64,000 nucleotides of DNA from Lonicera japonica. Its lineage: Eukaryota; Streptophyta; Magnoliopsida; Dipsacales; Caprifoliaceae. A model generated the notes under the pieces. The model saw only the letters and a list, made by a program, of their open reading frames with translations, searched no databases and was not told the DNA's origin. The DNA lies in NCBI GenBank assembly GCA_021464415.1, contig CM038468.1, positions 26,309,369-26,373,368 of the forward strand, given 5' to 3'. Of this stretch, positions 1-64,000 are shown piece by piece. The position numbers and the translations under genes are program-made. Positions within the stretch are counted from its first letter, which is position 1. Each line of letters starts with the position of its first letter.

Positions 1-346
1 GGGTGGTGCCGGATGGACGATGGTGTGTGAAAGTGTCAAACTGTGAATGAGATGAAGTGGTTGCAGGTTGCGGTTGCTGCTGTGGATTTCTCTCTCTACT
101 TCAGATCTTAAATATATAGTTAATAGTTTTACACTTTTCTTATATATATATATATATGTACAGCAGCAGCAGCAACTATACTACAACAAAACTTTATATA
201 TATATATATGTACCATATATTAATATATATATATATATATGCACCATATGCATATGTGTGGCCAACAAAATTGACAGACTGCATCATATTGGCATTTTTG
301 AGACAGGCACATCATACAACACTAATTAATAGCCAAATTAATATAT
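1..346. other. AT-rich non-coding DNA with TA microsatellites
   Basis: No gene is seen here. The stretch holds TA dinucleotide runs (about 145-157, 196-210 and 222-240) and a short CAG run near 163-172. It may belong to the hAT-like insertion whose right end is at 538, but the left boundary of that insertion is not visible. Confidence 0.6.
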
Positions 347-538
347 TAAAATTATGGTCGGTCGGTTCGGTTTAAACCGAGCCTCCCAAAATGCATACCG
401 TAACCGTTACCGATTTTGGTCGGTTACCGGCCGTTCGGTTACCGATCAAGTCGGTTTTTGAGTTTTCGGTTACCGTTCAATTCGGTTCGGTCGGTTTTCG
501 GTCGGTATTCGATTTGCGGTAAGAAAATGCCACCCCTA
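347..538. mobile_element. hAT-like non-autonomous element end inserted in a copia gag
   Basis: The stretch is full of repeated CGGTT/GGTCGGT words and ends, read on the minus strand, with TAGGGGTGGCA at 538. That resembles the terminus of many plant hAT-type non-autonomous elements. The adjoining sequence from 539 upward is copia gag in continuous frame, so the junction is sharp. The other end and the 8-bp target duplication were not found inside the window, so the assignment rests on one terminus and the CGGT-rich subterminal sequence. Confidence 0.5.
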
Positions 539-540
539 CT

Positions 541-1035
541 CACAGCCGTGACAGTAGCATTCCAGCTTTCTGGTAGAGAGGACAAAAGTACCAATGCTCG
601 TATTTCTTCATCGAATTTAATTCCAACTGAACTCAACTAGGTTATAACTGTGTTGAGTTCATTGAGATGTTGAGCTACCGATGCGCCTTCTGTCATCCGC
701 AAATTGAACAAACGCCTCATCAAGTGCACTTTGTTTGAGGCCGATGCCTTTTCATACATACTGGAGAGAGCTGCCATAAGACCCGCCGTGGTCTTTTCCT
801 TTGCTATGTTGAAAGCAACATTGCGGGATAACGTCAATCGAATAACTCCGAGGGCTTGTCTGTCTAGAAGATTCCAATCTTCTTCCTTTATAGCCTCTGG
901 TTTCTTCCTTGTGAGAGGTTGATACAGATTTCTTTGATATAGATAATCCTCTATCTTCATTTTCCAAAACCCAAAATCTGTGCCATCGAATTTCTCGAGT
1001 TTCACCTTCCCTTCATTTGCGGCCATCGCTCCCAC
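541..1035 (-). pseudogene. Ty1/copia gag fragment (TNT1-like), nonsense-mutated
   Basis: Translation from the ATG at 1035 gives a typical copia gag N-terminus (KLEKFDGTDFGFWKMKIEDY) and the following helical region (SMYEKASASNKVHLMRRLFN). An in-frame TAG at 637-639 replaces the usual Gln before LSSVGIKFDEEIRALVLLSS, and the frame then continues to the GLPESWNA-like block (LPESWNATVTAV). It is cut at 538 by a hAT-like end, so the zinc knuckle and everything downstream are missing. It lies about 180 bp downstream, in minus-strand sense, of a copia primer site and LTR, so it is the remains of that element's gag. Not functional. Confidence 0.85.
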
Positions 1036-1204
1036 TCAAATCTGACTTCTTCCGGATCGTTTCTGACTATTTCTGCGAACCACCGTGCATTAGAACACCT
1101 CCGTCCACAAACCGATATCGTCGACAAAATTTTACTATTCACGAAATTCACTATTCACATGAATAGTAACCTTGCAGAAAATTGACAGAAATCACCAAAA
1201 AATC

Positions 1205-1215
1205 CTCTAATACCA
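1205..1215 (-). other. copia primer-binding site
   Basis: On the minus strand, TGGTATTAGAG follows the LTR end after a few bases. It matches the usual copia primer site for initiator tRNA-Met (TGGTATCAGAG) with one change. It fixes the LTR at 1218-1857 as the 5' LTR of a minus-strand element. Confidence 0.75.
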
Positions 1216-1217
1216 GT

Positions 1218-1857
1218 TGTTGGGAACAAACTAGATGCTACTAGTTTCCAAGTGGGATCTTGGGATATAAATGACAAAAGAAATTGCACAATAAAATTAT
1301 TTGGCACAACAATATACCAATCTCACAACACAAAGAATTACGTGGTATCGGCAAATTGCCACTAATCCACAGAGCGCACCAAATTCACTATATCAAAAAA
1401 GTGGTTTACAAGACTGGTCAACAGACCTATACACTCACACTGTGTTTCTCTCAATACTCAAAAATAGACACTGCAATTTTTCTCACCTAGAAAATTGCTT
1501 CTATTTTTCTCACTCTACACTCTGAAAAATTAGAAACTGCAAAGCTCTCACCTAGACACTTCACTTCTAATTTTTTCTCTATACTCTCTCTTTTGCTCTC
1601 TTCTTAATGTAGAGCTCTTGTTGTTGATAATAAAATGCATACAAGTCCCCCCTATTTATACACCAACAAGCATCCACCAATCTTGAAATTTTACATCCTT
1701 AGTTTGCATATTTTGAAAAAATTTCACCAAACCATTCAAAAAATTAACATTTTCTAGAATGTGTAGAAAATTGGCCATTTGAATTTTTCTCCTATTTTAG
1801 AAAAATATTGACCATTGAATATTTGTTTGATTTTTAGTTTTTCTTCATTTTCTAACA
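1218..1857 (-). mobile_element. 5' LTR of a minus-strand copia element
   Basis: The minus-strand sequence begins TGTTAGAAAATG and ends CCCAACA, so it has the TG...CA boundaries of an LTR (640 bp). A TATA box (TATAAATA) lies near 1652-1660, read on the minus strand. A copia primer site and gag follow directly. The sequence on the other side (from 1865) is pol of a different copia element, so this LTR entered an older copia copy. No 3' LTR is in the window. Confidence 0.75.
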
Positions 1858-1864
1858 GATATAA

Positions 1865-2560
1865 GGAGTATCTGAAGAATTAGATTGTGCTGGTAAGGAA
1901 TAATTTGAGACATGAGAACAATAATAATCGAACATCCACGCAGGTGGCTTACAATTACGTAAAGGACGTGAAGATTGATTTTCTAATTGATGTTGAGAAG
2001 AGGAAATTGCCTGAGATATATCTGAATGAGAAGAAACATCGAGAGAAGAAGATGGATGTAATGATAATAAATTACATCACGTGAAGTTATAATTTTTCAT
2101 GAAGCAAGACCATAAACACGATATCCTTTTTTAGCATACAGATAACCAACAAATATACCCGGTTTAGCACGTTGATCGAACTTACTTTTACTATGGATAT
2201 TCCTCACGAAACATAGACAACCAAAGATCCTCGTATTAGAATAAATGGGCTTGGAATTGAAAAGCAATTCATGTGGTGATTTACCCAACAACATAAGTGT
2301 AGGAATTTTGTTGATGAGATATGCAGCGATTAAAATACATTCACCCCACCCCAAAATTGCAAAGGCAAATTGGCTTGAAAGCGTAAGGCACGAGCTACAT
2401 CTAATAAATGTCATTGCTTACGCTCAACTATCCCATTTTATTTAGGGGTATTAGCGTTGCTTCGTTGATGGAAAACACCATAAGAATTAAAAAAAATGAA
2501 GTCCATGAGATAAAAATTATGTCCCAGTATCTGAACGTACAACCTGAATTTGAGAAAGAA
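1865..2560 (-). pseudogene. older Ty1/copia integrase to RT-linker fragment
   Basis: Pieces on the minus strand read as copia integrase. They include a VRSDTGT block with the second catalytic Asp near 2540, the NGIVERK block with the catalytic Glu near 2430, and ECILIAAYLINKIPT and GKSPHELLF followed by the GYRVYGL block. Downstream comes an integrase-RT linker of the type RPLRN-KPPAW. Several frameshifts and stops break the reading frame. The fragment ends where the younger copia LTR begins. Confidence 0.85.
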
Positions 2561-3149
2561 ATTAATCACCCCACCTGAAAATCAACTCTACTTTTACACT
2601 TCCCAAAAAAAACTTAACTTTACTTTTTCTCTCTAGAAAAACTTTTAAAACACCATAACTTTAAATTCAAAAATCAAAATTAAATTAAAAATATAAAACA
2701 TACTCGTCGAGATCTATAAAACAAGATCCATTTTGACTATTTTTTGAAATTTTTTTATGAGATTTTTAATTGATTGAAAAAACTCAAAAAAAACCAAATT
2801 TACTTTTCAACATACTTCTAAATTCCACCAAACACTATATTTTAAAAATTCAACTTAAAAACTCAACTCAAAACATCCACCAAACAGGCCCTAAACATTT
2901 TTGCATAGGGTTGGAAGATGATGATGGAGAAATAAGAGATGCACATGAAAGATAGAGAGATGGAGGAAATCAGGAAGATGATAAGAGTAGCTTTCCCCAA
3001 CTCATTAATTACTGACCTCCATTACCAATACAAAACCCAAACAAGACCATTAGAAAAGGAGGAACTCTACAAAAGGAAGCAAATATTCTGATTAACAGCA
3101 ATGGAAAGGATGCAACAGATGAAGAGAAGGGATATGTCAGATTTTTTGG
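2561..3149. other. A-rich non-coding DNA with TE-like end
   Basis: No gene is visible. The sequence is poor in G and contains CACCAAACAGGCCCTA near 2878-2893, a word common at the ends of plant MITEs. No matching inverted end was found. Confidence 0.4.
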
Positions 3150-3159
3150 GTTTGTTTTT

Positions 3160-3370
3160 AGAGGCAAATTGACATAAGTACCCCAATTATATAAAGCATT
3201 TACAAGTTTTTTAACAGGTTTAGTAAAACCAAACACGATTTATTAATAATTTGTTTTAAACGAGTGAACTCATTAGTAACCCGAATTCGTTAAACGCTTT
3301 ACATGTTAATTTATAATTTCATGTTGGACTATCATGTATTTGTGATTTGAATATCACATATATCTATCTG
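3160..3370. repeat. fragment of a dispersed repeat also present at 34.3-34.5 kb
   Basis: The run from about 3255 to 3335 (AACCCGAATTCGTTAA, then TTAATTTATAAT and TTCATGTTGG) matches the run at 34430-34500 in order and spacing (AACTTATAAT there). Both appear to be ends of one non-autonomous family. The copy at 34 kb lies inside a hAT transposase remnant. No coding sequence is seen. Confidence 0.6.
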
Positions 3371-3549
3371 TTCACCGTATATCAAGAGAAATCTCATTAA
3401 CTGTAAGTGGGTCATTAATCTCCCTCTTCCATTGTATCTAGTCGAACCCTTCTCCATGCTCTCCCAAATTAAGCATTTTAATTTGAAGCTAATTCTGAAA
3501 AAAGTCTCTTACAAAAGTTAGTTTGAACTTTCAACCCAACTCATATTTA

Positions 3550-4193
3550 TGGCTCGTTTGGTTCAAGATTTAAACCATTCCGGGAATGCTAAATTCCATT
3601 CCGAAATGATTCTCGCGTTTGATTCAAGTTTTAAGTCCGGAATAAATGATTCCAGGAACAAACCTTTCCTCTCATGTTCTCCCATTTAAATCATAAGGAA
3701 TAAACCATTACCAATGGGCATCTTTGTTAATTTTTTATGTTAGGACTAAAATAATTCTCTTCCTTATGAATAAATAATTCTTTTTCCATCTGTGTATGAA
3801 AATATTGTTTGGAACTTTTTTTTTAGTTACGCTATTGCACAAAAATGAAAAAAAAAATTATTTGGAACTTTTTTCTTTTCTTTTTTCCTGTTGGAAATTT
3901 TTTTTTAATTACAAAAATTATAATTTTTGTAGGATAGTTATTAGCTAGGCATGTATAATTTTTGTAATTTATTATAGTAATTGTCTCTTTTGAAAAATTA
4001 GTAGGAGATGTCTTCTCATCTTATAAAAAGAATAATATTTTTGTAATTAATACTTTATTCTATTCATATTCCCGCTTAAACCAAACATCGGCATGGCATC
4101 CTAGATGTCAGAAAAAAAAAAAAAAACTATTCAGGAATCAAGTTTGCCTATTCCATATCCATTCTATTCCCAAAACTCGAACCAAACGAGCCC
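3550..4193. mobile_element. Tourist-like (PIF/Harbinger) MITE
   Basis: The left end is TGGCTCGTTTGGTTC and the right end is GAACCAAACGAGCCC, near-perfect inverted repeats. TTA flanks both ends (3547-3549 and 4194-4196), the TWA-type target duplication of the PIF/Harbinger group. The interior is AT-rich and non-coding. Related ends occur near 12357, 12810 and 21194. Confidence 0.85.
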
Positions 4194-4196
4194 TTA

Positions 4197-4625
4197 AAGT
4201 AAATACACAACACAAATTAAAATTCAAATCACACACTAAAAGTTTTAAAAAATTCAAATTACAATATACAGCTTCAGGTGGTGTAGTGTAACTTACGTAT
4301 GGGTATTTTAGTCATTTATGCATTTCTGTTAACAGCGTGCTTTGCCGATGCCATCAAATTTGCTTTTGCTTGTTGGTGAATGTTTTTTTTCTTAATTTCC
4401 CCGTATTTATTTCTTGTCTGATTACTAGTAGTGCATGATTTTAATTGCTGTAACATAGTTGTTTAATTTCTTTCTAGATCCTTGGCTTGCGTGAATTAGT
4501 TTAAAGCTGCTTTAGCACAACAATTATTCTTCCACCAAACAACTCAAACCCAAACTACGAGTCCTTTTACATTTCTTTTTTTCTTTTTCTTTTTTTTTAG
4601 GGTGGGGGAGGGGAGGGGGTGTATA
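4197..4625. other. AT-rich intergenic DNA
   Basis: No open reading frame of note or RNA gene was seen. It contains a G-rich run near 4600-4620 next to the fold-back element. Confidence 0.5.
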
Positions 4626-4805
4626 CGAGTAGAAATTGTTAACCTTCCTTTAAAGAGGGCCATGGTGACTCTTACATTTAATTGGTGGATGGAATAAAAG
4701 AATAATAAAATAGTTTGGTGAGCTCCACATTTTTATTACATCCACCAATCAAATGCAAGCGTCATCATGAACCTCTTTAGAGGATGGTTAACAAATTCCT
4801 ACTCG
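4626..4805. mobile_element. fold-back MITE about 1.1 kb upstream of the glycosyltransferase gene
   Basis: The two halves are inverted copies over roughly 75 bp each. The left arm starts CGAGTAGAAATTGTTAACC. The right arm, read in reverse complement, starts CGAGTAGGAATTTGTTAACC and continues with the CTTTAAAGAGG/CTCTAAAGAGG and TTGGTGGATG blocks. A short loop lies around 4700-4715. No clear target duplication was identified. Confidence 0.75.
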
Positions 4806-5936
4806 GGTGATGTAACTGCGGTCAAACTAAATGAATTCTATCAGTAGCTTTCACTTCGTCTCAAATAAGTAGTCCTTTTTTTTACACCTTTAAATTGGTA
4901 GTCTCATTTTTTATTTTAAAATATTTTAAAGTGGTAATCTCATCTTTTTAAAACATAATCAACATATCAAATTTTATATTAAGAAGTAAATTATTTCTAA
5001 ATCATTAATAATGTTAAAATTAGTATTTCTTTAAACAGCTCAAAAAATAAAATAAAACTATCAAGTTAAAAATATTACTAATATATATCTTCAGAAAGTA
5101 TTAAAATCAAACATAAATTTTTTTAATTTTGCAACAGAAGTGTGCTCCTATTTCTCCCTTCCCCACTAATGGCCAAATGAACCAAACTTGTAAACGGAAT
5201 AGACAAGACAAAATAAATATTAATATACATATATATACTTTAAACAGATAGACAAAAAAAAAAGTTAATAAAAGCCAAAAGGTTGTGTTGTCATTGCTGA
5301 CGACATTGTGTTATTATTTTTTACTTTTTTTGTGTTATTATCCACATTGAAAGGGACAAAAGCACTTGAACATGGTATAAACTGGTAAAATAAGTAAAGA
5401 GTTTTAAGTATATATTGATACTTAAACGTTTGGCGGCGGCATATTTTTTCACCCTTAAACGTTTATCACTCATTCGACCCTCTCTAAAGTTAATATGTCC
5501 AGCACATAATAAGAAATTTAGCCAAACTTAATTTTATCATACACATATTTTACAAAAAAGTGTTTTATTCTACCAAACTTAACTGTTGAGTGCTTCAGTA
5601 AAATATATATATATATATAGATAGATAGATCTTACTCATTACGGATGCTCTACCACAGTTAATCATATGAAATTTACAAATCAAAGACTTGTTGCCTATA
5701 CCAATCTCCATTGACAACAAACCAAAAAAACACCAATCATACAAATTTGTTTATCAAGCTAAACAAACAAACTAGAAAACTACTTGCCACCACTGCGTAA
5801 CTCCAAACGTCATGTATATATCTATATATATCCCTACACCCCCATGCACCTCTCATGCATACCCCATCCATACATCTCTCTCACACAAACACCTCGTCTC
5901 TCCAAAAGACAAAATCTCTCTCATATACTAAAAGAC
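4806..5936 (+). promoter_or_regulatory. upstream region of the glycosyltransferase gene
   Basis: AT-rich non-coding sequence containing the presumed promoter. TATATATC-type TATA candidates lie at about 5815-5830, roughly 110 bp before the chosen ATG. CT-rich leader sequence (5865-5925) precedes the start, as in many plant 5' UTRs. An in-frame ATG at 5784 would add 51 residues unlike any UGT N-terminus, so it is probably not used. Confidence 0.4.
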
Positions 5937-7325
5937 ATGGCCGGCCCTCGTGTCCTTCTAGTGACATTTCCGGGGCAGGGGCACATAAACCCATCCCTCC
6001 AATTCGCCAAGCGCCTCATCAAAATGGGTGTCGAGGTCACCTTCTCCACCAGCCAATCGGCTATTAATCATATAGCCAAAACCAAAACCGAAACTACAAT
6101 CCCACAAGGCCTAACCCTCTCTCCCTTCTTCGACAGCTACGAAAACGGCATACAGCCTGGTGTAGACGTTGAAGACTACATATCCAAGGTCAAAAACCAT
6201 GGTTCACAACACATAGCCAAACTTATTACCACCAGTGCAACCGAAGGCAAACCTTTCACCCAAGTGGTCTACACCACCCTAATTCCTTGGGCAGGTCGAG
6301 TGGCTCATCGTCTATGTATGCCATGTACCCTTCTTTGGATCCAACCAGCCACCATTTTTGACATCTATTACTATTACTTCAATGGGTATGGTGATGTTAT
6401 TAGTAAAAGTGATAATGACCCCTCGTCTTCAATTCAATTACCAGGATTTCCACCCCTCACTAGCCATGACCTTCCATCTTTCCTTCTTTCCTCAGACACA
6501 TATAACTTTGCTCTCCCATCTTTCAAAGAACAATTTGATATCATTGAGGAAGAAACTAACCCTAATATACTCGTAAACACTTTCGACACGTTAGAGTTCG
6601 AATTCCTAAGAAATATAGAGAAGCTCAAAATGAAGGCGATCGGACCGTTGATGCCTTTGGCTTTCTTGGATGGAAAAGACCCTTCGGACAAATCATTCAG
6701 TGGAGATCTCTTCCAAAAATCAAGAAACTACATTGAATGGTTGGATTCAAAAACCGAATCATCGGTCATTTACATATCATTCGGAAGCATCTCAGTATTA
6801 TCAAGTAAACAAATTGAAGAGATCGGGCAGGGGTTGCTTCAAAGCCACCGACCATTCTTGTGGGTGATAAGAGAAGATAGGACCGGGCAGAAAAAACAAG
6901 AAGACGAGATGAATTTTAGTGACGAGTTGAAAGAATTAGGGATGATAGTGCCGTGGTGCTCGCAAGTGGAGGTTCTATCGCATAAATCAGTCGGGTGTTT
7001 TGTGACGCACTGTGGATGGAACTCGACACTGGAGAGCATGACATGTGGGATACCAATGGTGGCATTCCCTCAGTGGACGGATCAAACGACAAATGCGAAG
7101 CTTATTGAGGATGTGTGGAAGACAGGGGTGAGAGTGAAGCCAAATGAAGAAGGGATAGTGGAGAGGAATGAGATGAAGGAGTGCATAGAAATGGTGATGG
7201 GAGATGGACAGAGAGGAGATGAAGTGAGAAAGAATGCTAAGAAATGGAAGGATTTGGCAAAGGAAGCTGTGGAAGAAGGTGGATCTTCACGTTTGAATCT
7301 AAAGGCTTTTGTAGATGAGATTTGA
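5937..7325 (+). CDS. UDP-glucosyltransferase, UGT75-like
   Basis: An intact, intronless ORF of 462 codons encodes a family-1 plant glycosyltransferase. The N-terminus carries the acceptor-side motif FPGQGHINPS with the catalytic His at residue 16. The 44-residue PSPG box runs from Trp340 to Gln383, with HCGWNS in the centre. Trp at box position 22 and Gln at position 44 are the residues usually linked to UDP-glucose use. ATG 5937 was chosen because it places VLLVTFPGQGH at the normal distance from the N-terminus. Overall pattern and length fit clade L / UGT75, which includes anthocyanin 5-O-, crocetin and hormone-ester glucosyltransferases. The acceptor cannot be told from sequence. The enzyme is expected in the cytosol. 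It is the only UGT in the window, with no visible pathway partners. Confidence 0.93.
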   Translation: MAGPRVLLVTFPGQGHINPSLQFAKRLIKMGVEVTFSTSQSAINHIAKTKTETTIPQGLTLSPFFDSYENGIQPGVDVEDYISKVKNHGSQHIAKLITTSATEGKPFTQVVYTTLIPWAGRVAHRLCMPCTLLWIQPATIFDIYYYYFNGYGDVISKSDNDPSSSIQLPGFPPLTSHDLPSFLLSSDTYNFALPSFKEQFDIIEEETNPNILVNTFDTLEFEFLRNIEKLKMKAIGPLMPLAFLDGKDPSDKSFSGDLFQKSRNYIEWLDSKTESSVIYISFGSISVLSSKQIEEIGQGLLQSHRPFLWVIREDRTGQKKQEDEMNFSDELKELGMIVPWCSQVEVLSHKSVGCFVTHCGWNSTLESMTCGIPMVAFPQWTDQTTNAKLIEDVWKTGVRVKPNEEGIVERNEMKECIEMVMGDGQRGDEVRKNAKKWKDLAKEAVEEGGSSRLNLKAFVDEI

Positions 7326-8379
7326 GAGGTCTATTGTTGGTAGTTTGTTCTTGTGGAGTACAATGAATTATTGAATTCAACTGTACATCAATTATTGGCC
7401 ATTGGGTTATGTGAGACTTTAGTGTAGTGTTTTGTTTTGTGTAAAATTCACATCAATCACATGGGAAGGATTAATGCTTATTTTTTTGATAAGGACGTGA
7501 TAGGACTATAGGAGTATCTTTTACTTTTCTTGTTTCTTTTATTTTTGATGAGGATATGCAATAGGATAGTTATTTTGTTTGTTTCTTACTACTTAAGTAA
7601 ATAATAGATTAAGATAGTATTTGGCTGTTCGCTAATCCGTAAAATACGTGCACGGTTTTAATCGGGCAACTAAATCATAGAAAATTCTAGTACAACTTGC
7701 GTTAACTCAATGGCAGTGAATTTATCATCAAGAAATACAATAGATTATTAAAGAAATTAACTTGCCTGCAAATGCAGATTCTCCTTATCTACAACTCACA
7801 GTATATCAGTTGCCACCAACAAGGAATCCAGAGACTAGTCTAAATGTTGTCAATGTAAATAGTAAAAACCAAATCAGCGCAATACACAGAACACGACAAG
7901 TACAAATATTTTGCCGCAATGATGAATAGTGTCATAAGCACGGTCATTTACAACATGGATAGTGCGTAGACAGGTGATTCTCTGTAAACATAGATATATA
8001 TGGGCAAAATTTGTAACCCGGATACTATGCACAAACATAAATATTAATTATGTATAAATGTAATTACTAATGTAGGAAGCATGCTTATACCTAATGTAGA
8101 TGTTTCATTCCTGGATCTATTACTAGTAGGGCTGTTGGGAAGTCGTCCCACAGGGCTCAACAAAATAACCTCGACCTATACGATGAAGATGACAGACAAG
8201 TCATTATAAGGACAAACACGCAGTACCTATATGGATGTTCAATTTTTCATCACTTCAGAGTAGAGTTGGAAATTCTGAACCGTTGTATTAAAGTTTGACG
8301 ATTCACAATCTAACTCCTCGCTAGAGTCTAGAAGAATATATTCAGTCTGATAATGATTCGTCTAAATAGAACTGAGAAC
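7326..8379. other. intergenic DNA after the glycosyltransferase gene
   Basis: The first 150 bp is probably the 3' UTR. AATGAATTATTGAA near 7361 may serve as a weak poly(A) element. No other gene was recognised on either strand. Confidence 0.5.
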
Positions 8380-9835
8380 TCAAAATCTGAACCATCAAGC
8401 TTAAATCTAATATTAGTTTTCCGACTCTACTCTAAAGTGATTTTCCACACACAAATAATTATCAGTTCAAGACAAAATCAACGCCCGAGAAACATGAAAA
8501 ATCTTCTCACTAGGAAAGTGCCTAGACCCCTTGACTCTATTGTACACTGCTCTGAGTCTCATAACAAGAAGTTATATAAAATTTCCTGCCCTATGTTTGG
8601 ATCTTAGAAAAAAGCGGAAAGGAGATAACATACTGGAGTGTACAATTAATATGGGGTCAAAGTATCTAATAAATCTCGGATATGAGGCCCGAGTATTTGA
8701 AAAGTATGTGACATTTGCTAGATATTAAAAACCTTTTGTTCGAATTTTAAGTACATTTAACACGAATCAGATACTTAGTTGTGAAGAATCGGTTTTTCAT
8801 ATGGACAACTACATGAATATCCTCCTTGTAGAAGTATTTGAGCCTACATGGGTTTGCTTCCCCTTGGATCCTCTAAGTCCTTTGTCAACCTATCAAAAAG
8901 GAAAATAGAAAACAAACACAGGTGGTGTCAACTCCATAACAGAATGACAGGGGCGAAAAAATAATAAAATATCAAATTTGAACTCGCCAAGAAAGAAAAT
9001 ACAAGAGATAAATGAAATCTATTGTGAAAAGAATTCAGACACATGTAAAAATAGCATCCAACATAATGCTCTACTCCACATTTTCTTCATCCCTGTTCTA
9101 CAATTTAGTGGTCTACTCGTCGAACATGAATGTTAATTATAATATCCAAAAAAAAAAAATCCTTCAATCAATAACTACCAGAGAACAACCTAAGTATACC
9201 TTCTAAAACATAAGCATGGTTTATTACTTGTGACCAATTGAGGAGGGGTTTGACTTTGCCTTGTATTTCCTAATCCTTAGACCTTGCCCTCAAGTGATCA
9301 TGTGAAAAAAGGGAGCCATGACTTATAAATTTTTATGTAATGCTATCGACTTAGTTTATGTGATCCTTTGAGATACATACCGAGTTCCAGGGAGCGTCCT
9401 AAGATTCAAGAAAACAGGTGGGGTAAGTCCAAATGTCCAATTTCGACAACTAAACAAGGGGCAAAAAATGCACATCTTAATAATATTACAGGCAAAATAT
9501 GTACAGAGTAAATACAATTAATTACCTCGGTGATCTTCCTCTTGACAGACTCATATGTACTAGGACTTCTCCGGCGCCTTCGTGGTTTTGCCAAGCATAA
9601 ATCCGCATTGCATATTTTGAACCAGCACTAACAAAGATCTTGTAACCCATCTCCATCAACTGAAAAGCTCTCATTGAGACAGCCATCATGTTCCAAATCA
9701 ACCGACGACCTCAGCCCCCAATATCCTCTTCTTCCATTAGAGGCAAAATTAAGCAGCACGTGGTTGAGTAGATTAAATGCCTCATCACAAGTGGGCCTGT
9801 TAGACAAGTAAGCAATTATAAAGAAGTGCACAATA
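8380..9835 (-). pseudogene. partial, decayed tandem copy of the FAN1 3' half
   Basis: Three blocks match the intact gene next door in the same order. 8500-8600 resembles the FAN1 3' flank at 10420-10500. 9060-9140 resembles the start of exon 14 (shared CTTCATCCCTG and ACA(G/A)TTTA(A/G)TGGTCT words). 9538-9800 resembles exon 13: LLNHVLLNFASNGRRGYWGL against LLKRLLLNFTSDRRRGYWTL in the gene. The exon 13 copy has a stop where the gene reads DPYVRAG. Most of exon 14 and the VRR-NUC exon 15 are missing. It cannot make a nuclease. Confidence 0.75.
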
Positions 9836-10623
9836 ATGAGATATATCTATACAGAGAACTAAAGAGAGATTCACTCTCTTTTATAAAAAAGAAGGGATGT
9901 CCATTTAAAGGGATAAATAAATGAATTTGTTCTTTTTCACTAAAATTTTAAGATATGATCTATTAATAAATCAGATCCCCTAAATTTCATTAAAAACAAT
10001 ATGATTCTAGAAATGGGTGTAATGCAAAAATTGATATATATGTGCATATTTGACCATTGAAGTTTTTTATGATCATCTCACCCACTTCTAGATTGAATTT
10101 TTTGATGAGATATGGTGAAGCTGATATACTCCTCACATACATCATCTCTACAAATTTTCATAAAAGATTTCATCTATTTACCCCTCTGGGTCTCCAAATG
10201 GACGTCCCATCTTTTTGTAAAAGAGAGGGAATCCTCTGCAGAGCCTAGCTCTATATATACATAGAAGTTCATTACAAGCAAGAAAATAGAAGTGCAATGG
10301 GAACGTATACAACAGCAGTCTCTTCATAGGCCACCAGCAAAACCAATATTTTACATATAAAATGACAGTTCCCCAAAATTTCAACAAATGCAAAATTACA
10401 ACATCAATAAAATCCTCAGGAGGAAGGCGCCTACACACCTTGACTTGCACGGTGAGTAGTGGCTAGTGTCCTAACAACAAGCTATTGGCAAAAACACATG
10501 CCTTCAAATCTTGCAAACTTAAAACGAAAAAATGTACTAGAATTTACAATAAAATATATAAAAAATTATTAAAAATTTAAAATTTCCTCTCATTTTTCTT
10601 TGTACTTTCCTAATTATCGAACT
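9836..10623. other. FAN1 3' flank and AT-rich spacer
   Basis: No coding sequence is seen. On the minus strand the stretch from 10623 down should contain the FAN1 3' UTR. The part at 10420-10500 is duplicated at 8500-8600. Confidence 0.45.
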
Positions 10624-11070
10624 TCATATAGATACTGGAGCTGGACTGACTCTGCAAACTTCAGCATTGAAGCCAGAATCCATTAGAAAGAGAAGCCAAG
10701 CCCGCTGCTGCTCTGACAGACGGTCCCGGGGCCCTTTAACTTCCACGAGCTTGGCCTCACCACTGTAATCTCCATGAAAACGCCACAACAATAGATCGGG
10801 CATTCCACTAGACCAGCTCCGGTAATCTTGAGCCAGGTGGCGGCAGATCAAAGCCAGACATGGCCCACGCACACAAGATACGACGACTCGAAGATCGGTC
10901 AATGAATGCCTATCCCAGTTAACTCCTCGACATGCTGTTCCTCGATTTGCTTCCCACGAGGTAATGATGATCTCTTCAGCCATTCCTTCCTGAATCTTTT
11001 GTAGTACAGGCTCTATAATGCTCTTCCTTACTTCATAGAAGCTGTCAGTCTCCATATCCAAGGGTGCCAT
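10624..11070 (-). other. FAN1: FAN1 exon 15, VRR-NUC nuclease domain
   Basis: This last exon encodes 148 residues holding the catalytic core: WSSGMPDLLLWRF (Asp) followed by EAKLVEVKGPRD (Glu and Lys). The region CRGVNWDRHSL before it is also typical of FAN1. The exon ends in TGA at 10624-10626. Confidence 0.95.
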
Positions 11071-14000
11071 CTGCAGAACAAAAGAGAAATCCAGGAAATC
11101 AGTCATGTTATGACGACATACAAACTTTAAGATTTTTTAATTATTTCATCTGAAGACAGAATGAATTGACCCTGTGGTAATTCCGAGACCATGAGAATAT
11201 TAGTCGAGAATCGAAGAGCACATCCAATAGAATAACCAAAATTGGATAAGTAAAATAGATTTTGAATATTCATGTAGTACATCGTTAGAGTTAACAGTGT
11301 TACTCTTACAATAGTTATTTTTTGTCAATAATCAAAATTGTGGTGCCCACTATTTTGATTGGCCACAAATTAATCAGTTTAAAATTTCATGGGAGTAAAA
11401 AGATCATCTTATTTGAAAAGATTCTCTTATCTTTTCGTTTGACCAATAGAATTAGTGGGCCTCCATTTTGAATATTGAGAAAAGTTGTTAATTTTCATTA
11501 TAGTGAACGTAGATTTGATTATAGGTTAAACGATTACTAAAATTCCACTATACCATTGGAGTGTAGTTTGGGGCAACATTTCTAAAATTGATTACGACTG
11601 CTATTTGATTATAATGCTCGAGATACTTTAAGGGTTTACTTCTTAGCTTATTTGTTTGATAGAGTCAATTCTTAGATTCAGCAATGGGTAGTTACTTCTT
11701 AGTGTATTTTGTACTAATTTCTCTCTTGTTGATATATCATACTCCTTGTGTACATGGGTTTGCTTCCCTTGGAGCCTTCATATTGCATTTTCTCCTAATA
11801 TGGGACGCATCAAGTTAATAACACAACGGAGAAGTATAATCAGTTTATAATTTGCCCAAAAGAAATATGAACTAGAAGAGTACCTGAAATCTAGTGCGAA
11901 AGACATTAGGCACATCAGCAAAAATAATATCCCACATAAGAAGCCCAAATATAGTCAACCAAATGCCACTCTCTGTATGAACACCCTGCCAGCACCCACC
12001 TTCTTCTCCAGCATAATACTGTAGAGCTAGCTCCTCTACTCCGCACTGCTCTCCATCTTCCCCATAAAACCTGCTCTTCATCCCTGTGCTACAGTTTAAT
12101 GGTCTCCCTTGAACATGGACCTAACATATGATTGCCAAAGAAAAACTCTTTTTAGGTTATAACTAACGAGGACACCTTTAAATACTTAACCTACTAAAAG
12201 ATGAGCATAGTTTGTTACTCTTAGAAATTTGAGCAGCTTTGTTTTACTATGCTCCCAGTTTTAGCATTGAAATTGGACTTGTTACCCTGTTTGCATGCAG
12301 GAGAATCTAGAAGGATTACTTAGGGGTGCAATTCCCAATTCCTTTTGGGCTCATTTGGCTCGAGTTTTAGGAACAGAATAGGCATTTTAGACACCAAGAA
12401 AGCTCTTTTCCTGCCATTTGAAATTCCTTGCAAATGTTTGGTTAAGGCTGGAATTCTCCTTTACTCACATTGAAAGTAACATGCTAATATATTATTAAGT
12501 ATAACTTAATAAAAATTAGTTACCATATGATAATCTGTGGTTGAATATTACTTTATTATAATGCAAAAGAAAATGTTTTGTAATTTGTTTCAAAACAAAT
12601 TATTTTTTTTAAATTCATTAAAATAATGGTAATTTTGTCAAGACAGAAAAAAATAAATGAAGGAAAGGACTATGGGAATCCTCTTAGCTTGTCACCCCAA
12701 CAAATATGGGAATGGATGTAAGGGACTCCCCTTTCCTAGGAATCCGTCATTCATACGCAAAACTCCAACAAAACATCGGAATCTTGAGTGAATGAGACCT
12801 TAGCATTCCAGGATCGAACCAAACATAACCTTTTATGTAAAGTAATCAAAAGAAGCCCAATGAGATCAAAGGTGAAATATCTTGTAAAGTATATTTAAGT
12901 AGTTACCTCCATGATCTTCCTCTTGACAGACTCTGAAAAACTAGGAGTTTTCCAGCGCCTTGGTGGTTTACCCAAGCGTAAAACCCGCCTTTGCAACGAT
13001 ACTCTTGAACCGGCGCGAACATATGGATCAAGTAGCCCATCTTCAGCAACCAAAAGGCTCTCATTGAGACGGCCCACATGTTCCAAATCAACAGACAACC
13101 TCAGGGTCCAATATCCTCTTCTTCTATCAGAGGTAAAATTAAGCAGCAGTCGCTTTAGTAGGTTAATTGCATGATCGTACCTGAGCAAAGTAAACAAGTT
13201 CATTCATAGAGCTAAAGGTATAACTGATTGCAAACAAAGGAAGGACCAGGCCAGCATCATTATCCAAGCAAGATTTCAAATAAGTACACAGAAATTTTTT
13301 AATGGCTTGCACAAACAGAGCCAGAGTCTATGTTTTAGGGTTAAGCCGTTAATATGACGAAGCAAAACAAATAAAAAGGACATAACATCCTATTAAAGAC
13401 TAAATCTACATGATCCTTATTTGTAGGAAGTACAGAAGTTACCTAGTAATAATAAATAAAATATGATTTCTAACAAATATCAACTGCAGTCTCCCCACAG
13501 GTTGTCCTTTGCATAAAGTAGGACACAAACAAAGGAGTCATGCATTTGGGATATACACATCAAATCCGTTGTGTATACGAATTGCATAATTGAATAAAGA
13601 AACAGAGAAAGTATATTACGGGAAGATGGGACCAATGGCAGAAGCATCATGCAAAATAGTAGAGTCTACCCACATGCCCCCTAACTATGGCCAAAGTTGC
13701 AAAATGCCCCCTGCACTAAGAAACGCGCCTCCTAAGCCCCTAAACTGTCTCTCTGTGTTTCACTTTGCCCCTTCCATCCATTTTATATGTTAAAGTTGAC
13801 GGAAAATGGTCATTTCATCGTAGATGACCATTTTAAGGGTATTTTGCTGCTACTACTGAAAATGAATATTACCCTCCATGAGAACAAAAAAAAGAAGAAA
13901 AAGCACAAGAGAGATAGAGAGAGAGCAAAAAGGAGAACATCGATTCCTTGCATCGCTTCATCTTTTTTACTCTCTTGTGCCTTTTCTTCTATTTTTTTCA

Positions 14001-17000
14001 CTCTTGCAGGGAATTGTTTTTATTCAGTAGTTGGACCAAAATACTCTTATACGTCATATGTGTTGCACATGACCATTTTCCGTCAACTTCAACAATGGAC
14101 TAAAGGGCCAAAATGAAACATGAGAGATAGTTTAGAGGCTTAATAGTGTGATTTTTAGTTCAAGGCGCAATTTGCAAGTCTGTCTATAGTTTAATGGGCA
14201 CGTGGGTAGCTTGCTCAAACACTAAAAGATTACCCATACTTCAGCCTCCATACCTATTCTCGTGCTCAAGAAATGAAACACCCAACAAAACCACCTTAGA
14301 ATAGACCCATGAAGCTGAAAAGCATGAAAAGAATGAGGCCATCGATTCGGACTTTATTGATGGTACTAATTTCACGGATGAACTGGACATGCGGGAGTTA
14401 GATATCTCTATGCATCTCAATACCATCTCGGAATTGTTTTCATCAAGAAATTGATCCATAATTTGTGCTATTTCAATGGCCTGTTTACACAAATCTTAAT
14501 GTTAAAGGCAGCCAAAGGCAGAAATATAATTAACAAAGCCATGAACAATACCTCTTCATAAGAAAGCAGATCACTTCTACAAGAGAAAATCTGGTCTGAG
14601 ATAATACAATTGTAAGTTGGGTACTTGACAATCCCCAAATCTACAAGTAAAAATGCTGAAAGATCCTGCTCTCCGTTAAGAAAGAAAAGCCTCTACGAAA
14701 AACAACATAAACCAAATACATCAGATTTAATACCGTTTCACAGGTTTGCTAACTTATTACTTAGGGACTTAGGGCCTTCGGGTGTGTTTAATTAAAAAAT
14801 ATATATATTAATAATTGAAAACGCCACTAATTTTCATGAGAAGTTGGAAAAAGAGACGAGTGATTTGATGAAATGTCCTATTTACATTTTCTGTTTTCCA
14901 TGGAAAAAAGGAAAAAAAATGAAGAACGTAAATCACAAGTCTTTTTTCCCAACTTCTCATAAAATTTAGTAGCGTTTTCAATCTTTTCATCAAACAGACC
15001 CCTAGATTTAAGAAAATCACCTCAGCTCGCCAAACAAGAGACACAGCCTTTAAAGACAGTTGAATACAAGCTCCAGTTTTCTCCAGAACCAAATTTGGTA
15101 GGAATGGGCTGTGGTGAATAATGGAAACAAAAATTTAAAAGAAAATGGAAAAACACTCAAAAAATTAAAAATTTAGAGATAATTCTTGATACCATGATCC
15201 ATGTCCCGACGAAGAAAGAATCGAGGAAATAAAATCTTGCTTTCTTAAACCACAATTGCGTTTCTGAAGCATCAACCAATGAAGACTTAGCACAACAGCT
15301 TAGCACAAGGAATATTCTGAAACCACTAGATGCAATCAAACTCAAGTTTAGCCTTGATCGAAAGCCGAAGGGAGAAAAAGAGAAGATAAGATTGGTCATG
15401 TTAGAGGAGCACAAAGATACAGTATAAACAATCAGTTCAAAGACCATAACACTTTCATAATGATGAAATTCGAAAAGTTCCTAGAAACAGTGGTGTAAAT
15501 GCACCCTCATGAAAACCACTTAGATCCGATTGCTAAATTGACTGGTTTGAGGTATTTTGAATTCAGGATCGGATTCAATCATGGTTGAGTAACAATTAGG
15601 GTAAGATTACACCACATTATAAGAGTAAGGTACAACTTCAGAAACTCAATAAGACTATTAGGGAACCCTCTATTAAGGCCACATAACGTATAATAGTAGG
15701 AAATGTATGACCCGTATCTGTCCACACAGTATGCCTCGTACTGTGTAGTCATCAGAAGCCAATATTAATTACTTTAGGAGCATTACTATGGCATCAACCA
15801 AGTCTAGAAGGAACCACCCATAACGCTCCATTTAGTATATATTACAAATGTAAAAGGGTCAAATACAATCACTGTTGATTTTCTCCACTAATAAGAAGCT
15901 CGAAATAGTATGAATAATACCAATCAGGAAATGGTATAAATCTAGCGTCAATAACGTGTGCTCTCAAACTGAATCAGAGAATAAAGGATTTCTTGTGCGA
16001 AGGTTGGTGGGGGAAAAAACAGATCATTCTATAGAACTTCACATTTTGTTGGGTAAACCGTTGTGGAGATTACCTCTTTGAAATGATTTTTTTTAAAAGC
16101 TGACTTGGAATTTAGGTTTAAATCCATGTAGGACTGTTACAGCCACATAGAATTTCCATTAACGTGTTAATCATGACTGATGGACGTACTAAATGTACAC
16201 AGAGAAAGTTCATTGTTATTTACGTTGAAAATTTTGTACAACTAAATGGAAAAAAGTGGTCAAGTATTTCATACTTTTCGGTACAACCCTTTTTAGTTCA
16301 ACTGGCTGCAATAGAAGATCTCAAGATAGTAAGGCAATGAGTGCTGTCACAACAAATAATGAATGCATGTCTACATAGACAATGAAATCACAATGAATAC
16401 TACTTGAGAAAAATCAAACCTTATTTATCATACAATATATTTCACGGAGCTCACCAACAGTGAGTAAATTCAAAATCTCCTCCAAATCATACTTCAGTAG
16501 TTCCTTTGTGGATTGAATGCAACAAGCATAACCTGCTGCTGAATAATGAAAAATACAAAATTTCATCACAGATGAATTTGTCCAATATGTCATCAAAGCA
16601 TAAATAGCATCAAGGACTAAAAGTTATAATAAATGGGATTTGGTTACCAGAGAGTCCCTCGCCTGCTTGTTGGCAATCAGATATTTCAGCATAAGAAATA
16701 TTTGACATCCGAAACCATGACCCTGAGGCAACAAAAAAAAAAAAAAGAAACATAGTCAATCTGCAGTGTAGAATATAGACAAAACTATCCAATTCATCTT
16801 ATTTCCCCACTCTTTTATTGATATATTAAAAACTAACAGATTCAAGTAGCTTATGAATGTGCAAGAACATATCAGCCACAGTCTATAAATCACCACAGAA
16901 TGAAAGGTCCAGTCCATAGTTTTTGAACGTGATTTATTAGTATAAGAGGAAACACAAACAGATCCTAGCCAATATGCACCTACAATTACAAAACCAGCCC

Positions 17001-20000
17001 ACTCTTCCAAATACACGGCACAAGTTTGACAAGCATACGACCATAGTTGTTATTAGAGGTGTGCAAAAACCGAACCGGACTGAATGGACTGACCGGACCG
17101 GACCGAATTATAAGGCTTTTTTCTGTCTTCATAGGTACAACGGTCCGGTCTGGTCCGGTCTGAATTTAAGTGGACCGAATTGAAACAGTCCAGTCCTCGG
17201 TCTAAGGAACAAAAGTTAGATAAAAACCGGACCGGACCGAACCGAATATATGAATAGATAATTTTTTTAATATATATTGCTCATATAAATGATGTATTTG
17301 CATTTTGTGAAGATCTCTGTAGCATTAGGTATAAGACAAGCATATATTCTGAGCGTCTTATACCGTAAAAACTGAAAAGTGTGAAAAATGAGCTGAACAT
17401 GAGCCACAAAGTCCAAACAAAATAGGCCCATTGAAAAAAGCCTAGACCGATTAGACCGAACGAAACCGGACCGTTCAAACTGGTCCTGTCCAGTCCGGTC
17501 TAGGCTAGTGTTTCGGTCCAGTCCAGTCCTAAATATTGAAGGACCGATTTCACCGGTCCGGTCCAGTTGACCGGACTGCGCACCCCCCCTAGAACTTGTC
17601 ATATCTTAAACTGTGTTGTGAATAAAAAATGTATGATGTATTCTGAATCGTATCATTCATTTGATTTGTAGAAGAAGATTGGGTACAAAGTGAGAGAAAT
17701 AGTGAGTTATATATAAATACGTTAGAAAAACAATAAATGCCTGTACTTATATAGTTATATTAAAATAACAGGGGCTTATAATGTAAAATCAAAATCAATT
17801 ATAGGATGCGATTGCATCAACTAAATAGACGATACTTTCCTTCATGACACAAAAAAAAAGTGTAGCTTCACATCCCGATTATGATCAAGTTCCAACTCAC
17901 AAATTAAATATGTTTGTCCATAAAAGCAAAATTTATAACAAGTATCAATAGTCACGAGTAAAGAGTGACAAAGATGATTGGAATACTGCTTGTCCAAATA
18001 AGAACAAGTTCTCAACTTTTCTGTTCATCCACAAATTAAAAAGTGGTATTATTGTTCTTCAAAAGGCATGATTTTATTGGTAACAATCTAAGAAGAAACT
18101 GAGGCTGGTCAAGCATTTGAAGTATCTATTGTTAGAGCAGGAGACCAATACGTTCCATCGAGCTTGCGGATGTATTCTTTTGAAGAGAAGTGATGATGAA
18201 GTGGTGGCAAGTTCATTGCTATATTATTTTAGTCATGTCAACTTAAATTTTTAATTCGGTGCAATATCCCTTATTTTTTGTTATAGGAATTTCAGAAATT
18301 TTAGATTCGTAGTTTGGAACTTCTGGTAGGCACGAAATTTAGCAATTAGCGTGCAATATTATGATTCCTTGCATAAAGGATTTGATTTGGAGTAGCCTCC
18401 AAGCAATTCTAGTTATTGAACGTAGTGATGTTAATCATATAGAGAAGTTGTGTCCCTTGATGTAATAATTCAAGTTTTGTCAACATCTCAGATTTGTCTC
18501 CTCTTCTCTCCTTGTGGATTGAAATATTTATATAATGCCGAGATTAACGTATGAAGATTGGCCTTCCCATTTTTATGGGCCACCTCCGTATCAAGGAATG
18601 TCTGGATTCGATCATAGAGGGGCATAGCTTATTTAAGCTACTAAAATCCACAACCTCCCTTAAATAGTTAAGATTGCTTGGAAGCTACTCAAAATCAAAT
18701 CCCTTACACAAGGAAACCAAATTATTCCGATCTACTTGCTAGAATTAGTGTCTACCAAATCTAAAGTTTTAAACTTGCAAAAGTTCCTGTGAAAATGACC
18801 AAACAACTTAGAAGTACCAAGGAATAAATACACACTCACAGCAGCATCAAAGCCTCCTCTAAATCCATATCCACAGTCAAATGGTTGGCAATCACTCTTC
18901 TAAAATATTATTGTGATACGGTCCTGAGATGTGGTTTATAATCACATCAAGAAAAATGAACACTGAACACATGCACACCAAACACAACTCTCTCCCTCTC
19001 TTGCATGTATATTTTGAACTATAAACATAACTCTCTCTTTCTAGTTACCATTACTATCCTCGTACATACTATGTATATCAACATATGGAAGCTAATTGGG
19101 GGTCCCGTTCTCATGGACATGTTTAACATATTACAGAATCAATCTTCTCATGTTACAAATGTGGATAGTGGCATATGCAAGAAAAATTCCCTAGAAACAA
19201 AGATAGTACCGTAGAAACAGGTTATACCTAGTATTTTATATGATTTATGAACATATGCATCCACCCTTTAATCTTGCATGTTTTTTATATGTATATTTTC
19301 ATATTATATCATCACCAAGAATAGAGTAATATTAGTATATTTTATAATTGAAGTACAAACAATTAATATGTTATCATAATTTAAGAAATTGAGAAGTGGC
19401 ATGGCTTTATGACATTACTCCTAGTTTAGAGAGCTTCATTTTATATTTTACTTCAAAATAATTTGGCATATACACATATTTTCCCCAAGCATTTGCTCTA
19501 ATGGACCCAAAGAATTTTGTTCAAGGCTGTTTTGTGTTAAGATGAGTTGCTGCTATGAAGTAAAAAAACTTATTATGTCAAAAGGAGTAACTGGTCAACG
19601 TGTCAAATTATTAGATTAACTAGTAAAACCAGGATAAGAGAGAGAGAGAGGGGAATCAAAACAAATATAAGACCTTTTCGTGTATAAAGCCGAACAAAAA
19701 GCCTTTGACTGTCGTCTGAAAGTGAGAAAAATGTTTCTGCAAACAAAACAAACATAATTAATGGAAAGGTCTATAATCTATAACATAGATAACAAATCTG
19801 AATGAGACACCAAATAGGCACCTAAGAACGTTTTTTCATCATCCGTGAGGAGATAAGAATTAGTCCTCATGACCTCTTGTATTAACAGAACAAAATTCTG
19901 TTGATATTTTGACATTGTCGGTGGACAAGTCTTCATAGATTCAACCATTTGTATAGCCTTTCTCCATAAAGACTTGAAAAGTTGAAGCTCTTCAAATTCT

Positions 20001-22056
20001 TTTTCACCAAGATCTAACTTGTTTTGGCACAAAATCTGAATCGGGACAACTGTAAAAGCATTGTCTGGAGCAGAAGATATGTTTCCCTGCAACAAAAAAC
20101 CATGGTGGATGGCCATTACTCATTAGCACTAGAATCTACATATCATCATAACAATCAGGAAAGGAGCATAGTCAGATGCTACTTACAACCCTGCCTAAGG
20201 TAATTCAAGCAATACTTATTCCAGGGGAAAAAGATATAATACCTCAAATCTCAAGCCAAACTTGCCCATTAGAGGCGACATATATTGAGCCAACTCTCGT
20301 GGGAGAAAACCAAACACTTTACCACATCCAGAATCTGCAGATAGAACCTGACTGAAAGGGGTGTCAATTCTTTTGAAATTTATAATCAGAAAAGGGAAAT
20401 CAAAAATTGAATACCAAATTGGAAAGGAAGTGAACCTTGACAGCATTAGGATCCTTAGGATTATTAGGCTCTCTCATAAGAGATATGCTTGCCCCAGGAT
20501 TTATCTCCACTTCATCACCAAATTTAAGACCAACAATAAAAGTTTCTAGCAACGCCCCAGATATGTTGTCCAAAGATTCATCCATATCATCATTAGGCAC
20601 CTCATTCTCACGGACCAGCGAAGGGGAGTCAACTCGATAATTGACTTTCACATCACTGACTTGGCAATCTACTGAACCATCCACATGATGTTTAGGCTTC
20701 TCATTCTCATGGACCAGCAAAGGGGAGTCAACTCTATAATTGAGTTTGACATCACTAGCTAGGTTTTCTACCGAAGCATCTATGCCTGTAACCATAACAT
20801 AAGCTGGCTTTGAGGGTGATTTGCAATTGGTACTGTTGTTCTCTTCAGACCCTAGGATTCTCAAATTGTTGGGACTAGTCTGAGCACTAGTTCCTATAAA
20901 TTGTGACCCCTTGGACTGGATTTCCTCCTTTGGTCCTGCGCAGAAGTTTAACTGAAGAAGGGTGCGCTGGCTCAATTTGCGTTTGGTCCCTCTAGTTAGG
21001 CACGTATCTGAAACCATTAATTAAAGCCGTAAGCACTTATAAGGTTCTAGTTTGCAGCATGAGAAGCACAGTACTATATTCAAATGATGAAAATAATAAT
21101 TTTTCACTTATATGAGAATAATAAATAAAAATGGAGGTTACCTAGACCAATAGTAGAGGTAACTTCTGAACATAGAAAATGCTATTAAGTGCTCATTTGG
21201 TTCAAGTTTTTGTTCGTTCCGGGAATTCTAAATTGGTAAATTCCCGCAAGGAGTATTACAGCTCATATCAAGAGGTTGAATCATAAGTTGATGAGCTTCA
21301 AACTTTCCATGGGAAATTACCATTTCAGATTCGAGAAGCGGCAAGCAACACTAAATGTCGTATGTAACTTAAGAAAAAGCTTTCGCACTTTGCTCAGGAA
21401 AACAAATTCAGCATTCATTGTGAAGAGGCAAGTCGTGTGTTGAATGCTTAATTTAACTTTGATAAATTTTATTCCAATACTACCCCTATAATCTTCATTC
21501 ATTAGCTACATATATCACAAAAATAAAATTGAAACTGTAAAATGCAAACTCATTTTTCAGAGATTCCCTTTGCCATTAAGGGGCTGTTTGTTTTGCACAT
21601 CTGAAGTCTGAATGGAAGCTATTCAGATTTCAGATGTGCAAGAATTCGATGTTAATTAAGCAACCAGAACCCAATCAATGCCAACACCAAACTGAAAATC
21701 GCATATATACCCAAATGTGAATTGATCATGTAATCTTCGCCGCGAACCTTGTTCCCACACACGGGACAAGTAACCCAATCACAATCTAACAACTCAGCCA
21801 AACTTTCACCAACTTCATTCGAGGATCCTTCGATCGATGCAGACCCCCCATTTCCATCTTTACAGGGACTCAAAGTGCCCTAAATTTGAACAAACAACAT
21901 CAACATATGTATGTATATATATATATGTAAATGAGGAGATAGACGGGGAGAGAGAGAGAGAACCTGGATGGTGGGGGAGAGGAGAGAATGACGGTTGGGG
22001 AGAAATCTCCGGCGCTTGCCGACCAATCGGAGCAAGCTCTCTCGTCCGGTCAGCAT
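10624..22056 (-). CDS. FAN1: Fanconi-associated nuclease 1 (FAN1), 15 exons
   Basis: Exons, 5' to 3': 22056-21964, 21879-21711, 21007-20436, 20347-20243, 20086-19822, 19736-19674, 16722-16648, 16538-16420, 15263-15193, 15108-15021, 14692-14552, 14480-14254, 13180-12907, 12120-11884, 11070-10624. All have GT donors and AG acceptors, and phase is continuous for 981 aa plus TGA. The protein is a structure-specific 5' flap nuclease for interstrand crosslink repair in the nucleus. Seen: UBZ zinc finger (Cys69, Cys72, His86, Cys90) that would bind ubiquitin; HIRAN region about 243-313; helical/TPR-like middle; C-terminal VRR-NUC with PD-(D/E)XK residues Asp925, Glu943 and Lys945 (GMPDLLLW...LVEVKG). 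The first codons (MLTGRESLLRLVGKRRRFLP) match plant FAN1 as I recall it. The exon 8 acceptor could shift by 3 nt. Introns carry several MITEs; the gene appears intact. Confidence 0.95.
12350..12835. mobile_element. MITE related to the Tourist-like family, in FAN1 intron 13
   Basis: The left end GGGCTCATTTGGCTCGAG and the right end ATCGAACCAAACATAACC are diverged inverted repeats, related to those at 3550 and 4193. The interior (GGAACAGAATAGG; CCTAGGAATCC) resembles the same family. The matching intron of the FAN1 partial copy (9190-9530) lacks it, which suggests that it arrived after the duplication or was lost from the copy. Confidence 0.6.
13655..14210. mobile_element. long-TIR non-autonomous element in FAN1 intron 12
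   Basis: The first and last roughly 150 bp are diverged inverted repeats. CTACCCACATGCCCCCTAAC pairs with the reverse complement of the right arm (CTACCCACGTGCCCATTAAA). The shared inner block GTTGACGGAAAATGGTCAT occurs in both arms (13795 region and 14080 region, inverted). The centre holds AG-rich sequence without a gene. Long TIRs suggest a Mutator-like MITE, but no 9-bp target duplication was found. Confidence 0.65.
17054..17591. mobile_element. hAT-like non-autonomous element in FAN1 intron 6
   Basis: The left end is TAGAGGTGTGCAAAAACCG. The right end, in reverse complement, is TAGGGGGGGTGCGCAGTCCGG. Both are hAT-like termini. Subterminal regions are dense in CCGGACCG/CGGTCCGG words, arranged in inverted fashion at both ends. 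The flanking 8-mers do not match, so the target duplication is either decayed or the ends are slightly misplaced. Confidence 0.6.
18285..18800. mobile_element. inverted-repeat element in FAN1 intron 6
   Basis: Two arms of about 120 bp are inverted copies. The left arm contains GGATTTGATTTGGAGTAGCC and CCAAGCAATTCTAGTTATT. The right arm in reverse complement contains GGGATTTGATTTTGAGTAGC and CCAAGCAATCTTAACTATT. The centre is non-coding. Family unknown. Confidence 0.65.
21190..21260. repeat. Tourist-like MITE end in FAN1 intron 2
   Basis: GCTCATTTGGTTCAAG followed by TCGTTCCGGGAATTCTAAATT matches the left end of the MITE at 3550. No right end was found nearby, so this is a fragment. Confidence 0.5.
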
Positions 22057-22316
22057 CTATCTACGTATGTAGGTATAGAGTGAGAGTCGACGCAAAATGC
22101 CCTAATTTATTCCCAAAATTTATATCGATAGCCTCCTCCCGCCAAAGGTAAGGAACTTCGGTGATTTTATTTTCAAATATTTCATAACCAATTTGATTCT
22201 TGTTTAGTACTTTTGGCTTATACTAATATATACCTAAGGATTACCCCTAAGTAGAACTGCACAAATAAAATGTAACATATGATCAAGAATTATTATTTGT
22301 GTAATTAACAATAGAA
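22057..22316 (-). promoter_or_regulatory. FAN1 upstream region
   Basis: This contains the presumed FAN1 5' UTR and core promoter on the minus strand. No single TATA box stands out. Confidence 0.35.
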
Positions 22317-22556
22317 TAAGGGTTGGGTTATTGCCACCTTCCCAACATTTTAACAATCTTTATTTGACTCGGTGTAATAGAACTGAATATGTGTGCATTT
22401 ATTTAGTGTAATAGAATCAGGTATTTGCATATTATTCAATATGGCTAAGTCAGCGGGTTTTTTTTTTGTTCTCAACAATAATTTAGTTCTATTACACCAA
22501 GTTAATGTAGGGAGTGTTACAAAAAACTTTGGGTGTAGCAATAGCCCCACCCTAAA
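22317..22556. mobile_element. MITE with about 70-bp TIRs upstream of FAN1
   Basis: The left arm (AAGGGTTGGGTTATTGCCAC ... CTCGGTGTAATAGAACT) pairs with the reverse complement of the right arm (TTAGGGTGGGGCTATTGCTA ... CTTGGTGTAATAGAACT). The centre is AT-rich. It lies about 260 bp upstream of the FAN1 start. Confidence 0.7.
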
Positions 22557-25500
22557 ATAATTATAAAATTAATGATATTGAATTAAGAGGGAGGTTCCAA
22601 AAATTAATGACATTCAATTTTTACACGTTCAATTTGAGGTCTTTTCGGTTTCAGTTGATGTAAAAATTATGAGATCCAAACTCAAATCGGTTTCGGTTTT
22701 CTAATTCTTCTAAATTCAAACTCGAACTAAACTTTTGTTTCAGTTTTTTTGGTTTTCATATATATATATTTTAAAATAAATAAATTGTAAGATAACACTT
22801 ATTTTGGTCAAAAAAATAATAAATCTATACTTACTCATGCCTATTTTGGATAAAAAAAAATATTAACTCTTATATTTACAATATAACTCCAATAGTTATG
22901 ATAGTTCAAATAGTCAATATCTCACTAGACTTTGTAAATTTTAAAAAATTTAGATAATGAAATAATATTATTTTTGAGTCACGTGTGCAATAATTCGGTT
23001 TAATTAGTTCGGCTTGGTTTGGGTTTGCCCCAAACCCGAACCAAAGATATTCAGTTTGGGTGTCATGTTTTTTCGGTTCAAAATTTTAAGGATCAATTTA
23101 GTTCGGTACGGTTCAATCGTTCAGTTTTCGGGTTTGCCACAACACCTATGTCCAATAGATAACATTCAAATGAAAGAGAGATGTTCAAGTTTTACATGCA
23201 ATAGGCCGAAAAGAGTTATAGTTTCTCCCTATCTTAGTTTAAAAGTTATCAAACTTGTGTAGTGCAACCCAGAAGACCACCATAAAAATCATTATTTAAA
23301 CCAATTTAATCAACTTACATAGTAATAATTAAAAAAAAAGAGAATCAATTCAAATCCAATCATCTATATTATAAGGGAAGGAAATATTACATCATTAATT
23401 TATCAAATCAATGCCTCACATTTAGTTAAAAGAAGATAAATCTTGAGTCATTATATGTGTTTCAAAACATCCGACCAGAAAGTCATCAATTTTTTTTATC
23501 TTTTTTATTCTACCAATCTACTTTATTTTGCTCACTTTTTTCCCTCATTATATATTAAATTTAAATAGAAAAGGCAGAAATTATTAAAATTTGTATATTT
23601 GAAATCTACTTATCCATACATATGACACAAAATTCATTACAACTATAAAGTTAAGTGTAAAAGAAAAGATTAATATATATATATATATATATTGTAACCC
23701 ACTTTTTATCTTGATCTCTAAACCCGTTTTTTTCCCATATAATTTATATTTAAATCATTTTACACAATGTATTTGTTTCAAATTCAGTTGCATCACAATT
23801 CTTCCTTTAGTGTATATATTTTTATTTAATCTTTTATAAACTTAATTGATTTATTTTAAAAACATATTACTTTTATAAGCCAATGTTACTACTATCAGCA
23901 CCGTATGCTTAAAATTAAAATTTTGAAAATATGTAATGTTGTTGTAATAATAATAGTGTAAATTAAAATTTTGAATATTTATTTTAATATGTATGGTAAA
24001 TAATTAGGGATGGCAAATGACCAAACCCTTCTTTTAATTTTAAAAAAAGAATTGTTTGATATTTTACAAACTTAAATAGCTTTTTTTTCTTTTTCAAGAC
24101 ATGTTACTTTTGTAAACCAATGTTAGTACCAATAATACCATAAGTTTACAATTAAAATTCTAGAAATATATAATGTCACTATAATAATAATAGGGTACAT
24201 TAAATTTACCAAATATATATATATATATATATATATGGTGAATAATTAGGGATTACATAGTGGCCCAACCTGGCCTTCATTTGAGGTGACGAAACAGGTT
24301 TGAATTTAATCTATCATAAAGGTGAAAGATTCGAGTTTTTTAATTGAAAACCACTGCAATTTTGTCGGGTGGAGTATATATTTTGGTATAACCCTCCCCC
24401 TCCCCCTCCCCCGAGCTTGATGGTTAGATTGGTTGTCATCTTTATTTATGATAGCTCATTTATATATGTTCAGAAAAAACCCACCCTATTACAGTGTGAT
24501 TTGTTGTGTATACAATTTTTTTAATGTATATTTTAAGCACATTATTGAGATACTAAATATTTTTTTCTAAGTTCACTTTTTTTTAATAGTTAATATTTTT
24601 TATGTTACCGTGCCGTTCAGCACAAACAATATCTAGTTCACTACTAAATAGCAAAAATGTTATCCAAAAGTTAACAAAACCCACATACATACTTGGAAAA
24701 ATATATAGAAAAACAGACCCACAAACATAAGGGGAGAATTCAAACCTAATAAAGATATTACAAGAGAGCTATAATATAGTCTATGCCGCTAGGTAGACAT
24801 TTTTTTGGGCCTTATGCAATGGATTTGTACACATTTGACAACTTTAATCAACAAATAATATCAAATGCTTTTTTCATAAGAAAAAAATTAGTCTTTCAAA
24901 TTTTCACAAAATAAAATACATGACCCAACCTATTAGACCACCTGGCCACTAGCCCGGATCCCAAAATTGAGAAGGTCATTAATTTGTAAAGGATCAAAGA
25001 AATTAGTCTAAACATTTGTGCGACTCTCTCTTATGTATATAGAATATATATTTATTTTTTTGGTTACAACTCTTTATCATTCTATTTTGACCGTCAAGAA
25101 GGTTAAAGGATTTTTATAGTTATTTTGTTTTAGCACTGTTCAAAAATGCATTGACTTAGCTAAATTAATTTTATTTTATTTTTCAATAATAATAAGCTGG
25201 AGCTGAACAAAAAAAATTGTCATCAAAAGCCAAAAATAAAATCCACGTGCATACATGGAAAAAACTACCAAAAATAAAAATAAAATTTAATTATACTACA
25301 TAGGAAAAAGTCACACGTACATAGAGTGAGGGTGTTTACGAACAATATAAATTGCATACAAAAAATGGTTATACACCCACGCATACATATACATGAAAAA
25401 AAAATTTACTTGAAAGAAAGAGAAATCAATAAAACTCAAACATGAAAGGTGAGACCCAATAACAATATAACAAAAACCCAAACCAGCCATAAATTACATG

Positions 25501-26105
25501 TGTGTGCGTGTGTGTGTGCGTGTGAGAGAGAGAGAGAGAGAATACGCTTGATTTTAATAGAGTGAACAATAGAGAGTGTTTACGACAAAAAAAATATAAA
25601 ATAACCATGGAGCTCCTTAGTGGAGAGAAGAGAGACTTTTTGAGAGAGGTTGAGAGAGAGAATGTTAGAATATGAGCACTTCAATCATTTTCGATTGAAG
25701 TTTGGATCGATTGGAAATGATCTTATTTAAAGGTAACATCTAGGCTTTAGTTCAAATGGTGTCCGTGTTCGAACCCATTCTTGCCTCTTTCCTCAAACCA
25801 TCCGGATCTAAACTACTTACACCAGAAAAGAAAAAAGAAAAAAAAGGGAAATGAAACACTCGATTCCACTGCCACTAAATTTAATATAACACTTCAATTC
25901 CACTATGACTAACTTTTGTACAAAGAAGCACCTAAAACAGGGGGTTTATCTTCTTCAAATACACTCATTGTGAGCAATTCAGTCTTAGTACAAAGACCCC
26001 TCAATGTCATACATTTCTCACTATACAAACAGTGGCACCAAGTATAACGTCAAGCAGTGATTCACATTTAAAGAAGAAACTTTACACTCTGGGGATGTTT
26101 TACCA
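22557..26105. other. AT-rich gene-poor stretch
   Basis: No coding region was recognised in about 3.5 kb. It holds a CGGTT-rich, hAT-like segment around 22630-23150 (one end reads TAGGTGTTGTGGCAAACCCG in reverse complement), TA runs near 23673-23692 and 24207-24236, a CCCCCT run near 24395-24412, and a TG/AG compound microsatellite at about 25499-25541. Confidence 0.6.
25499..25541. repeat. compound (TG)n(AG)n microsatellite
   Basis: A TG-rich run interrupted by single C bases passes straight into an AG run. Low-complexity sequence of this kind is usually length-variable. Confidence 0.85.
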
Positions 26106-28772
26106 TCAAATTTTCTCATCAAAAGTTGCTCTTTTCCAAATTCGACGAGGTCCTTCCAGCGAAGCAAGTACATCCTGAAGCTCCTTTGCATGTCTAGTCA
26201 TTTTACCCATCGAGTAGGCTTTAATCATCGTTCTGTAAGTAACTTTATCGGGATTAAACCCATTCCTCTCCATCATTTCAACCGCCCCTTTCATCTCCAC
26301 AAAGCAACCCATCATCCCATAAGCATCCACCAGGCAGTTGAAAAACACGCTATCAAGTGTGACATCTGAATTCTCGATTATTCGCAAAACACCTCCTATC
26401 TTGTCAGCTTTCCCAGCTTGACCATAAGCCCTCACAAGCGAACAAAAAGTGATACAATTTGGTTTTACCCTCTCCGTCTGCATGAGCCTAAACAAAAACT
26501 CCATCTGTTTAAGATCACCGGCCCTTCCAAATGCGTCAATGACTACATTGTAAGTGACAAGTGTCCACGAGAAGTGGTATTTCTGCATGTATTCCATAAC
26601 GGCGCTCATTTTCTCGTAATTCCCGGTTTTACCATAGGAATCTAATAGTATGTTAAAGGTCTTGATGTTAGGTTGAATACCGGCACTTTGGAATTTCTCG
26701 TAGCATTGTTCCATTGTTTCTATTTGCCCACTGCCGCCAAATGCTCTGAGGGTGGAGTTCATGGTCCAAACATCAGGCTGACATTCTTTCTGGCGGAGCA
26801 TTTCGACAAGTGTTGATTCCATCTCTGCAAACCTATTCGGGGATAAAAAAGCATCGATCCAATTAGATATAAAGAAATAATGCTCTATTTGGTTGGCCAA
26901 AAAAGGGACAAAAACTAAACTCTTCCCACGTTTACATCAGTGGAGAGAAAAAAGAATAGAAAAGAAACCTTGTGTGGGATATGAGAAGATAATGAAAATT
27001 CAAGAACACACCTAGTTACATCTCAATTGTCACTTTAATACATATATGTTCCAAATTTACTATATGCTGCATTACACAATATCCAGACTTCTAACTGCTT
27101 AGGGCAGGTTCAAACCATGTAAGAGGAAGTTTCGATTCCCTCAATGGACAGATGACAAGAGAGAGGTTACCCCCCATTGGCATAGCCTACAATTACCATT
27201 TCCTAATAAAATTTCACTCTAGTCTTCAAGTCCTTGACTAGAGTTTTGAAAAACAAAAATATTTTATCCCAATTTCTAATCCAGGATACCTCCAAATACA
27301 AGAGTGAAACAAGCGTTGTCTTATTACATCCACTTCTTCTCTTATTCTATTCGTACTTTATATCCCTGCAGGCTAGAGCCATATGCAATCTTACAGTATA
27401 CTACACATACTAGGTAAAATAAATTTTCATTTTATTGTTATCATTTATATTACATTCCCTACAAGCATACAGGCATTGAAAATCTGAATCAAATCGTCGC
27501 AAGAAATACCTTTTTGCCTTCCCATAGGCATCAATGAGGGTATTGTACGTGACTGTGTTGGGTTTGATTCCCTGAGATGCCATGTCAGCAAGGAGAGGTT
27601 CCACTTTGTCAAATGCGTAAAAGTGCATACACGATTTTAATAGAATCGAGTATGTGAAGACATCAGGCTGACTGTTAGGAGTGTTCTTCATCTTTTCTAG
27701 GAGGAGAAATGCTTTGTCCAAAAGGCCACTTCGACTGTATGCAGATAAAAGAGCGGTGCAGGATTCATGGTTCACAACACAGCCTTCATCAATCATGTCT
27801 TGAAATAAAGAATCGGCTTTCTCAGGTTGCTTACATTTTCCAAGCATGACAATTAGCTTGATGTATATACTAGGGTTGGGCCTGTACCAAAGCTGCTCTC
27901 GAAGCAGTTCAAAAACCTGAGAGCACAAATATTATTATAAGGGTTAATTAAACATCAACTAATCATAATGTTGTTGCTTTCAAAAATTGTGTAATAATCA
28001 ATATAAAATACCATAAAGTTAGCTATAAAAAAGAAGCATGAAAATAATTGCCTGTTAGACGCAAACTGTACATTTAGACATTTTTTTTAATATATATCTA
28101 ATATTTCCACTGATTTTAGGCTTTTAGAAGAGACGCGACCTGTATAATTTCAATAGATCCCAACAGGTGTGAACACTGAAACCTTTTCACTATAATTAAA
28201 TTTTTGAATTGCTTTGAAAAGCAAGCACAGTCCACTGATAATTCATACCAAATTGATTTATGCTTGGCCAAAATTTGCTTGTTACAAGCTAAAATGAAAT
28301 ATAATTTTTACAATTTAGACGGAAGAACATCAATTGTTTTGCTATCATTTTACTTTGGTTATCAAATGGAGCATTAAACAAATAAAAAGTTCAAAAATTT
28401 AACCTTGAGAGCAGATTCCCAACGCAAAGCAGTAATTCGTTCGTGAAGGGCTTCGAGGACAGTTCGGGGCAAGAGCTTCTTAGAGTTATTTTTGCCTCTC
28501 TTCGTCTCGATGACGGCCTTGGTTGCCTCCCTTCGCAAAATAATTGAGATAGCTTTGTGCGAGGCTATCTTGTTGTTCACCTGCTCTTTCCTCTCTATTT
28601 CTTCTCTCTTCTTCACCTTGTCCTTATCCTTGTCGACTAGTATTCTTCTTTTTCTTTCTCCCCTCTCGGTTACAGTATTTGCCGGCTGATCAAAGGAAGA
28701 AGATGTTTTGGAGTCCATTCGCCGATTCAACGCCGGCGGAAATGGATTTGAAGGACCAAATAAGGAGGCCAT
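26106..28772 (-). CDS. pentatricopeptide repeat protein, three exons
   Basis: Exons 28772-28404, 27916-27510 and 26832-26106 join in phase (369 + 407 + 727 nt) to give 500 residues plus stop. The junctions restore ALK|VFELL and AKR|FAEME. The N-terminal 60 residues are Ser/Lys/Arg-rich and may be an organelle transit peptide. From about residue 125 to 475 the protein is a row of P-type PPR units, for example GIKPNTVTYNTLIDAYGKAK, NIKTFNILLDSYGKTGNYEK and TLVTYNVVIDAFGRAGDLKQ. PPR proteins of this type bind organellar RNA and act in its processing or translation. The order and wording look closest, from memory, to Arabidopsis At3g53170; this is not checked. No DYW or E domain follows, so an editing role is unlikely. 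Confidence 0.93.
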
Positions 28773-29759
28773 GTGTTGTTATCTTCTGTGGATAATGATG
28801 GGGCGCCAAAGATATCTCAAAGAAGACTACACTAGAGAGACTGAGATTACTTCACTTCCGATGTTTGGTTGGTTCAAGTTTGAAGAGCCTATACATCGAA
28901 TTATATTATCGTTATTATTGTTACAAATACTATATTTATGCATGAATATGCTAGAAAAAGAAAAAGAAATCATAGTAACAATACATGATTAAGTGAAAAT
29001 AGAAATACAAAAGATTGGTTATACCAAAAACCTTCACATGTGTGACCGAAAATTCCTTCAAACATTATTATTCATTTACTAACCAATAGTACGTTCCAAA
29101 ACAAAAGAAAACAATGTAGAATGAATATATGAAGAATATAACATTGCTTATAGTCTCATGGACATTGACGACAAAAAGTTGGAATAAAATTCTAGAAACA
29201 CCTCAATCAGAGGGGCAAGGTCAAAAAGTTTTAAGCATTTAGAACTTAGGGGCAAGGTCAGTGATGATTCTCAAGCTGGTACGTGGTCTATTGAAGTTGT
29301 CTGCACTAAAATATTAAACTAATTGCAATGAAGCCTGCTTAGTCAAAAGAAGATGGATAAAAATTGACTAAAATGGTAAAGATGGGGTTTTAAAGTTTAA
29401 AAATTGACTACAATGAAGCAATATAGAGTAAAGATACTGTTGTATTGATCTTGAATTTCTCATGTTTTCAAATTGTATTTATAAGTTTGAAAGGAATTTA
29501 ATTAATAATTGTCTAAGGCAGCATCTCTATATATATAACTGTAATAAAATTGTCACAAGGGAAGGTGATTGAAATAAATAATGAAATATATGCAACAGCT
29601 TATTTGAAAAAAAAAATGAGTGACAAATATCAATTTCTCTATGGATTGAAAGAATAAGATTGTCCTTTTGGCATTTCATCAGATAGTTCATGTGCACCCC
29701 CATAGCATAGTTGTGAGAGCATCAATCAGCTGAGAGTGCTCAATCTGAACCAACCATTT
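28773..29759. other. PPR gene upstream region and AT-rich spacer
   Basis: The first 100-200 bp should contain the minus-strand promoter of the PPR gene. The rest shows no gene. Confidence 0.4.
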
Positions 29760-29966
29760 CAAAATTACTTTTTTTTTTTTGGTTAGAGGGTTACCCCACG
29801 GGGTGTCCGGGCCAGCTTTCGCGCACCTCGACTAATTTCCAGTCGCGGTGCATGGCTATTGCTAGCCAAGCATTATTTTGACAATGCTAGGAATCAACTT
29901 TGGGAGAACCAATTCGACCCCTAGGTTGTCTAGCGGCGTCCTTATACCAATGGGCCAAAATTACTT
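29760..29966 (-). mobile_element. SINE with 11-bp target-site duplication
   Basis: CAAAATTACTT occurs at 29760-29770 and again at 29956-29966. Between them, read on the minus strand, the sequence starts GGCCCATTGGTATAAGGACG, has a B-box-like GGGGTCGAATTGG, and ends with a poly(A) tail (T run at 29771-29780 on the plus strand). These are the marks of a tRNA-derived SINE moved by LINE machinery. The GC-rich body (GGTGCGCGAAAGCTGGCCCG) contrasts with the AT-rich surroundings. Confidence 0.85.
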
Positions 29967-30970
29967 AATTTAGAAAAACTAATCCTTACTATACTGAAAT
30001 GGAAGTAAGTATATCGAGCAATATATGAAAATTTCTTCTATACGTTGAAGGAATTAGTTTACACCAAATTAGACAATGGTGATTAAAATTTAAATCCTAA
30101 AGAAGCAATAATTGAAAGGAACAAAAATACTAATAAGCTTAAAATCAATCCCTAATTAATTGTGAAAATTGAAAGTCTAGAAACCCAAAATTTAAATTGA
30201 AAACCCTATTTTAGAGTAGAGAAAATTGATCGAATAGAGAAGACAGAAAGATTGTTGAGCCAGAGGCACCGGATACACAGAAAAGATAAGCTAAGGAAGA
30301 ATCCAAACACCTCCCTCTATTCATATCAATCTAATTTAAAAGCCCTAAATTAGAAAGAAAAGATGGATGGAGGAGAGTGTACACAGAGAGAGGGTCCGAC
30401 GTACCAGAGAGAAGCAAGGTGAATGAGGTTGAACGTGGTGCTAAGGCGGTGGGTGGTGGTCGGTCGATCAGTCGACGGAAGAGTACAGTGTGCGCGCACG
30501 ACGGTGAAAATCAGATTCCGGTGGAGAGGAGATAATAAAAGTAGCAAGAAACGCCATTTTTGCGTTTGAGAGAAACGATAGCCACGACAATTATTAGAGA
30601 TAAGAGAGGGAGAGAATGGGAGGGGAGCAGGGTAACAACTAATAAGTTTTCAAAATGATTTTTCCTTTTTCAATTTCTTCTGTTCTATTTTGGTTGCGTA
30701 CCAACAAATATTTTATTTTATTTTATATTTTTTTGTCAGATGACAAGTGACTATATATCATTCGTTTGATAATAAGTGAGTAAATGTATTTTACTCGTTC
30801 AATAACAAGCGAATAATGTATTGAAAGTGAGTAAAAATTTTAATACCTTACTCGCTTGTTATCGGACGAGTAATATTCACTTCACTCGCTTGTTATCGAA
30901 ATAAAAAATGAAGTATTATTAAATATTTTGTAAAGTACAAATATCACCCACCTTTATTTTTGTTTAGTGA
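29967..30970. other. non-coding spacer
   Basis: No gene was recognised. The part from 30760 to 30900 has repeated ACTCGCTTGTTATCG-like words in both orientations and may belong to an old inverted-repeat element beside the MITE that follows. Confidence 0.45.
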
Positions 30971-30971
30971 T

Positions 30972-31382
30972 AAGAGCACCGGTATATTAAAATATGGGTG
31001 GAGATGTTGACACTCAAAAACACTCGGTAACACTCTCACTTTCATTTTGTCCTTTCCAATGGGGTAATGTAGTTATTACTCGTTTCTTGAAGGCCGAGTA
31101 CAAGCCAATATACTCTGTCATTGACAACACTTTCACTTTCATTTTATCCTTTGCAATTGAGTAAGATATCTATTACTTGTTTCTTGAAGGCCGACTATAA
31201 GCCTATATACTTTGCTATTGATAACCAAGTAAGACATTATTAAGTTTATATTCGGTCTTTTACAACCGAGTAACGTATACCTTACTCAGTTGTGGATGAC
31301 TGAATGAAAGTGTGAGTATTACCAAGTATTTTTGGGTGCTAATATCACCACGCATCCTTAAAATATATTAGCGTAGGAGCAC
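30972..31382. mobile_element. MITE with long TIRs and an internal tandem duplication
   Basis: The left arm (GAGCACCGGTATATTAAAAT ... CACTCTCACTTTCATT) is the inverted counterpart of the right arm (GTGCTCCTACGCTAATATAT ... ACTCACACTTTCATT in reverse complement). Inside, a block of about 90 bp starting CACTTTCATTTT is repeated once (about 31043 and 31132), including TTGAAGGCCGA in both copies. No gene is present. Confidence 0.7.
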
Positions 31383-33415
31383 ATTAAATGTAAATGCAAT
31401 AAGATAATCGGTGACTCTTTAGGTTATGATTAAATAAAAATATTTTGTCTAGTGGTAATTAAAGATATTTTTCATTTTAAGGTTATGAGTTCAAAATTTT
31501 CTTATAACATTATCATGTAGTAATTTAATACATGATAGAGGTAATTTTACAAAAAAACTCTTTACTCACATTTAATATATGATATAAATATGAGTTTCAA
31601 TTTACCCTAAACTCTTTACTCACACTCAAAATATAGTATAAATATGAGTTTCAATTCACATTTTTTTTATAATAAATTTTCGATTGCGTGTTAACATGTC
31701 AAGCTTTTTTTGAGTTTTATGATCGGTATATATTAAAAACAATTTTAATTAAATTTTGGGGGACAATACTTCATTTGATAAGAGATTAGTCACACATGTT
31801 ATTAATATTGTATCACAGAAGATACATATATGTGCAATATGATATTTAATAATTTATCACTTTATATATATATATTTAAAAGAAAATAAATATATGAAAT
31901 GGTATTTGACCAAACAGTGATTACATTTTTACTTAGGTTTAAGTCATAGGTTGATTTTATATTTAATTATGATTATTTTAAAGTAATTTTTAAAGTGTGA
32001 AAGATAATTTTAATTTGTAATTTTATACATTTACAAAAGCCCTTATCACACTATATAGAGAATAGATGATGTGCTTTGAATTTAAGTCACATAAAATACA
32101 ACTCTTTAGGGAAAAAATATTATGGGTTTATCAAATTCAGTGTATTTTGGTAACTTATATTTTAAATATAACACAAACCCGATTAGAAACAACTAGCATA
32201 CATATTTTGGCGTGTTGGAACAGAAGAACATTCTTTGTAACTATAATTTTAAAATAAAAATATATATACATACCACAAGTTTGAGTAGACATAACTCGTT
32301 TACATATTTTGGCAATGTTTGATTCTTTGAAAACTCACTGCCCTGAAAATTATCAAATGAAATTGTGTTTTTCCTACAAATGAAATGTATGCTGCGCCTA
32401 TTTGGTATTAAAAAATAGATGAAAATCAATTACAATATTTTTTGCTATAAAAAAATAAATCATAATATTCTTATCTATAATGCCAATAAATAGATTGCCT
32501 CAATTTTTTCTTTTGAACAAAAATAATCTCTTAACGTTTTACAGGTAATCAAAGATAACCTTTGTTATACTCTTTAATAAATTAAATTCAACTTCAAACC
32601 AATATACCATTCTTCCTTTTAAAAAGATGATCAACAGTGTTTTCACACTTTGCTTTAATGGGACTCAAACCCATTTCCTTAAAGATAGGTGAGAACTTAT
32701 TTACCACTAGACTATCCCTCGTATACAAAGAACTTCAATGTTTTTAAAAAAGAAAAGAACATAACAGAATTCACACAATCACACAAATGAAAACAATGCA
32801 TTGTTGGTCTATCCCACAAACCAAAAAACAGTGCACTGTTGGTCTATCCCACAAACAACCATGTTGATTGTTGTCATGAATACATGATAGCTGACACAAA
32901 CAAAGTGCACAATAAACTTTAAATAGATCCCACACAAACTTCAAAGATCATACACAAGCAAAACAAACTTCAAATGATAAACAAATCACATAATAAACTA
33001 ATAAAATGATAAACCAATAATTTTGAGGAGCTTCAATTCAAAGGGAAAGGGCAATAGCAGCACTAGGCATTGGCCTTTTTATGAGCAAAAACTAAGAAAA
33101 ACAAAGGAAAAATTAGTTTATATTAAACTAGCAACAAAATTCAAAAGTAAGAAGAATAAATATATCAAAAGTAAGAAAAACATGTGAGGAAGACAAAAAT
33201 AAAGAAGAAACAAATATGATATTATATTGTTATATTCTCACATTTAACATTATGGCCGGGGTGGAGGTATAGTTTGTGTTGCACTTGATTGACTTAGCAT
33301 TGGACTTACATATGAAAACAAAGTAAATGTAGACAAATAGCAATTAGTGCATTATAATTTACAACCAAAAAGTAAAAACAACAAAAGCAAATGTATTAAA
33401 AGAAAGTAGAAAACC
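31383..33415. other. AT-rich intergenic DNA
   Basis: About 2 kb with no recognisable gene on either strand. The stretch next to 33415 may be 3' non-coding sequence of the hAT remnant. Confidence 0.5.
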
Positions 33416-34780
33416 ACTTACATGCTTCCAATTCTTCTAATTCCTTATATAATTGGAGGTCGTTGTCTGTTGGCTCTTTGTAGAAATTGAATTCTTCCAC
33501 GCTAAACCAATCACTCGTACACACTAATGCCTCAACCATTTTTGGTGTCAAAGAAGCCTTAATAGGATCTACAATCCTACCTCCAAGGCTAAGGGCATTT
33601 TCACTAGTTACTATTGAACTTGGAATTGTAAAAATATCGTAGGCAATTGTAGAAAGGATATGATACTTTGAATGGTTAACTTTCCACCAACCTGCCAACG
33701 GGTTGTGTTGAGTCCTGTTCATGTCGGGTCTTAACGAGTAAAGGTAAAAATCAGCCAAACATGAACACAATTCGTTAAGGCTAACAGGTGTATTTTTCGT
33801 ATTCGCAAACGATTTGTTATATTAACGGGTAACACGAACATGATTCGTTTCAACCGATAATTTCTTAACAATTGATTTTTGTTAGTTCAAAATTCTTCCT
33901 GGACTTTTAATCCAACAACTAAGTTCAAAGATTGCAACAATAAAAGTATAAATCAAATAAAGATGAAGATTTTAAATGTGACGATGAATTCCAAGATCTC
34001 GCTTTTAAAAATCTAGATCTCTCAACTATGCTTTCTTTTGCATCATGATTGTTGTCCTCGATTTGAACTGCCATTCATCAACCATTGTTATGAGCTCGTG
34101 ATGGTGTTAAGGGAAGATGGAGACATGATGCCAAGAAAGTTGAAGACATAAGATAACGAAAGATTATGAGAGAGACATTGTTGGAAAGCTTTGAGGGTGA
34201 GAGAATCAAAGTAATAGTGAGAGTTGGAGTTGGGGGCGGTAGAAAAAATGTATGTTAGCCTAGGTTTTACATTTAGGGGTTTTTTAGAGTTGAAAAGTTA
34301 AAATCCCCATAGTACCTTTAATAATATAATCTATTTACAATGGCTTAACGGGTTTAACGGGTATTAGCGGGTTTGGCCAGTAGACCTACACATGATTCAT
34401 TAACAATTTGTGTCAAACTGGTTGACCTGTTAATGACCCGAATTCGTTAAGGGTTTACTCATTAACTTATAATATTGTGTAAATTCATGTTGGGTTATCG
34501 TGTCGAGTGTCATTTTGCCAAGTTCACTTTCCACCATAACAAAAAATCAAAATCAGATGTGTTGATTCTTCAAAAGGATTGGCAAGGTATATGTCGACTT
34601 CATTAGAAATCTCTAATACTTGTTACGCCCTCCTATCTTTTGTAAGTTACTTTATAATTAAATCTAGTGCTGAATTTTCACTCATTCTTGTTTAAGTAAT
34701 TTCAACATTATTATCATATCCTTCACCAACAACACGAGCACTAGTAGAATTGGAATACTCCTTATACAAGTTATACATAC
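33416..34780 (-). pseudogene. hAT transposase C-terminal remnant, split by an insertion
   Basis: At 33416-33690 the minus strand reads the hAT dimerisation domain: KVNHSKYHILSTIAYDIF, TSENALSLGGRIVDP, SLTPKMVEALVCTSDWF. The upstream part of the same protein reappears at 34527-34760 (NEVDIYLANPFEE, then a frameshifted block ending in WWKVN). Between them is about 840 bp of foreign sequence. The word GGTGGAAAGT(G/T)AAC stands on both sides of the insert, as an imperfect target duplication. Stops and frameshifts make the transposase inactive. The type resembles RICESLEEPER/zf-BED plant hAT proteins. Confidence 0.8.
33692..34526. mobile_element. non-autonomous insertion within the hAT remnant
   Basis: This segment interrupts the hAT frame. 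Its right end reads, in reverse complement, TTGGCAAAATGACACTCGAC, and its left part has AACGGGTTGTGTTGAG and other words of the AACCCG/CGGGTT type. The right subterminal part (AATGACCCGAATTCGTTAAG) is shared with the fragment at 3.25-3.34 kb. No coding sequence. The superfamily is uncertain, since a 14-bp duplication is longer than the 8 bp expected of hAT. Confidence 0.55.
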
Positions 34781-36559
34781 TGATATGCCAAGAAATTGGT
34801 ATGTTTCATTATGTTAATTTATAATTTAACGAGCATAAATTATTACTAATATTTATATTTTTAATGTTTTTCAGGTGTTAGATTCGAATTTGAAGAAGAT
34901 TGAAAAATAAAGAAATTAAAGCAAGTGAAGACACATAAAAGTGTTCAATACTTCTGGATGCATAACTTTTTACTCGGAATTTCAAATGATGTGATTCTTG
35001 AGCCTAAATAGAATAAAATTTTAAGATCTACAACTTTCCAGTTCAGAACTTTTTCAAATTCATCCATCTAGAGGTCCGAAATTGCGATGCAAAATTATGC
35101 AGTTTATTATGGCAAAAATTCAATGAATTTAATTATGGGCCCAAGCAAGAAAAACCCAGCACCAAGTTTAATTAATGAACAGTTCACTGACCTTTAAAGA
35201 TGTAAAGCCCAATAACCTATTATCCAAATCTAAGCCCAAATCCATTTATATTATCTAAAGCCTAGAAGCCAACTAACAATTATAACTAGCAGCCAAGGCA
35301 ATCATGGAGAGCCAGCAGCCGTGCACAGGAACAGCAGCCGTGCACCCTTCTTCTTTCTCTTCAATTTTCTTTTGTTTTCTTCTTTTACTTTCAAGATTTG
35401 GAGATTGAAGACTTAATTTTATTTTTTTATTTATGTCAAGTAAGTTTTCTTTCAATTTTATTTGTTATTTAATTTTTATTATGCTAGCGTAAATTTGTGA
35501 TAGGGTTAAAGATGAGTATATTTAATTGATTCCCTTGCACATATTCATGCCAATTGACGTTACCAATTTAATACTTTAATGTTAAATACAATTTTTCATA
35601 TTGGATGCCTATTTTAATTGATAAAAAATAAAGTTGAATTTTCATTATTTTTTGTTGGATTTACCGTATGATTTGTTAAGAGCGGAAATAAGGTGTGTTT
35701 TGACAGATATAGTGAGCGTTTTGATTTTATACATTAGTTTGGTTATAGAAGAATTACAATTAGATTTTATAAATTAATTGAACTTGAATAATTTTATTTT
35801 CCGCATTTAATAGAGTCGAGAGACCAAATTAGTGCGAGATAAGAGTAGAGTTTATGCGCGTGAATACTTAGAAAGATGATATTAAATATATGACTCTGAA
35901 ACCCTAGTGAATTAATTCATTAATTTTATTATCTTGCTTCGTATTATTTAATTTAGTTCCATTGTTTTAATTTACTTGCTTTGCTTTATTTTATTTAATT
36001 GGATTTATTTTATTTGTTTGATTATAACCAATTATTCTTGGCTAGATTAGGAACTAGTGAAAAATTAACAAGACAAAATTTAAACATATTGTGTGAGTCT
36101 TTGTGGGATCGACCTTGCTTATGCGCTATATTATAAATTGATTCGTGCGCTTGCGAGTATATTAAAATTTATCACAACACATACACGTCTTCACTCGATC
36201 ACAGACGTTCAATTTTTTCAACACTTGCATTCAATAATTTATGACAAATATTTATTATTTGGAATTTATATCTAAGATCTAGTACTATACATTGGCAACA
36301 TAGAGAAGATTGTTAACTCTTTCAAAGCTCCCCCAATATTTGTCAAACTTATTTTTCATTGAACAAGCCACTATTTGAATGCATATATATATACATATAT
36401 ATATAAACAAATTGTACATATACATATATATATGTATGTATGTATGTATACCAATGAATGCATATACACATGCACATATATAAACAAATTGTATATATAA
36501 ATGTATATTCGAAATTTTTAAACCTTTACTTATCAATGTGTGTAGATTTGCTAGGGTGT
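34781..36559. other. LTR-like non-coding DNA
   Basis: No gene. The part near 36090-36160 (TTTGTGGGATCGACCTTGCT and GATTCGTGCGCTTGCGAG) resembles sequence often found near the end of plant LTRs. A possible start TGTTAGATTCG lies at 34877. No target duplication or second LTR was found. TA-rich runs fill 36379-36490. Confidence 0.4.
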
Positions 36560-38095
36560 TTTTGGGTTCGGTCAGGGTTGGGTCCTGGTACAACAATATT
36601 CATTAAGTGTGTTGATGGTACAGTAAAGAAAGATAAGCCAAGATTTAAGAGAACATATGTTTGTTTAGTAGCCTGTAAGGAGGGATTCAAAGCAGGATGT
36701 ATGAAGTTGGTTGAGGTTAATGGTTGCCATTTAAAAGGGCCACATGGGGGTATGTTATTGGCAGCTGTAGGTGTAGATGCTAATAACTGTATGTTCCCCA
36801 TTGCTTATGCCATTGTTGAAAGTGAGAACAAGAAATCTTGGGTTTGGTTCCTAGAATCCCTTAGTCAGGACCTGCCCATTGGAAACCAACATGAGTGGAT
36901 TTTTATTTCAGACAAACAAAAGGGTTTGTTGCCAGCATTTGAGGTTTTCTTACCTTATGTTCACCATAGATTTTGTGTGATGCATTTATATGCTAATTTT
37001 AAGAGGGATGGGGTACACTGGTCAAGCATGGAAAGAATTATTGTAGAATGCAGCCAATCTTCAAATATGGCATTCTTTGAGCATTTTATGAGGAAGATAT
37101 TTAAGGCAAAAGCAAGTGCATATGAGTGGTTCAAGGATAAACTAGCTCAAAATTGGTCCAGATCTTATTTCCCCTCATTCACTAAATGTGACATGTTAGT
37201 GAATAATATTTGTGAGAACTTTAATAAGTGTATCCTCAATGCTAGAGGCAAATCAGAGTTGGGCTTGCTTGAAGAAGTTATAAACTTTAACATGGGGAGA
37301 ATGCAAGACAACAGGGTGAAAATGAAGAAATAGCATGGTCCAATATGCCCAAAGATTCAGAATAAGGTAAAGGAGTACAAGTTGGCTGCAAAATAATACA
37401 TTCCAAAATGGTAAGGGGATCAAAACTATCAGATTCAATGTATCCATGGGGACCAATATACTGTGGACTTGGGAACTGGTACTTGCAGCTGTAGGAGGTG
37501 GGATTTGAGTGGTATTCCTTGCCCTCATATGATATCTGCTGTTTATTTCAATGAGGATCAGCCTGAGGATTATGTGAACATGTGCCCCCAGTCAATTAGC
37601 TCTTGTCTTGCCTCCAGTATATAATAGTCAGCCAGGGAGAAAAAGGAATAATAGGAAGAAGGGAGTAATGGATGAAAAGGACAATAATCCTAACAAGCTT
37701 GGAAAGAAGTATAAAAAATCTTTGAAATGTGGTCTATGTGGAGTAGTTGGACATAATAAAAGGAGTTGCCAAACGAATAAAGGCAATGCAGTTGCAAGTA
37801 TTTTATTCATTTTGTTTCATTTAATTACATTATTGTTATAGCTACAAAAACTGACATAATTGCTAATAAATATAGGTGGGTGGACAGCAAAGTGGCCCAC
37901 AAAGCAGCACCATCAGTGGACATCAAAATGCCCCACAAACTAGAAGCTTTAGTGGGTAAAATGCCCCACAACCTCAATTCAATACACGTGTAAGTTTCCA
38001 TCAATTATAATTGTACCATATGGGGGTGGAATTATCATGTTTTAAACTATCTTCTATTCATTTCAGGTGAAGGGTGAAATGCCAGTTGCCTAACC
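36560..38095 (+). pseudogene. MuDR/MULE transposase, degenerate
   Basis: From about 36575 to 37333 the plus strand encodes a MULE transposase core (FKAGCMKLVEVNGCHLKGPH, then WIFISDKQKGLLPAF, then HRFCVMHLYANFKRDG). The position that is normally the first catalytic Asp (VDGCHLKG) is Asn here (VNGCHLKG), while the Asp of ISDKQKGL remains. A stop follows KMKK at 37331. Frameshifted pieces continue with a SWIM zinc finger (CSCRRWDLSGIPCPHMI, about 37490-37540) and a zinc knuckle (CGLCGVVGHNKRSC, about 37728-37770). With a lost Asp and several breaks it should not catalyse transposition. Terminal inverted repeats were not located. Confidence 0.85.
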
Positions 38096-38499
38096 TAGCT
38101 TCCATGCACCATAAACTCAAATAAGTGACTATGGTCCACCACAATCAAGTCAGTCATGGGCACCTACACAGTCAAGGCCACCAATTCTCACCAAAGGGGA
38201 CAGTAAGCAATAGTGGAAATAATAGCTTGTTGTTTTTTTTTTTTAATTTTTTTTATAAAGGCTTCAATATCAAACTGTGGAAATCTAAGATGATATATAG
38301 TTTGCTTTTGTGAAGCTTGGTATTTTGTAGATGGTATCAAACTGTCCAAGTCTAAGATATATAGTTTGTTTTTGTGAAGCATGGTATTTATGTAACTTTG
38401 GTGAACTTATTGTGAATTGTATGAATCCTTGTATTTTGATGATAGTATAAATGTTGGTATTTGGATTTGGATGTTACAATTTGCATATATGTTTTGTTA

Positions 38500-38770
38500 A
38501 ATAACAGAGCACATACACACTTAACCAAAAAAAAATATAACATAAACACATTTCACAAAAAAAACAGAGCACACATACATTTAAAAAAAAATAGAGCACA
38601 CACACACTTCACCAAAAAAGGAGCACAAACACACTTCACAAATACAAAAAGAGCACACACACATTTCACTTAAAAAAAAACCCCCAAAGCAAACACACAT
38701 TTCACCAAAAAGAGGAGCACAAACACACTTCACACAAAAAACAGAGCACCCACACTTCATACGCAAAAAC
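38500..38770. repeat. degenerate minisatellite
   Basis: About eight imperfect copies of a unit of roughly 25-35 bp, built on AGAGCACACACACACTTCAC and an A run. It lies between the MULE and GRF pseudogenes. It is the source of several cysteine-rich chance ORFs on the minus strand. Confidence 0.8.
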
Positions 38771-38865
38771 TGTTGATTTTTTCATTAGAGTTAAAAATAT
38801 ATTACAGAAAATAGTTAACTTTGGGTTACATTTAGTAGCAAAACTAACCTTAAACCATTACAACA

Positions 38866-39200
38866 CTAGAAGTGAACATACTTTAAACTAACTTCATCTC
38901 CAACACCAACACCAACAAACTGAAACAAAATTATCACTAATAGCAAACTCAGAAGAACAATCAAGAATTTCTCTCTTTTCTTATACCTACTAACTGCAAT
39001 TTCACCTATATTAACCCTCCTTAAAAGCCTAGGAATTATCTGTGTTGATCTAGCATACATAGGTGGGTCAATCCACTGAAAGTAGCTGCAACCATTTACC
39101 TCATTTCCACAAGTTTAGAACCTCCTCCCAGGATTTAAGTCAATCCATGATGTCCTCATAACTGTCCTCCTTATACAGTTGCAACGATGGGAAGGGGGTG
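38866..39200 (-). pseudogene. GRF zinc-finger protein with C-terminal membrane segment, broken
   Basis: The minus strand reads a zinc-finger GRF pattern: CNC near 39185, SWIDLNPGRRF, an in-frame TAA, TCGNEVNGCSYFQWIDPPMY, then a basic stretch and a hydrophobic segment (FLIVLLSLLLVIILF) near the end. Plant genomes hold many such short GRF proteins (At4g04775-like, from memory). The stop after GRRF separates the zinc-binding residues, so the domain is broken. It stands tail to tail with the MULE transposase remnant. Confidence 0.75.
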
Positions 39201-40971
39201 ATTCATCACTTTAAATCTTTCACTTATTTCTTTAAGTTACAATGCTTTTTCTCTTGATACATATATTTGTATATATACTCACTCAGTTCTATTATAGGTG
39301 GGAAGCTGATCAAAAATGGAGGGAAAGTGCATTTAAGGAGAGAATGCCTAGTTTACCCATCACTTGGCTCGTGTGTGACCTATTCCGTTAAGCTTTTGGA
39401 CGGAAATGGTGAATTTGGGTTAAAGTGCAACACGGTTATTACTTTGTATCTTTATGAGAGCAAAATGAATCTTTACGGACATAAGTACAACTCAGTGAAA
39501 ACTTTAGCGGTGTTAAATGCTTTTAGCTCTAAAAAGCTAAAGCAAGAGTGCTGGAGGAATTTGAAAAGGTACTTTTGGAACACCTTCACGCATAAAATAA
39601 AATAAAAAAGAGCATTTGGGTTTTATATTATATATTTCAATCATGACCAAAACTATTATGTATTTATTACAAATGGTACGACGTTAGTGATATGTGTGCT
39701 GACAACCATGCATCAAACAAACCAAACATTAATTGTTTCATTGTATAATTATATAATCAATCCAAGAGGAAGACAATTCATACCAAGATTGGGACTGCTT
39801 TCCAGGAAAAAAAAAGAAAAAAAGGAAGAAATATTGTGAGGATTCGCTCTCAACAATTCTTTTTGATGGCGATATGTAAGAATTGAGGACTTCTTAAATT
39901 TTAGGTTAAATGATCAAAAAATATAATAATTTTTACATTTTTTTATAATTTTGGGTAACATATTTGTTTTTGATAGTTATGTATAATTTTGAAATTGTGG
40001 TTCAATAGCTATAAAAATACAAAATTTGTAAGATTTTGATTGATATATTTCTCAATATTCATTGAAATATATACATTAGTTTGGTTCATGGTTGTGTAAT
40101 AGTTTTAAATATATTCTTATTAGCTCAATCTTCCTGGTCTTCTTCATTTTCTTTTGTTAAATGGGCTAGAGGGTTATTCTGTAGCTCAATCGCTAGCTAG
40201 ATATATGTTAGGAATACTTCAGAAGATATCGTATGGCTTGAAGATGCTTCCCGTTTGGTTAAAGGAATCTCTAAACTTTAACGTACTTTTTTTTTTGAAG
40301 AAATAGAAATAGTCAGAAGGACTCACATTTTCAACATTAAAAGTGAGTGCAATTAATGTTTTTAATTTAAAAATTATCCATAGTTGTCTCTCACCATTAT
40401 AACATTCAACAAATTTTAAAAATACCTAAAACATGGTGTCACATTTTTACCTCTTCTATTGGTTTTTATAACTTATGTCTAAATAAAGTTCAAAACTAAT
40501 CCATTCACATAATAAAGCTTGAAAAGTACTATTTTGTACCAAAAAGTTTTTTTCCACACACTTCTCAAATTGGTTAAGCTAGTGGAGGCTTGTTATTGAC
40601 TTTGAAGTAAAAAATATAAAATAAACATGATAAGTTCTCTAGTATTTTGATGACTTAATTACATAATTAATCACCCCTAATGTATATATCACTAGTCTCA
40701 ATTTGGTACATAAAGTTTCAAAATGCTGAATTTTTTACTCAGCCTCAAAAGTGGATAGTCCTTTAAAAATTTGACAGAATATTATGTTTTCAATAACTAA
40801 ATATGAATAAATTTGAATATTAAAACATATTTTTTATTTATATTTCTTTGTTTATTTAATATTTTAAACATCAGGGGTTAACATTGCAAGTAAACTCAAA
40901 CTTCAAGATTTTTCATGTTTTTATCCCTTTCCTCTGTGTCAAAGGCGTGCCACGTAAGCCGCCACATAAGC
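39201..40971. other. spacer with one unidentified ORF
   Basis: A plus-strand ORF at 39267-39605 (112 codons, containing KVHLRRECLVYPSLGSCVTY) matches no family I recognise and could be the 5' part of a MULE or a chance ORF. The remainder is AT-rich and shows no gene. Confidence 0.4.
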
Positions 40972-43640
40972 CACTACTAGAGAAAAGCTCACTTACCAGA
41001 GCCAAAGCGCGTGGTAAATAGCTATTTACCACACGTTTTAACATACCACCGACTGTTGCAATTGGCAATGTCATAAAAGATTTAAATAAATGTGGTAAAA
41101 AAAGACAAGATAACACACCAAGAAGATACACCTCACCAAGAAGCTATTGTAAATGGAGAATTAATAGCATACACACACATATATAAGAAAAGCCAAAATA
41201 AGCTAGAATTTAAAAAAAAAAAGAAAAAAATGGCCCACAAAAAATTCATTGCCATGTGCACATGCATATATTGACTAAAATTATCAAAACCATCCAATAA
41301 TTCAAAATCTCAAAACTCTTTCTCATTTCTAGCATTCTTCTAAAAAATAGTGAATATTCTACAAACGTTTAAGGTCAACCGAATTTCGTAAGAGATATGC
41401 AACCTTCACTTGATTCTAAGCTACTTCAATACCTTCCAAATCATCAAATGGCCTATATCTATTTGCATTGTTGGTTAAAGGATTTTCTACATATAATTAT
41501 GCATCATTTGAACACATAGACATACCACGAAAAAAAAGGAAAATGATAATAAAAACTCTAAATAGGATACACTTTTTTGAATGCAACCTTGCCCAAAACT
41601 TCTTTATACTGCAAATTAGATCACAAATTCATAATACACATTAATCTATTAGGAAACTCATCATAACAAGTATACTTACCTGACCAAAATAAGTAATTAT
41701 ACACATTAATTTTGTCATATCAAATATATATAATAAGCAAGTATACTTACCTGACCATACCGACCTAACCACAATATGAATGAAGATCAAGTGCAATGCA
41801 AGAAGTATATGAAAAGCTTTGCACATCCAATCCTCCAATAAGCCGCAGCAAAAATCAGACTAAAAAGTGTAGCCAATCAACCCATAAAGCAGGGTATAAT
41901 AGCACATGTAGGTGGTCATCAATTTACCACCTAAAGAGCACATAAAAGAGTGTATAATAGCAGCGAATAAATAAAAAAAAATAGCTCACAACTCATTCAA
42001 TAATCAACACGCAATTAGTGTATTTCTCACCAAAAAGACTAAACAGGAACACGCACCTTTAACTTACTTTGATTTGGTTCTTGTGCATTATTTAATTATG
42101 CCTCAATGTGCTCCACAACAAATTCAATGAGCTCAACTCGAACTTCATTCAGCTCTTCCCGTGTATACCTCTCTTTACCGGCTAATTTCCTCATCTAATC
42201 ATATTAAAAACTCCTATCGTGATTTAGTAAAACATGAAATTAATTGATGAACAAAAGTAAAGATTAACTACCTTTATTTCAATTGGTTTAGAAGGTTCTT
42301 CGATTAATTCTCTCATAAACCTCATCACATAATAGCCACATTGAATGCTATCAGGTTGTCTTGGTCCCTAGGTGAAAGCATGTAATAGAAATATTAGCAT
42401 TTATTTAATACTGAAAAAAAAAAGAGAAAGTATCTTTGTACTTATTTACCATAATGACATTCCATGTTGGCATTGATTTTTTTCTCTCGTCAACAAGCAA
42501 AGGAAGTAGCCACCTAGAATATAAGAATTATATGTTTAACCGCTAATCGGGAATAACTATAACAAGAAGTAGAGATAGCGAGTTTACTCACGAATTCACA
42601 TAAAACTTAGTTTGCTCATCCGGTTGAGTGTGCAAGGAATCCAACCAATAAACATTCATCGAAGAACAATCAATTACCATCAAGACCCAATGAAACCTAA
42701 AATGAAACAATTTTAACACTAGTTAATCATTATAATATATCAAGTTTATGTCCAAAAGTGAAAATATATATCAAACGAATACACTAACATTGTTTGAATG
42801 TTGTATGGAATGAAGCAAATTTGGTTTCCTGTTCCCTTTTCCAATTTTTTAGTGATAAGACGAGTTAACACTTTCTTGGATACAGTACTTATAGATGCCG
42901 GATTGACGAACTTGATAATTTCGCAAGACCTTTCAAATTTAGCATACAAGTACCTAAAGACAAAAATGAATTAAATTATGCAAAAAAAATGAAGTAACTT
43001 AAATTATTTCTCACCTCATGTATGTAGCAATTAAAGTAACATCCACGTTTTTCATTTCACAAAAATCGATCAAGTCTTGCTTGAAAACGTAGGATTCTAG
43101 ATTCTCCTCTCCAAATATCTCTTTCTCAAGTGGAATCAATATTTCCTTTCTCTTCCTATACTCCATTGTTTGGGCAAAGGCTTGAATCATAGCAACATCA
43201 AAATCATCACCATCATTCTCGATTCTTTAATCAACACTAAGATCATCATTAACCTCTACCTAATTTGATAACAAATAGAATGTCATTAGTTTATTAAAAA
43301 TTTAAAGGATTAAATAGCCAAGGATTCAAATATAATACCTCGACACCTAATAATACAAGCTCTTTTGGCCATGCAACTAGTGAGCCAAGGGCATCCTTAT
43401 CCATCTCCATCTCACCGAGAACTGGTATAGGAAGTATATCATTGGGACAAAATACATTTTGAATAGACATGCGCACATTGTTTTCTCCCAAATGAATGCC
43501 GTGAACTTTTTCATTGGACCCGTTCCTCTCAAAGACAAAACCATCAGCAACAATGTTGGTTTTCGAATGAATAGCCAATCTACATCTTTTTCATATCTCC
43601 TTGAATCACGATTGTACGTAAAAAATTTGTATTAATTTCA
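40972..43640 (-). mobile_element. CACTA (En/Spm) element fragment
   Basis: The left boundary is CACTACTAGAGAAAAGC at 40972, the classic CACTA terminus, followed by subterminal repeats of the GTGGTAAATA/TATTTACCAC type. A Ulp1-like protease gene of the kind carried by plant CACTA elements follows at 42096-43610. No matching inverted terminus was found before the eIF2-beta retrocopy, so the other end seems lost. Confidence 0.65.
42096..43610 (-). pseudogene. Ulp1-like (C48) cysteine protease of a CACTA element, nonsense-mutated
   Basis: Minus-strand exons read in order. About 43610-43340: DUF8039-like block ending DALGSLVAWPKELVLLG. About 43260-43015: an N-terminal helix region with an in-frame TAA after VNDDLSVD. 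42953-42786: STVSKKVLTRLITKKL. 42699-42594: FHWVLMVIDC and YWLDSLH. 42513-42450: PLLVDERKKSMPTWNV. 42370-42272: PDSIQCGYYVMRFM. 42194-42096: the C-terminal end and TAA. Donor and acceptor sites fit between the last four exons, for example NS|WLLP. The His, Asp and Cys of the Ulp1 triad (HW, LDS, QCGYY) are all still present. The early stop probably makes it a pseudogene. Proteases of this fold cut SUMO-type conjugates; what the transposon versions cut is not known to me. Confidence 0.8.
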
Positions 43641-43818
43641 ATTCTCTTTCACATATTCCATAATGCATAATATAACTAATCGAATTTGATTTAAATCAAA
43701 ATCAAGTAAAAATTCAAATTTAGCCTATAAAAAAATACTGATACGTGTATAGTGAAGGACCGAGTTTGAGCAATCAATCAAATTTGCAGATTCCACCTTT
43801 GAAGATTTTAATAAAATC

Positions 43819-44353
43819 ATGGCAGAGGAAGATAATCAAAGTGAAATGAAGGAAGAGGTGGAAGATATTGCCACTTTTGATCCTACTAAGAAGAAGGTTG
43901 TAATTCAAGATCCTGCTGATGAGTCTGTTGATGCTTTGATTGAGAAAACATAAAATTTATCAATTTCTGATAAAATCGAGACTGCATTTTCTAGCTTGAA
44001 AAAGAAGAAAAAGAAACCAGTGCAGACTGATATCTTAGAAGAGGAGGCAGAAAATGTGGGTGATGATTTGAATGATCCCGCTGCAGAGGAGGAGGAAGGA
44101 GAAGGAATTGTACTGCAGCAACAACAACGATTGCCTTGGGAAGGGAGTGATAGAGATTATGAATACGATGACCTTTTGGGCCGGGTCTTTGGAACTTTGC
44201 AAAACTATGCATTGTGTGCCCGAGCATAGGTTGCAAAAGTCCAGACACAATCCTTTCTAAGGAGAACCGTCTTTTCTTTCTCAGATTAAGATGTGTGGTT
44301 CAAATCGATCTGTTGCCCAAATCAAGGCTGGTTTCCAAGCTCGTGTTGGTCGT
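43819..44353 (+). pseudogene. processed pseudogene of eIF2 subunit beta, 5' portion
   Basis: The plus strand has ATG at 43819 and reads an eIF2-beta N-terminus without introns: ATFDPTKKKVVIQDP, then a stop at 43951, then LKKKKKKPVQTD, GIVLQQQQRLPWEGSDRDYE and YDDLLGRVF. Two deletions follow. Small pieces (LCKTMH; GCKSPDTILSKENRLFFLR) lead into the C-terminal zinc-ribbon end AQIKAGFQARVGR. The loss of introns, the internal stop and the deletions mark a decayed retrocopy. The last codons are cut off by the retrotransposon that starts at 44354. Confidence 0.93.
44349..44353. repeat. 5-bp target-site duplication, left copy (GTCGT)
   Basis: GTCGT directly precedes the TG of the left LTR and is repeated at 63386-63390 after the CA of the right LTR. 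Confidence 0.95.
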
Positions 44354-44460
44354 TGTAGACACCCCGATCCGTGACCCCCGCAAGAACCCTAACGACCTCC
44401 GAGAACTACTATTTTGGGTCCAGGACCCACCCGAGGACCCGGTACTACACTAGGAGGGTT

Positions 44461-44719
44461 TGTCGCCCGACAAACTTGTTTTTTTAGAGAGATTGTCGCA
44501 CGACATATCACATTGTCGCGCGACAATCCCTGATATGTCGCGCGACAATTCCACTATGTCGCACGACATTCCCCCTCTGCACCAGACCAACCACTTTCTG
44601 ACACATCAATCTGTCAGAACCATCACTTCAGCCGTTTGTCGCGCGACATTCCCGTATGTCGCGCGACATATCACAATGTCGCGCGACATTCTCCTTTTTT
44701 AAGGAAATGTCGCGCGACA
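44461..44719 (+). promoter_or_regulatory. palindrome array in the 5' LTR (nine TGTCGCGCGACA-type sites)
   Basis: Sites start at 44461, 44494, 44514, 44536, 44557, 44637, 44657, 44677 and 44708. Six are perfect TGTCGCGCGACA; 44461 has GTCGCCCGAC, and 44494 and 44557 have GTCGCACGAC. Intervals are 33, 20, 22, 21, 80, 20, 20 and 31 bp, mostly two or three helical turns. The last site ends 15 bp before the TATA box. Each perfect site contains three CpG steps. The arrangement suggests an array of protein-binding sites in U3. Confidence 0.85.
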
Positions 44720-44734
44720 ATCTCTCCCGAGCAG

Positions 44735-44742
44735 TATAAATA
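44735..44742 (+). promoter_or_regulatory. LTR TATA box
   Basis: TATAAATA lies 15 bp after the last palindrome and is followed by GC-containing sequence where transcription of the genomic RNA would start (about 44765). Confidence 0.8.
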
Positions 44743-44844
44743 GGCCAACACCCCCAAGGGTTCAAAGGAGGCAATTAGAATCCGAGAATTTGGTGCTTTA
44801 GATCTGATTTTTGTCAAGCATTTCTTTACTATTATCTTATTTCT

Positions 44845-45136
44845 GAAGAATTCTCGAATCTATTTTTAACACTCGACGTGTTCCGTTTCTGGAATCGATT
44901 TCTCGGAAATATCTGAAGAAAGAGAAGATTACTATCGCCAGAGATCCCTCTGCCGTATTATATTTTCTTTCTTATTATTATTCTCGTCGGGAAGAATTCT
45001 CGAATCTATTTTTAACACTCGACGTGTTCCGTTTCTGGAATCGATTTCTCGGAAATATCTGAAGAAAGAGAAGATTACTATCGCCAGAGATCCCTCTGCC
45101 GTATTATATTTTCTTTCTTATTATTATTCTCGTCGG
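44845..45136. repeat. 146-bp tandem duplication inside the LTR
   Basis: The unit starting GAAGAATTCTCGAATC at 44845 recurs at 44991 without visible change. The same duplication is in the 3' LTR (62159-62450), so it predates this insertion or spread by reverse transcription. Confidence 0.95.
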
Positions 45137-46072
45137 GAAGGTAAAGAAAGTCCCTTCTAGTATTTAAAATTAGATATCTGTGTACTTGTTTTACTTCTGT
45201 TATTCTGTCCACGTTTTATTTGAATAAACTTATTGTCAAGTTCCCAATAGTCTACCGTTTTCAAAACAAAAGGCCCTGATAAAACTACTTTTAAAACTAG
45301 AAGAGTAAGTACATTATCGTCCGGATAAACCGTGTTTTCAAAACCCCGGACCGATAAAGACTTATCTAGGAATTAAAATCCACATATCCTGTCTTTTTCA
45401 TAGACTGCGACGTGTCTGATAAACTCTCCTCAAAGAGTTCAAATTCCATATTGAATTAGTCCCGACATAAAGATCCGAACCTTTTTCAGAATAATCACAA
45501 CTCGAGAAAACCGTCATTATCTGAGGAAATAATACGGAACACTCTTTCAAAAATAAAAGGTTTTTGTCATTTGTCATTTACATCTTTTAAATACAAAAAC
45601 GTCGGATCTCGGAACACAAAGGTTTTCATCCCTTTCCCCGTTTCCCCAAATTAGGGTTTTTCTTCATTTAGAAAGTAGTAGACTGTCGGTAAAAGCATCC
45701 AAGTTTTTCAACATAGAATAAACATATAAGACCACTAGAGACCGAAAGGGCGGAATGGGTGCTTAACACCTTCCCAAACCGTAATATAGTTTCCGAACCC
45801 TATAAGAATCCCGGTTTCGCAGACAAACGTGTAAAGAAAGGCTTGTCTATAGCCTTTCCTCTTACACGACCTTTTTTGTCCGTTTTCTCGTAAAACGTAC
45901 TGGCGACTCTGAATGAACCCCCTTGCATCTAGAAATAGAACGTAGGGACACTTGATATGAATCAAATGAAAACGCTCCAGCAAATGGAACGACGGAATCA
46001 GTTCCGACGTCCCAGGACCCCCACCACCAACGGGGACGAGACCCGGGAGGTCGCATTTGCGGATTCTCACAG

Positions 46073-46092
46073 TGGCGACTCTGCTGGGGACA
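46073..46092 (+). other. primer-binding site
   Basis: TGGCGACTCTGCTGGGGACA follows the LTR after one base. It begins with the TGG that pairs with a tRNA CCA end. From memory Ogre/Tat elements use tRNA-Arg; the exact tRNA here was not checked. Confidence 0.8.
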
Positions 46093-46823
46093 GTATTAGA
46101 AAACTAGACTCTTATATGTGGACCTTTGTTTATCTGTTGAAAACTTGCTTTTACTGCTTTCCCTACTCATGTTAATTGATTGAGAAGAAACCTTTTTCTA
46201 AAAAATGGGAGTTTTTCGAAAAGACGTAATAAAGATAATGATATTTGTGAAACCAACCTTTCGAACTTTACACGCACTATCACAAATCATGCATTGGTTC
46301 TACGAGTGTGAATTTACCCCAAACCCTCGGAAGTATTATAAGTGAGTAGGGAGTTGGCTTGCTTGGGCCAACATAAACCGAAAGCATTTACTTCCACTCT
46401 CCTTGGCCAAGTACGCCCCCGAGGTATATCGAGTGACGAGAACACTCACGTACCCGGGAAGTATATCAAAAGATTCTTGCACGTACCCGCCCTTGGGGTA
46501 TATCGCAAGGTCTTGCCAAAAAGGAGGGAGCCTGAAGCCTTAACCGTTCGAACACCTACGCTGCATCTAAGATTGAGTCAGTTAAAACACTTGTCATACA
46601 GCTGTAGGGGATGTACCACCTTACGGCTTACTTTACCACACCTGTTTTCCGAGGTTTTCTCTCGACCATTTTTAGTGATTCTTTTGGCAAAAATCGAGTC
46701 ACATCATAGTCTCCCTTCATCTTCGCCACGTGGTTTCGTCTACAGCCATAAAGCGGCGTCAGTCTGGAAGGTTGGGCCGGTCGAGATCATACCGGAAGAC
46801 TAGTAAGACCAAGCATACCTGAA
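46093..46823 (+). other. untranslated leader of the retrotransposon
   Basis: Leader sequence between primer site and gag. It contains a 153-codon ORF (46342-46803) in another frame that resembles no domain I know and is probably fortuitous. Confidence 0.6.
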
Positions 46824-49800
46824 ATGGCCGATGGACGAGAGAATCAGGAGACAAATCAGAGCCTAGCCGAGGCGTCTGCAGTTCAACCGACTTTAGCAGA
46901 GATGCACCGTTTGTTGATGACCGTCAGCATGAATTTGGCAAGCCTCACAAGTGAGCAACAGAACACCCGGATTCGAATGGAAGAGTTGTCAGCCGAACGG
47001 ACCGCACCACCCGGGTTTGAGCAACTACCACCGAATCGAGATCCGAATCAAGGGCAATCTTCACAAGTACTTCCCCCAATCCAAGGAACCAATCCACCCC
47101 AAACGGGCCCCAACATGGCCGGTCCCGTTCAAACCGACCCCAACAATCAGAACCAATGGGCCCCGGATTCAGGCCCCACATACCAACAACAAGAGCCACC
47201 CATCGTCTGGCCACAACCTCAGCAAGGCCTCGATCCCCAATATCAACCATGGCCACAAGTCCCCGCAAGACCTATTCCACCAGCCCCAATAGCCCCTCCC
47301 AATGAGTACCCAGACATCAACCGACTCCGGGCAGTATACGCAGAATCGATGATAGCCCGGGAACAGCCCGATGAGGTGTCAAGAGAGAGCGAAGAAATGA
47401 AGAAATTGAAAGAGCAGATGAAGGTTCTGCAAAGAGGTGTTTCTCTGATGAAAGGGGCAGACGAGATCACAGACATGAACACCTTTTCCCTCTACCCAGA
47501 AGCCAGACTACCTCAAGGATTTAAGCTCCCCTCTATCACCAAATTCACTGGTACTACACCCCCCAAAACCCATCTCCAATCCTACATCAGATCCATGCAA
47601 GTGTCCGGCTGTGGAGAGCCGGAGCTGGCTCAGGCTTTTCACATGACTCTCACGGGGGCAGCCCTGAGATGGTTCTTCGACCTAGAGAAACACCACACGA
47701 AAACTTGGGGGGATATCGTCAAAGAATTCATGACCAAGTACGGGTCCAACGAGAATTTGGAAATTACCCGTAAACACCTGGAAATGGCCAAGCAAGGCGA
47801 GAAAGAAAGCTTCAGCGACTTTGTCACCCGCTGGAGGGAAATGGCATCCCAAATGTCCAAACGGCCCGACGAAGAAGAGCAGTTAGAAATCATACAGAAG
47901 AATTTTACTCCAGCTGTATTGAACTGCATGGGAAAGCATGTATTCCCACACTTCAGAGCCCTGTTGAGTATGGGGTCACAGGTAGAGGAAGAATTGGCCA
48001 GAAAGGCGGACACGGATACCAAGAAGGCCTCTTACACTGGAAGAAAGACGGCCACTCCAGCCGTAAACCAACTAAGCTCGTACCCATATCAACAAAACCC
48101 ATTTCAGCAGTCACCGCAGGTCCCCCCAATGAGTTGGCCTACGCAAGGAGACTCTTCAAACACCGAGGTCAAGAAAAGGAGAAATTTCTGCACCCTCCCC
48201 ACTACTCTGGTCAAAAGCCTGGAACTACTCCAAAAGGCCGGACTAGTCACCCCACTCAACCCACGCCCTCCACCAAATCCTATTCCCAACACTTGGAGAA
48301 TGAATGAGAACTGTGCGTACCATCAGGCGGCAGGCCATGACACGGAACGTTGTTTAGCTCTCCGCCATCGTATTCAGGACCTCATTGAAGCCGGAACCAT
48401 CCCCGCACCCGGCGGGCCCAATGTTACCAACAACCCCCTCCCCAATCATGCTCCACCTGCAGGAATTAACGCCTTAACCACTGATGAAGGCTTTGATCCC
48501 GTAGGACTCATTCGGGACGATTCAGCCTATAAGGCACCCGTTATGCTATCGGCAAAAGCACAAGTTGCCCCAGGCCTCAACCCAATAATTGACCAATGGA
48601 TGGCCAAGATGAACTTCCTACCTGGGCAGGGCTTAGGAAAGACAAATCAGGGGATCTCGCAACCCCTCACCATCAAAACCAATCCTGGGAAAGCTGGGAT
48701 AGGATGGACCCAGGACAAGAAAAAACAACCATGGAAACCCCGCCCCCCTCATAAGGAGACGATATGTATGACAGAAACCTCCCCCGGGACTTTTAGTTGG
48801 TCGGCAGAACCAGAGTCGTCAGAAACTTCAGAGGGATCAGACCTAACATCCCTTTGGATACAACAGATTACCCGCTCAGGAAAGGTATACCAGCCACCAC
48901 CGATGGATGCCGAAAAATCACCGCCTCCAAAAGAAGTAGGAGAAGACCGAGTACTGGAACAGTTGAAGAAAACCCAGGCACACATCACCATTTGGGGCCT
49001 CTTGGTTGCCTCCAAACCTCACAGGACCGCTTTCATTAAACTCCTGGATGAGGCTGTCATATCGCCGGACTCCACGCCCGAACAACTGCCAAACATGATC
49101 GGGTCACTCACAGTCCAAAGAAGTCTGTCATTTTCAGATGAAGACTTGTCTCCGTTGGGGAGAAAACACAGCCTGGCTCTCCATATCACCGTCCGAACCC
49201 GAGGGAAGATCTTGCCACAAGTTCTCATCGACAATGGGTCGACCATAAATGTCTGCCCCCTAAAGACTGCCAGATGCTTGGGTATCTCAGATTCAGAGCT
49301 CTCACCATCCGCTGTAACCGTCAGGGCCTATGATAATACCAGGAGGGCCGTTCTGGGGTCTCTGAAACTTGATCTCATGGTTGGTCCCGGAAGCTTCCCG
49401 GCCGACTTTCAAATCATAGACATTCCTTCCAGTTTTAACCTACTGTTGGGAAGAGCATGGCTACACGACATAGGAGCACTCCCCTCCTCCTTGCACCAAA
49501 AGATCAAGATACCGTTTGAAGGGAACATAATTACCATCCAAGGAGATCCTGAAAGGACCTTGGCGGATATGGAGTTACCAGTTTTGGGAATCGGGAGCCA
49601 GAGCATACAGTTAGGAGGCTTTTCTTACGAGCCTCAAGTGCAAACTCTTAGCACCCAGACAATCAGGTATCTTCCCCCTGACAATATCCCCGGTCTCAGC
49701 ACCAAGATTACAAATATGTTGAGAATGATGAAATACTTGCCTGGAGCCGGTCTAGGGAATGGGACAACCAGGACTACTTCAAGCATTGGAACCAGTAGCA

Positions 49801-49838
49801 AGGTACGAGAGGGAAGGTTTGGGGTACCAACACACTGA
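46824..49838 (+). CDS. gag-pro: gag-protease polyprotein of the Tat-type element
   Basis: A 1004-codon uninterrupted ORF. The retrotransposon capsid region centres on HMTLTGAALRWFFDLEKHH near residue 273. A variant zinc knuckle (CAYHQAAGHDTERC, about residue 497) has His in the second position, as in related Tat elements. A G-patch-like segment (FLPGQGLGKTNQGI) is near 598. The aspartic protease is near 800 (VLIDNGSTINVCPL), with the later LLLGRAWLHDIGA block near 872. The capsid would package the genomic RNA; the protease would cut the polyprotein. Pol lies in another frame, and the two ORFs overlap by 80 nt. The ATG at 46824 is the first good start after the leader. Confidence 0.93.
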   Translation: MADGRENQETNQSLAEASAVQPTLAEMHRLLMTVSMNLASLTSEQQNTRIRMEELSAERTAPPGFEQLPPNRDPNQGQSSQVLPPIQGTNPPQTGPNMAGPVQTDPNNQNQWAPDSGPTYQQQEPPIVWPQPQQGLDPQYQPWPQVPARPIPPAPIAPPNEYPDINRLRAVYAESMIAREQPDEVSRESEEMKKLKEQMKVLQRGVSLMKGADEITDMNTFSLYPEARLPQGFKLPSITKFTGTTPPKTHLQSYIRSMQVSGCGEPELAQAFHMTLTGAALRWFFDLEKHHTKTWGDIVKEFMTKYGSNENLEITRKHLEMAKQGEKESFSDFVTRWREMASQMSKRPDEEEQLEIIQKNFTPAVLNCMGKHVFPHFRALLSMGSQVEEELARKADTDTKKASYTGRKTATPAVNQLSSYPYQQNPFQQSPQVPPMSWPTQGDSSNTEVKKRRNFCTLPTTLVKSLELLQKAGLVTPLNPRPPPNPIPNTWRMNENCAYHQAAGHDTERCLALRHRIQDLIEAGTIPAPGGPNVTNNPLPNHAPPAGINALTTDEGFDPVGLIRDDSAYKAPVMLSAKAQVAPGLNPIIDQWMAKMNFLPGQGLGKTNQGISQPLTIKTNPGKAGIGWTQDKKKQPWKPRPPHKETICMTETSPGTFSWSAEPESSETSEGSDLTSLWIQQITRSGKVYQPPPMDAEKSPPPKEVGEDRVLEQLKKTQAHITIWGLLVASKPHRTAFIKLLDEAVISPDSTPEQLPNMIGSLTVQRSLSFSDEDLSPLGRKHSLALHITVRTRGKILPQVLIDNGSTINVCPLKTARCLGISDSELSPSAVTVRAYDNTRRAVLGSLKLDLMVGPGSFPADFQIIDIPSSFNLLLGRAWLHDIGALPSSLHQKIKIPFEGNIITIQGDPERTLADMELPVLGIGSQSIQLGGFSYEPQVQTLSTQTIRYLPPDNIPGLSTKITNMLRMMKYLPGAGLGNGTTRTTSSIGTSSKVREGRFGVPTH

Positions 49839-52800
49839 AGAGGACGATCAACAAAAAAGGGGTCGAGGGCATCAGTATCCGAGTTTCAGCTCTCTGAACG
49901 GGTTCTTTGTCAAAGAAGGAGAGGACTTCCCCTTTTGCGGCTTCCAGGAGCCTTGGAGAAACAGCGACGGAGAGAACCTTCCTGGGTGGGAAATCTTCTA
50001 TGAAGAGGACCTATATATCAAAGAAAACACCGTACACAGCTTCGCTACCAAGTTGACAATCGGGCCGAAGGAAGAAAGTGAAGACATGAAAGGCGAAGAG
50101 GAAGAAATGATCGGAGATCTCTTCGACATCATGGCTCTGGGAGATGATGAGCCAGGAGACGACCCTGTACACTTGATATACGCTGATCCAGACTACCAAG
50201 GGGAAAGGGAAAAGAGCGAAATTGTAAGGGTGAGAGATAAGAGTGAGGGTAAGGATAGGAAGGAGTCACTCCTAAATGAACTTTTTAAACTTGTACCTGT
50301 AAATACTAGTATCAATAAAGAAGAGTCTATTTTGCGTTATCCTGTTATTTTTAATTCTGTAATTGCTTATATGGAATTGGAAAGAATGAACGAACACCCT
50401 GAACGGGAGGAGCAACGTATACAAAGCGAGGAAGGAGACACTCTTGTGATTAACCTCGGAACAGAGGAGGAAAGAAAAGAGGTCCGCATTGGGGCAAGCC
50501 TAAGTGGGACAGAGAGAGAAGAATTCACACAAACTCTGAAAGAGTATGTGGATGTCTTCGCCTGGTCTTATGCAGATATGCCGGGTTTGAACAGTCAGAT
50601 AGTCATGCACGAAATACACACCAATCCAGAACTTAGGCCCGTCAAACAGAAGCTGAGGAAACTTACGCCAGAATGGTCCTTGAAAGTGAAAGAAGAAGTA
50701 ATGAAACAACTGAGTGTGGGATTCTTACGGGTGATCGAGTACCCCTCGTGGTTAGCCAACATCGTGCCTGTTCCAAAGGCTAACGGGAAAGTCCGCATGT
50801 GTGTGGATTACCGGGATCTCAATAAAGCTTGTCCAAAGGACGATTTTCCATTACCCAACATCGATTTGATAGTAGATAATACTGCCAACCACGCCCTGAA
50901 GTCATTTGTGGATGGTTTTGCCGGATATAACCAGATCAAGATGCACCCGGATCACCAGGAGAAAACAGCATTTATCACACCATGGGGAACATACTGCTAC
51001 ACCGTTATGCCGTTTGGGCTGAAGAACGCCGGGGCAACATATCAGAGGGCAGCTACGGCTATCTTTCACGACATGATTCACAAAGAAGTAGAGGTGTATG
51101 TAGACGACATGATAATCAAGTCAAAAGAGAGGGAAGGCCACGTACCAGCCTTGCGAGCCTTCTTTGATCGGCTCCGCCAGTATCAGATGAGACTCAATCC
51201 GCAGAAATGTGTGTTCGGGGTAACCAAAGGAAAACTCCTGGGATATGTCGTCAGTAAGAAAGGAATCGAGGTGGACCCCGCTAAAGTTCAAGCTATCCAA
51301 GACATGCCCGAGCCTCGTACCGAGAGAGAAATCCGGGGTTTTTTGGGTAATCTGCAGTACATCAGTAGGTTTATCTCTCAGCTCACTCAAAAGTGCGAAC
51401 CCATCTTCAAACTCCTGAGGAAGTCTTCAACAGGAGAATGGAACGATCAATGCCAGGAGGCTTTTGACAAAATCAAAGATTACCTCTCCAAGCCCCCAGT
51501 GTTAGCCCCGCCTCAGACCGGACTACCACTAATTCTGTACCTAACCGTCACTGATTCAGCCGCAGGAGCAATGCTAGCCCAACACCTCACCGATACCCGG
51601 AAGGAGCAGGCCATCTATTTCCTCAGCAAAAAGCTATCCCCATTTGAGATAAACTACACACCATTGGAAAAATCGTGTACCGCTCTCGTCTGGGTAACAC
51701 AGAAACTACGGCACTACATGCTAGTTTTTCCAGTCATCCTGGCATCACGGATTGATCCGTTGAAATACCTCTTCGAGAAACCGGCTCTCTCGAATCGAAT
51801 GGCAAAATGGTTATTTCTACTCTCCGAATTCGACATCACCTACATGACCCAGAAGGCAGTCAAAGGCAAGATCATAGCTGATTACCTGGCCCACAATCCG
51901 ATATTGGGAGACATGATAGAAGAAGCCGAATTCCCGGACGAAACCATCATGAACGTCGAGATCAATGAAGACTGGAGGTTGTACTTTGACGGGGCCGCCA
52001 ATCGGAACGGAAACGGGATAGGCATCCTGTTAGTCTCTCCAGACCAAACTCACTCCCCGGTATCATATCGACTGGACTTCTTCTGCACCAACAATATGGC
52101 CGAATATGAAGCCTGCATACTCGGGTTAGAGATCGCTTTTCAAAAGGGTATAAGGAGGATACAGGTATACGGAGATTCAGCACTAGTGGTCCATCAAGTT
52201 CTGAAGGAATGGAAGATCAGAGATGAGAAATTGGTCCCTTACCTCGCCCGACTAGAAGAAGTCGCAGGAAGGTTCGAGCGTGTGGAGTTTTACTATATCC
52301 CCAGGTCCCAGAACAGTTTTGCTGACGCATTGGCAACCCTGGCATCTATGATCGATATTCCGGAGGGGATGGAAGAAATAACCCTCACGGTACAAAAGAA
52401 ATCAGGACCCGCGCACTGCATGACCCTTGAGGTGGAAATTGAAAAAGACGGTGACTCAACCGTTTGGTTTTATGATATCTGGAACCTGCTGAAGAACCAT
52501 CAGTATCCCGAGAAAGCAGACAAGAGAACACGGGTCACACTCAGGAGACTAGCATCAGGATTCATACTCTGTGCCGGAAGATTATATAAGAGGAACTACG
52601 ACGGGACTCATCTTCAATGTCTCACCGAAGAAGAATCAGTTAGAATGATGGATCAGATACATGGGGGCGATTGCGGACCTCATATGAGCGGGCATACGCT
52701 TGCCCGCAAGATCATCAGGCAAGGGTATTTCTGGTCTACCCTACAAACTGACTGCGCTGATCATGTACGCCGTTGTCACAAATGCCAAATTTATGCTAAG

Positions 52801-53709
52801 TCCCAGAAGCTTCCTCCAAAAGAGTTGTACAACATGACTGCTCCCTGGCCTTTTTCAGCCTGGGGAATTGACGTCATTGGGAAAGTCTCACCCAAAGCCA
52901 GCAACGGCCATGAATTCATACTAGTAGCCATCGACTACTTCACCAAATGGGTGGAAGCCGAATCTTACCAAACCCTGGATGCCAGGAAAGTTGCCCGATT
53001 CATCAAAAGGAATATTGTCTGCCGATATGGGGTCCCACACGAGATCATCTCAGATAACGGCACCCACTTCGAAGGAGAAGCTAATACAGTCATGGAGGAA
53101 TACGGTATCACCCGACACAAATCTTCGCCATATAGACCACAAACCAATGGGGCAGTTGAAGCCGCCAACAAGAATTTGAAGAATATCCTAAGCAAGATGA
53201 CCGACACCTGCCGGGACTGGCCGGAGAAATTACCATATGCATTGTGGGGATACCGCACCACCGAAAGGGTCTCTACCGGGGCAACCCCGTTCTCGCTTAC
53301 ATACGGGATGGAAGCAGTCCTCCCTGTCGAGTTAGAGGTCCCTTCCCTCAGAGTAATGCTAGAGAATCAGGTCAATGAACTGGAGTGGGTCCAGGCACGT
53401 TATAACGAGCTAGCCTTACTAGATGAGAAAAGATTGAAAGCCGCATACCACCATCAAGGATATCAGAAGAGAATCGCTCGAGCATTTAACCAGAGAGTGA
53501 GGACTCGGGGTATCACTGAAAATGACATCGTGTTGAAAGAAATTCGAGAGCCAGCCAGAGATCCGAGGGGAAAGTTCGGGCAGAAGTGGACAGGGCCGTA
53601 TATCGTCAAAGAAATCAATACAGGGGGCGCCGCTATACTCACTGACCTAGACGGGCAGTTACTACATTCACCAGTCAACATGGACCGACTGAAGAAGTAT
53701 TATCAATAA
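49759..53709 (+). CDS. pol: pol polyprotein: reverse transcriptase, two RNase H domains, integrase
   Basis: A 1316-codon intact ORF. RT: PVPKANGKVRMCVDYRDLN near residue 336, catalytic YVDD near 447. RNase H of the gypsy type: about 580-720 (LSPFEINYTPLEKSCTALVW). Second RNase H: about 736-870, with Asp in LYFDGAANRNG, Glu in NMAEYEAC and Asp in VYGDSALVV, and ADALATLAS at the end. Integrase: HHCC finger near 967-1010 (HGGDCGPHMSGH; CHKCQ), then Asp in WGIDVIG (about 1036), Asp in ISDNGTHF (about 1096) and Glu in GAVEAANKNL (about 1131). All catalytic residues checked are present. Its frame is +1 relative to gag-pro. A TAG at 49753 in the pol frame means any switch must fall between about 49756 and 49838, by frameshifting or splicing. 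The ATG at 49759 may not be used. Confidence 0.95.
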   Translation: MGQPGLLQALEPVARYEREGLGYQHTEEDDQQKRGRGHQYPSFSSLNGFFVKEGEDFPFCGFQEPWRNSDGENLPGWEIFYEEDLYIKENTVHSFATKLTIGPKEESEDMKGEEEEMIGDLFDIMALGDDEPGDDPVHLIYADPDYQGEREKSEIVRVRDKSEGKDRKESLLNELFKLVPVNTSINKEESILRYPVIFNSVIAYMELERMNEHPEREEQRIQSEEGDTLVINLGTEEERKEVRIGASLSGTEREEFTQTLKEYVDVFAWSYADMPGLNSQIVMHEIHTNPELRPVKQKLRKLTPEWSLKVKEEVMKQLSVGFLRVIEYPSWLANIVPVPKANGKVRMCVDYRDLNKACPKDDFPLPNIDLIVDNTANHALKSFVDGFAGYNQIKMHPDHQEKTAFITPWGTYCYTVMPFGLKNAGATYQRAATAIFHDMIHKEVEVYVDDMIIKSKEREGHVPALRAFFDRLRQYQMRLNPQKCVFGVTKGKLLGYVVSKKGIEVDPAKVQAIQDMPEPRTEREIRGFLGNLQYISRFISQLTQKCEPIFKLLRKSSTGEWNDQCQEAFDKIKDYLSKPPVLAPPQTGLPLILYLTVTDSAAGAMLAQHLTDTRKEQAIYFLSKKLSPFEINYTPLEKSCTALVWVTQKLRHYMLVFPVILASRIDPLKYLFEKPALSNRMAKWLFLLSEFDITYMTQKAVKGKIIADYLAHNPILGDMIEEAEFPDETIMNVEINEDWRLYFDGAANRNGNGIGILLVSPDQTHSPVSYRLDFFCTNNMAEYEACILGLEIAFQKGIRRIQVYGDSALVVHQVLKEWKIRDEKLVPYLARLEEVAGRFERVEFYYIPRSQNSFADALATLASMIDIPEGMEEITLTVQKKSGPAHCMTLEVEIEKDGDSTVWFYDIWNLLKNHQYPEKADKRTRVTLRRLASGFILCAGRLYKRNYDGTHLQCLTEEESVRMMDQIHGGDCGPHMSGHTLARKIIRQGYFWSTLQTDCADHVRRCHKCQIYAKSQKLPPKELYNMTAPWPFSAWGIDVIGKVSPKASNGHEFILVAIDYFTKWVEAESYQTLDARKVARFIKRNIVCRYGVPHEIISDNGTHFEGEANTVMEEYGITRHKSSPYRPQTNGAVEAANKNLKNILSKMTDTCRDWPEKLPYALWGYRTTERVSTGATPFSLTYGMEAVLPVELEVPSLRVMLENQVNELEWVQARYNELALLDEKRLKAAYHHQGYQKRIARAFNQRVRTRGITENDIVLKEIREPARDPRGKFGQKWTGPYIVKEINTGGAAILTDLDGQLLHSPVNMDRLKKYYQ

Positions 53710-53936
53710 GCACGACATGTATAAGAACTACGTAAACCTGAGCCCCAACTCGAATATTGTATTTTCTGGAAAAAATCAAAAAGGGGGGAACGTAGGCAAC
53801 CTGAGAAGTGACTTCAGGCCCGGTTTAAAGCTTTGTAAAGAAATTTATTTCTCATAAAAAGTCCCTTCATATATTATTAAAGAGGTGGTTCAGAACACCG
53901 AGAGTTACAAAGGAAGTACAGCATACAAAGAAGAAA
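53710..53936 (+). other. post-pol spacer with polypurine tract
   Basis: Shortly after the pol stop, AAAAAGGGGGGAA (53778-53790) precedes ACGTAGGCAACCTGAG, a tail I recall as common after pol in Tat elements. It looks like a polypurine tract but is 7.9 kb from the 3' LTR. No gene. Confidence 0.6.
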
Positions 53937-55193
53937 CTAATCCCTAGGGGTTGGCCACACTGGGTCCTCAGCGGCCAAATCAATTCGAGCCTCATCCAAA
54001 ATCTGGTACGCAAAGACAATGCCATCCTCTGTAGGCTCAGAATCCATGAATCGGAACCACTCCATTTGAAAGGGGTCATCAATCAGCTCTCCTTCTAGAG
54101 ATTGCCAGCAATAGCGGATAATGTCAGCCCGGAGGGGCCTGGAAATACCAAAACGGGCATAGTTAAACTGACGAGTCAGTCGAGCACGCCACATCCTCTC
54201 TACCAATAAAGAAACATGTGGGGTCACAAATTTAGACTCAGAAGAGAAGTTGTTCAGACCAAGGGGAACCTCCTGAGGAATGTTAAACTGCCGAAGAAGA
54301 CGCCCAGGGAGGTAAAAGGAAGTAAACCAGAGCCCGCGGAGCCGAACGTAGTTCTGACCCCCAGTGCTAAGTACCATCGCCCTCAGCTTCCACCAAGGAA
54401 TGTTCCACCGGATAGCCCGAAAGTTCTCCGAAAACCACACCGTCCAATCAGAGGAAGACATGGTCAAAGCACCAAAGAGAGGCCGATGGAAGAAATGAGT
54501 CGGATTGTCGAGCCGAACTCCGCTGAAACCCACCGATCGAAAGCGCTCTAGCAGCCACATGTATAGCAGACGCGGGCTCCCCCGGAAGAAGGGCGAGGCC
54601 CCCCGTTGAACATCATCAAGACCATTCAAGGTCTCTGCAAGAATGATCGGCACTATAGACTCCCCATTTCTAGCCTGGTAAATCAGACTCAAGATAGTCG
54701 GATCAACACGGGAAGAACCTGTCACCAGCAGCATATCAGAAACCAGGCAAATCAGGGCCGCTGCAGTACGCCCCACGCCGTAAGAGGCCCTATCTTCATA
54801 ACGATGAAAGAACCTCACCATTTTGTGGAGGTCAAGGAGACCGTCGACAATGAAACCATCGCAGGCCGCTTGGGGAATGGCTAACAGAGCAATTAGCATG
54901 TCGCGGGGACCGATTCCTTCTATAGGAACTGCCATCGGGAGACGAACGTCAGAACGTAACAGCCAGGAGAACTCCTCATAGGTTGGGCAGAGCTCATCTA
55001 GTCCAAAACGGAAGAGATGGTCCGCAGGACTCCAGAAATACAAGGCACCTAAAAGAAAGGAGAAATCTACAGGACGATGGCACCAGCCCGCCAAAGGACT
55101 GAATGCACCAAAGTTCAAACCATTTTCAGAAGATATCAGAGCATCTCGAGCTTTAACATAAGAAAAATCAGAGTTGGTACGGTAGGAAGACAT
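53937..55193 (-). CDS. antisense ORF of the retrotransposon, DUF7745-like
   Basis: A single-exon ORF of 418 codons on the strand opposite gag-pol, running toward pol. The segment ALYFWSPADHLFRFGLDELC followed by PTYEEFSWLL resembles the N-terminal pattern (FWDP...FRFG..EL.PT.EE) that I recall from plant DUF7745 proteins, a group linked to the plant mobile domain. The rest is helical and rich in aromatic residues. No catalytic motif, membrane segment or zinc-binding site was seen. It has its own promoter: TATAAATA at 55232-55239 (minus strand) and three palindromes beyond it. The predicted 5' UTR is very short (roughly 15 nt). Function unknown; an element-encoded regulator is one possibility. 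Confidence 0.75.
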   Translation of the reverse strand: MSSYRTNSDFSYVKARDALISSENGLNFGAFSPLAGWCHRPVDFSFLLGALYFWSPADHLFRFGLDELCPTYEEFSWLLRSDVRLPMAVPIEGIGPRDMLIALLAIPQAACDGFIVDGLLDLHKMVRFFHRYEDRASYGVGRTAAALICLVSDMLLVTGSSRVDPTILSLIYQARNGESIVPIILAETLNGLDDVQRGASPFFRGSPRLLYMWLLERFRSVGFSGVRLDNPTHFFHRPLFGALTMSSSDWTVWFSENFRAIRWNIPWWKLRAMVLSTGGQNYVRLRGLWFTSFYLPGRLLRQFNIPQEVPLGLNNFSSESKFVTPHVSLLVERMWRARLTRQFNYARFGISRPLRADIIRYCWQSLEGELIDDPFQMEWFRFMDSEPTEDGIVFAYQILDEARIDLAAEDPVWPTPRD

Positions 55194-55231
55194 TTTGGAG
55201 AGGCGTGGGGATGAAGGAAGGAAGATGGGTG

Positions 55232-55239
55232 TATTTATA
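55232..55239 (-). promoter_or_regulatory. TATA box of the DUF7745-like antisense gene
   Basis: TATAAATA on the minus strand, about 40 nt before the ATG at 55193. Confidence 0.7.
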
Positions 55240-55265
55240 GCAAAAAAGAGGGTCCTGTACCTGTT

Positions 55266-55341
55266 TGTCGCGCGACAAACCCATTTTCAGGGGGAAGTGT
55301 CGCGCGACAAACCCATGACCAGGAGGGATTGTCGCGCGACA
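55266..55341 (-). promoter_or_regulatory. palindrome array upstream of the DUF7745-like gene (three sites)
   Basis: Three perfect TGTCGCGCGACA sites at 55266-55277, 55298-55309 and 55330-55341, exactly 32 bp apart, about three helical turns. The nearest is 26 bp upstream of the TATA box. This is the same site as in the LTR arrays. Confidence 0.85.
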
Positions 55342-55653
55342 AACCCATCTGGGGGGCACCCTACTTGTTTCCTTATACATAATGGTCATTTTTGCCAAAA
55401 GAATCACTTCTGGATGCCTTTCTGTTCTCACTTTGTTCTTTTTTGCAGGAAACATAAGTATCACTACACTACAAGGTATGACTTTTAAATTACCGACTCT
55501 TATATATATATGTGTATATATCTTGCACAGACAGAATAAAAGTATAATCAAACACAGATAAAGATATTTTATAAAACCAATAAAAGAACAGTTTTTAAAT
55601 ATCTGTCTAAGCACATCTGTCCAAAACTAACGACTTAGTGCAGAAAGGGAAAA
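55342..55653. other. spacer between the two antisense genes
   Basis: About 310 bp of non-coding sequence that should hold the 3' end of the plant-mobile-domain gene (minus strand). AATAAAAG near 55536 lies on the opposite strand and is not informative. No gene. Confidence 0.5.
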
Positions 55654-58600
55654 CTAATCTACTCGGGCGCGTTTTGACACGCTCCCACTATCTCCCGAGC
55701 CCTCCTCGGGGGTAAGATCAACAACTGGGACGCCGGGAACAGAAGGAACTGCCGCCTGAGAAGGCCCCGTGGACTGGACCGGTGCCGTAGGACGGATCAC
55801 CGACGATCGGGAACGCCTGGAAGTCCGACTACTGCTCCTCCGAGAATCCGTCCGGGCATGGGAGGAAGTCAGGGGGTCGTCCGGCCGTAAGGAGACGTCG
55901 ATAGCCCTCTGATAGTCGCGCATGTATGCTGGAGGGTCTCGACCGACGTACTGGAGCAGGTTCCAGCTGTAGAAATACTGGGAATACCAGGCCCGTAGGT
56001 CTGCCACCCGTACACCCACTCTCTGTGAAAAGACATAAGATAAGAGGAGAGTCAGCACAGTCAAAATAAATAGATATAAACAGGAAAGTATCAGGAGAAG
56101 TTGAAGAAGATACCTCATCATCAGAGCGACCACCCAAGAAATCAAAAGTATCCTCGGGAAGGGGATACTCCGGGACAGAATATCGACATAGGCCCGCGCC
56201 GACATAAGAAATATCTCTGGGGAGTGGAGGTAGATCTACCCACGAAATAGATGACCCCGCAGGAGCAGCTGCAGAAGAAGACCCTCCCTCCTCACGAATG
56301 GGGAACAAGGGTGGACGAGAGGATGAGCCGCCAAAGCCCGGAGATCGGGCGGGAGGCCCCATGACAGTCGCCGGTAGAGGGGTCAACGTAGCATATGTTC
56401 GGACCCCCGGAGGATCCACCATGGCCGTCGCCCCCAAAGGAGGTACCCCACTAGAAGGAGTAGTCGCCGCCGCGGGAGGAGTCCGCCCAAACTGATCAAA
56501 ATCTGCCCCAAGGTCCGCGGGCTCCCAGGACCTCTCAGAAAATCCCGCTCTCCCCTCAGCAGCCTCAGCAGCAGCAAAAAGGCCCCCCGGAGACACGGAA
56601 GGGCCGGTGGGAAACTCGAAGCCCTCAGCACGCTGCTCCCCCGCAGGTGTCGCCTGAGGTGACGGCTCCGGAACGGCTGTCGCATCACCTCCCTCGCCCT
56701 CTGGCCGACCACCGCCCTCAGCCGCAGCAGGAACATCCCTCTCTCCCTCAGGATCCTCATCCTCAGAATCCGGAATGTTGTCCCTCTGATCGGGGACAGG
56801 TGGCAGATGACCCGGAACCACCCTAGCTAAATGGGTCTGTCCCCGTATGTAATGAGGATCACCCCCCAATGCCCGATACCTCTCATAGAAGACCCGTCCC
56901 CGAGTCCCCTTCGGCTCCCTCATCAGGTAACGGGCAGCAAAAATAGCATAGTCTCCCTCCTCGACGAACGTCTGGAAGCCGAGTCCGTCAACCAAAGCCT
57001 GCACCGTCACCGGGTCGATCTCGCCCGTCCGCCTCATCAGAACAGGAGGGAACAATGGAACACGAGGCCACTGGGATGGCGTGTGCTGACGAATGACCCT
57101 CTCACCCAAGTAGAAGAGAAGGCCGTACTCATCCCGGATAAGCCGCCTGGTCCTCGAGGCGGTCAGAGCACGGCCATACCCATAATGATGACCCAGATCA
57201 CCCCAAGGGGCCCACTCAATCTGAAAAGAGAATAAGATTTTATTTCAGTATTTTATATATTCTACTCTATCTGACTATTGAAAAGCAAGAAAACTAAAAA
57301 TATTTTACCTGCTCCTCCCGCAGATCATGAACAGCAGCAGCTCCGGTCTCCCGAGTCCGGTATACATAGGGAGCCCTATAGTTCCCCGCGATGAATCGGC
57401 GGAGAAAAGGGAACTGGTCCTCGTTCTCAACGAGGAGATCCACCTGGGCGCGACCCAGACGGGTATAAGCTACAAACCAGCTCTGAAAAGGAAAGATAGA
57501 AGAAATCAGCAATGATCAACAAGTAATGAGCAAAGAACTGAAGCAAAGACAGAAAGACTAAAAAATGTACCTCCCACAGCAAAGAAAAGCCCTTGAGGTT
57601 CAGGGCTAAATGACGAGAGACCTGGTCCATGGCATCGTAAAGGACTGCAAGAATGAAGCCTCCCCAGTCGTAGTCAAACAGGAGGCTAAAGTCCCGAAGA
57701 TAGGGCAACCACCAAAGATGAGCCGTGTCCCCACCACGAGCCTCGAATAGATCATGAAGTGTCAGTAGAAGGAGGACGCGGGCATACTGACGCGCCTCCT
57801 GACGGGTCATAGGAACCCCTGAAGCGACTAGCCGAGCCCTCTCTGTGGCTAAACGCGTAACCAAGACGCCCCGAGGAATCGTGTCACCAGAACTCCGCCG
57901 CTCCGGGAACCATCCTAATGAACTAACAATGCCCTCGGCTGTCAGACGCAGGGGAACGTCGATCTGAATAGGGACCCCCCCTGAAGGAATCCCGGTCAGA
58001 GCAAAAAGATCAAGGGGTGTCATCGTCATCTCACCCCAGCTCCAGTGAAAAGTATGAGTAGTATCCCACCAGTGGCAAGCCAATGCCGACACCAAAACTG
58101 TCGCCCTAGAAACCCGCTCCGGGAGGGCGTCGAAGAGGGAGCCAAAAGGAGTCGCAAGAATCAACTCCTGGATAGGGGCCGGTGCCCGTCGCCACTCCGA
58201 AGATATAGTGTTGGGGGAACCCCAACCGCGGCCAACCCACTGCAGACAAAGGAACGAATATGGGGTTATGAGGGTACTTTGGTGTAATTATGAGAGTTAT
58301 AGGGCTATAGGTGTAAATTATGTAATTTTCCAAAACCTGAGGGTACTTTGGTGTAATTATGAGAATATGGGGTTATGAGGGTACTTTGGTGTAATTATGA
58401 GAGTTATAGGGCTATAGGTGTAAATTATGTAATTTTCTAAAACTTGAGGGTACTTTGGTGTAATTATGAGAGTTATAGGGCTATAGGTGTAAATTATGTA
58501 ATTTTCCAAAACCTGAGGGTACTTTGGTGTAATTATGAGAGTTATGGGGTTATGAGGGTAAATTATGTAATTTCCAAAACCTGAGGGTACTTTGGTGTAA

Positions 58601-59774
58601 TTATGAGAGTTATAGGGCTATAGGGGTAAATTATGTAATTTTCTAAAACCTGAGGGTACTTTGGTGTAATTATGAGAGTTATAGGGCTATAGGGGTAAAT
58701 TATGTAATTTTCTAAAACCTGGGAGTACTTTGGTGTAATTATGAGAGTTATAGGGCTATAGGTGTAAATTATGTAATTTTCCAAAACCTGAGGGTACTTT
58801 GGTGTAATTATGAGAGTTATGGGGTTATAAGGGTAAATTATGTAATTTCCAAAACCTGAGGGTACTTTGGTGTAATTATGAGAGTTATGGGGTTATGAGG
58901 GTAAATTTCCAAAACCTGAGGGTACTTTGGTGTAATTATGAGAGTTATGGGGTTATAAGGGTAAATTATGTAATTTCCAAAACCTGAGGGTACTTTGGTG
59001 TAATTATGAGAGTTATGGGGTTATGAGGGTAAATTTCCAAAACCTGAGGGTACTTTGGTGTAATTATGAGAGTTATAGGGCTATAGGTGTAAATTATGTA
59101 ATTTTCCAAAACCTGAGGGTACTTTGGTGTAAATATGAGAGATGTGGGGTTATAAGGGTAAATTATGTAATTTCCAAAAACCTGAGGGTACTTTGGTGTA
59201 ATTATGAGAGTTATAGGGGTTATAAGGGTAAATTATGTAATTTCCAAAACCTGAGGGTACTTTGGTGTAATTATGAGAGTTATAGGGGTTATAAGGGTAA
59301 ATTATGTAATTTTCCAAAACCTGAGGGTACTTTGGTGTAATTATGAGAGTTATAGAGTTATGGGGGTACATTATGTAATTTTCTAAACTAAGAGGTATCA
59401 CAGGTAAAAGTATGTGTTCGCTAAAAATCGGGCGTTATTCCTAGTCAGACATGCATACTAACACTATCTAAAACGAATACAGGAAATGACAAGAAGCAGA
59501 ACAGATAAATGCACGAAAGAAGACATACCAGAGATCGACGACGAATCTCGTGAGAAACGGGCTCCATCAAAAGCCACGGGACGTCCGGGACCGGAGCAGC
59601 TCGGATAGCATCCCGATAGACCACCGCCCGACCGCGGTCTATCCCATCCTCATCATACCAGTCCAAATCCGCCCAGTCGTCGTGATGAGGGCTGCAGCGA
59701 AGAACGCCCTGAGCGTCAGTAAAGGTGACCTCCTCCTGGTCACCCTCCAATCGGTCGAGATGAGTAGGGTCCAT
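55654..59774 (-). CDS. antisense plant-mobile-domain protein of the retrotransposon, five exons
   Basis: Exons 59774-59529, 58239-57571, 57482-57309, 57220-56114 and 56022-55654 all join at codon boundaries with GT-AG introns, giving 854 residues plus stop. Exon 2 carries a plant mobile domain (PMD): ALACHWWDTTHTFHWSWGEM, then TMTPLDLFALTGIPSGGVP, the pattern shared with MAIN-like and aminotransferase-like PMD proteins. Exon 4 adds a Pro/Gly/Ser-rich acidic linker. Exon 5 ends with an Arg/Ser cluster (SRRSSSRTSRRSRSS) and terminal KRARVD, possible nuclear signals. Intron 1 is mostly a 69-bp minisatellite. It starts from its own promoter inside the element. Arabidopsis MAIN and MAIL1 (PMD proteins) affect transposon silencing; whether this protein acts on silencing is inference. 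Confidence 0.85.
58262..59400. repeat. minisatellite of about 17 units in intron 1 of the antisense gene
   Basis: Units of about 59-70 bp (mostly 69) start around TGAGGGTACTTTGGTGTAAT and continue with ATGAGAGTTAT and a variable end. I count about 17 occurrences of the GTACTTTGGTG core. Several subtypes (GGGCTATAGGTG, GGGGTTATAAGGG, GGGGTTATGAGGG) alternate in blocks, so higher-order duplication has occurred. Confidence 0.93.
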
Positions 59775-59921
59775 CAATATAGGTAGAATATATGTGAAAA
59801 GGTCGGAAAAGTCAAAAACACGGCAGAGCTTCCGCGCTTGGGAGAGAAGAGAAGAGAGAAAAAGAGAGCTAGAGAGAGAAAGAGAAAGGAGAGAATGAGG
59901 TGGAATGAGCTCAGCAAGGGG

Positions 59922-59929
59922 TTTATATA
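59922..59929 (-). promoter_or_regulatory. TATA box of the plant-mobile-domain antisense gene
   Basis: TATATAAA on the minus strand, 148 bp before the ATG at 59774. A purine/pyrimidine-rich leader (GA-rich on the plus strand at 59840-59900) lies between. Confidence 0.7.
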
Positions 59930-59940
59930 GTGGGTCAGTT

Positions 59941-60005
59941 TGTCGCGCGACAAATGGCCACATTGTCGCGCGACAAAGAGCCAGGCACCGAAGTGTCGCG
60001 CGACA
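59941..60005 (-). promoter_or_regulatory. palindrome array upstream of the plant-mobile-domain gene (three sites)
   Basis: Perfect TGTCGCGCGACA sites at 59941-59952, 59964-59975 and 59994-60005 (intervals 23 and 30 bp). The nearest is 11 bp from the TATA box. Confidence 0.85.
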
Positions 60006-60835
60006 ATCCCCCCTCTTCCCTGATTTTTTGACCTCTGTCTCATTTTATCTTCTGCAGAGGCACTTCGGAGAAGCAGTTTTCGGAAAATTGCTAAAAACCG
60101 CACACCCATGATAAAAAGTTCAAAGAGAAAACTTCCAAATCATCTCTCCGAAAAAATGCGAAAACAGAATGCCGCGATTAAAAGTAGTCTCTGATCTCAC
60201 AGAAGGACCGAGACCATCAAATAATGAGAAAAGGCAGAATGCCACGATAAAACGGGAATGGAAAAAAATTGAAAAAGTAGAAAAGAGAAAGAACCCGTAT
60301 GAGCGCCCAGAGCGAGCGAGAGAAACAGAAATGCAGAGTGACAGGGAGAGCCACACCAAAAGTGACAGCTAGGCCAAAACCGGCTCAGGGCTTCGTTTTG
60401 GGTGAGTAAGGCTCCTGATCACAACAAAGGGACAAAAGGACTCCTGGTCAAAAACAGAGAGGGCCAGGAAAAGTCTTTCCCAAAAGAGGGAGAAATAAGG
60501 GCATCGAAAAAACAGAAAACGATGTGGGCCCACCAAAAGAGAAAACTAAGAAAAGAATAAAGATCAGAGATTGAACTTTCAAACAAATTTTCTTTTCAGC
60601 ACGATACAGAAGAGATGATTTGGAAAACCTCGGACCATCACTCTACGGAGAGCGAAGAAATCCGAAAACTGCCTTCTGAGTGAAACATCTTCACCCGAGG
60701 AAAACATGAGAGTAAAGTTCAGAAAGATACGGGGAAACGGACATCCGGAATAGACCCTGAGAAGCTCTTTTTACCTTCGCAAAAATCTACTCTCTCTCTC
60801 ACTCTAGCAGTCTAAGAGAGGCAATTCACCAACAC
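60006..60835. other. 3' non-coding region of the retrotransposon
   Basis: A-rich and G-rich on the plus strand, with no recognisable gene. It includes the distal upstream region of the antisense PMD gene. Confidence 0.5.
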
Positions 60836-61560
60836 AAGCCCTCTCCGGAGGCAATGCACAAACACAAGCCCTCTCCGGAGGCAATGCACAAACACAAGCC
60901 CTCTCCGGAGGCAAATTCACAAACACAAGCCCTCTCCGGAGGCAATACACAAAATCACAAGCCCTCTCCAGAGGCAAGAGTTACTCATGAAAGCCCTCCC
61001 AGAGGCATTTTTTTTCCTTCTTCTTTCAGATCTAGAAGCCCTCCCAGAGAGGCACAATGGTAGTCCTCCCACCTGAGGCGAAGCCCTCCCAGAGAGGCAC
61101 AACGGTAGTCCTCCCACCTGAGGCGAAGCCCTCCCAGAGAGGCACAAACGGTAGTCCTCCCACCTGAGGCGAAGCCCTCCCAGAGAGGCACAACGGTAGT
61201 CCTCCCACCTGAGGCGAAGCCCTCCCAGAGAGGCACAACGGTAGTCCTCCCACCTGAGGCGAAGCCCTCCCAGAGAGGCACAACGGTAGTCCTCCCACCT
61301 GAGGCGAAGCCCTCCCAGAGAGGCACAAACGGTAGCCCTCCCACTTGAGGCGAAGCCCTCCCAGAGAGGCACAAACGGTAGTCCTCCCATCTGAGGCGCA
61401 ATGGTAGTCCTCCCACCTGAGGCGCAAAAAAGATCAATGGTAGTCCTCCCATCTGAGGCAAGTGGAGCAAGTCAAAGCCCTCGAAAGAGGCAACGAGGTA
61501 ACAAAAGCCCTCTCCGGAGGCAAAACCAAACACGAAGCACTCTCCGGAGGCACTCACAAG
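60836..61560. repeat. two tandem-repeat families before the 3' LTR
   Basis: 60836-60980 holds about four or five copies of a roughly 30-bp unit (CACAAGCCCTCTCCGGAGGC). 61035-61460 holds about eight copies of a 45-46-bp unit built of AGCCCTCCCAGAGAGGCACA and GGTAGTCCTCCCACCTGAGG. The two units share the CCTC...GAGGC dyad and may have a common origin. Long ORFs in several minus-strand frames here are by-products of the repeats. Confidence 0.9.
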
Positions 61561-61654
61561 CACTTTTTGCATAAACACTCCGATAGAGTTCATGCGGGAG
61601 CCATGGATCATGGTCTCTTCCAGTCGCCTCAATTCCTTGCAAGCAAGGAGCTTG

Positions 61655-61667
61655 AGTCGAGAGGGTC
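61655..61667 (+). other. weak polypurine tract at the 3' LTR
   Basis: Only GTCGAGAGGGTC stands immediately before the 3' LTR. The purine run is short and interrupted compared with 53778-53790. Confidence 0.4.
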
Positions 61668-63385
61668 TGTAGACACCCCGATCCGTGACCCCCGCAAGAA
61701 CCCTAACGACCTCCGAGAACTACTATTTTGGGTCCAGGACCCACCCGAGGACCCGGTACTACACTAGGAGGGTTTGTCGCCCGACAAACTTGTTTTTTTA
61801 GAGAGATTGTCGCACGACATATCACATTGTCGCGCGACAATCCCTGATATGTCGCGCGACAATTCCACTATGTCGCACGACATTCCCCCTCTGCACCAGA
61901 CCAACCACTTTCTGACACATCAATCTGTCAGAACCATCACTTCAGCCGTTTGTCGCGCGACATTCCCGTATGTCGCGCGACATATCACAATGTCGCGCGA
62001 CATTCTCCTTTTTTAAGGAAATGTCGCGCGACAATCTCTCCCGAGCAGTATAAATAGGCCAACACCCCCAAGGGTTCAAAGGAGGCAATTAGAATCCGAG
62101 AATTTGGTGCTTTAGATCTGATTTTTGTCAAGCATTTCTTTACTATTATCTTATTTCTGAAGAATTCTCGAATCTATTTTTAACACTCGACGTGTTCCGT
62201 TTCTGGAATCGATTTCTCGGAAATATCTGAAGAAAGAGAAGATTACTATCGCCAGAGATCCCTCTGCCGTATTATATTTTCTTTCTTATTATTATTCTCG
62301 TCGGGAAGAATTCTCGAATCTATTTTTAACACTCGACGTGTTCCGTTTCTGGAATCGATTTCTCGGAAATATCTGAAGAAAGAGAAGATTACTATCGCCA
62401 GAGATCCCTCTGCCGTATTATATTTTCTTTCTTATTATTATTCTCGTCGGGAAGGTAAAGAAAGTCCCTTCTAGTATTTAAAATTAGATATCTGTGTACT
62501 TGTTTTACTTCTGTTATTCTGTCCACGTTTTATTTGAATAAACTTATTGTCAAGTTCCCAATAGTCTACCGTTTTCAAAACAAAAGGCCCTGATAAAACT
62601 ACTTTTAAAACTAGAAGAGTAAGTACATTATCGTCCGGATAAACCGTGTTTTCAAAACCCCGGATCGATAAAGACTTATCTAGGAATTAAAATCCACATA
62701 TCCTGTCTTTTTCATAGACTGCGACGTGTCTGATAAACTCTCCTCAAAGAGTTCAAATTCCATATTGAATTAGTCCCGACATAAAGATCCGAACCTTTTT
62801 CAGAATAATCACAACTCGAGAAAACCGTCATTATCTGAGGAAATAATACGGAACACTCTTTCAAAAATAAAAGGTTTTTGTCATTTGTCATTTACATCTT
62901 TTAAATACAAAAACGTCGGATCTCGGAACACAAAGGTTTTCATCCCTTTCCCCGTTTCCCCAAATTAGGGTTTTTCTTCATTTAGAAAGTAGTAGACTGT
63001 CGGTAAAAGCATCCAAGTTTTTCAACATAGAATAAACATATAAGACCACTAGAGACCGAAAGGGCGGAATGGGTGCTTAACACCTTCCCAAACCGTAATA
63101 TAGTTTCCGAACCCTATAAGAATCCCGGTTTCGCAGACAAACGTGTAAAGAAAGGCTTGTCTATAGCCTTTCCTCTTACACGACCTTTTTTGTCCGTTTT
63201 CTCGTAAAACGTACTGGCGACTCTGAATGAACCCCCTTGCATCTAGAAATAGAACGTAGGGACACTTGATATGAATCAAATGAAAACGCTCCAGCAAATG
63301 GAACGACGGAATCAGTTCCGACGTCCCAGGACCCCCACCACCAACGGGGACGAGACCCGGGAGGTCGCATTTGCGGATTCTCACA
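61668..63385 (+). repeat. 3' LTR
   Basis: Same length and boundaries as the 5' LTR, including the nine palindromes (61775-62033), the TATA box (62049-62056) and the 146-bp duplication (62159-62450). One base differs: T at 62665 for C at 45351. Confidence 0.97.
61775..62033 (+). promoter_or_regulatory. palindrome array in the 3' LTR (nine sites)
   Basis: Identical to the array in the 5' LTR, offset by 17,314 bp. The same three sites carry the single mismatches, so those changes were present in the template before insertion. Confidence 0.85.
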
Positions 63386-63390
63386 GTCGT
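63386..63390. repeat. 5-bp target-site duplication, right copy (GTCGT)
   Basis: GTCGT follows the CA of the 3' LTR and matches 44349-44353. Confidence 0.95.
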
Positions 63391-63411
63391 CGAAAGGCTG
63401 GTACTACATGA
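63386..63411 (+). pseudogene. eIF2-beta processed pseudogene, last codons
   Basis: After the LTR the sequence reads on as RRKAGTT and TGA (63409-63411), the normal end of plant eIF2-beta. Taken with 44349-44353 as one target site, the frame of the last eight or nine codons of the retrocopy is restored across the 19-kb insertion. Confidence 0.93.
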
Positions 63412-64000
63412 TTACCCTTTGTTACCTTTGTTGCATTACTGGTTACAAGTGTCTACTATCACTTCACTCAACAGACTTAGCAGATTGTTATGATTCTAAC
63501 TACATTTTTAGTGCTTACATATCGAGTTTTGTGTTAAATATTAGTTGTTTCTCGAGTGTGGCAATTATAGGATTTGGTTAATGTTACCTAGCTAAGTGTT
63601 CCGCCAAAAATGATGGTTGTGGTTTAGTTGTTGCTTGACGCAGTTATATACATATAGTTCTTGTACATTGATAAAAAAGGTAAAAATTCAGATTCATTGA
63701 CACATACTTATACACGAATATCAATGTCTTGTTTGATACACATAATCCCCATTTTTTGTTTGATAGAATAGTAAATGCCTCCTATGATTACAATATACAT
63801 AGGTATTTGTGATTTAGCATTAAGTATCTTAAAAGTGTCTTTCACCAAAACCTCAAATAGGAACAGTAAATTAATGCATCGGAAAGCTAGATGCGAATCA
63901 CTTTAGTACTAGAAAATCCTAAAATCTTATTATTGATGGATATATGAAAAGCTAGAAAACTTCATGCATCGGAACCCTAGAAAACGAATTTCGTGAAATT
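63412..64000. other. probable 3' UTR of the eIF2-beta retrocopy and flanking DNA
   Basis: The first 200-270 bp may be the copied 3' UTR. A short A run near 63673-63678 could be the remains of the poly(A) tail. No further gene is visible up to the window end. Confidence 0.4.

Follow-up and report, generated by a model that had tools for sequence, protein, structure and literature searches.

A 12-bp palindrome repeated upstream of three predicted promoters of a Tat/Ogre-type retrotransposon in Lonicera japonica

Structure of the element

In the window analysed here (the whole stretch of 64,000 nucleotides of Lonicera japonica DNA), arrays of one 12-bp palindrome, TGTCGCGCGACA, stand upstream of three predicted TATA boxes, one in the LTR of a retrotransposon and two before genes on its antisense strand. 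Why should a single motif mark all three, and what may read it? All 24 copies in the window are inside one 19-kb Ty3-gypsy element of the Tat/Ogre type, with the following features.

44354..46071, plus strand: 5' LTR with TGTAGACACC...TCTCACA ends, boundaries from LTR-LTR comparison
44461..44719, no strand: U3 array, nine palindromes per LTR (6 exact, 3 with one mismatch)
44735..44742, plus strand: predicted sense (LTR) TATA box, 15 bp beyond the last site
46073..46092, plus strand: primer binding site, TGGCGACTCTGCTGGGGACA
46824..49838, plus strand: gag ORF, Retrotrans_gag and G-patch domains
49759..53709, plus strand: pol ORF, RT, RNase H, second RNase H (RVT_3) and integrase
53937..55193, minus strand: AS1, 418 aa, DUF7745/PMD superfamily
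55232..55239, minus strand: predicted AS1 TATA box, 46 bp ahead of the ATG
55266..55341, no strand: AS1 array, three exact palindromes, 32-bp period, nearest site 26 bp from TATA
55654..59774, minus strand: AS2, spliced model by eye, exon 1 from 59774, end at 55654
near 57600-58240, minus strand: PMD exon of AS2, which also has an intron with 69-bp tandem repeats (sequence inspection)
59922..59929, minus strand: predicted AS2 TATA box (TATAWAW scan)
59941..60005, no strand: AS2 array, three exact palindromes, nearest site 11 bp from TATA
61668..63385, plus strand: 3' LTR, nine sites as in the 5' LTR at 61775-62033, TATA at 62049

The two LTRs differ by 1 mismatch (99.94% identity over 1718 bp), and the target-site duplication GTCGT, read from the sequence, flanks the element on both sides. 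The primer binding site is putatively of the tRNA-Arg type; no tRNA to pair with it was found in the 64-kb window. Ogre elements have a primer binding site antisense to tRNA-Arg, and a dual RNase H is a Tat feature (PMC9289625). The pol domains follow the order RVT_1, RT_RNaseH, RVT_3, H2C2 and rve, with integrase after RT, and an extra ORF, AS2, carries a PMD exon (63.6 bits against a cut-off of 34.9; E 2.4e-17). Domain order, dual RNase H and the PMD in the extra ORF together give the Tat/Ogre-type class, a label that takes in Ogre and the other Tat clades alike.

Palindromic arrays and TATA boxes

Exact matches to the palindrome, whose core is CGCGCG, number 18 in the window, against 0 in 100 shuffles. 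A scan allowing up to two mismatches gave 24 matches where 0.40 were expected, all of them exact or one base off (18 and 6, respectively), and none in the window outside the LTR, AS1 and AS2 arrays. The initial annotation had reported 24 sites (nine per LTR and three for each antisense gene), perfect two-fold symmetry, no site in the rest of the window beyond the element and a nearest site 11-26 bp from each TATA box, all of which our exact and mismatch scans and measured gaps bear out; its span, 44461-60005, leaves out the nine 3' LTR sites that its count rightly includes.

The arrays end upstream of a TATAWAW box by 15 bp (both LTRs), 26 bp (AS1) and 11 bp (AS2). Of the 19 TATAWAW matches on both strands of the element, four are preceded by a site at a distance of up to 30 bp, two of these being the same LTR box; when the three arrays were placed at random, all three fell beside a TATA box in 0 of 20,000 trials. 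The boxes are predicted to mark transcription starts. Helical phasing of the sites was considered and found unconvincing: a period of 10.5 gave p 0.0003-0.023 depending on the null model, with spacings that are not independent and with periods 10, 11.5 and 12 scoring higher.

Occurrence and conservation of the palindrome

The host genome (886 Mb) contains 29,561 exact copies of the 12-mer, against 1 for the reversed control. Among the matches listed, 50 distinct sites fell into 14 stretches, and all 14 belong to the family of this element. Two short U3 matches, L008 and L009, were candidates for another family and were rejected as LTRs of the same one; no gag, pol or AS1 protein matches occur in their fetched flanks. 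Three exact AS1 sites are present in 30 of 30 young copies, which are near-identical and were therefore set aside as evidence of selection.

Four diverged relatives from this genome and family (A, B, C and E), each located by way of one or more exact sites, retain partly decayed arrays at each of the three promoters. In a comparison biased toward conservation, as the site columns were picked by likeness to the motif, the AS1 and AS2 sites differed at 0/60 positions against 73/505 in the flank in E (Fisher one-sided p 0.00015), 2/60 against 98/502 in A (p 0.00046), 4/60 against 83/507 in B (p 0.03) and 4/60 against 83/505 in C (p 0.029). A count by eye over A, B and C puts nine of their ten site differences at CpG, as C-to-T or G-to-A changes, a pattern expected from methyl-C decay after insertion. 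Sites of old copies decay as well, the proximal U3 site in one LTR of A having two mismatches. The same 12-mer persists across a synonymous divergence of 0.2-1.1.

Because this first site-to-flank comparison used elements found via the exact site, a palindrome-blind sample of 20 copies was added, selected by protein similarity with the query P0003 (34% identical to AS1; 102 scored matches among 3372 candidates). The AS1 array is kept in 19 of the 20, and its proximal site is letter-perfect in 18 of these 19. Diversity, computed over the window and 19 copies (L072 was dropped, having no array to align), was 0.008 at the proximal site, 0.050 at the distal site, 0.113 in the spacers and 0.000 in the TATA box, compared with 0.198 upstream of the AS1 array and 0.238 at third codon positions. 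In L072 a deletion of ~65 bp has removed the whole AS1 array, and the AS1 frame is still open. At the AS2 promoter, all three sites were present in 3 of 3 covering stretches (four elements of the blind sample were fetched; the L090 stretch starts beyond the promoter and was dropped from the count). Among the copies compared, the sites are thus better conserved than flanks and synonymous sites, and the palindromes hold their positions both in A, B, C and E and in the blind sample, a result that could have refuted the initial annotation and instead agrees with it. The P0003 search also served to look for a further family in this genome that might carry another palindrome; since 19 of the 20 sampled matches share the same one, no motif switch was found.

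Domain searches confirmed that the antisense products are PMD and DUF7745-like, as first annotated. Judged by dN/dS with gapped codons set aside (as gap cells were in identity counts), AS1 (0.08-0.13 against four relatives) and AS2 (0.05-0.07 for the PMD exon against relatives) are under purifying selection, in a range like that of pol (0.09-0.13). No AS1 relatives were found in viral and prokaryote collections.

Comparison with known systems

The nearest precedent is in Sireviruses (Ty1/copia), in which CpG-rich palindromes, the RM boxes, occur in 8-32 copies per element; they precede the TATA box within the LTR, as the palindromes do here, and in nine elements another cluster precedes the ENV-like gene (PMC2829016). 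Both have palindromic arrays upstream of the LTR TATA box and an extra gene, which here means two antisense genes and not ENV. They differ in the motif core (CGG-CCG in 12 of 13 Sirevirus motifs, CGCGCG here) and in pol order (integrase before RT in Ty1/copia, after RT here); moreover, the Sirevirus motif varies between elements, and the extra gene is in sense orientation and yielded no conclusively identifiable internal promoter (PMC2829016). A Sirevirus-like layout, with one palindrome at the LTR and extra-gene promoters, is now seen in the Ty3/gypsy superfamily. Our literature search returned no report of palindromic arrays before Tat/Ogre antisense genes, and the initial annotation likewise knew of no such system in Tat/Ogre elements; the Ty1/copia arrangement is known.

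VANDALs, from which the initial annotation drew its analogy, are DNA transposons. Its choice of VANC missed the closer precedent of the Sirevirus palindromic motifs (PMC2829016). The likeness to VANC holds in part, in that a short motif is repeated in non-coding parts of one family, with copies gained and lost with tandem repeats (PMC5735166, excerpts). It is weak on two points: related families carry different VANC motifs, and the VANC proteins contain regions of high variability (PMC5735166, excerpts), whereas here the four relatives and 19 of 20 blind copies (all one family of one genome) share a single 12-mer and the antisense dN/dS is like that of pol. Furthermore, VANC binding has been demonstrated (PMC5735166, excerpts), while the palindrome described here is a putative binding site; AS1 and AS2 matched only PMD/DUF7745.

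Large plant retrotransposons repeatedly carry antisense genes, whose function is reported as unknown, and a regulatory role has been proposed for the antisense aORFs of Retand, Grande and RIRE2 (PMC7264820, PMC11963269; excerpts of both), which name no promoter motif shared by these aORFs in the portions available. Retand aORFs encode TRP28 (PF04195; 97% of clusters in the available text), which was not found in our element, either in eight ORFs (E up to 0.01) or in P0005 (E up to 0.1), AS2 being scanned in pieces. The PMD proteins MAIN and MAIL1 are, as here, linked to promoters that share a motif (PMC7156037, PMC9899485; excerpts), but they are host proteins, and the DOWN motif, as printed for MORC1 in the available text, is CATGCAGTTT, which is not palindromic. 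How the PMD acts is said to be largely unclear (PMC9899485, excerpts). Finally, several TE families have arrays of repeats, sometimes palindromic, in their cis-regulatory regions (PMC10760457), for which the available excerpts name no antisense genes or shared promoters.

Proposed regulation

We consider it fairly probable (about 0.7) that the arrays are shared promoter elements of the three predicted promoters, served by one probably dimeric factor that ties the output of RNA to that of protein. They would be upstream elements common to predicted Pol II promoters for the sense LTR transcript and for antisense AS1 and AS2, and one sequence-specific factor would bind the palindromes of each array, close to the TATA box on its upstream side. 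This factor is most likely a dimer, since the site is two-fold symmetric, and activation is likelier than repression, because the arrays sit just upstream of the TATA boxes. Output of genomic RNA would thereby be coupled, presumably simultaneously, to that of two antisense PMD-type proteins. The replacement of the distal U3 site by other perfect palindromes in E, C and one LTR of B fits this reading too; the loss of the AS1 array in L072, whose AS1 frame is open, the decay of sites in old copies and the strong folding of RNA over the arrays count against it. As the same palindrome is found at three predicted starts and has changed less than its surroundings in the copies compared, one factor probably controls all three; the co-regulation first proposed thus gains from the shared, conserved motif and its dyad symmetry, and the PMD and DUF7745-like proteins that the initial annotation named are candidate readers. 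A conserved motif common to the LTR and both antisense promoters would link the antisense genes to control of the element.

As to the reader, we lean toward a host factor, followed by a PMD protein of the element and then by a mainly RNA- or DNA-structural role; the palindrome itself offers a single DNA probe for fishing the reader out. The chances are about even that the arrays have been optimised for reading by a host transcription factor alone, in which case the antisense genes would simply share the promoter module of the LTR. Such a plant factor would be one with a CGCG-type or a TGTC-type half-site. The motif is stable over long divergence, as would suit a host factor, and repeated LTR motifs are usually read as host-factor sites, the Sirevirus motifs having been compared mainly with sites of stress factors (PMC2829016); on the other hand, no host promoter bearing the 12-mer was seen among the 50 sites examined of 29,561.

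A self-regulating circuit that works like VANC is possible but clearly less likely. Here a PMD/DUF7745 protein encoded antisense in the element would bind the palindrome at the LTR, at its own promoter and at that of its partner, and would either activate transcription or relieve silencing. This circuit would account for sites at the antisense genes' own promoters, for the confinement of the examined sites, among those listed, to this family and for purifying selection on both proteins; in addition, 57% of Ogre elements carry a PMD in extra ORFs (PMC6317226, excerpts), and host MAIN and MAIL1 are required for expression of motif-sharing genes (PMC7156037, PMC9899485; excerpts). Against it, those PMD papers, in the parts available, leave direct DNA binding open, the motif is stable over dS 0.2-1.1 in contrast to VANC motifs, and no DNA-binding fold was found in AS1: its AlphaFold model from 12 sequences is of poor quality (with a mean pLDDT of 57.3 and a better score over the first 220 residues than over the remainder), Foldseek against the PDB gave nothing at E <= 0.001 (best E 2.6), and a profile search of PDB sequences gave 0 matches at E <= 1. 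Still more tentative is a closed circuit, in which AS1, AS2 or both together would bind a family-private palindrome at the LTR and at their own promoters, switch genomic RNA and regulator together and keep methylation off the CpG-rich sites; if true, VANC would have a counterpart among retrotransposons, and the plant mobile domain would gain a biochemical function.

A role of the palindromes in the folding of transcripts or single strands (dimerisation, packaging or small-RNA production), rather than as protein sites, is improbable. Sense RNA over the arrays does fold far better than shuffles (z -14.4 for U3, -5.3 for AS1 and -4.4 for AS2), Sirevirus palindromes attract small RNAs (Bousios 2016, via excerpts of PMC10760457), and the distal U3 site has been swapped symmetrically for other perfect palindromes, TGTTGCGCAACA in E and TGTTGGCCAACA in C and one B LTR. 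However, each array is just upstream of a TATA box, so that neither the AS1 nor the AS2 array would be part of the predicted mRNA of its own gene, and the exactness of the proximal AS1 site in the blind copies goes beyond what pairing alone demands. That the arrays are functionless slippage leftovers of neutral tandem duplication is very improbable, given conservation above flanks and synonymous sites despite CpGs in each site and their placement at three TATA boxes, although array length does vary among the copies compared, from two to three sites at AS1 and from four to nine in U3.

Anatomy of the element and its antisense genes

The Tat/Ogre-type Ty3-gypsy element is bounded by two LTRs of 1718 bp with a single base difference between them and is flanked by the target-site duplication GTCGT (read from the sequence). 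The PBS, also read from the sequence, is TGGCGACTCTGCTGGGGACA.

Features of the element
44354-63385, whole element (LTR comparison)
46824-49838, plus strand, gag with G-patch (ORF and domain search)
49759-53709, plus strand, pol with RT, two RNase H domains and integrase (ORF and domain search)
53937-55193, minus strand, AS1, 418 aa, in the interval from pol to the 3' LTR
59774 to about 55654, minus strand, AS2, spliced gene model drawn by eye, in the same interval

Judged by selection, the antisense genes AS1 and AS2 are real, because their dN/dS is low: 0.08-0.13 for AS1 (dS 0.20-0.58) and 0.05-0.07 for the PMD exon of AS2 (dS 0.32-1.13), with 0.09-0.13 for pol pieces (dS 0.31-0.69). The PMD exon of AS2 is clear (63.6 bits). 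AS1 itself scores below the PMD cut-off (17.3 vs 34.9 bits), but it is assigned by sequence to the DUF7745/PMD superfamily, since its relative P0002 (45% identical) passes the DUF7745 cut-off (27.8 vs 26). The initial annotation of a PMD gene and a DUF7745-like gene thus holds. The best protein match of AS1, 96% identical, is named Lonicera macranthoides. The NCBI gene model P0001 from that species seems to begin inside the promoter: at the protein level, its residues 1-41 differ from the in-frame translation of the AS1 promoter in the window at just two positions, one of them a stop and the other a substitution, and they span residues encoded by two palindromes and the TATA region. The record is compatible with palindromes in the AS1 promoter.

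Palindrome arrays at three predicted promoters

The observation that 24 copies of a 12-bp palindrome stand at three TATA boxes was confirmed: the window contains 18 exact sites and six with one mismatch, every one in this element. The arrays end 15 bp (LTR), 26 bp (AS1) and 11 bp (AS2) upstream of TATAWAW. A site lies within 30 bp upstream of four of the 19 TATAWAW matches in the element, two of the four being the same LTR box. When the three arrays were placed at random 20,000 times, they never all came to stand next to a TATA box. Across the genome there are 29,561 copies of the exact 12-mer and one of its reversed control. The 50 distinct sites listed, all at the start of contig C1, fall into 14 stretches, all 14 of which belong to this element family. 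A first look found 4443 AS1 candidates in the genome, and the 100 that were scored were all 99-100% identical; on these sequences the family looks large and young.

Conservation of the arrays

As the initial annotation had proposed, the motif was sought in other copies of the element. Four diverged relatives (A, B, C and E), each located through at least one exact site, all carry an array at each of the three promoters, although some sites have decayed. By blastn, gag, pol and AS1 of these relatives are 84-94% identical to the window copy, parts of AS2 78-93% and the promoters 68-88%. The AS1 array consists of three sites in the window copy but of two in each relative, and the U3 array ranges from four to nine.

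Relatives compared with the window copy; site columns were defined by motif similarity and are therefore somewhat biased toward conservation
Copy; AS1+AS2 site differences; flank differences; in-frame stops in AS1; LTR pair identity
A; 2/60; 98/502; 3; 90.6% (U3 pair)
B; 4/60; 83/507; 5; 91.6% (LTR piece pair)
C; 4/60; 83/505; 2; 3' LTR the only LTR found
E; 0/60; 73/505; 1; 98.5% (LTR piece pair)

With the three promoters of E pooled, 5/168 positions differ in sites vs 131/843 in flanks (p 7.4e-07); over nine U3 comparisons, sites have identities of 0.88-0.96 and flanks of 0.76-0.83. CpG transitions, counted by eye, make up nine of the ten AS1 and AS2 site differences in A, B and C. Because of the AS1 stops and the LTR pair identities, we read some of the divergence seen in A and B as post-insertion decay.

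A second sample was chosen by protein similarity, blind to the palindrome: from 102 scored matches of a distant AS1 relative (P0003, 34% identical), 20 AS1 copies whose frames differ in length from the common 449 and 431 were taken, which favours other subfamilies, and 551 bp around each AS1 start were fetched. Two or three AS1-promoter sites, with up to two mismatches each, were present in 19 of the 20. The twentieth (L072, C9:7549200-7549750) has lost the whole array: about 65 bp were deleted between GCACAG repeats, leaving the TATA box and an open AS1 frame in place. Among the window copy and the 19 (n=20), the proximal site has a pairwise diversity of 0.008, the distal site 0.050 and the TATA box 0.000; the spacers have 0.113, the 5' UTR 0.132, the 150 bp upstream 0.198, and AS1 codons 0.238 at position 3 and 0.080 at positions 1+2. 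The proximal site is exact in 18/19 blind copies and the distal in 14/19. The AS2 stretch was fetched for four blind elements, and the three in which it covers the promoter all have three sites (7/9 exact, 2/9 with a CpG transition). All 30 best AS1 matches also have three exact sites; these are near-identical young copies and add little weight.

Possible readers of the palindrome

Co-regulation of the three promoters is well supported by this conservation, as far as sequence comparison goes. The arrays would be an upstream promoter element common to the LTR, AS1 and AS2 promoters. With anatomy and selection as the established steps, we infer binding and regulation: a single dimeric factor would bind all three arrays and may couple the genomic RNA to the two antisense proteins. 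We give a host factor roughly even odds of being the reader. A protein of the element itself, as the initial annotation suggested, perhaps with an anti-silencing role like that of VANC, is a more tentative candidate: the motif is apparently family-private and located at the antisense genes' own promoters, but predicted structure, fold search and sequence profile search of PDB found no DNA-binding signature in AS1.

At the most distal U3 site (44461-44472), the window copy has TGTCGCCCGACA, E has TGTTGCGCAACA, C and one LTR of B have TGTTGGCCAACA, and near forms occur in A, in copy F and in the second LTR of B. Both halves change letters with dyad symmetry maintained, the replacements in some copies being perfect palindromes, a pattern consistent with either a dimer site or folding of the strand. 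A structural role stays a rival because RNA across the arrays folds much more strongly than shuffles (z -14.4, -5.3 and -4.4), but it is improbable, as it does not account for arrays that stand immediately before each TATA box and outside the two predicted antisense mRNAs.

Comparison with known systems

Sirevirus palindromic motifs precede the TATA box within the LTR and, in nine elements that carry an ENV-like gene, that gene as well (PMC2829016), a likeness to the arrays at the LTR and two antisense promoters here; Sirevirus palindromes have also been linked to small RNAs (PMC10760457, citing Bousios 2016). In several TE families the cis-regulatory regions consist of arrayed repeats, which are sometimes palindromic (PMC10760457). 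VANC motifs and proteins, the analogy initially drawn, vary among related families (PMC5735166), whereas A, B, C and E, all members of one family, share the same 12-mer. Of Ogre elements, 57% have PMD in an extra ORF (PMC6317226). Grande has antisense ORFs with their own promoter (PMC7264820), a regulatory role has been proposed for Retand TRP28 proteins (PMC11963269), and genes with the DOWN motif are targets of MAIN/MAIL1 action (PMC7156037, PMC9899485). No report of a Tat/Ogre palindrome common to LTR and antisense promoters was found in the open-licence literature, which mostly excludes subscription papers; the 12-mer itself turned up there in one unrelated chicken paper.

Other features of the window

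About a dozen 69-bp tandem repeat units (58269-59370) lie within the predicted first intron of AS2, 45-bp tandem repeats (60990-61374) occupy part of the stretch from the AS2 array to the 3' LTR, and each LTR has a 146-bp direct duplication downstream of the TATA box (44826-45140 and 62140-62454). Outside the element are an ORF with a MULE transposase domain (36458-37333) and an open UDP-glycosyltransferase frame of 493 aa (5844-7325), likely a host gene.
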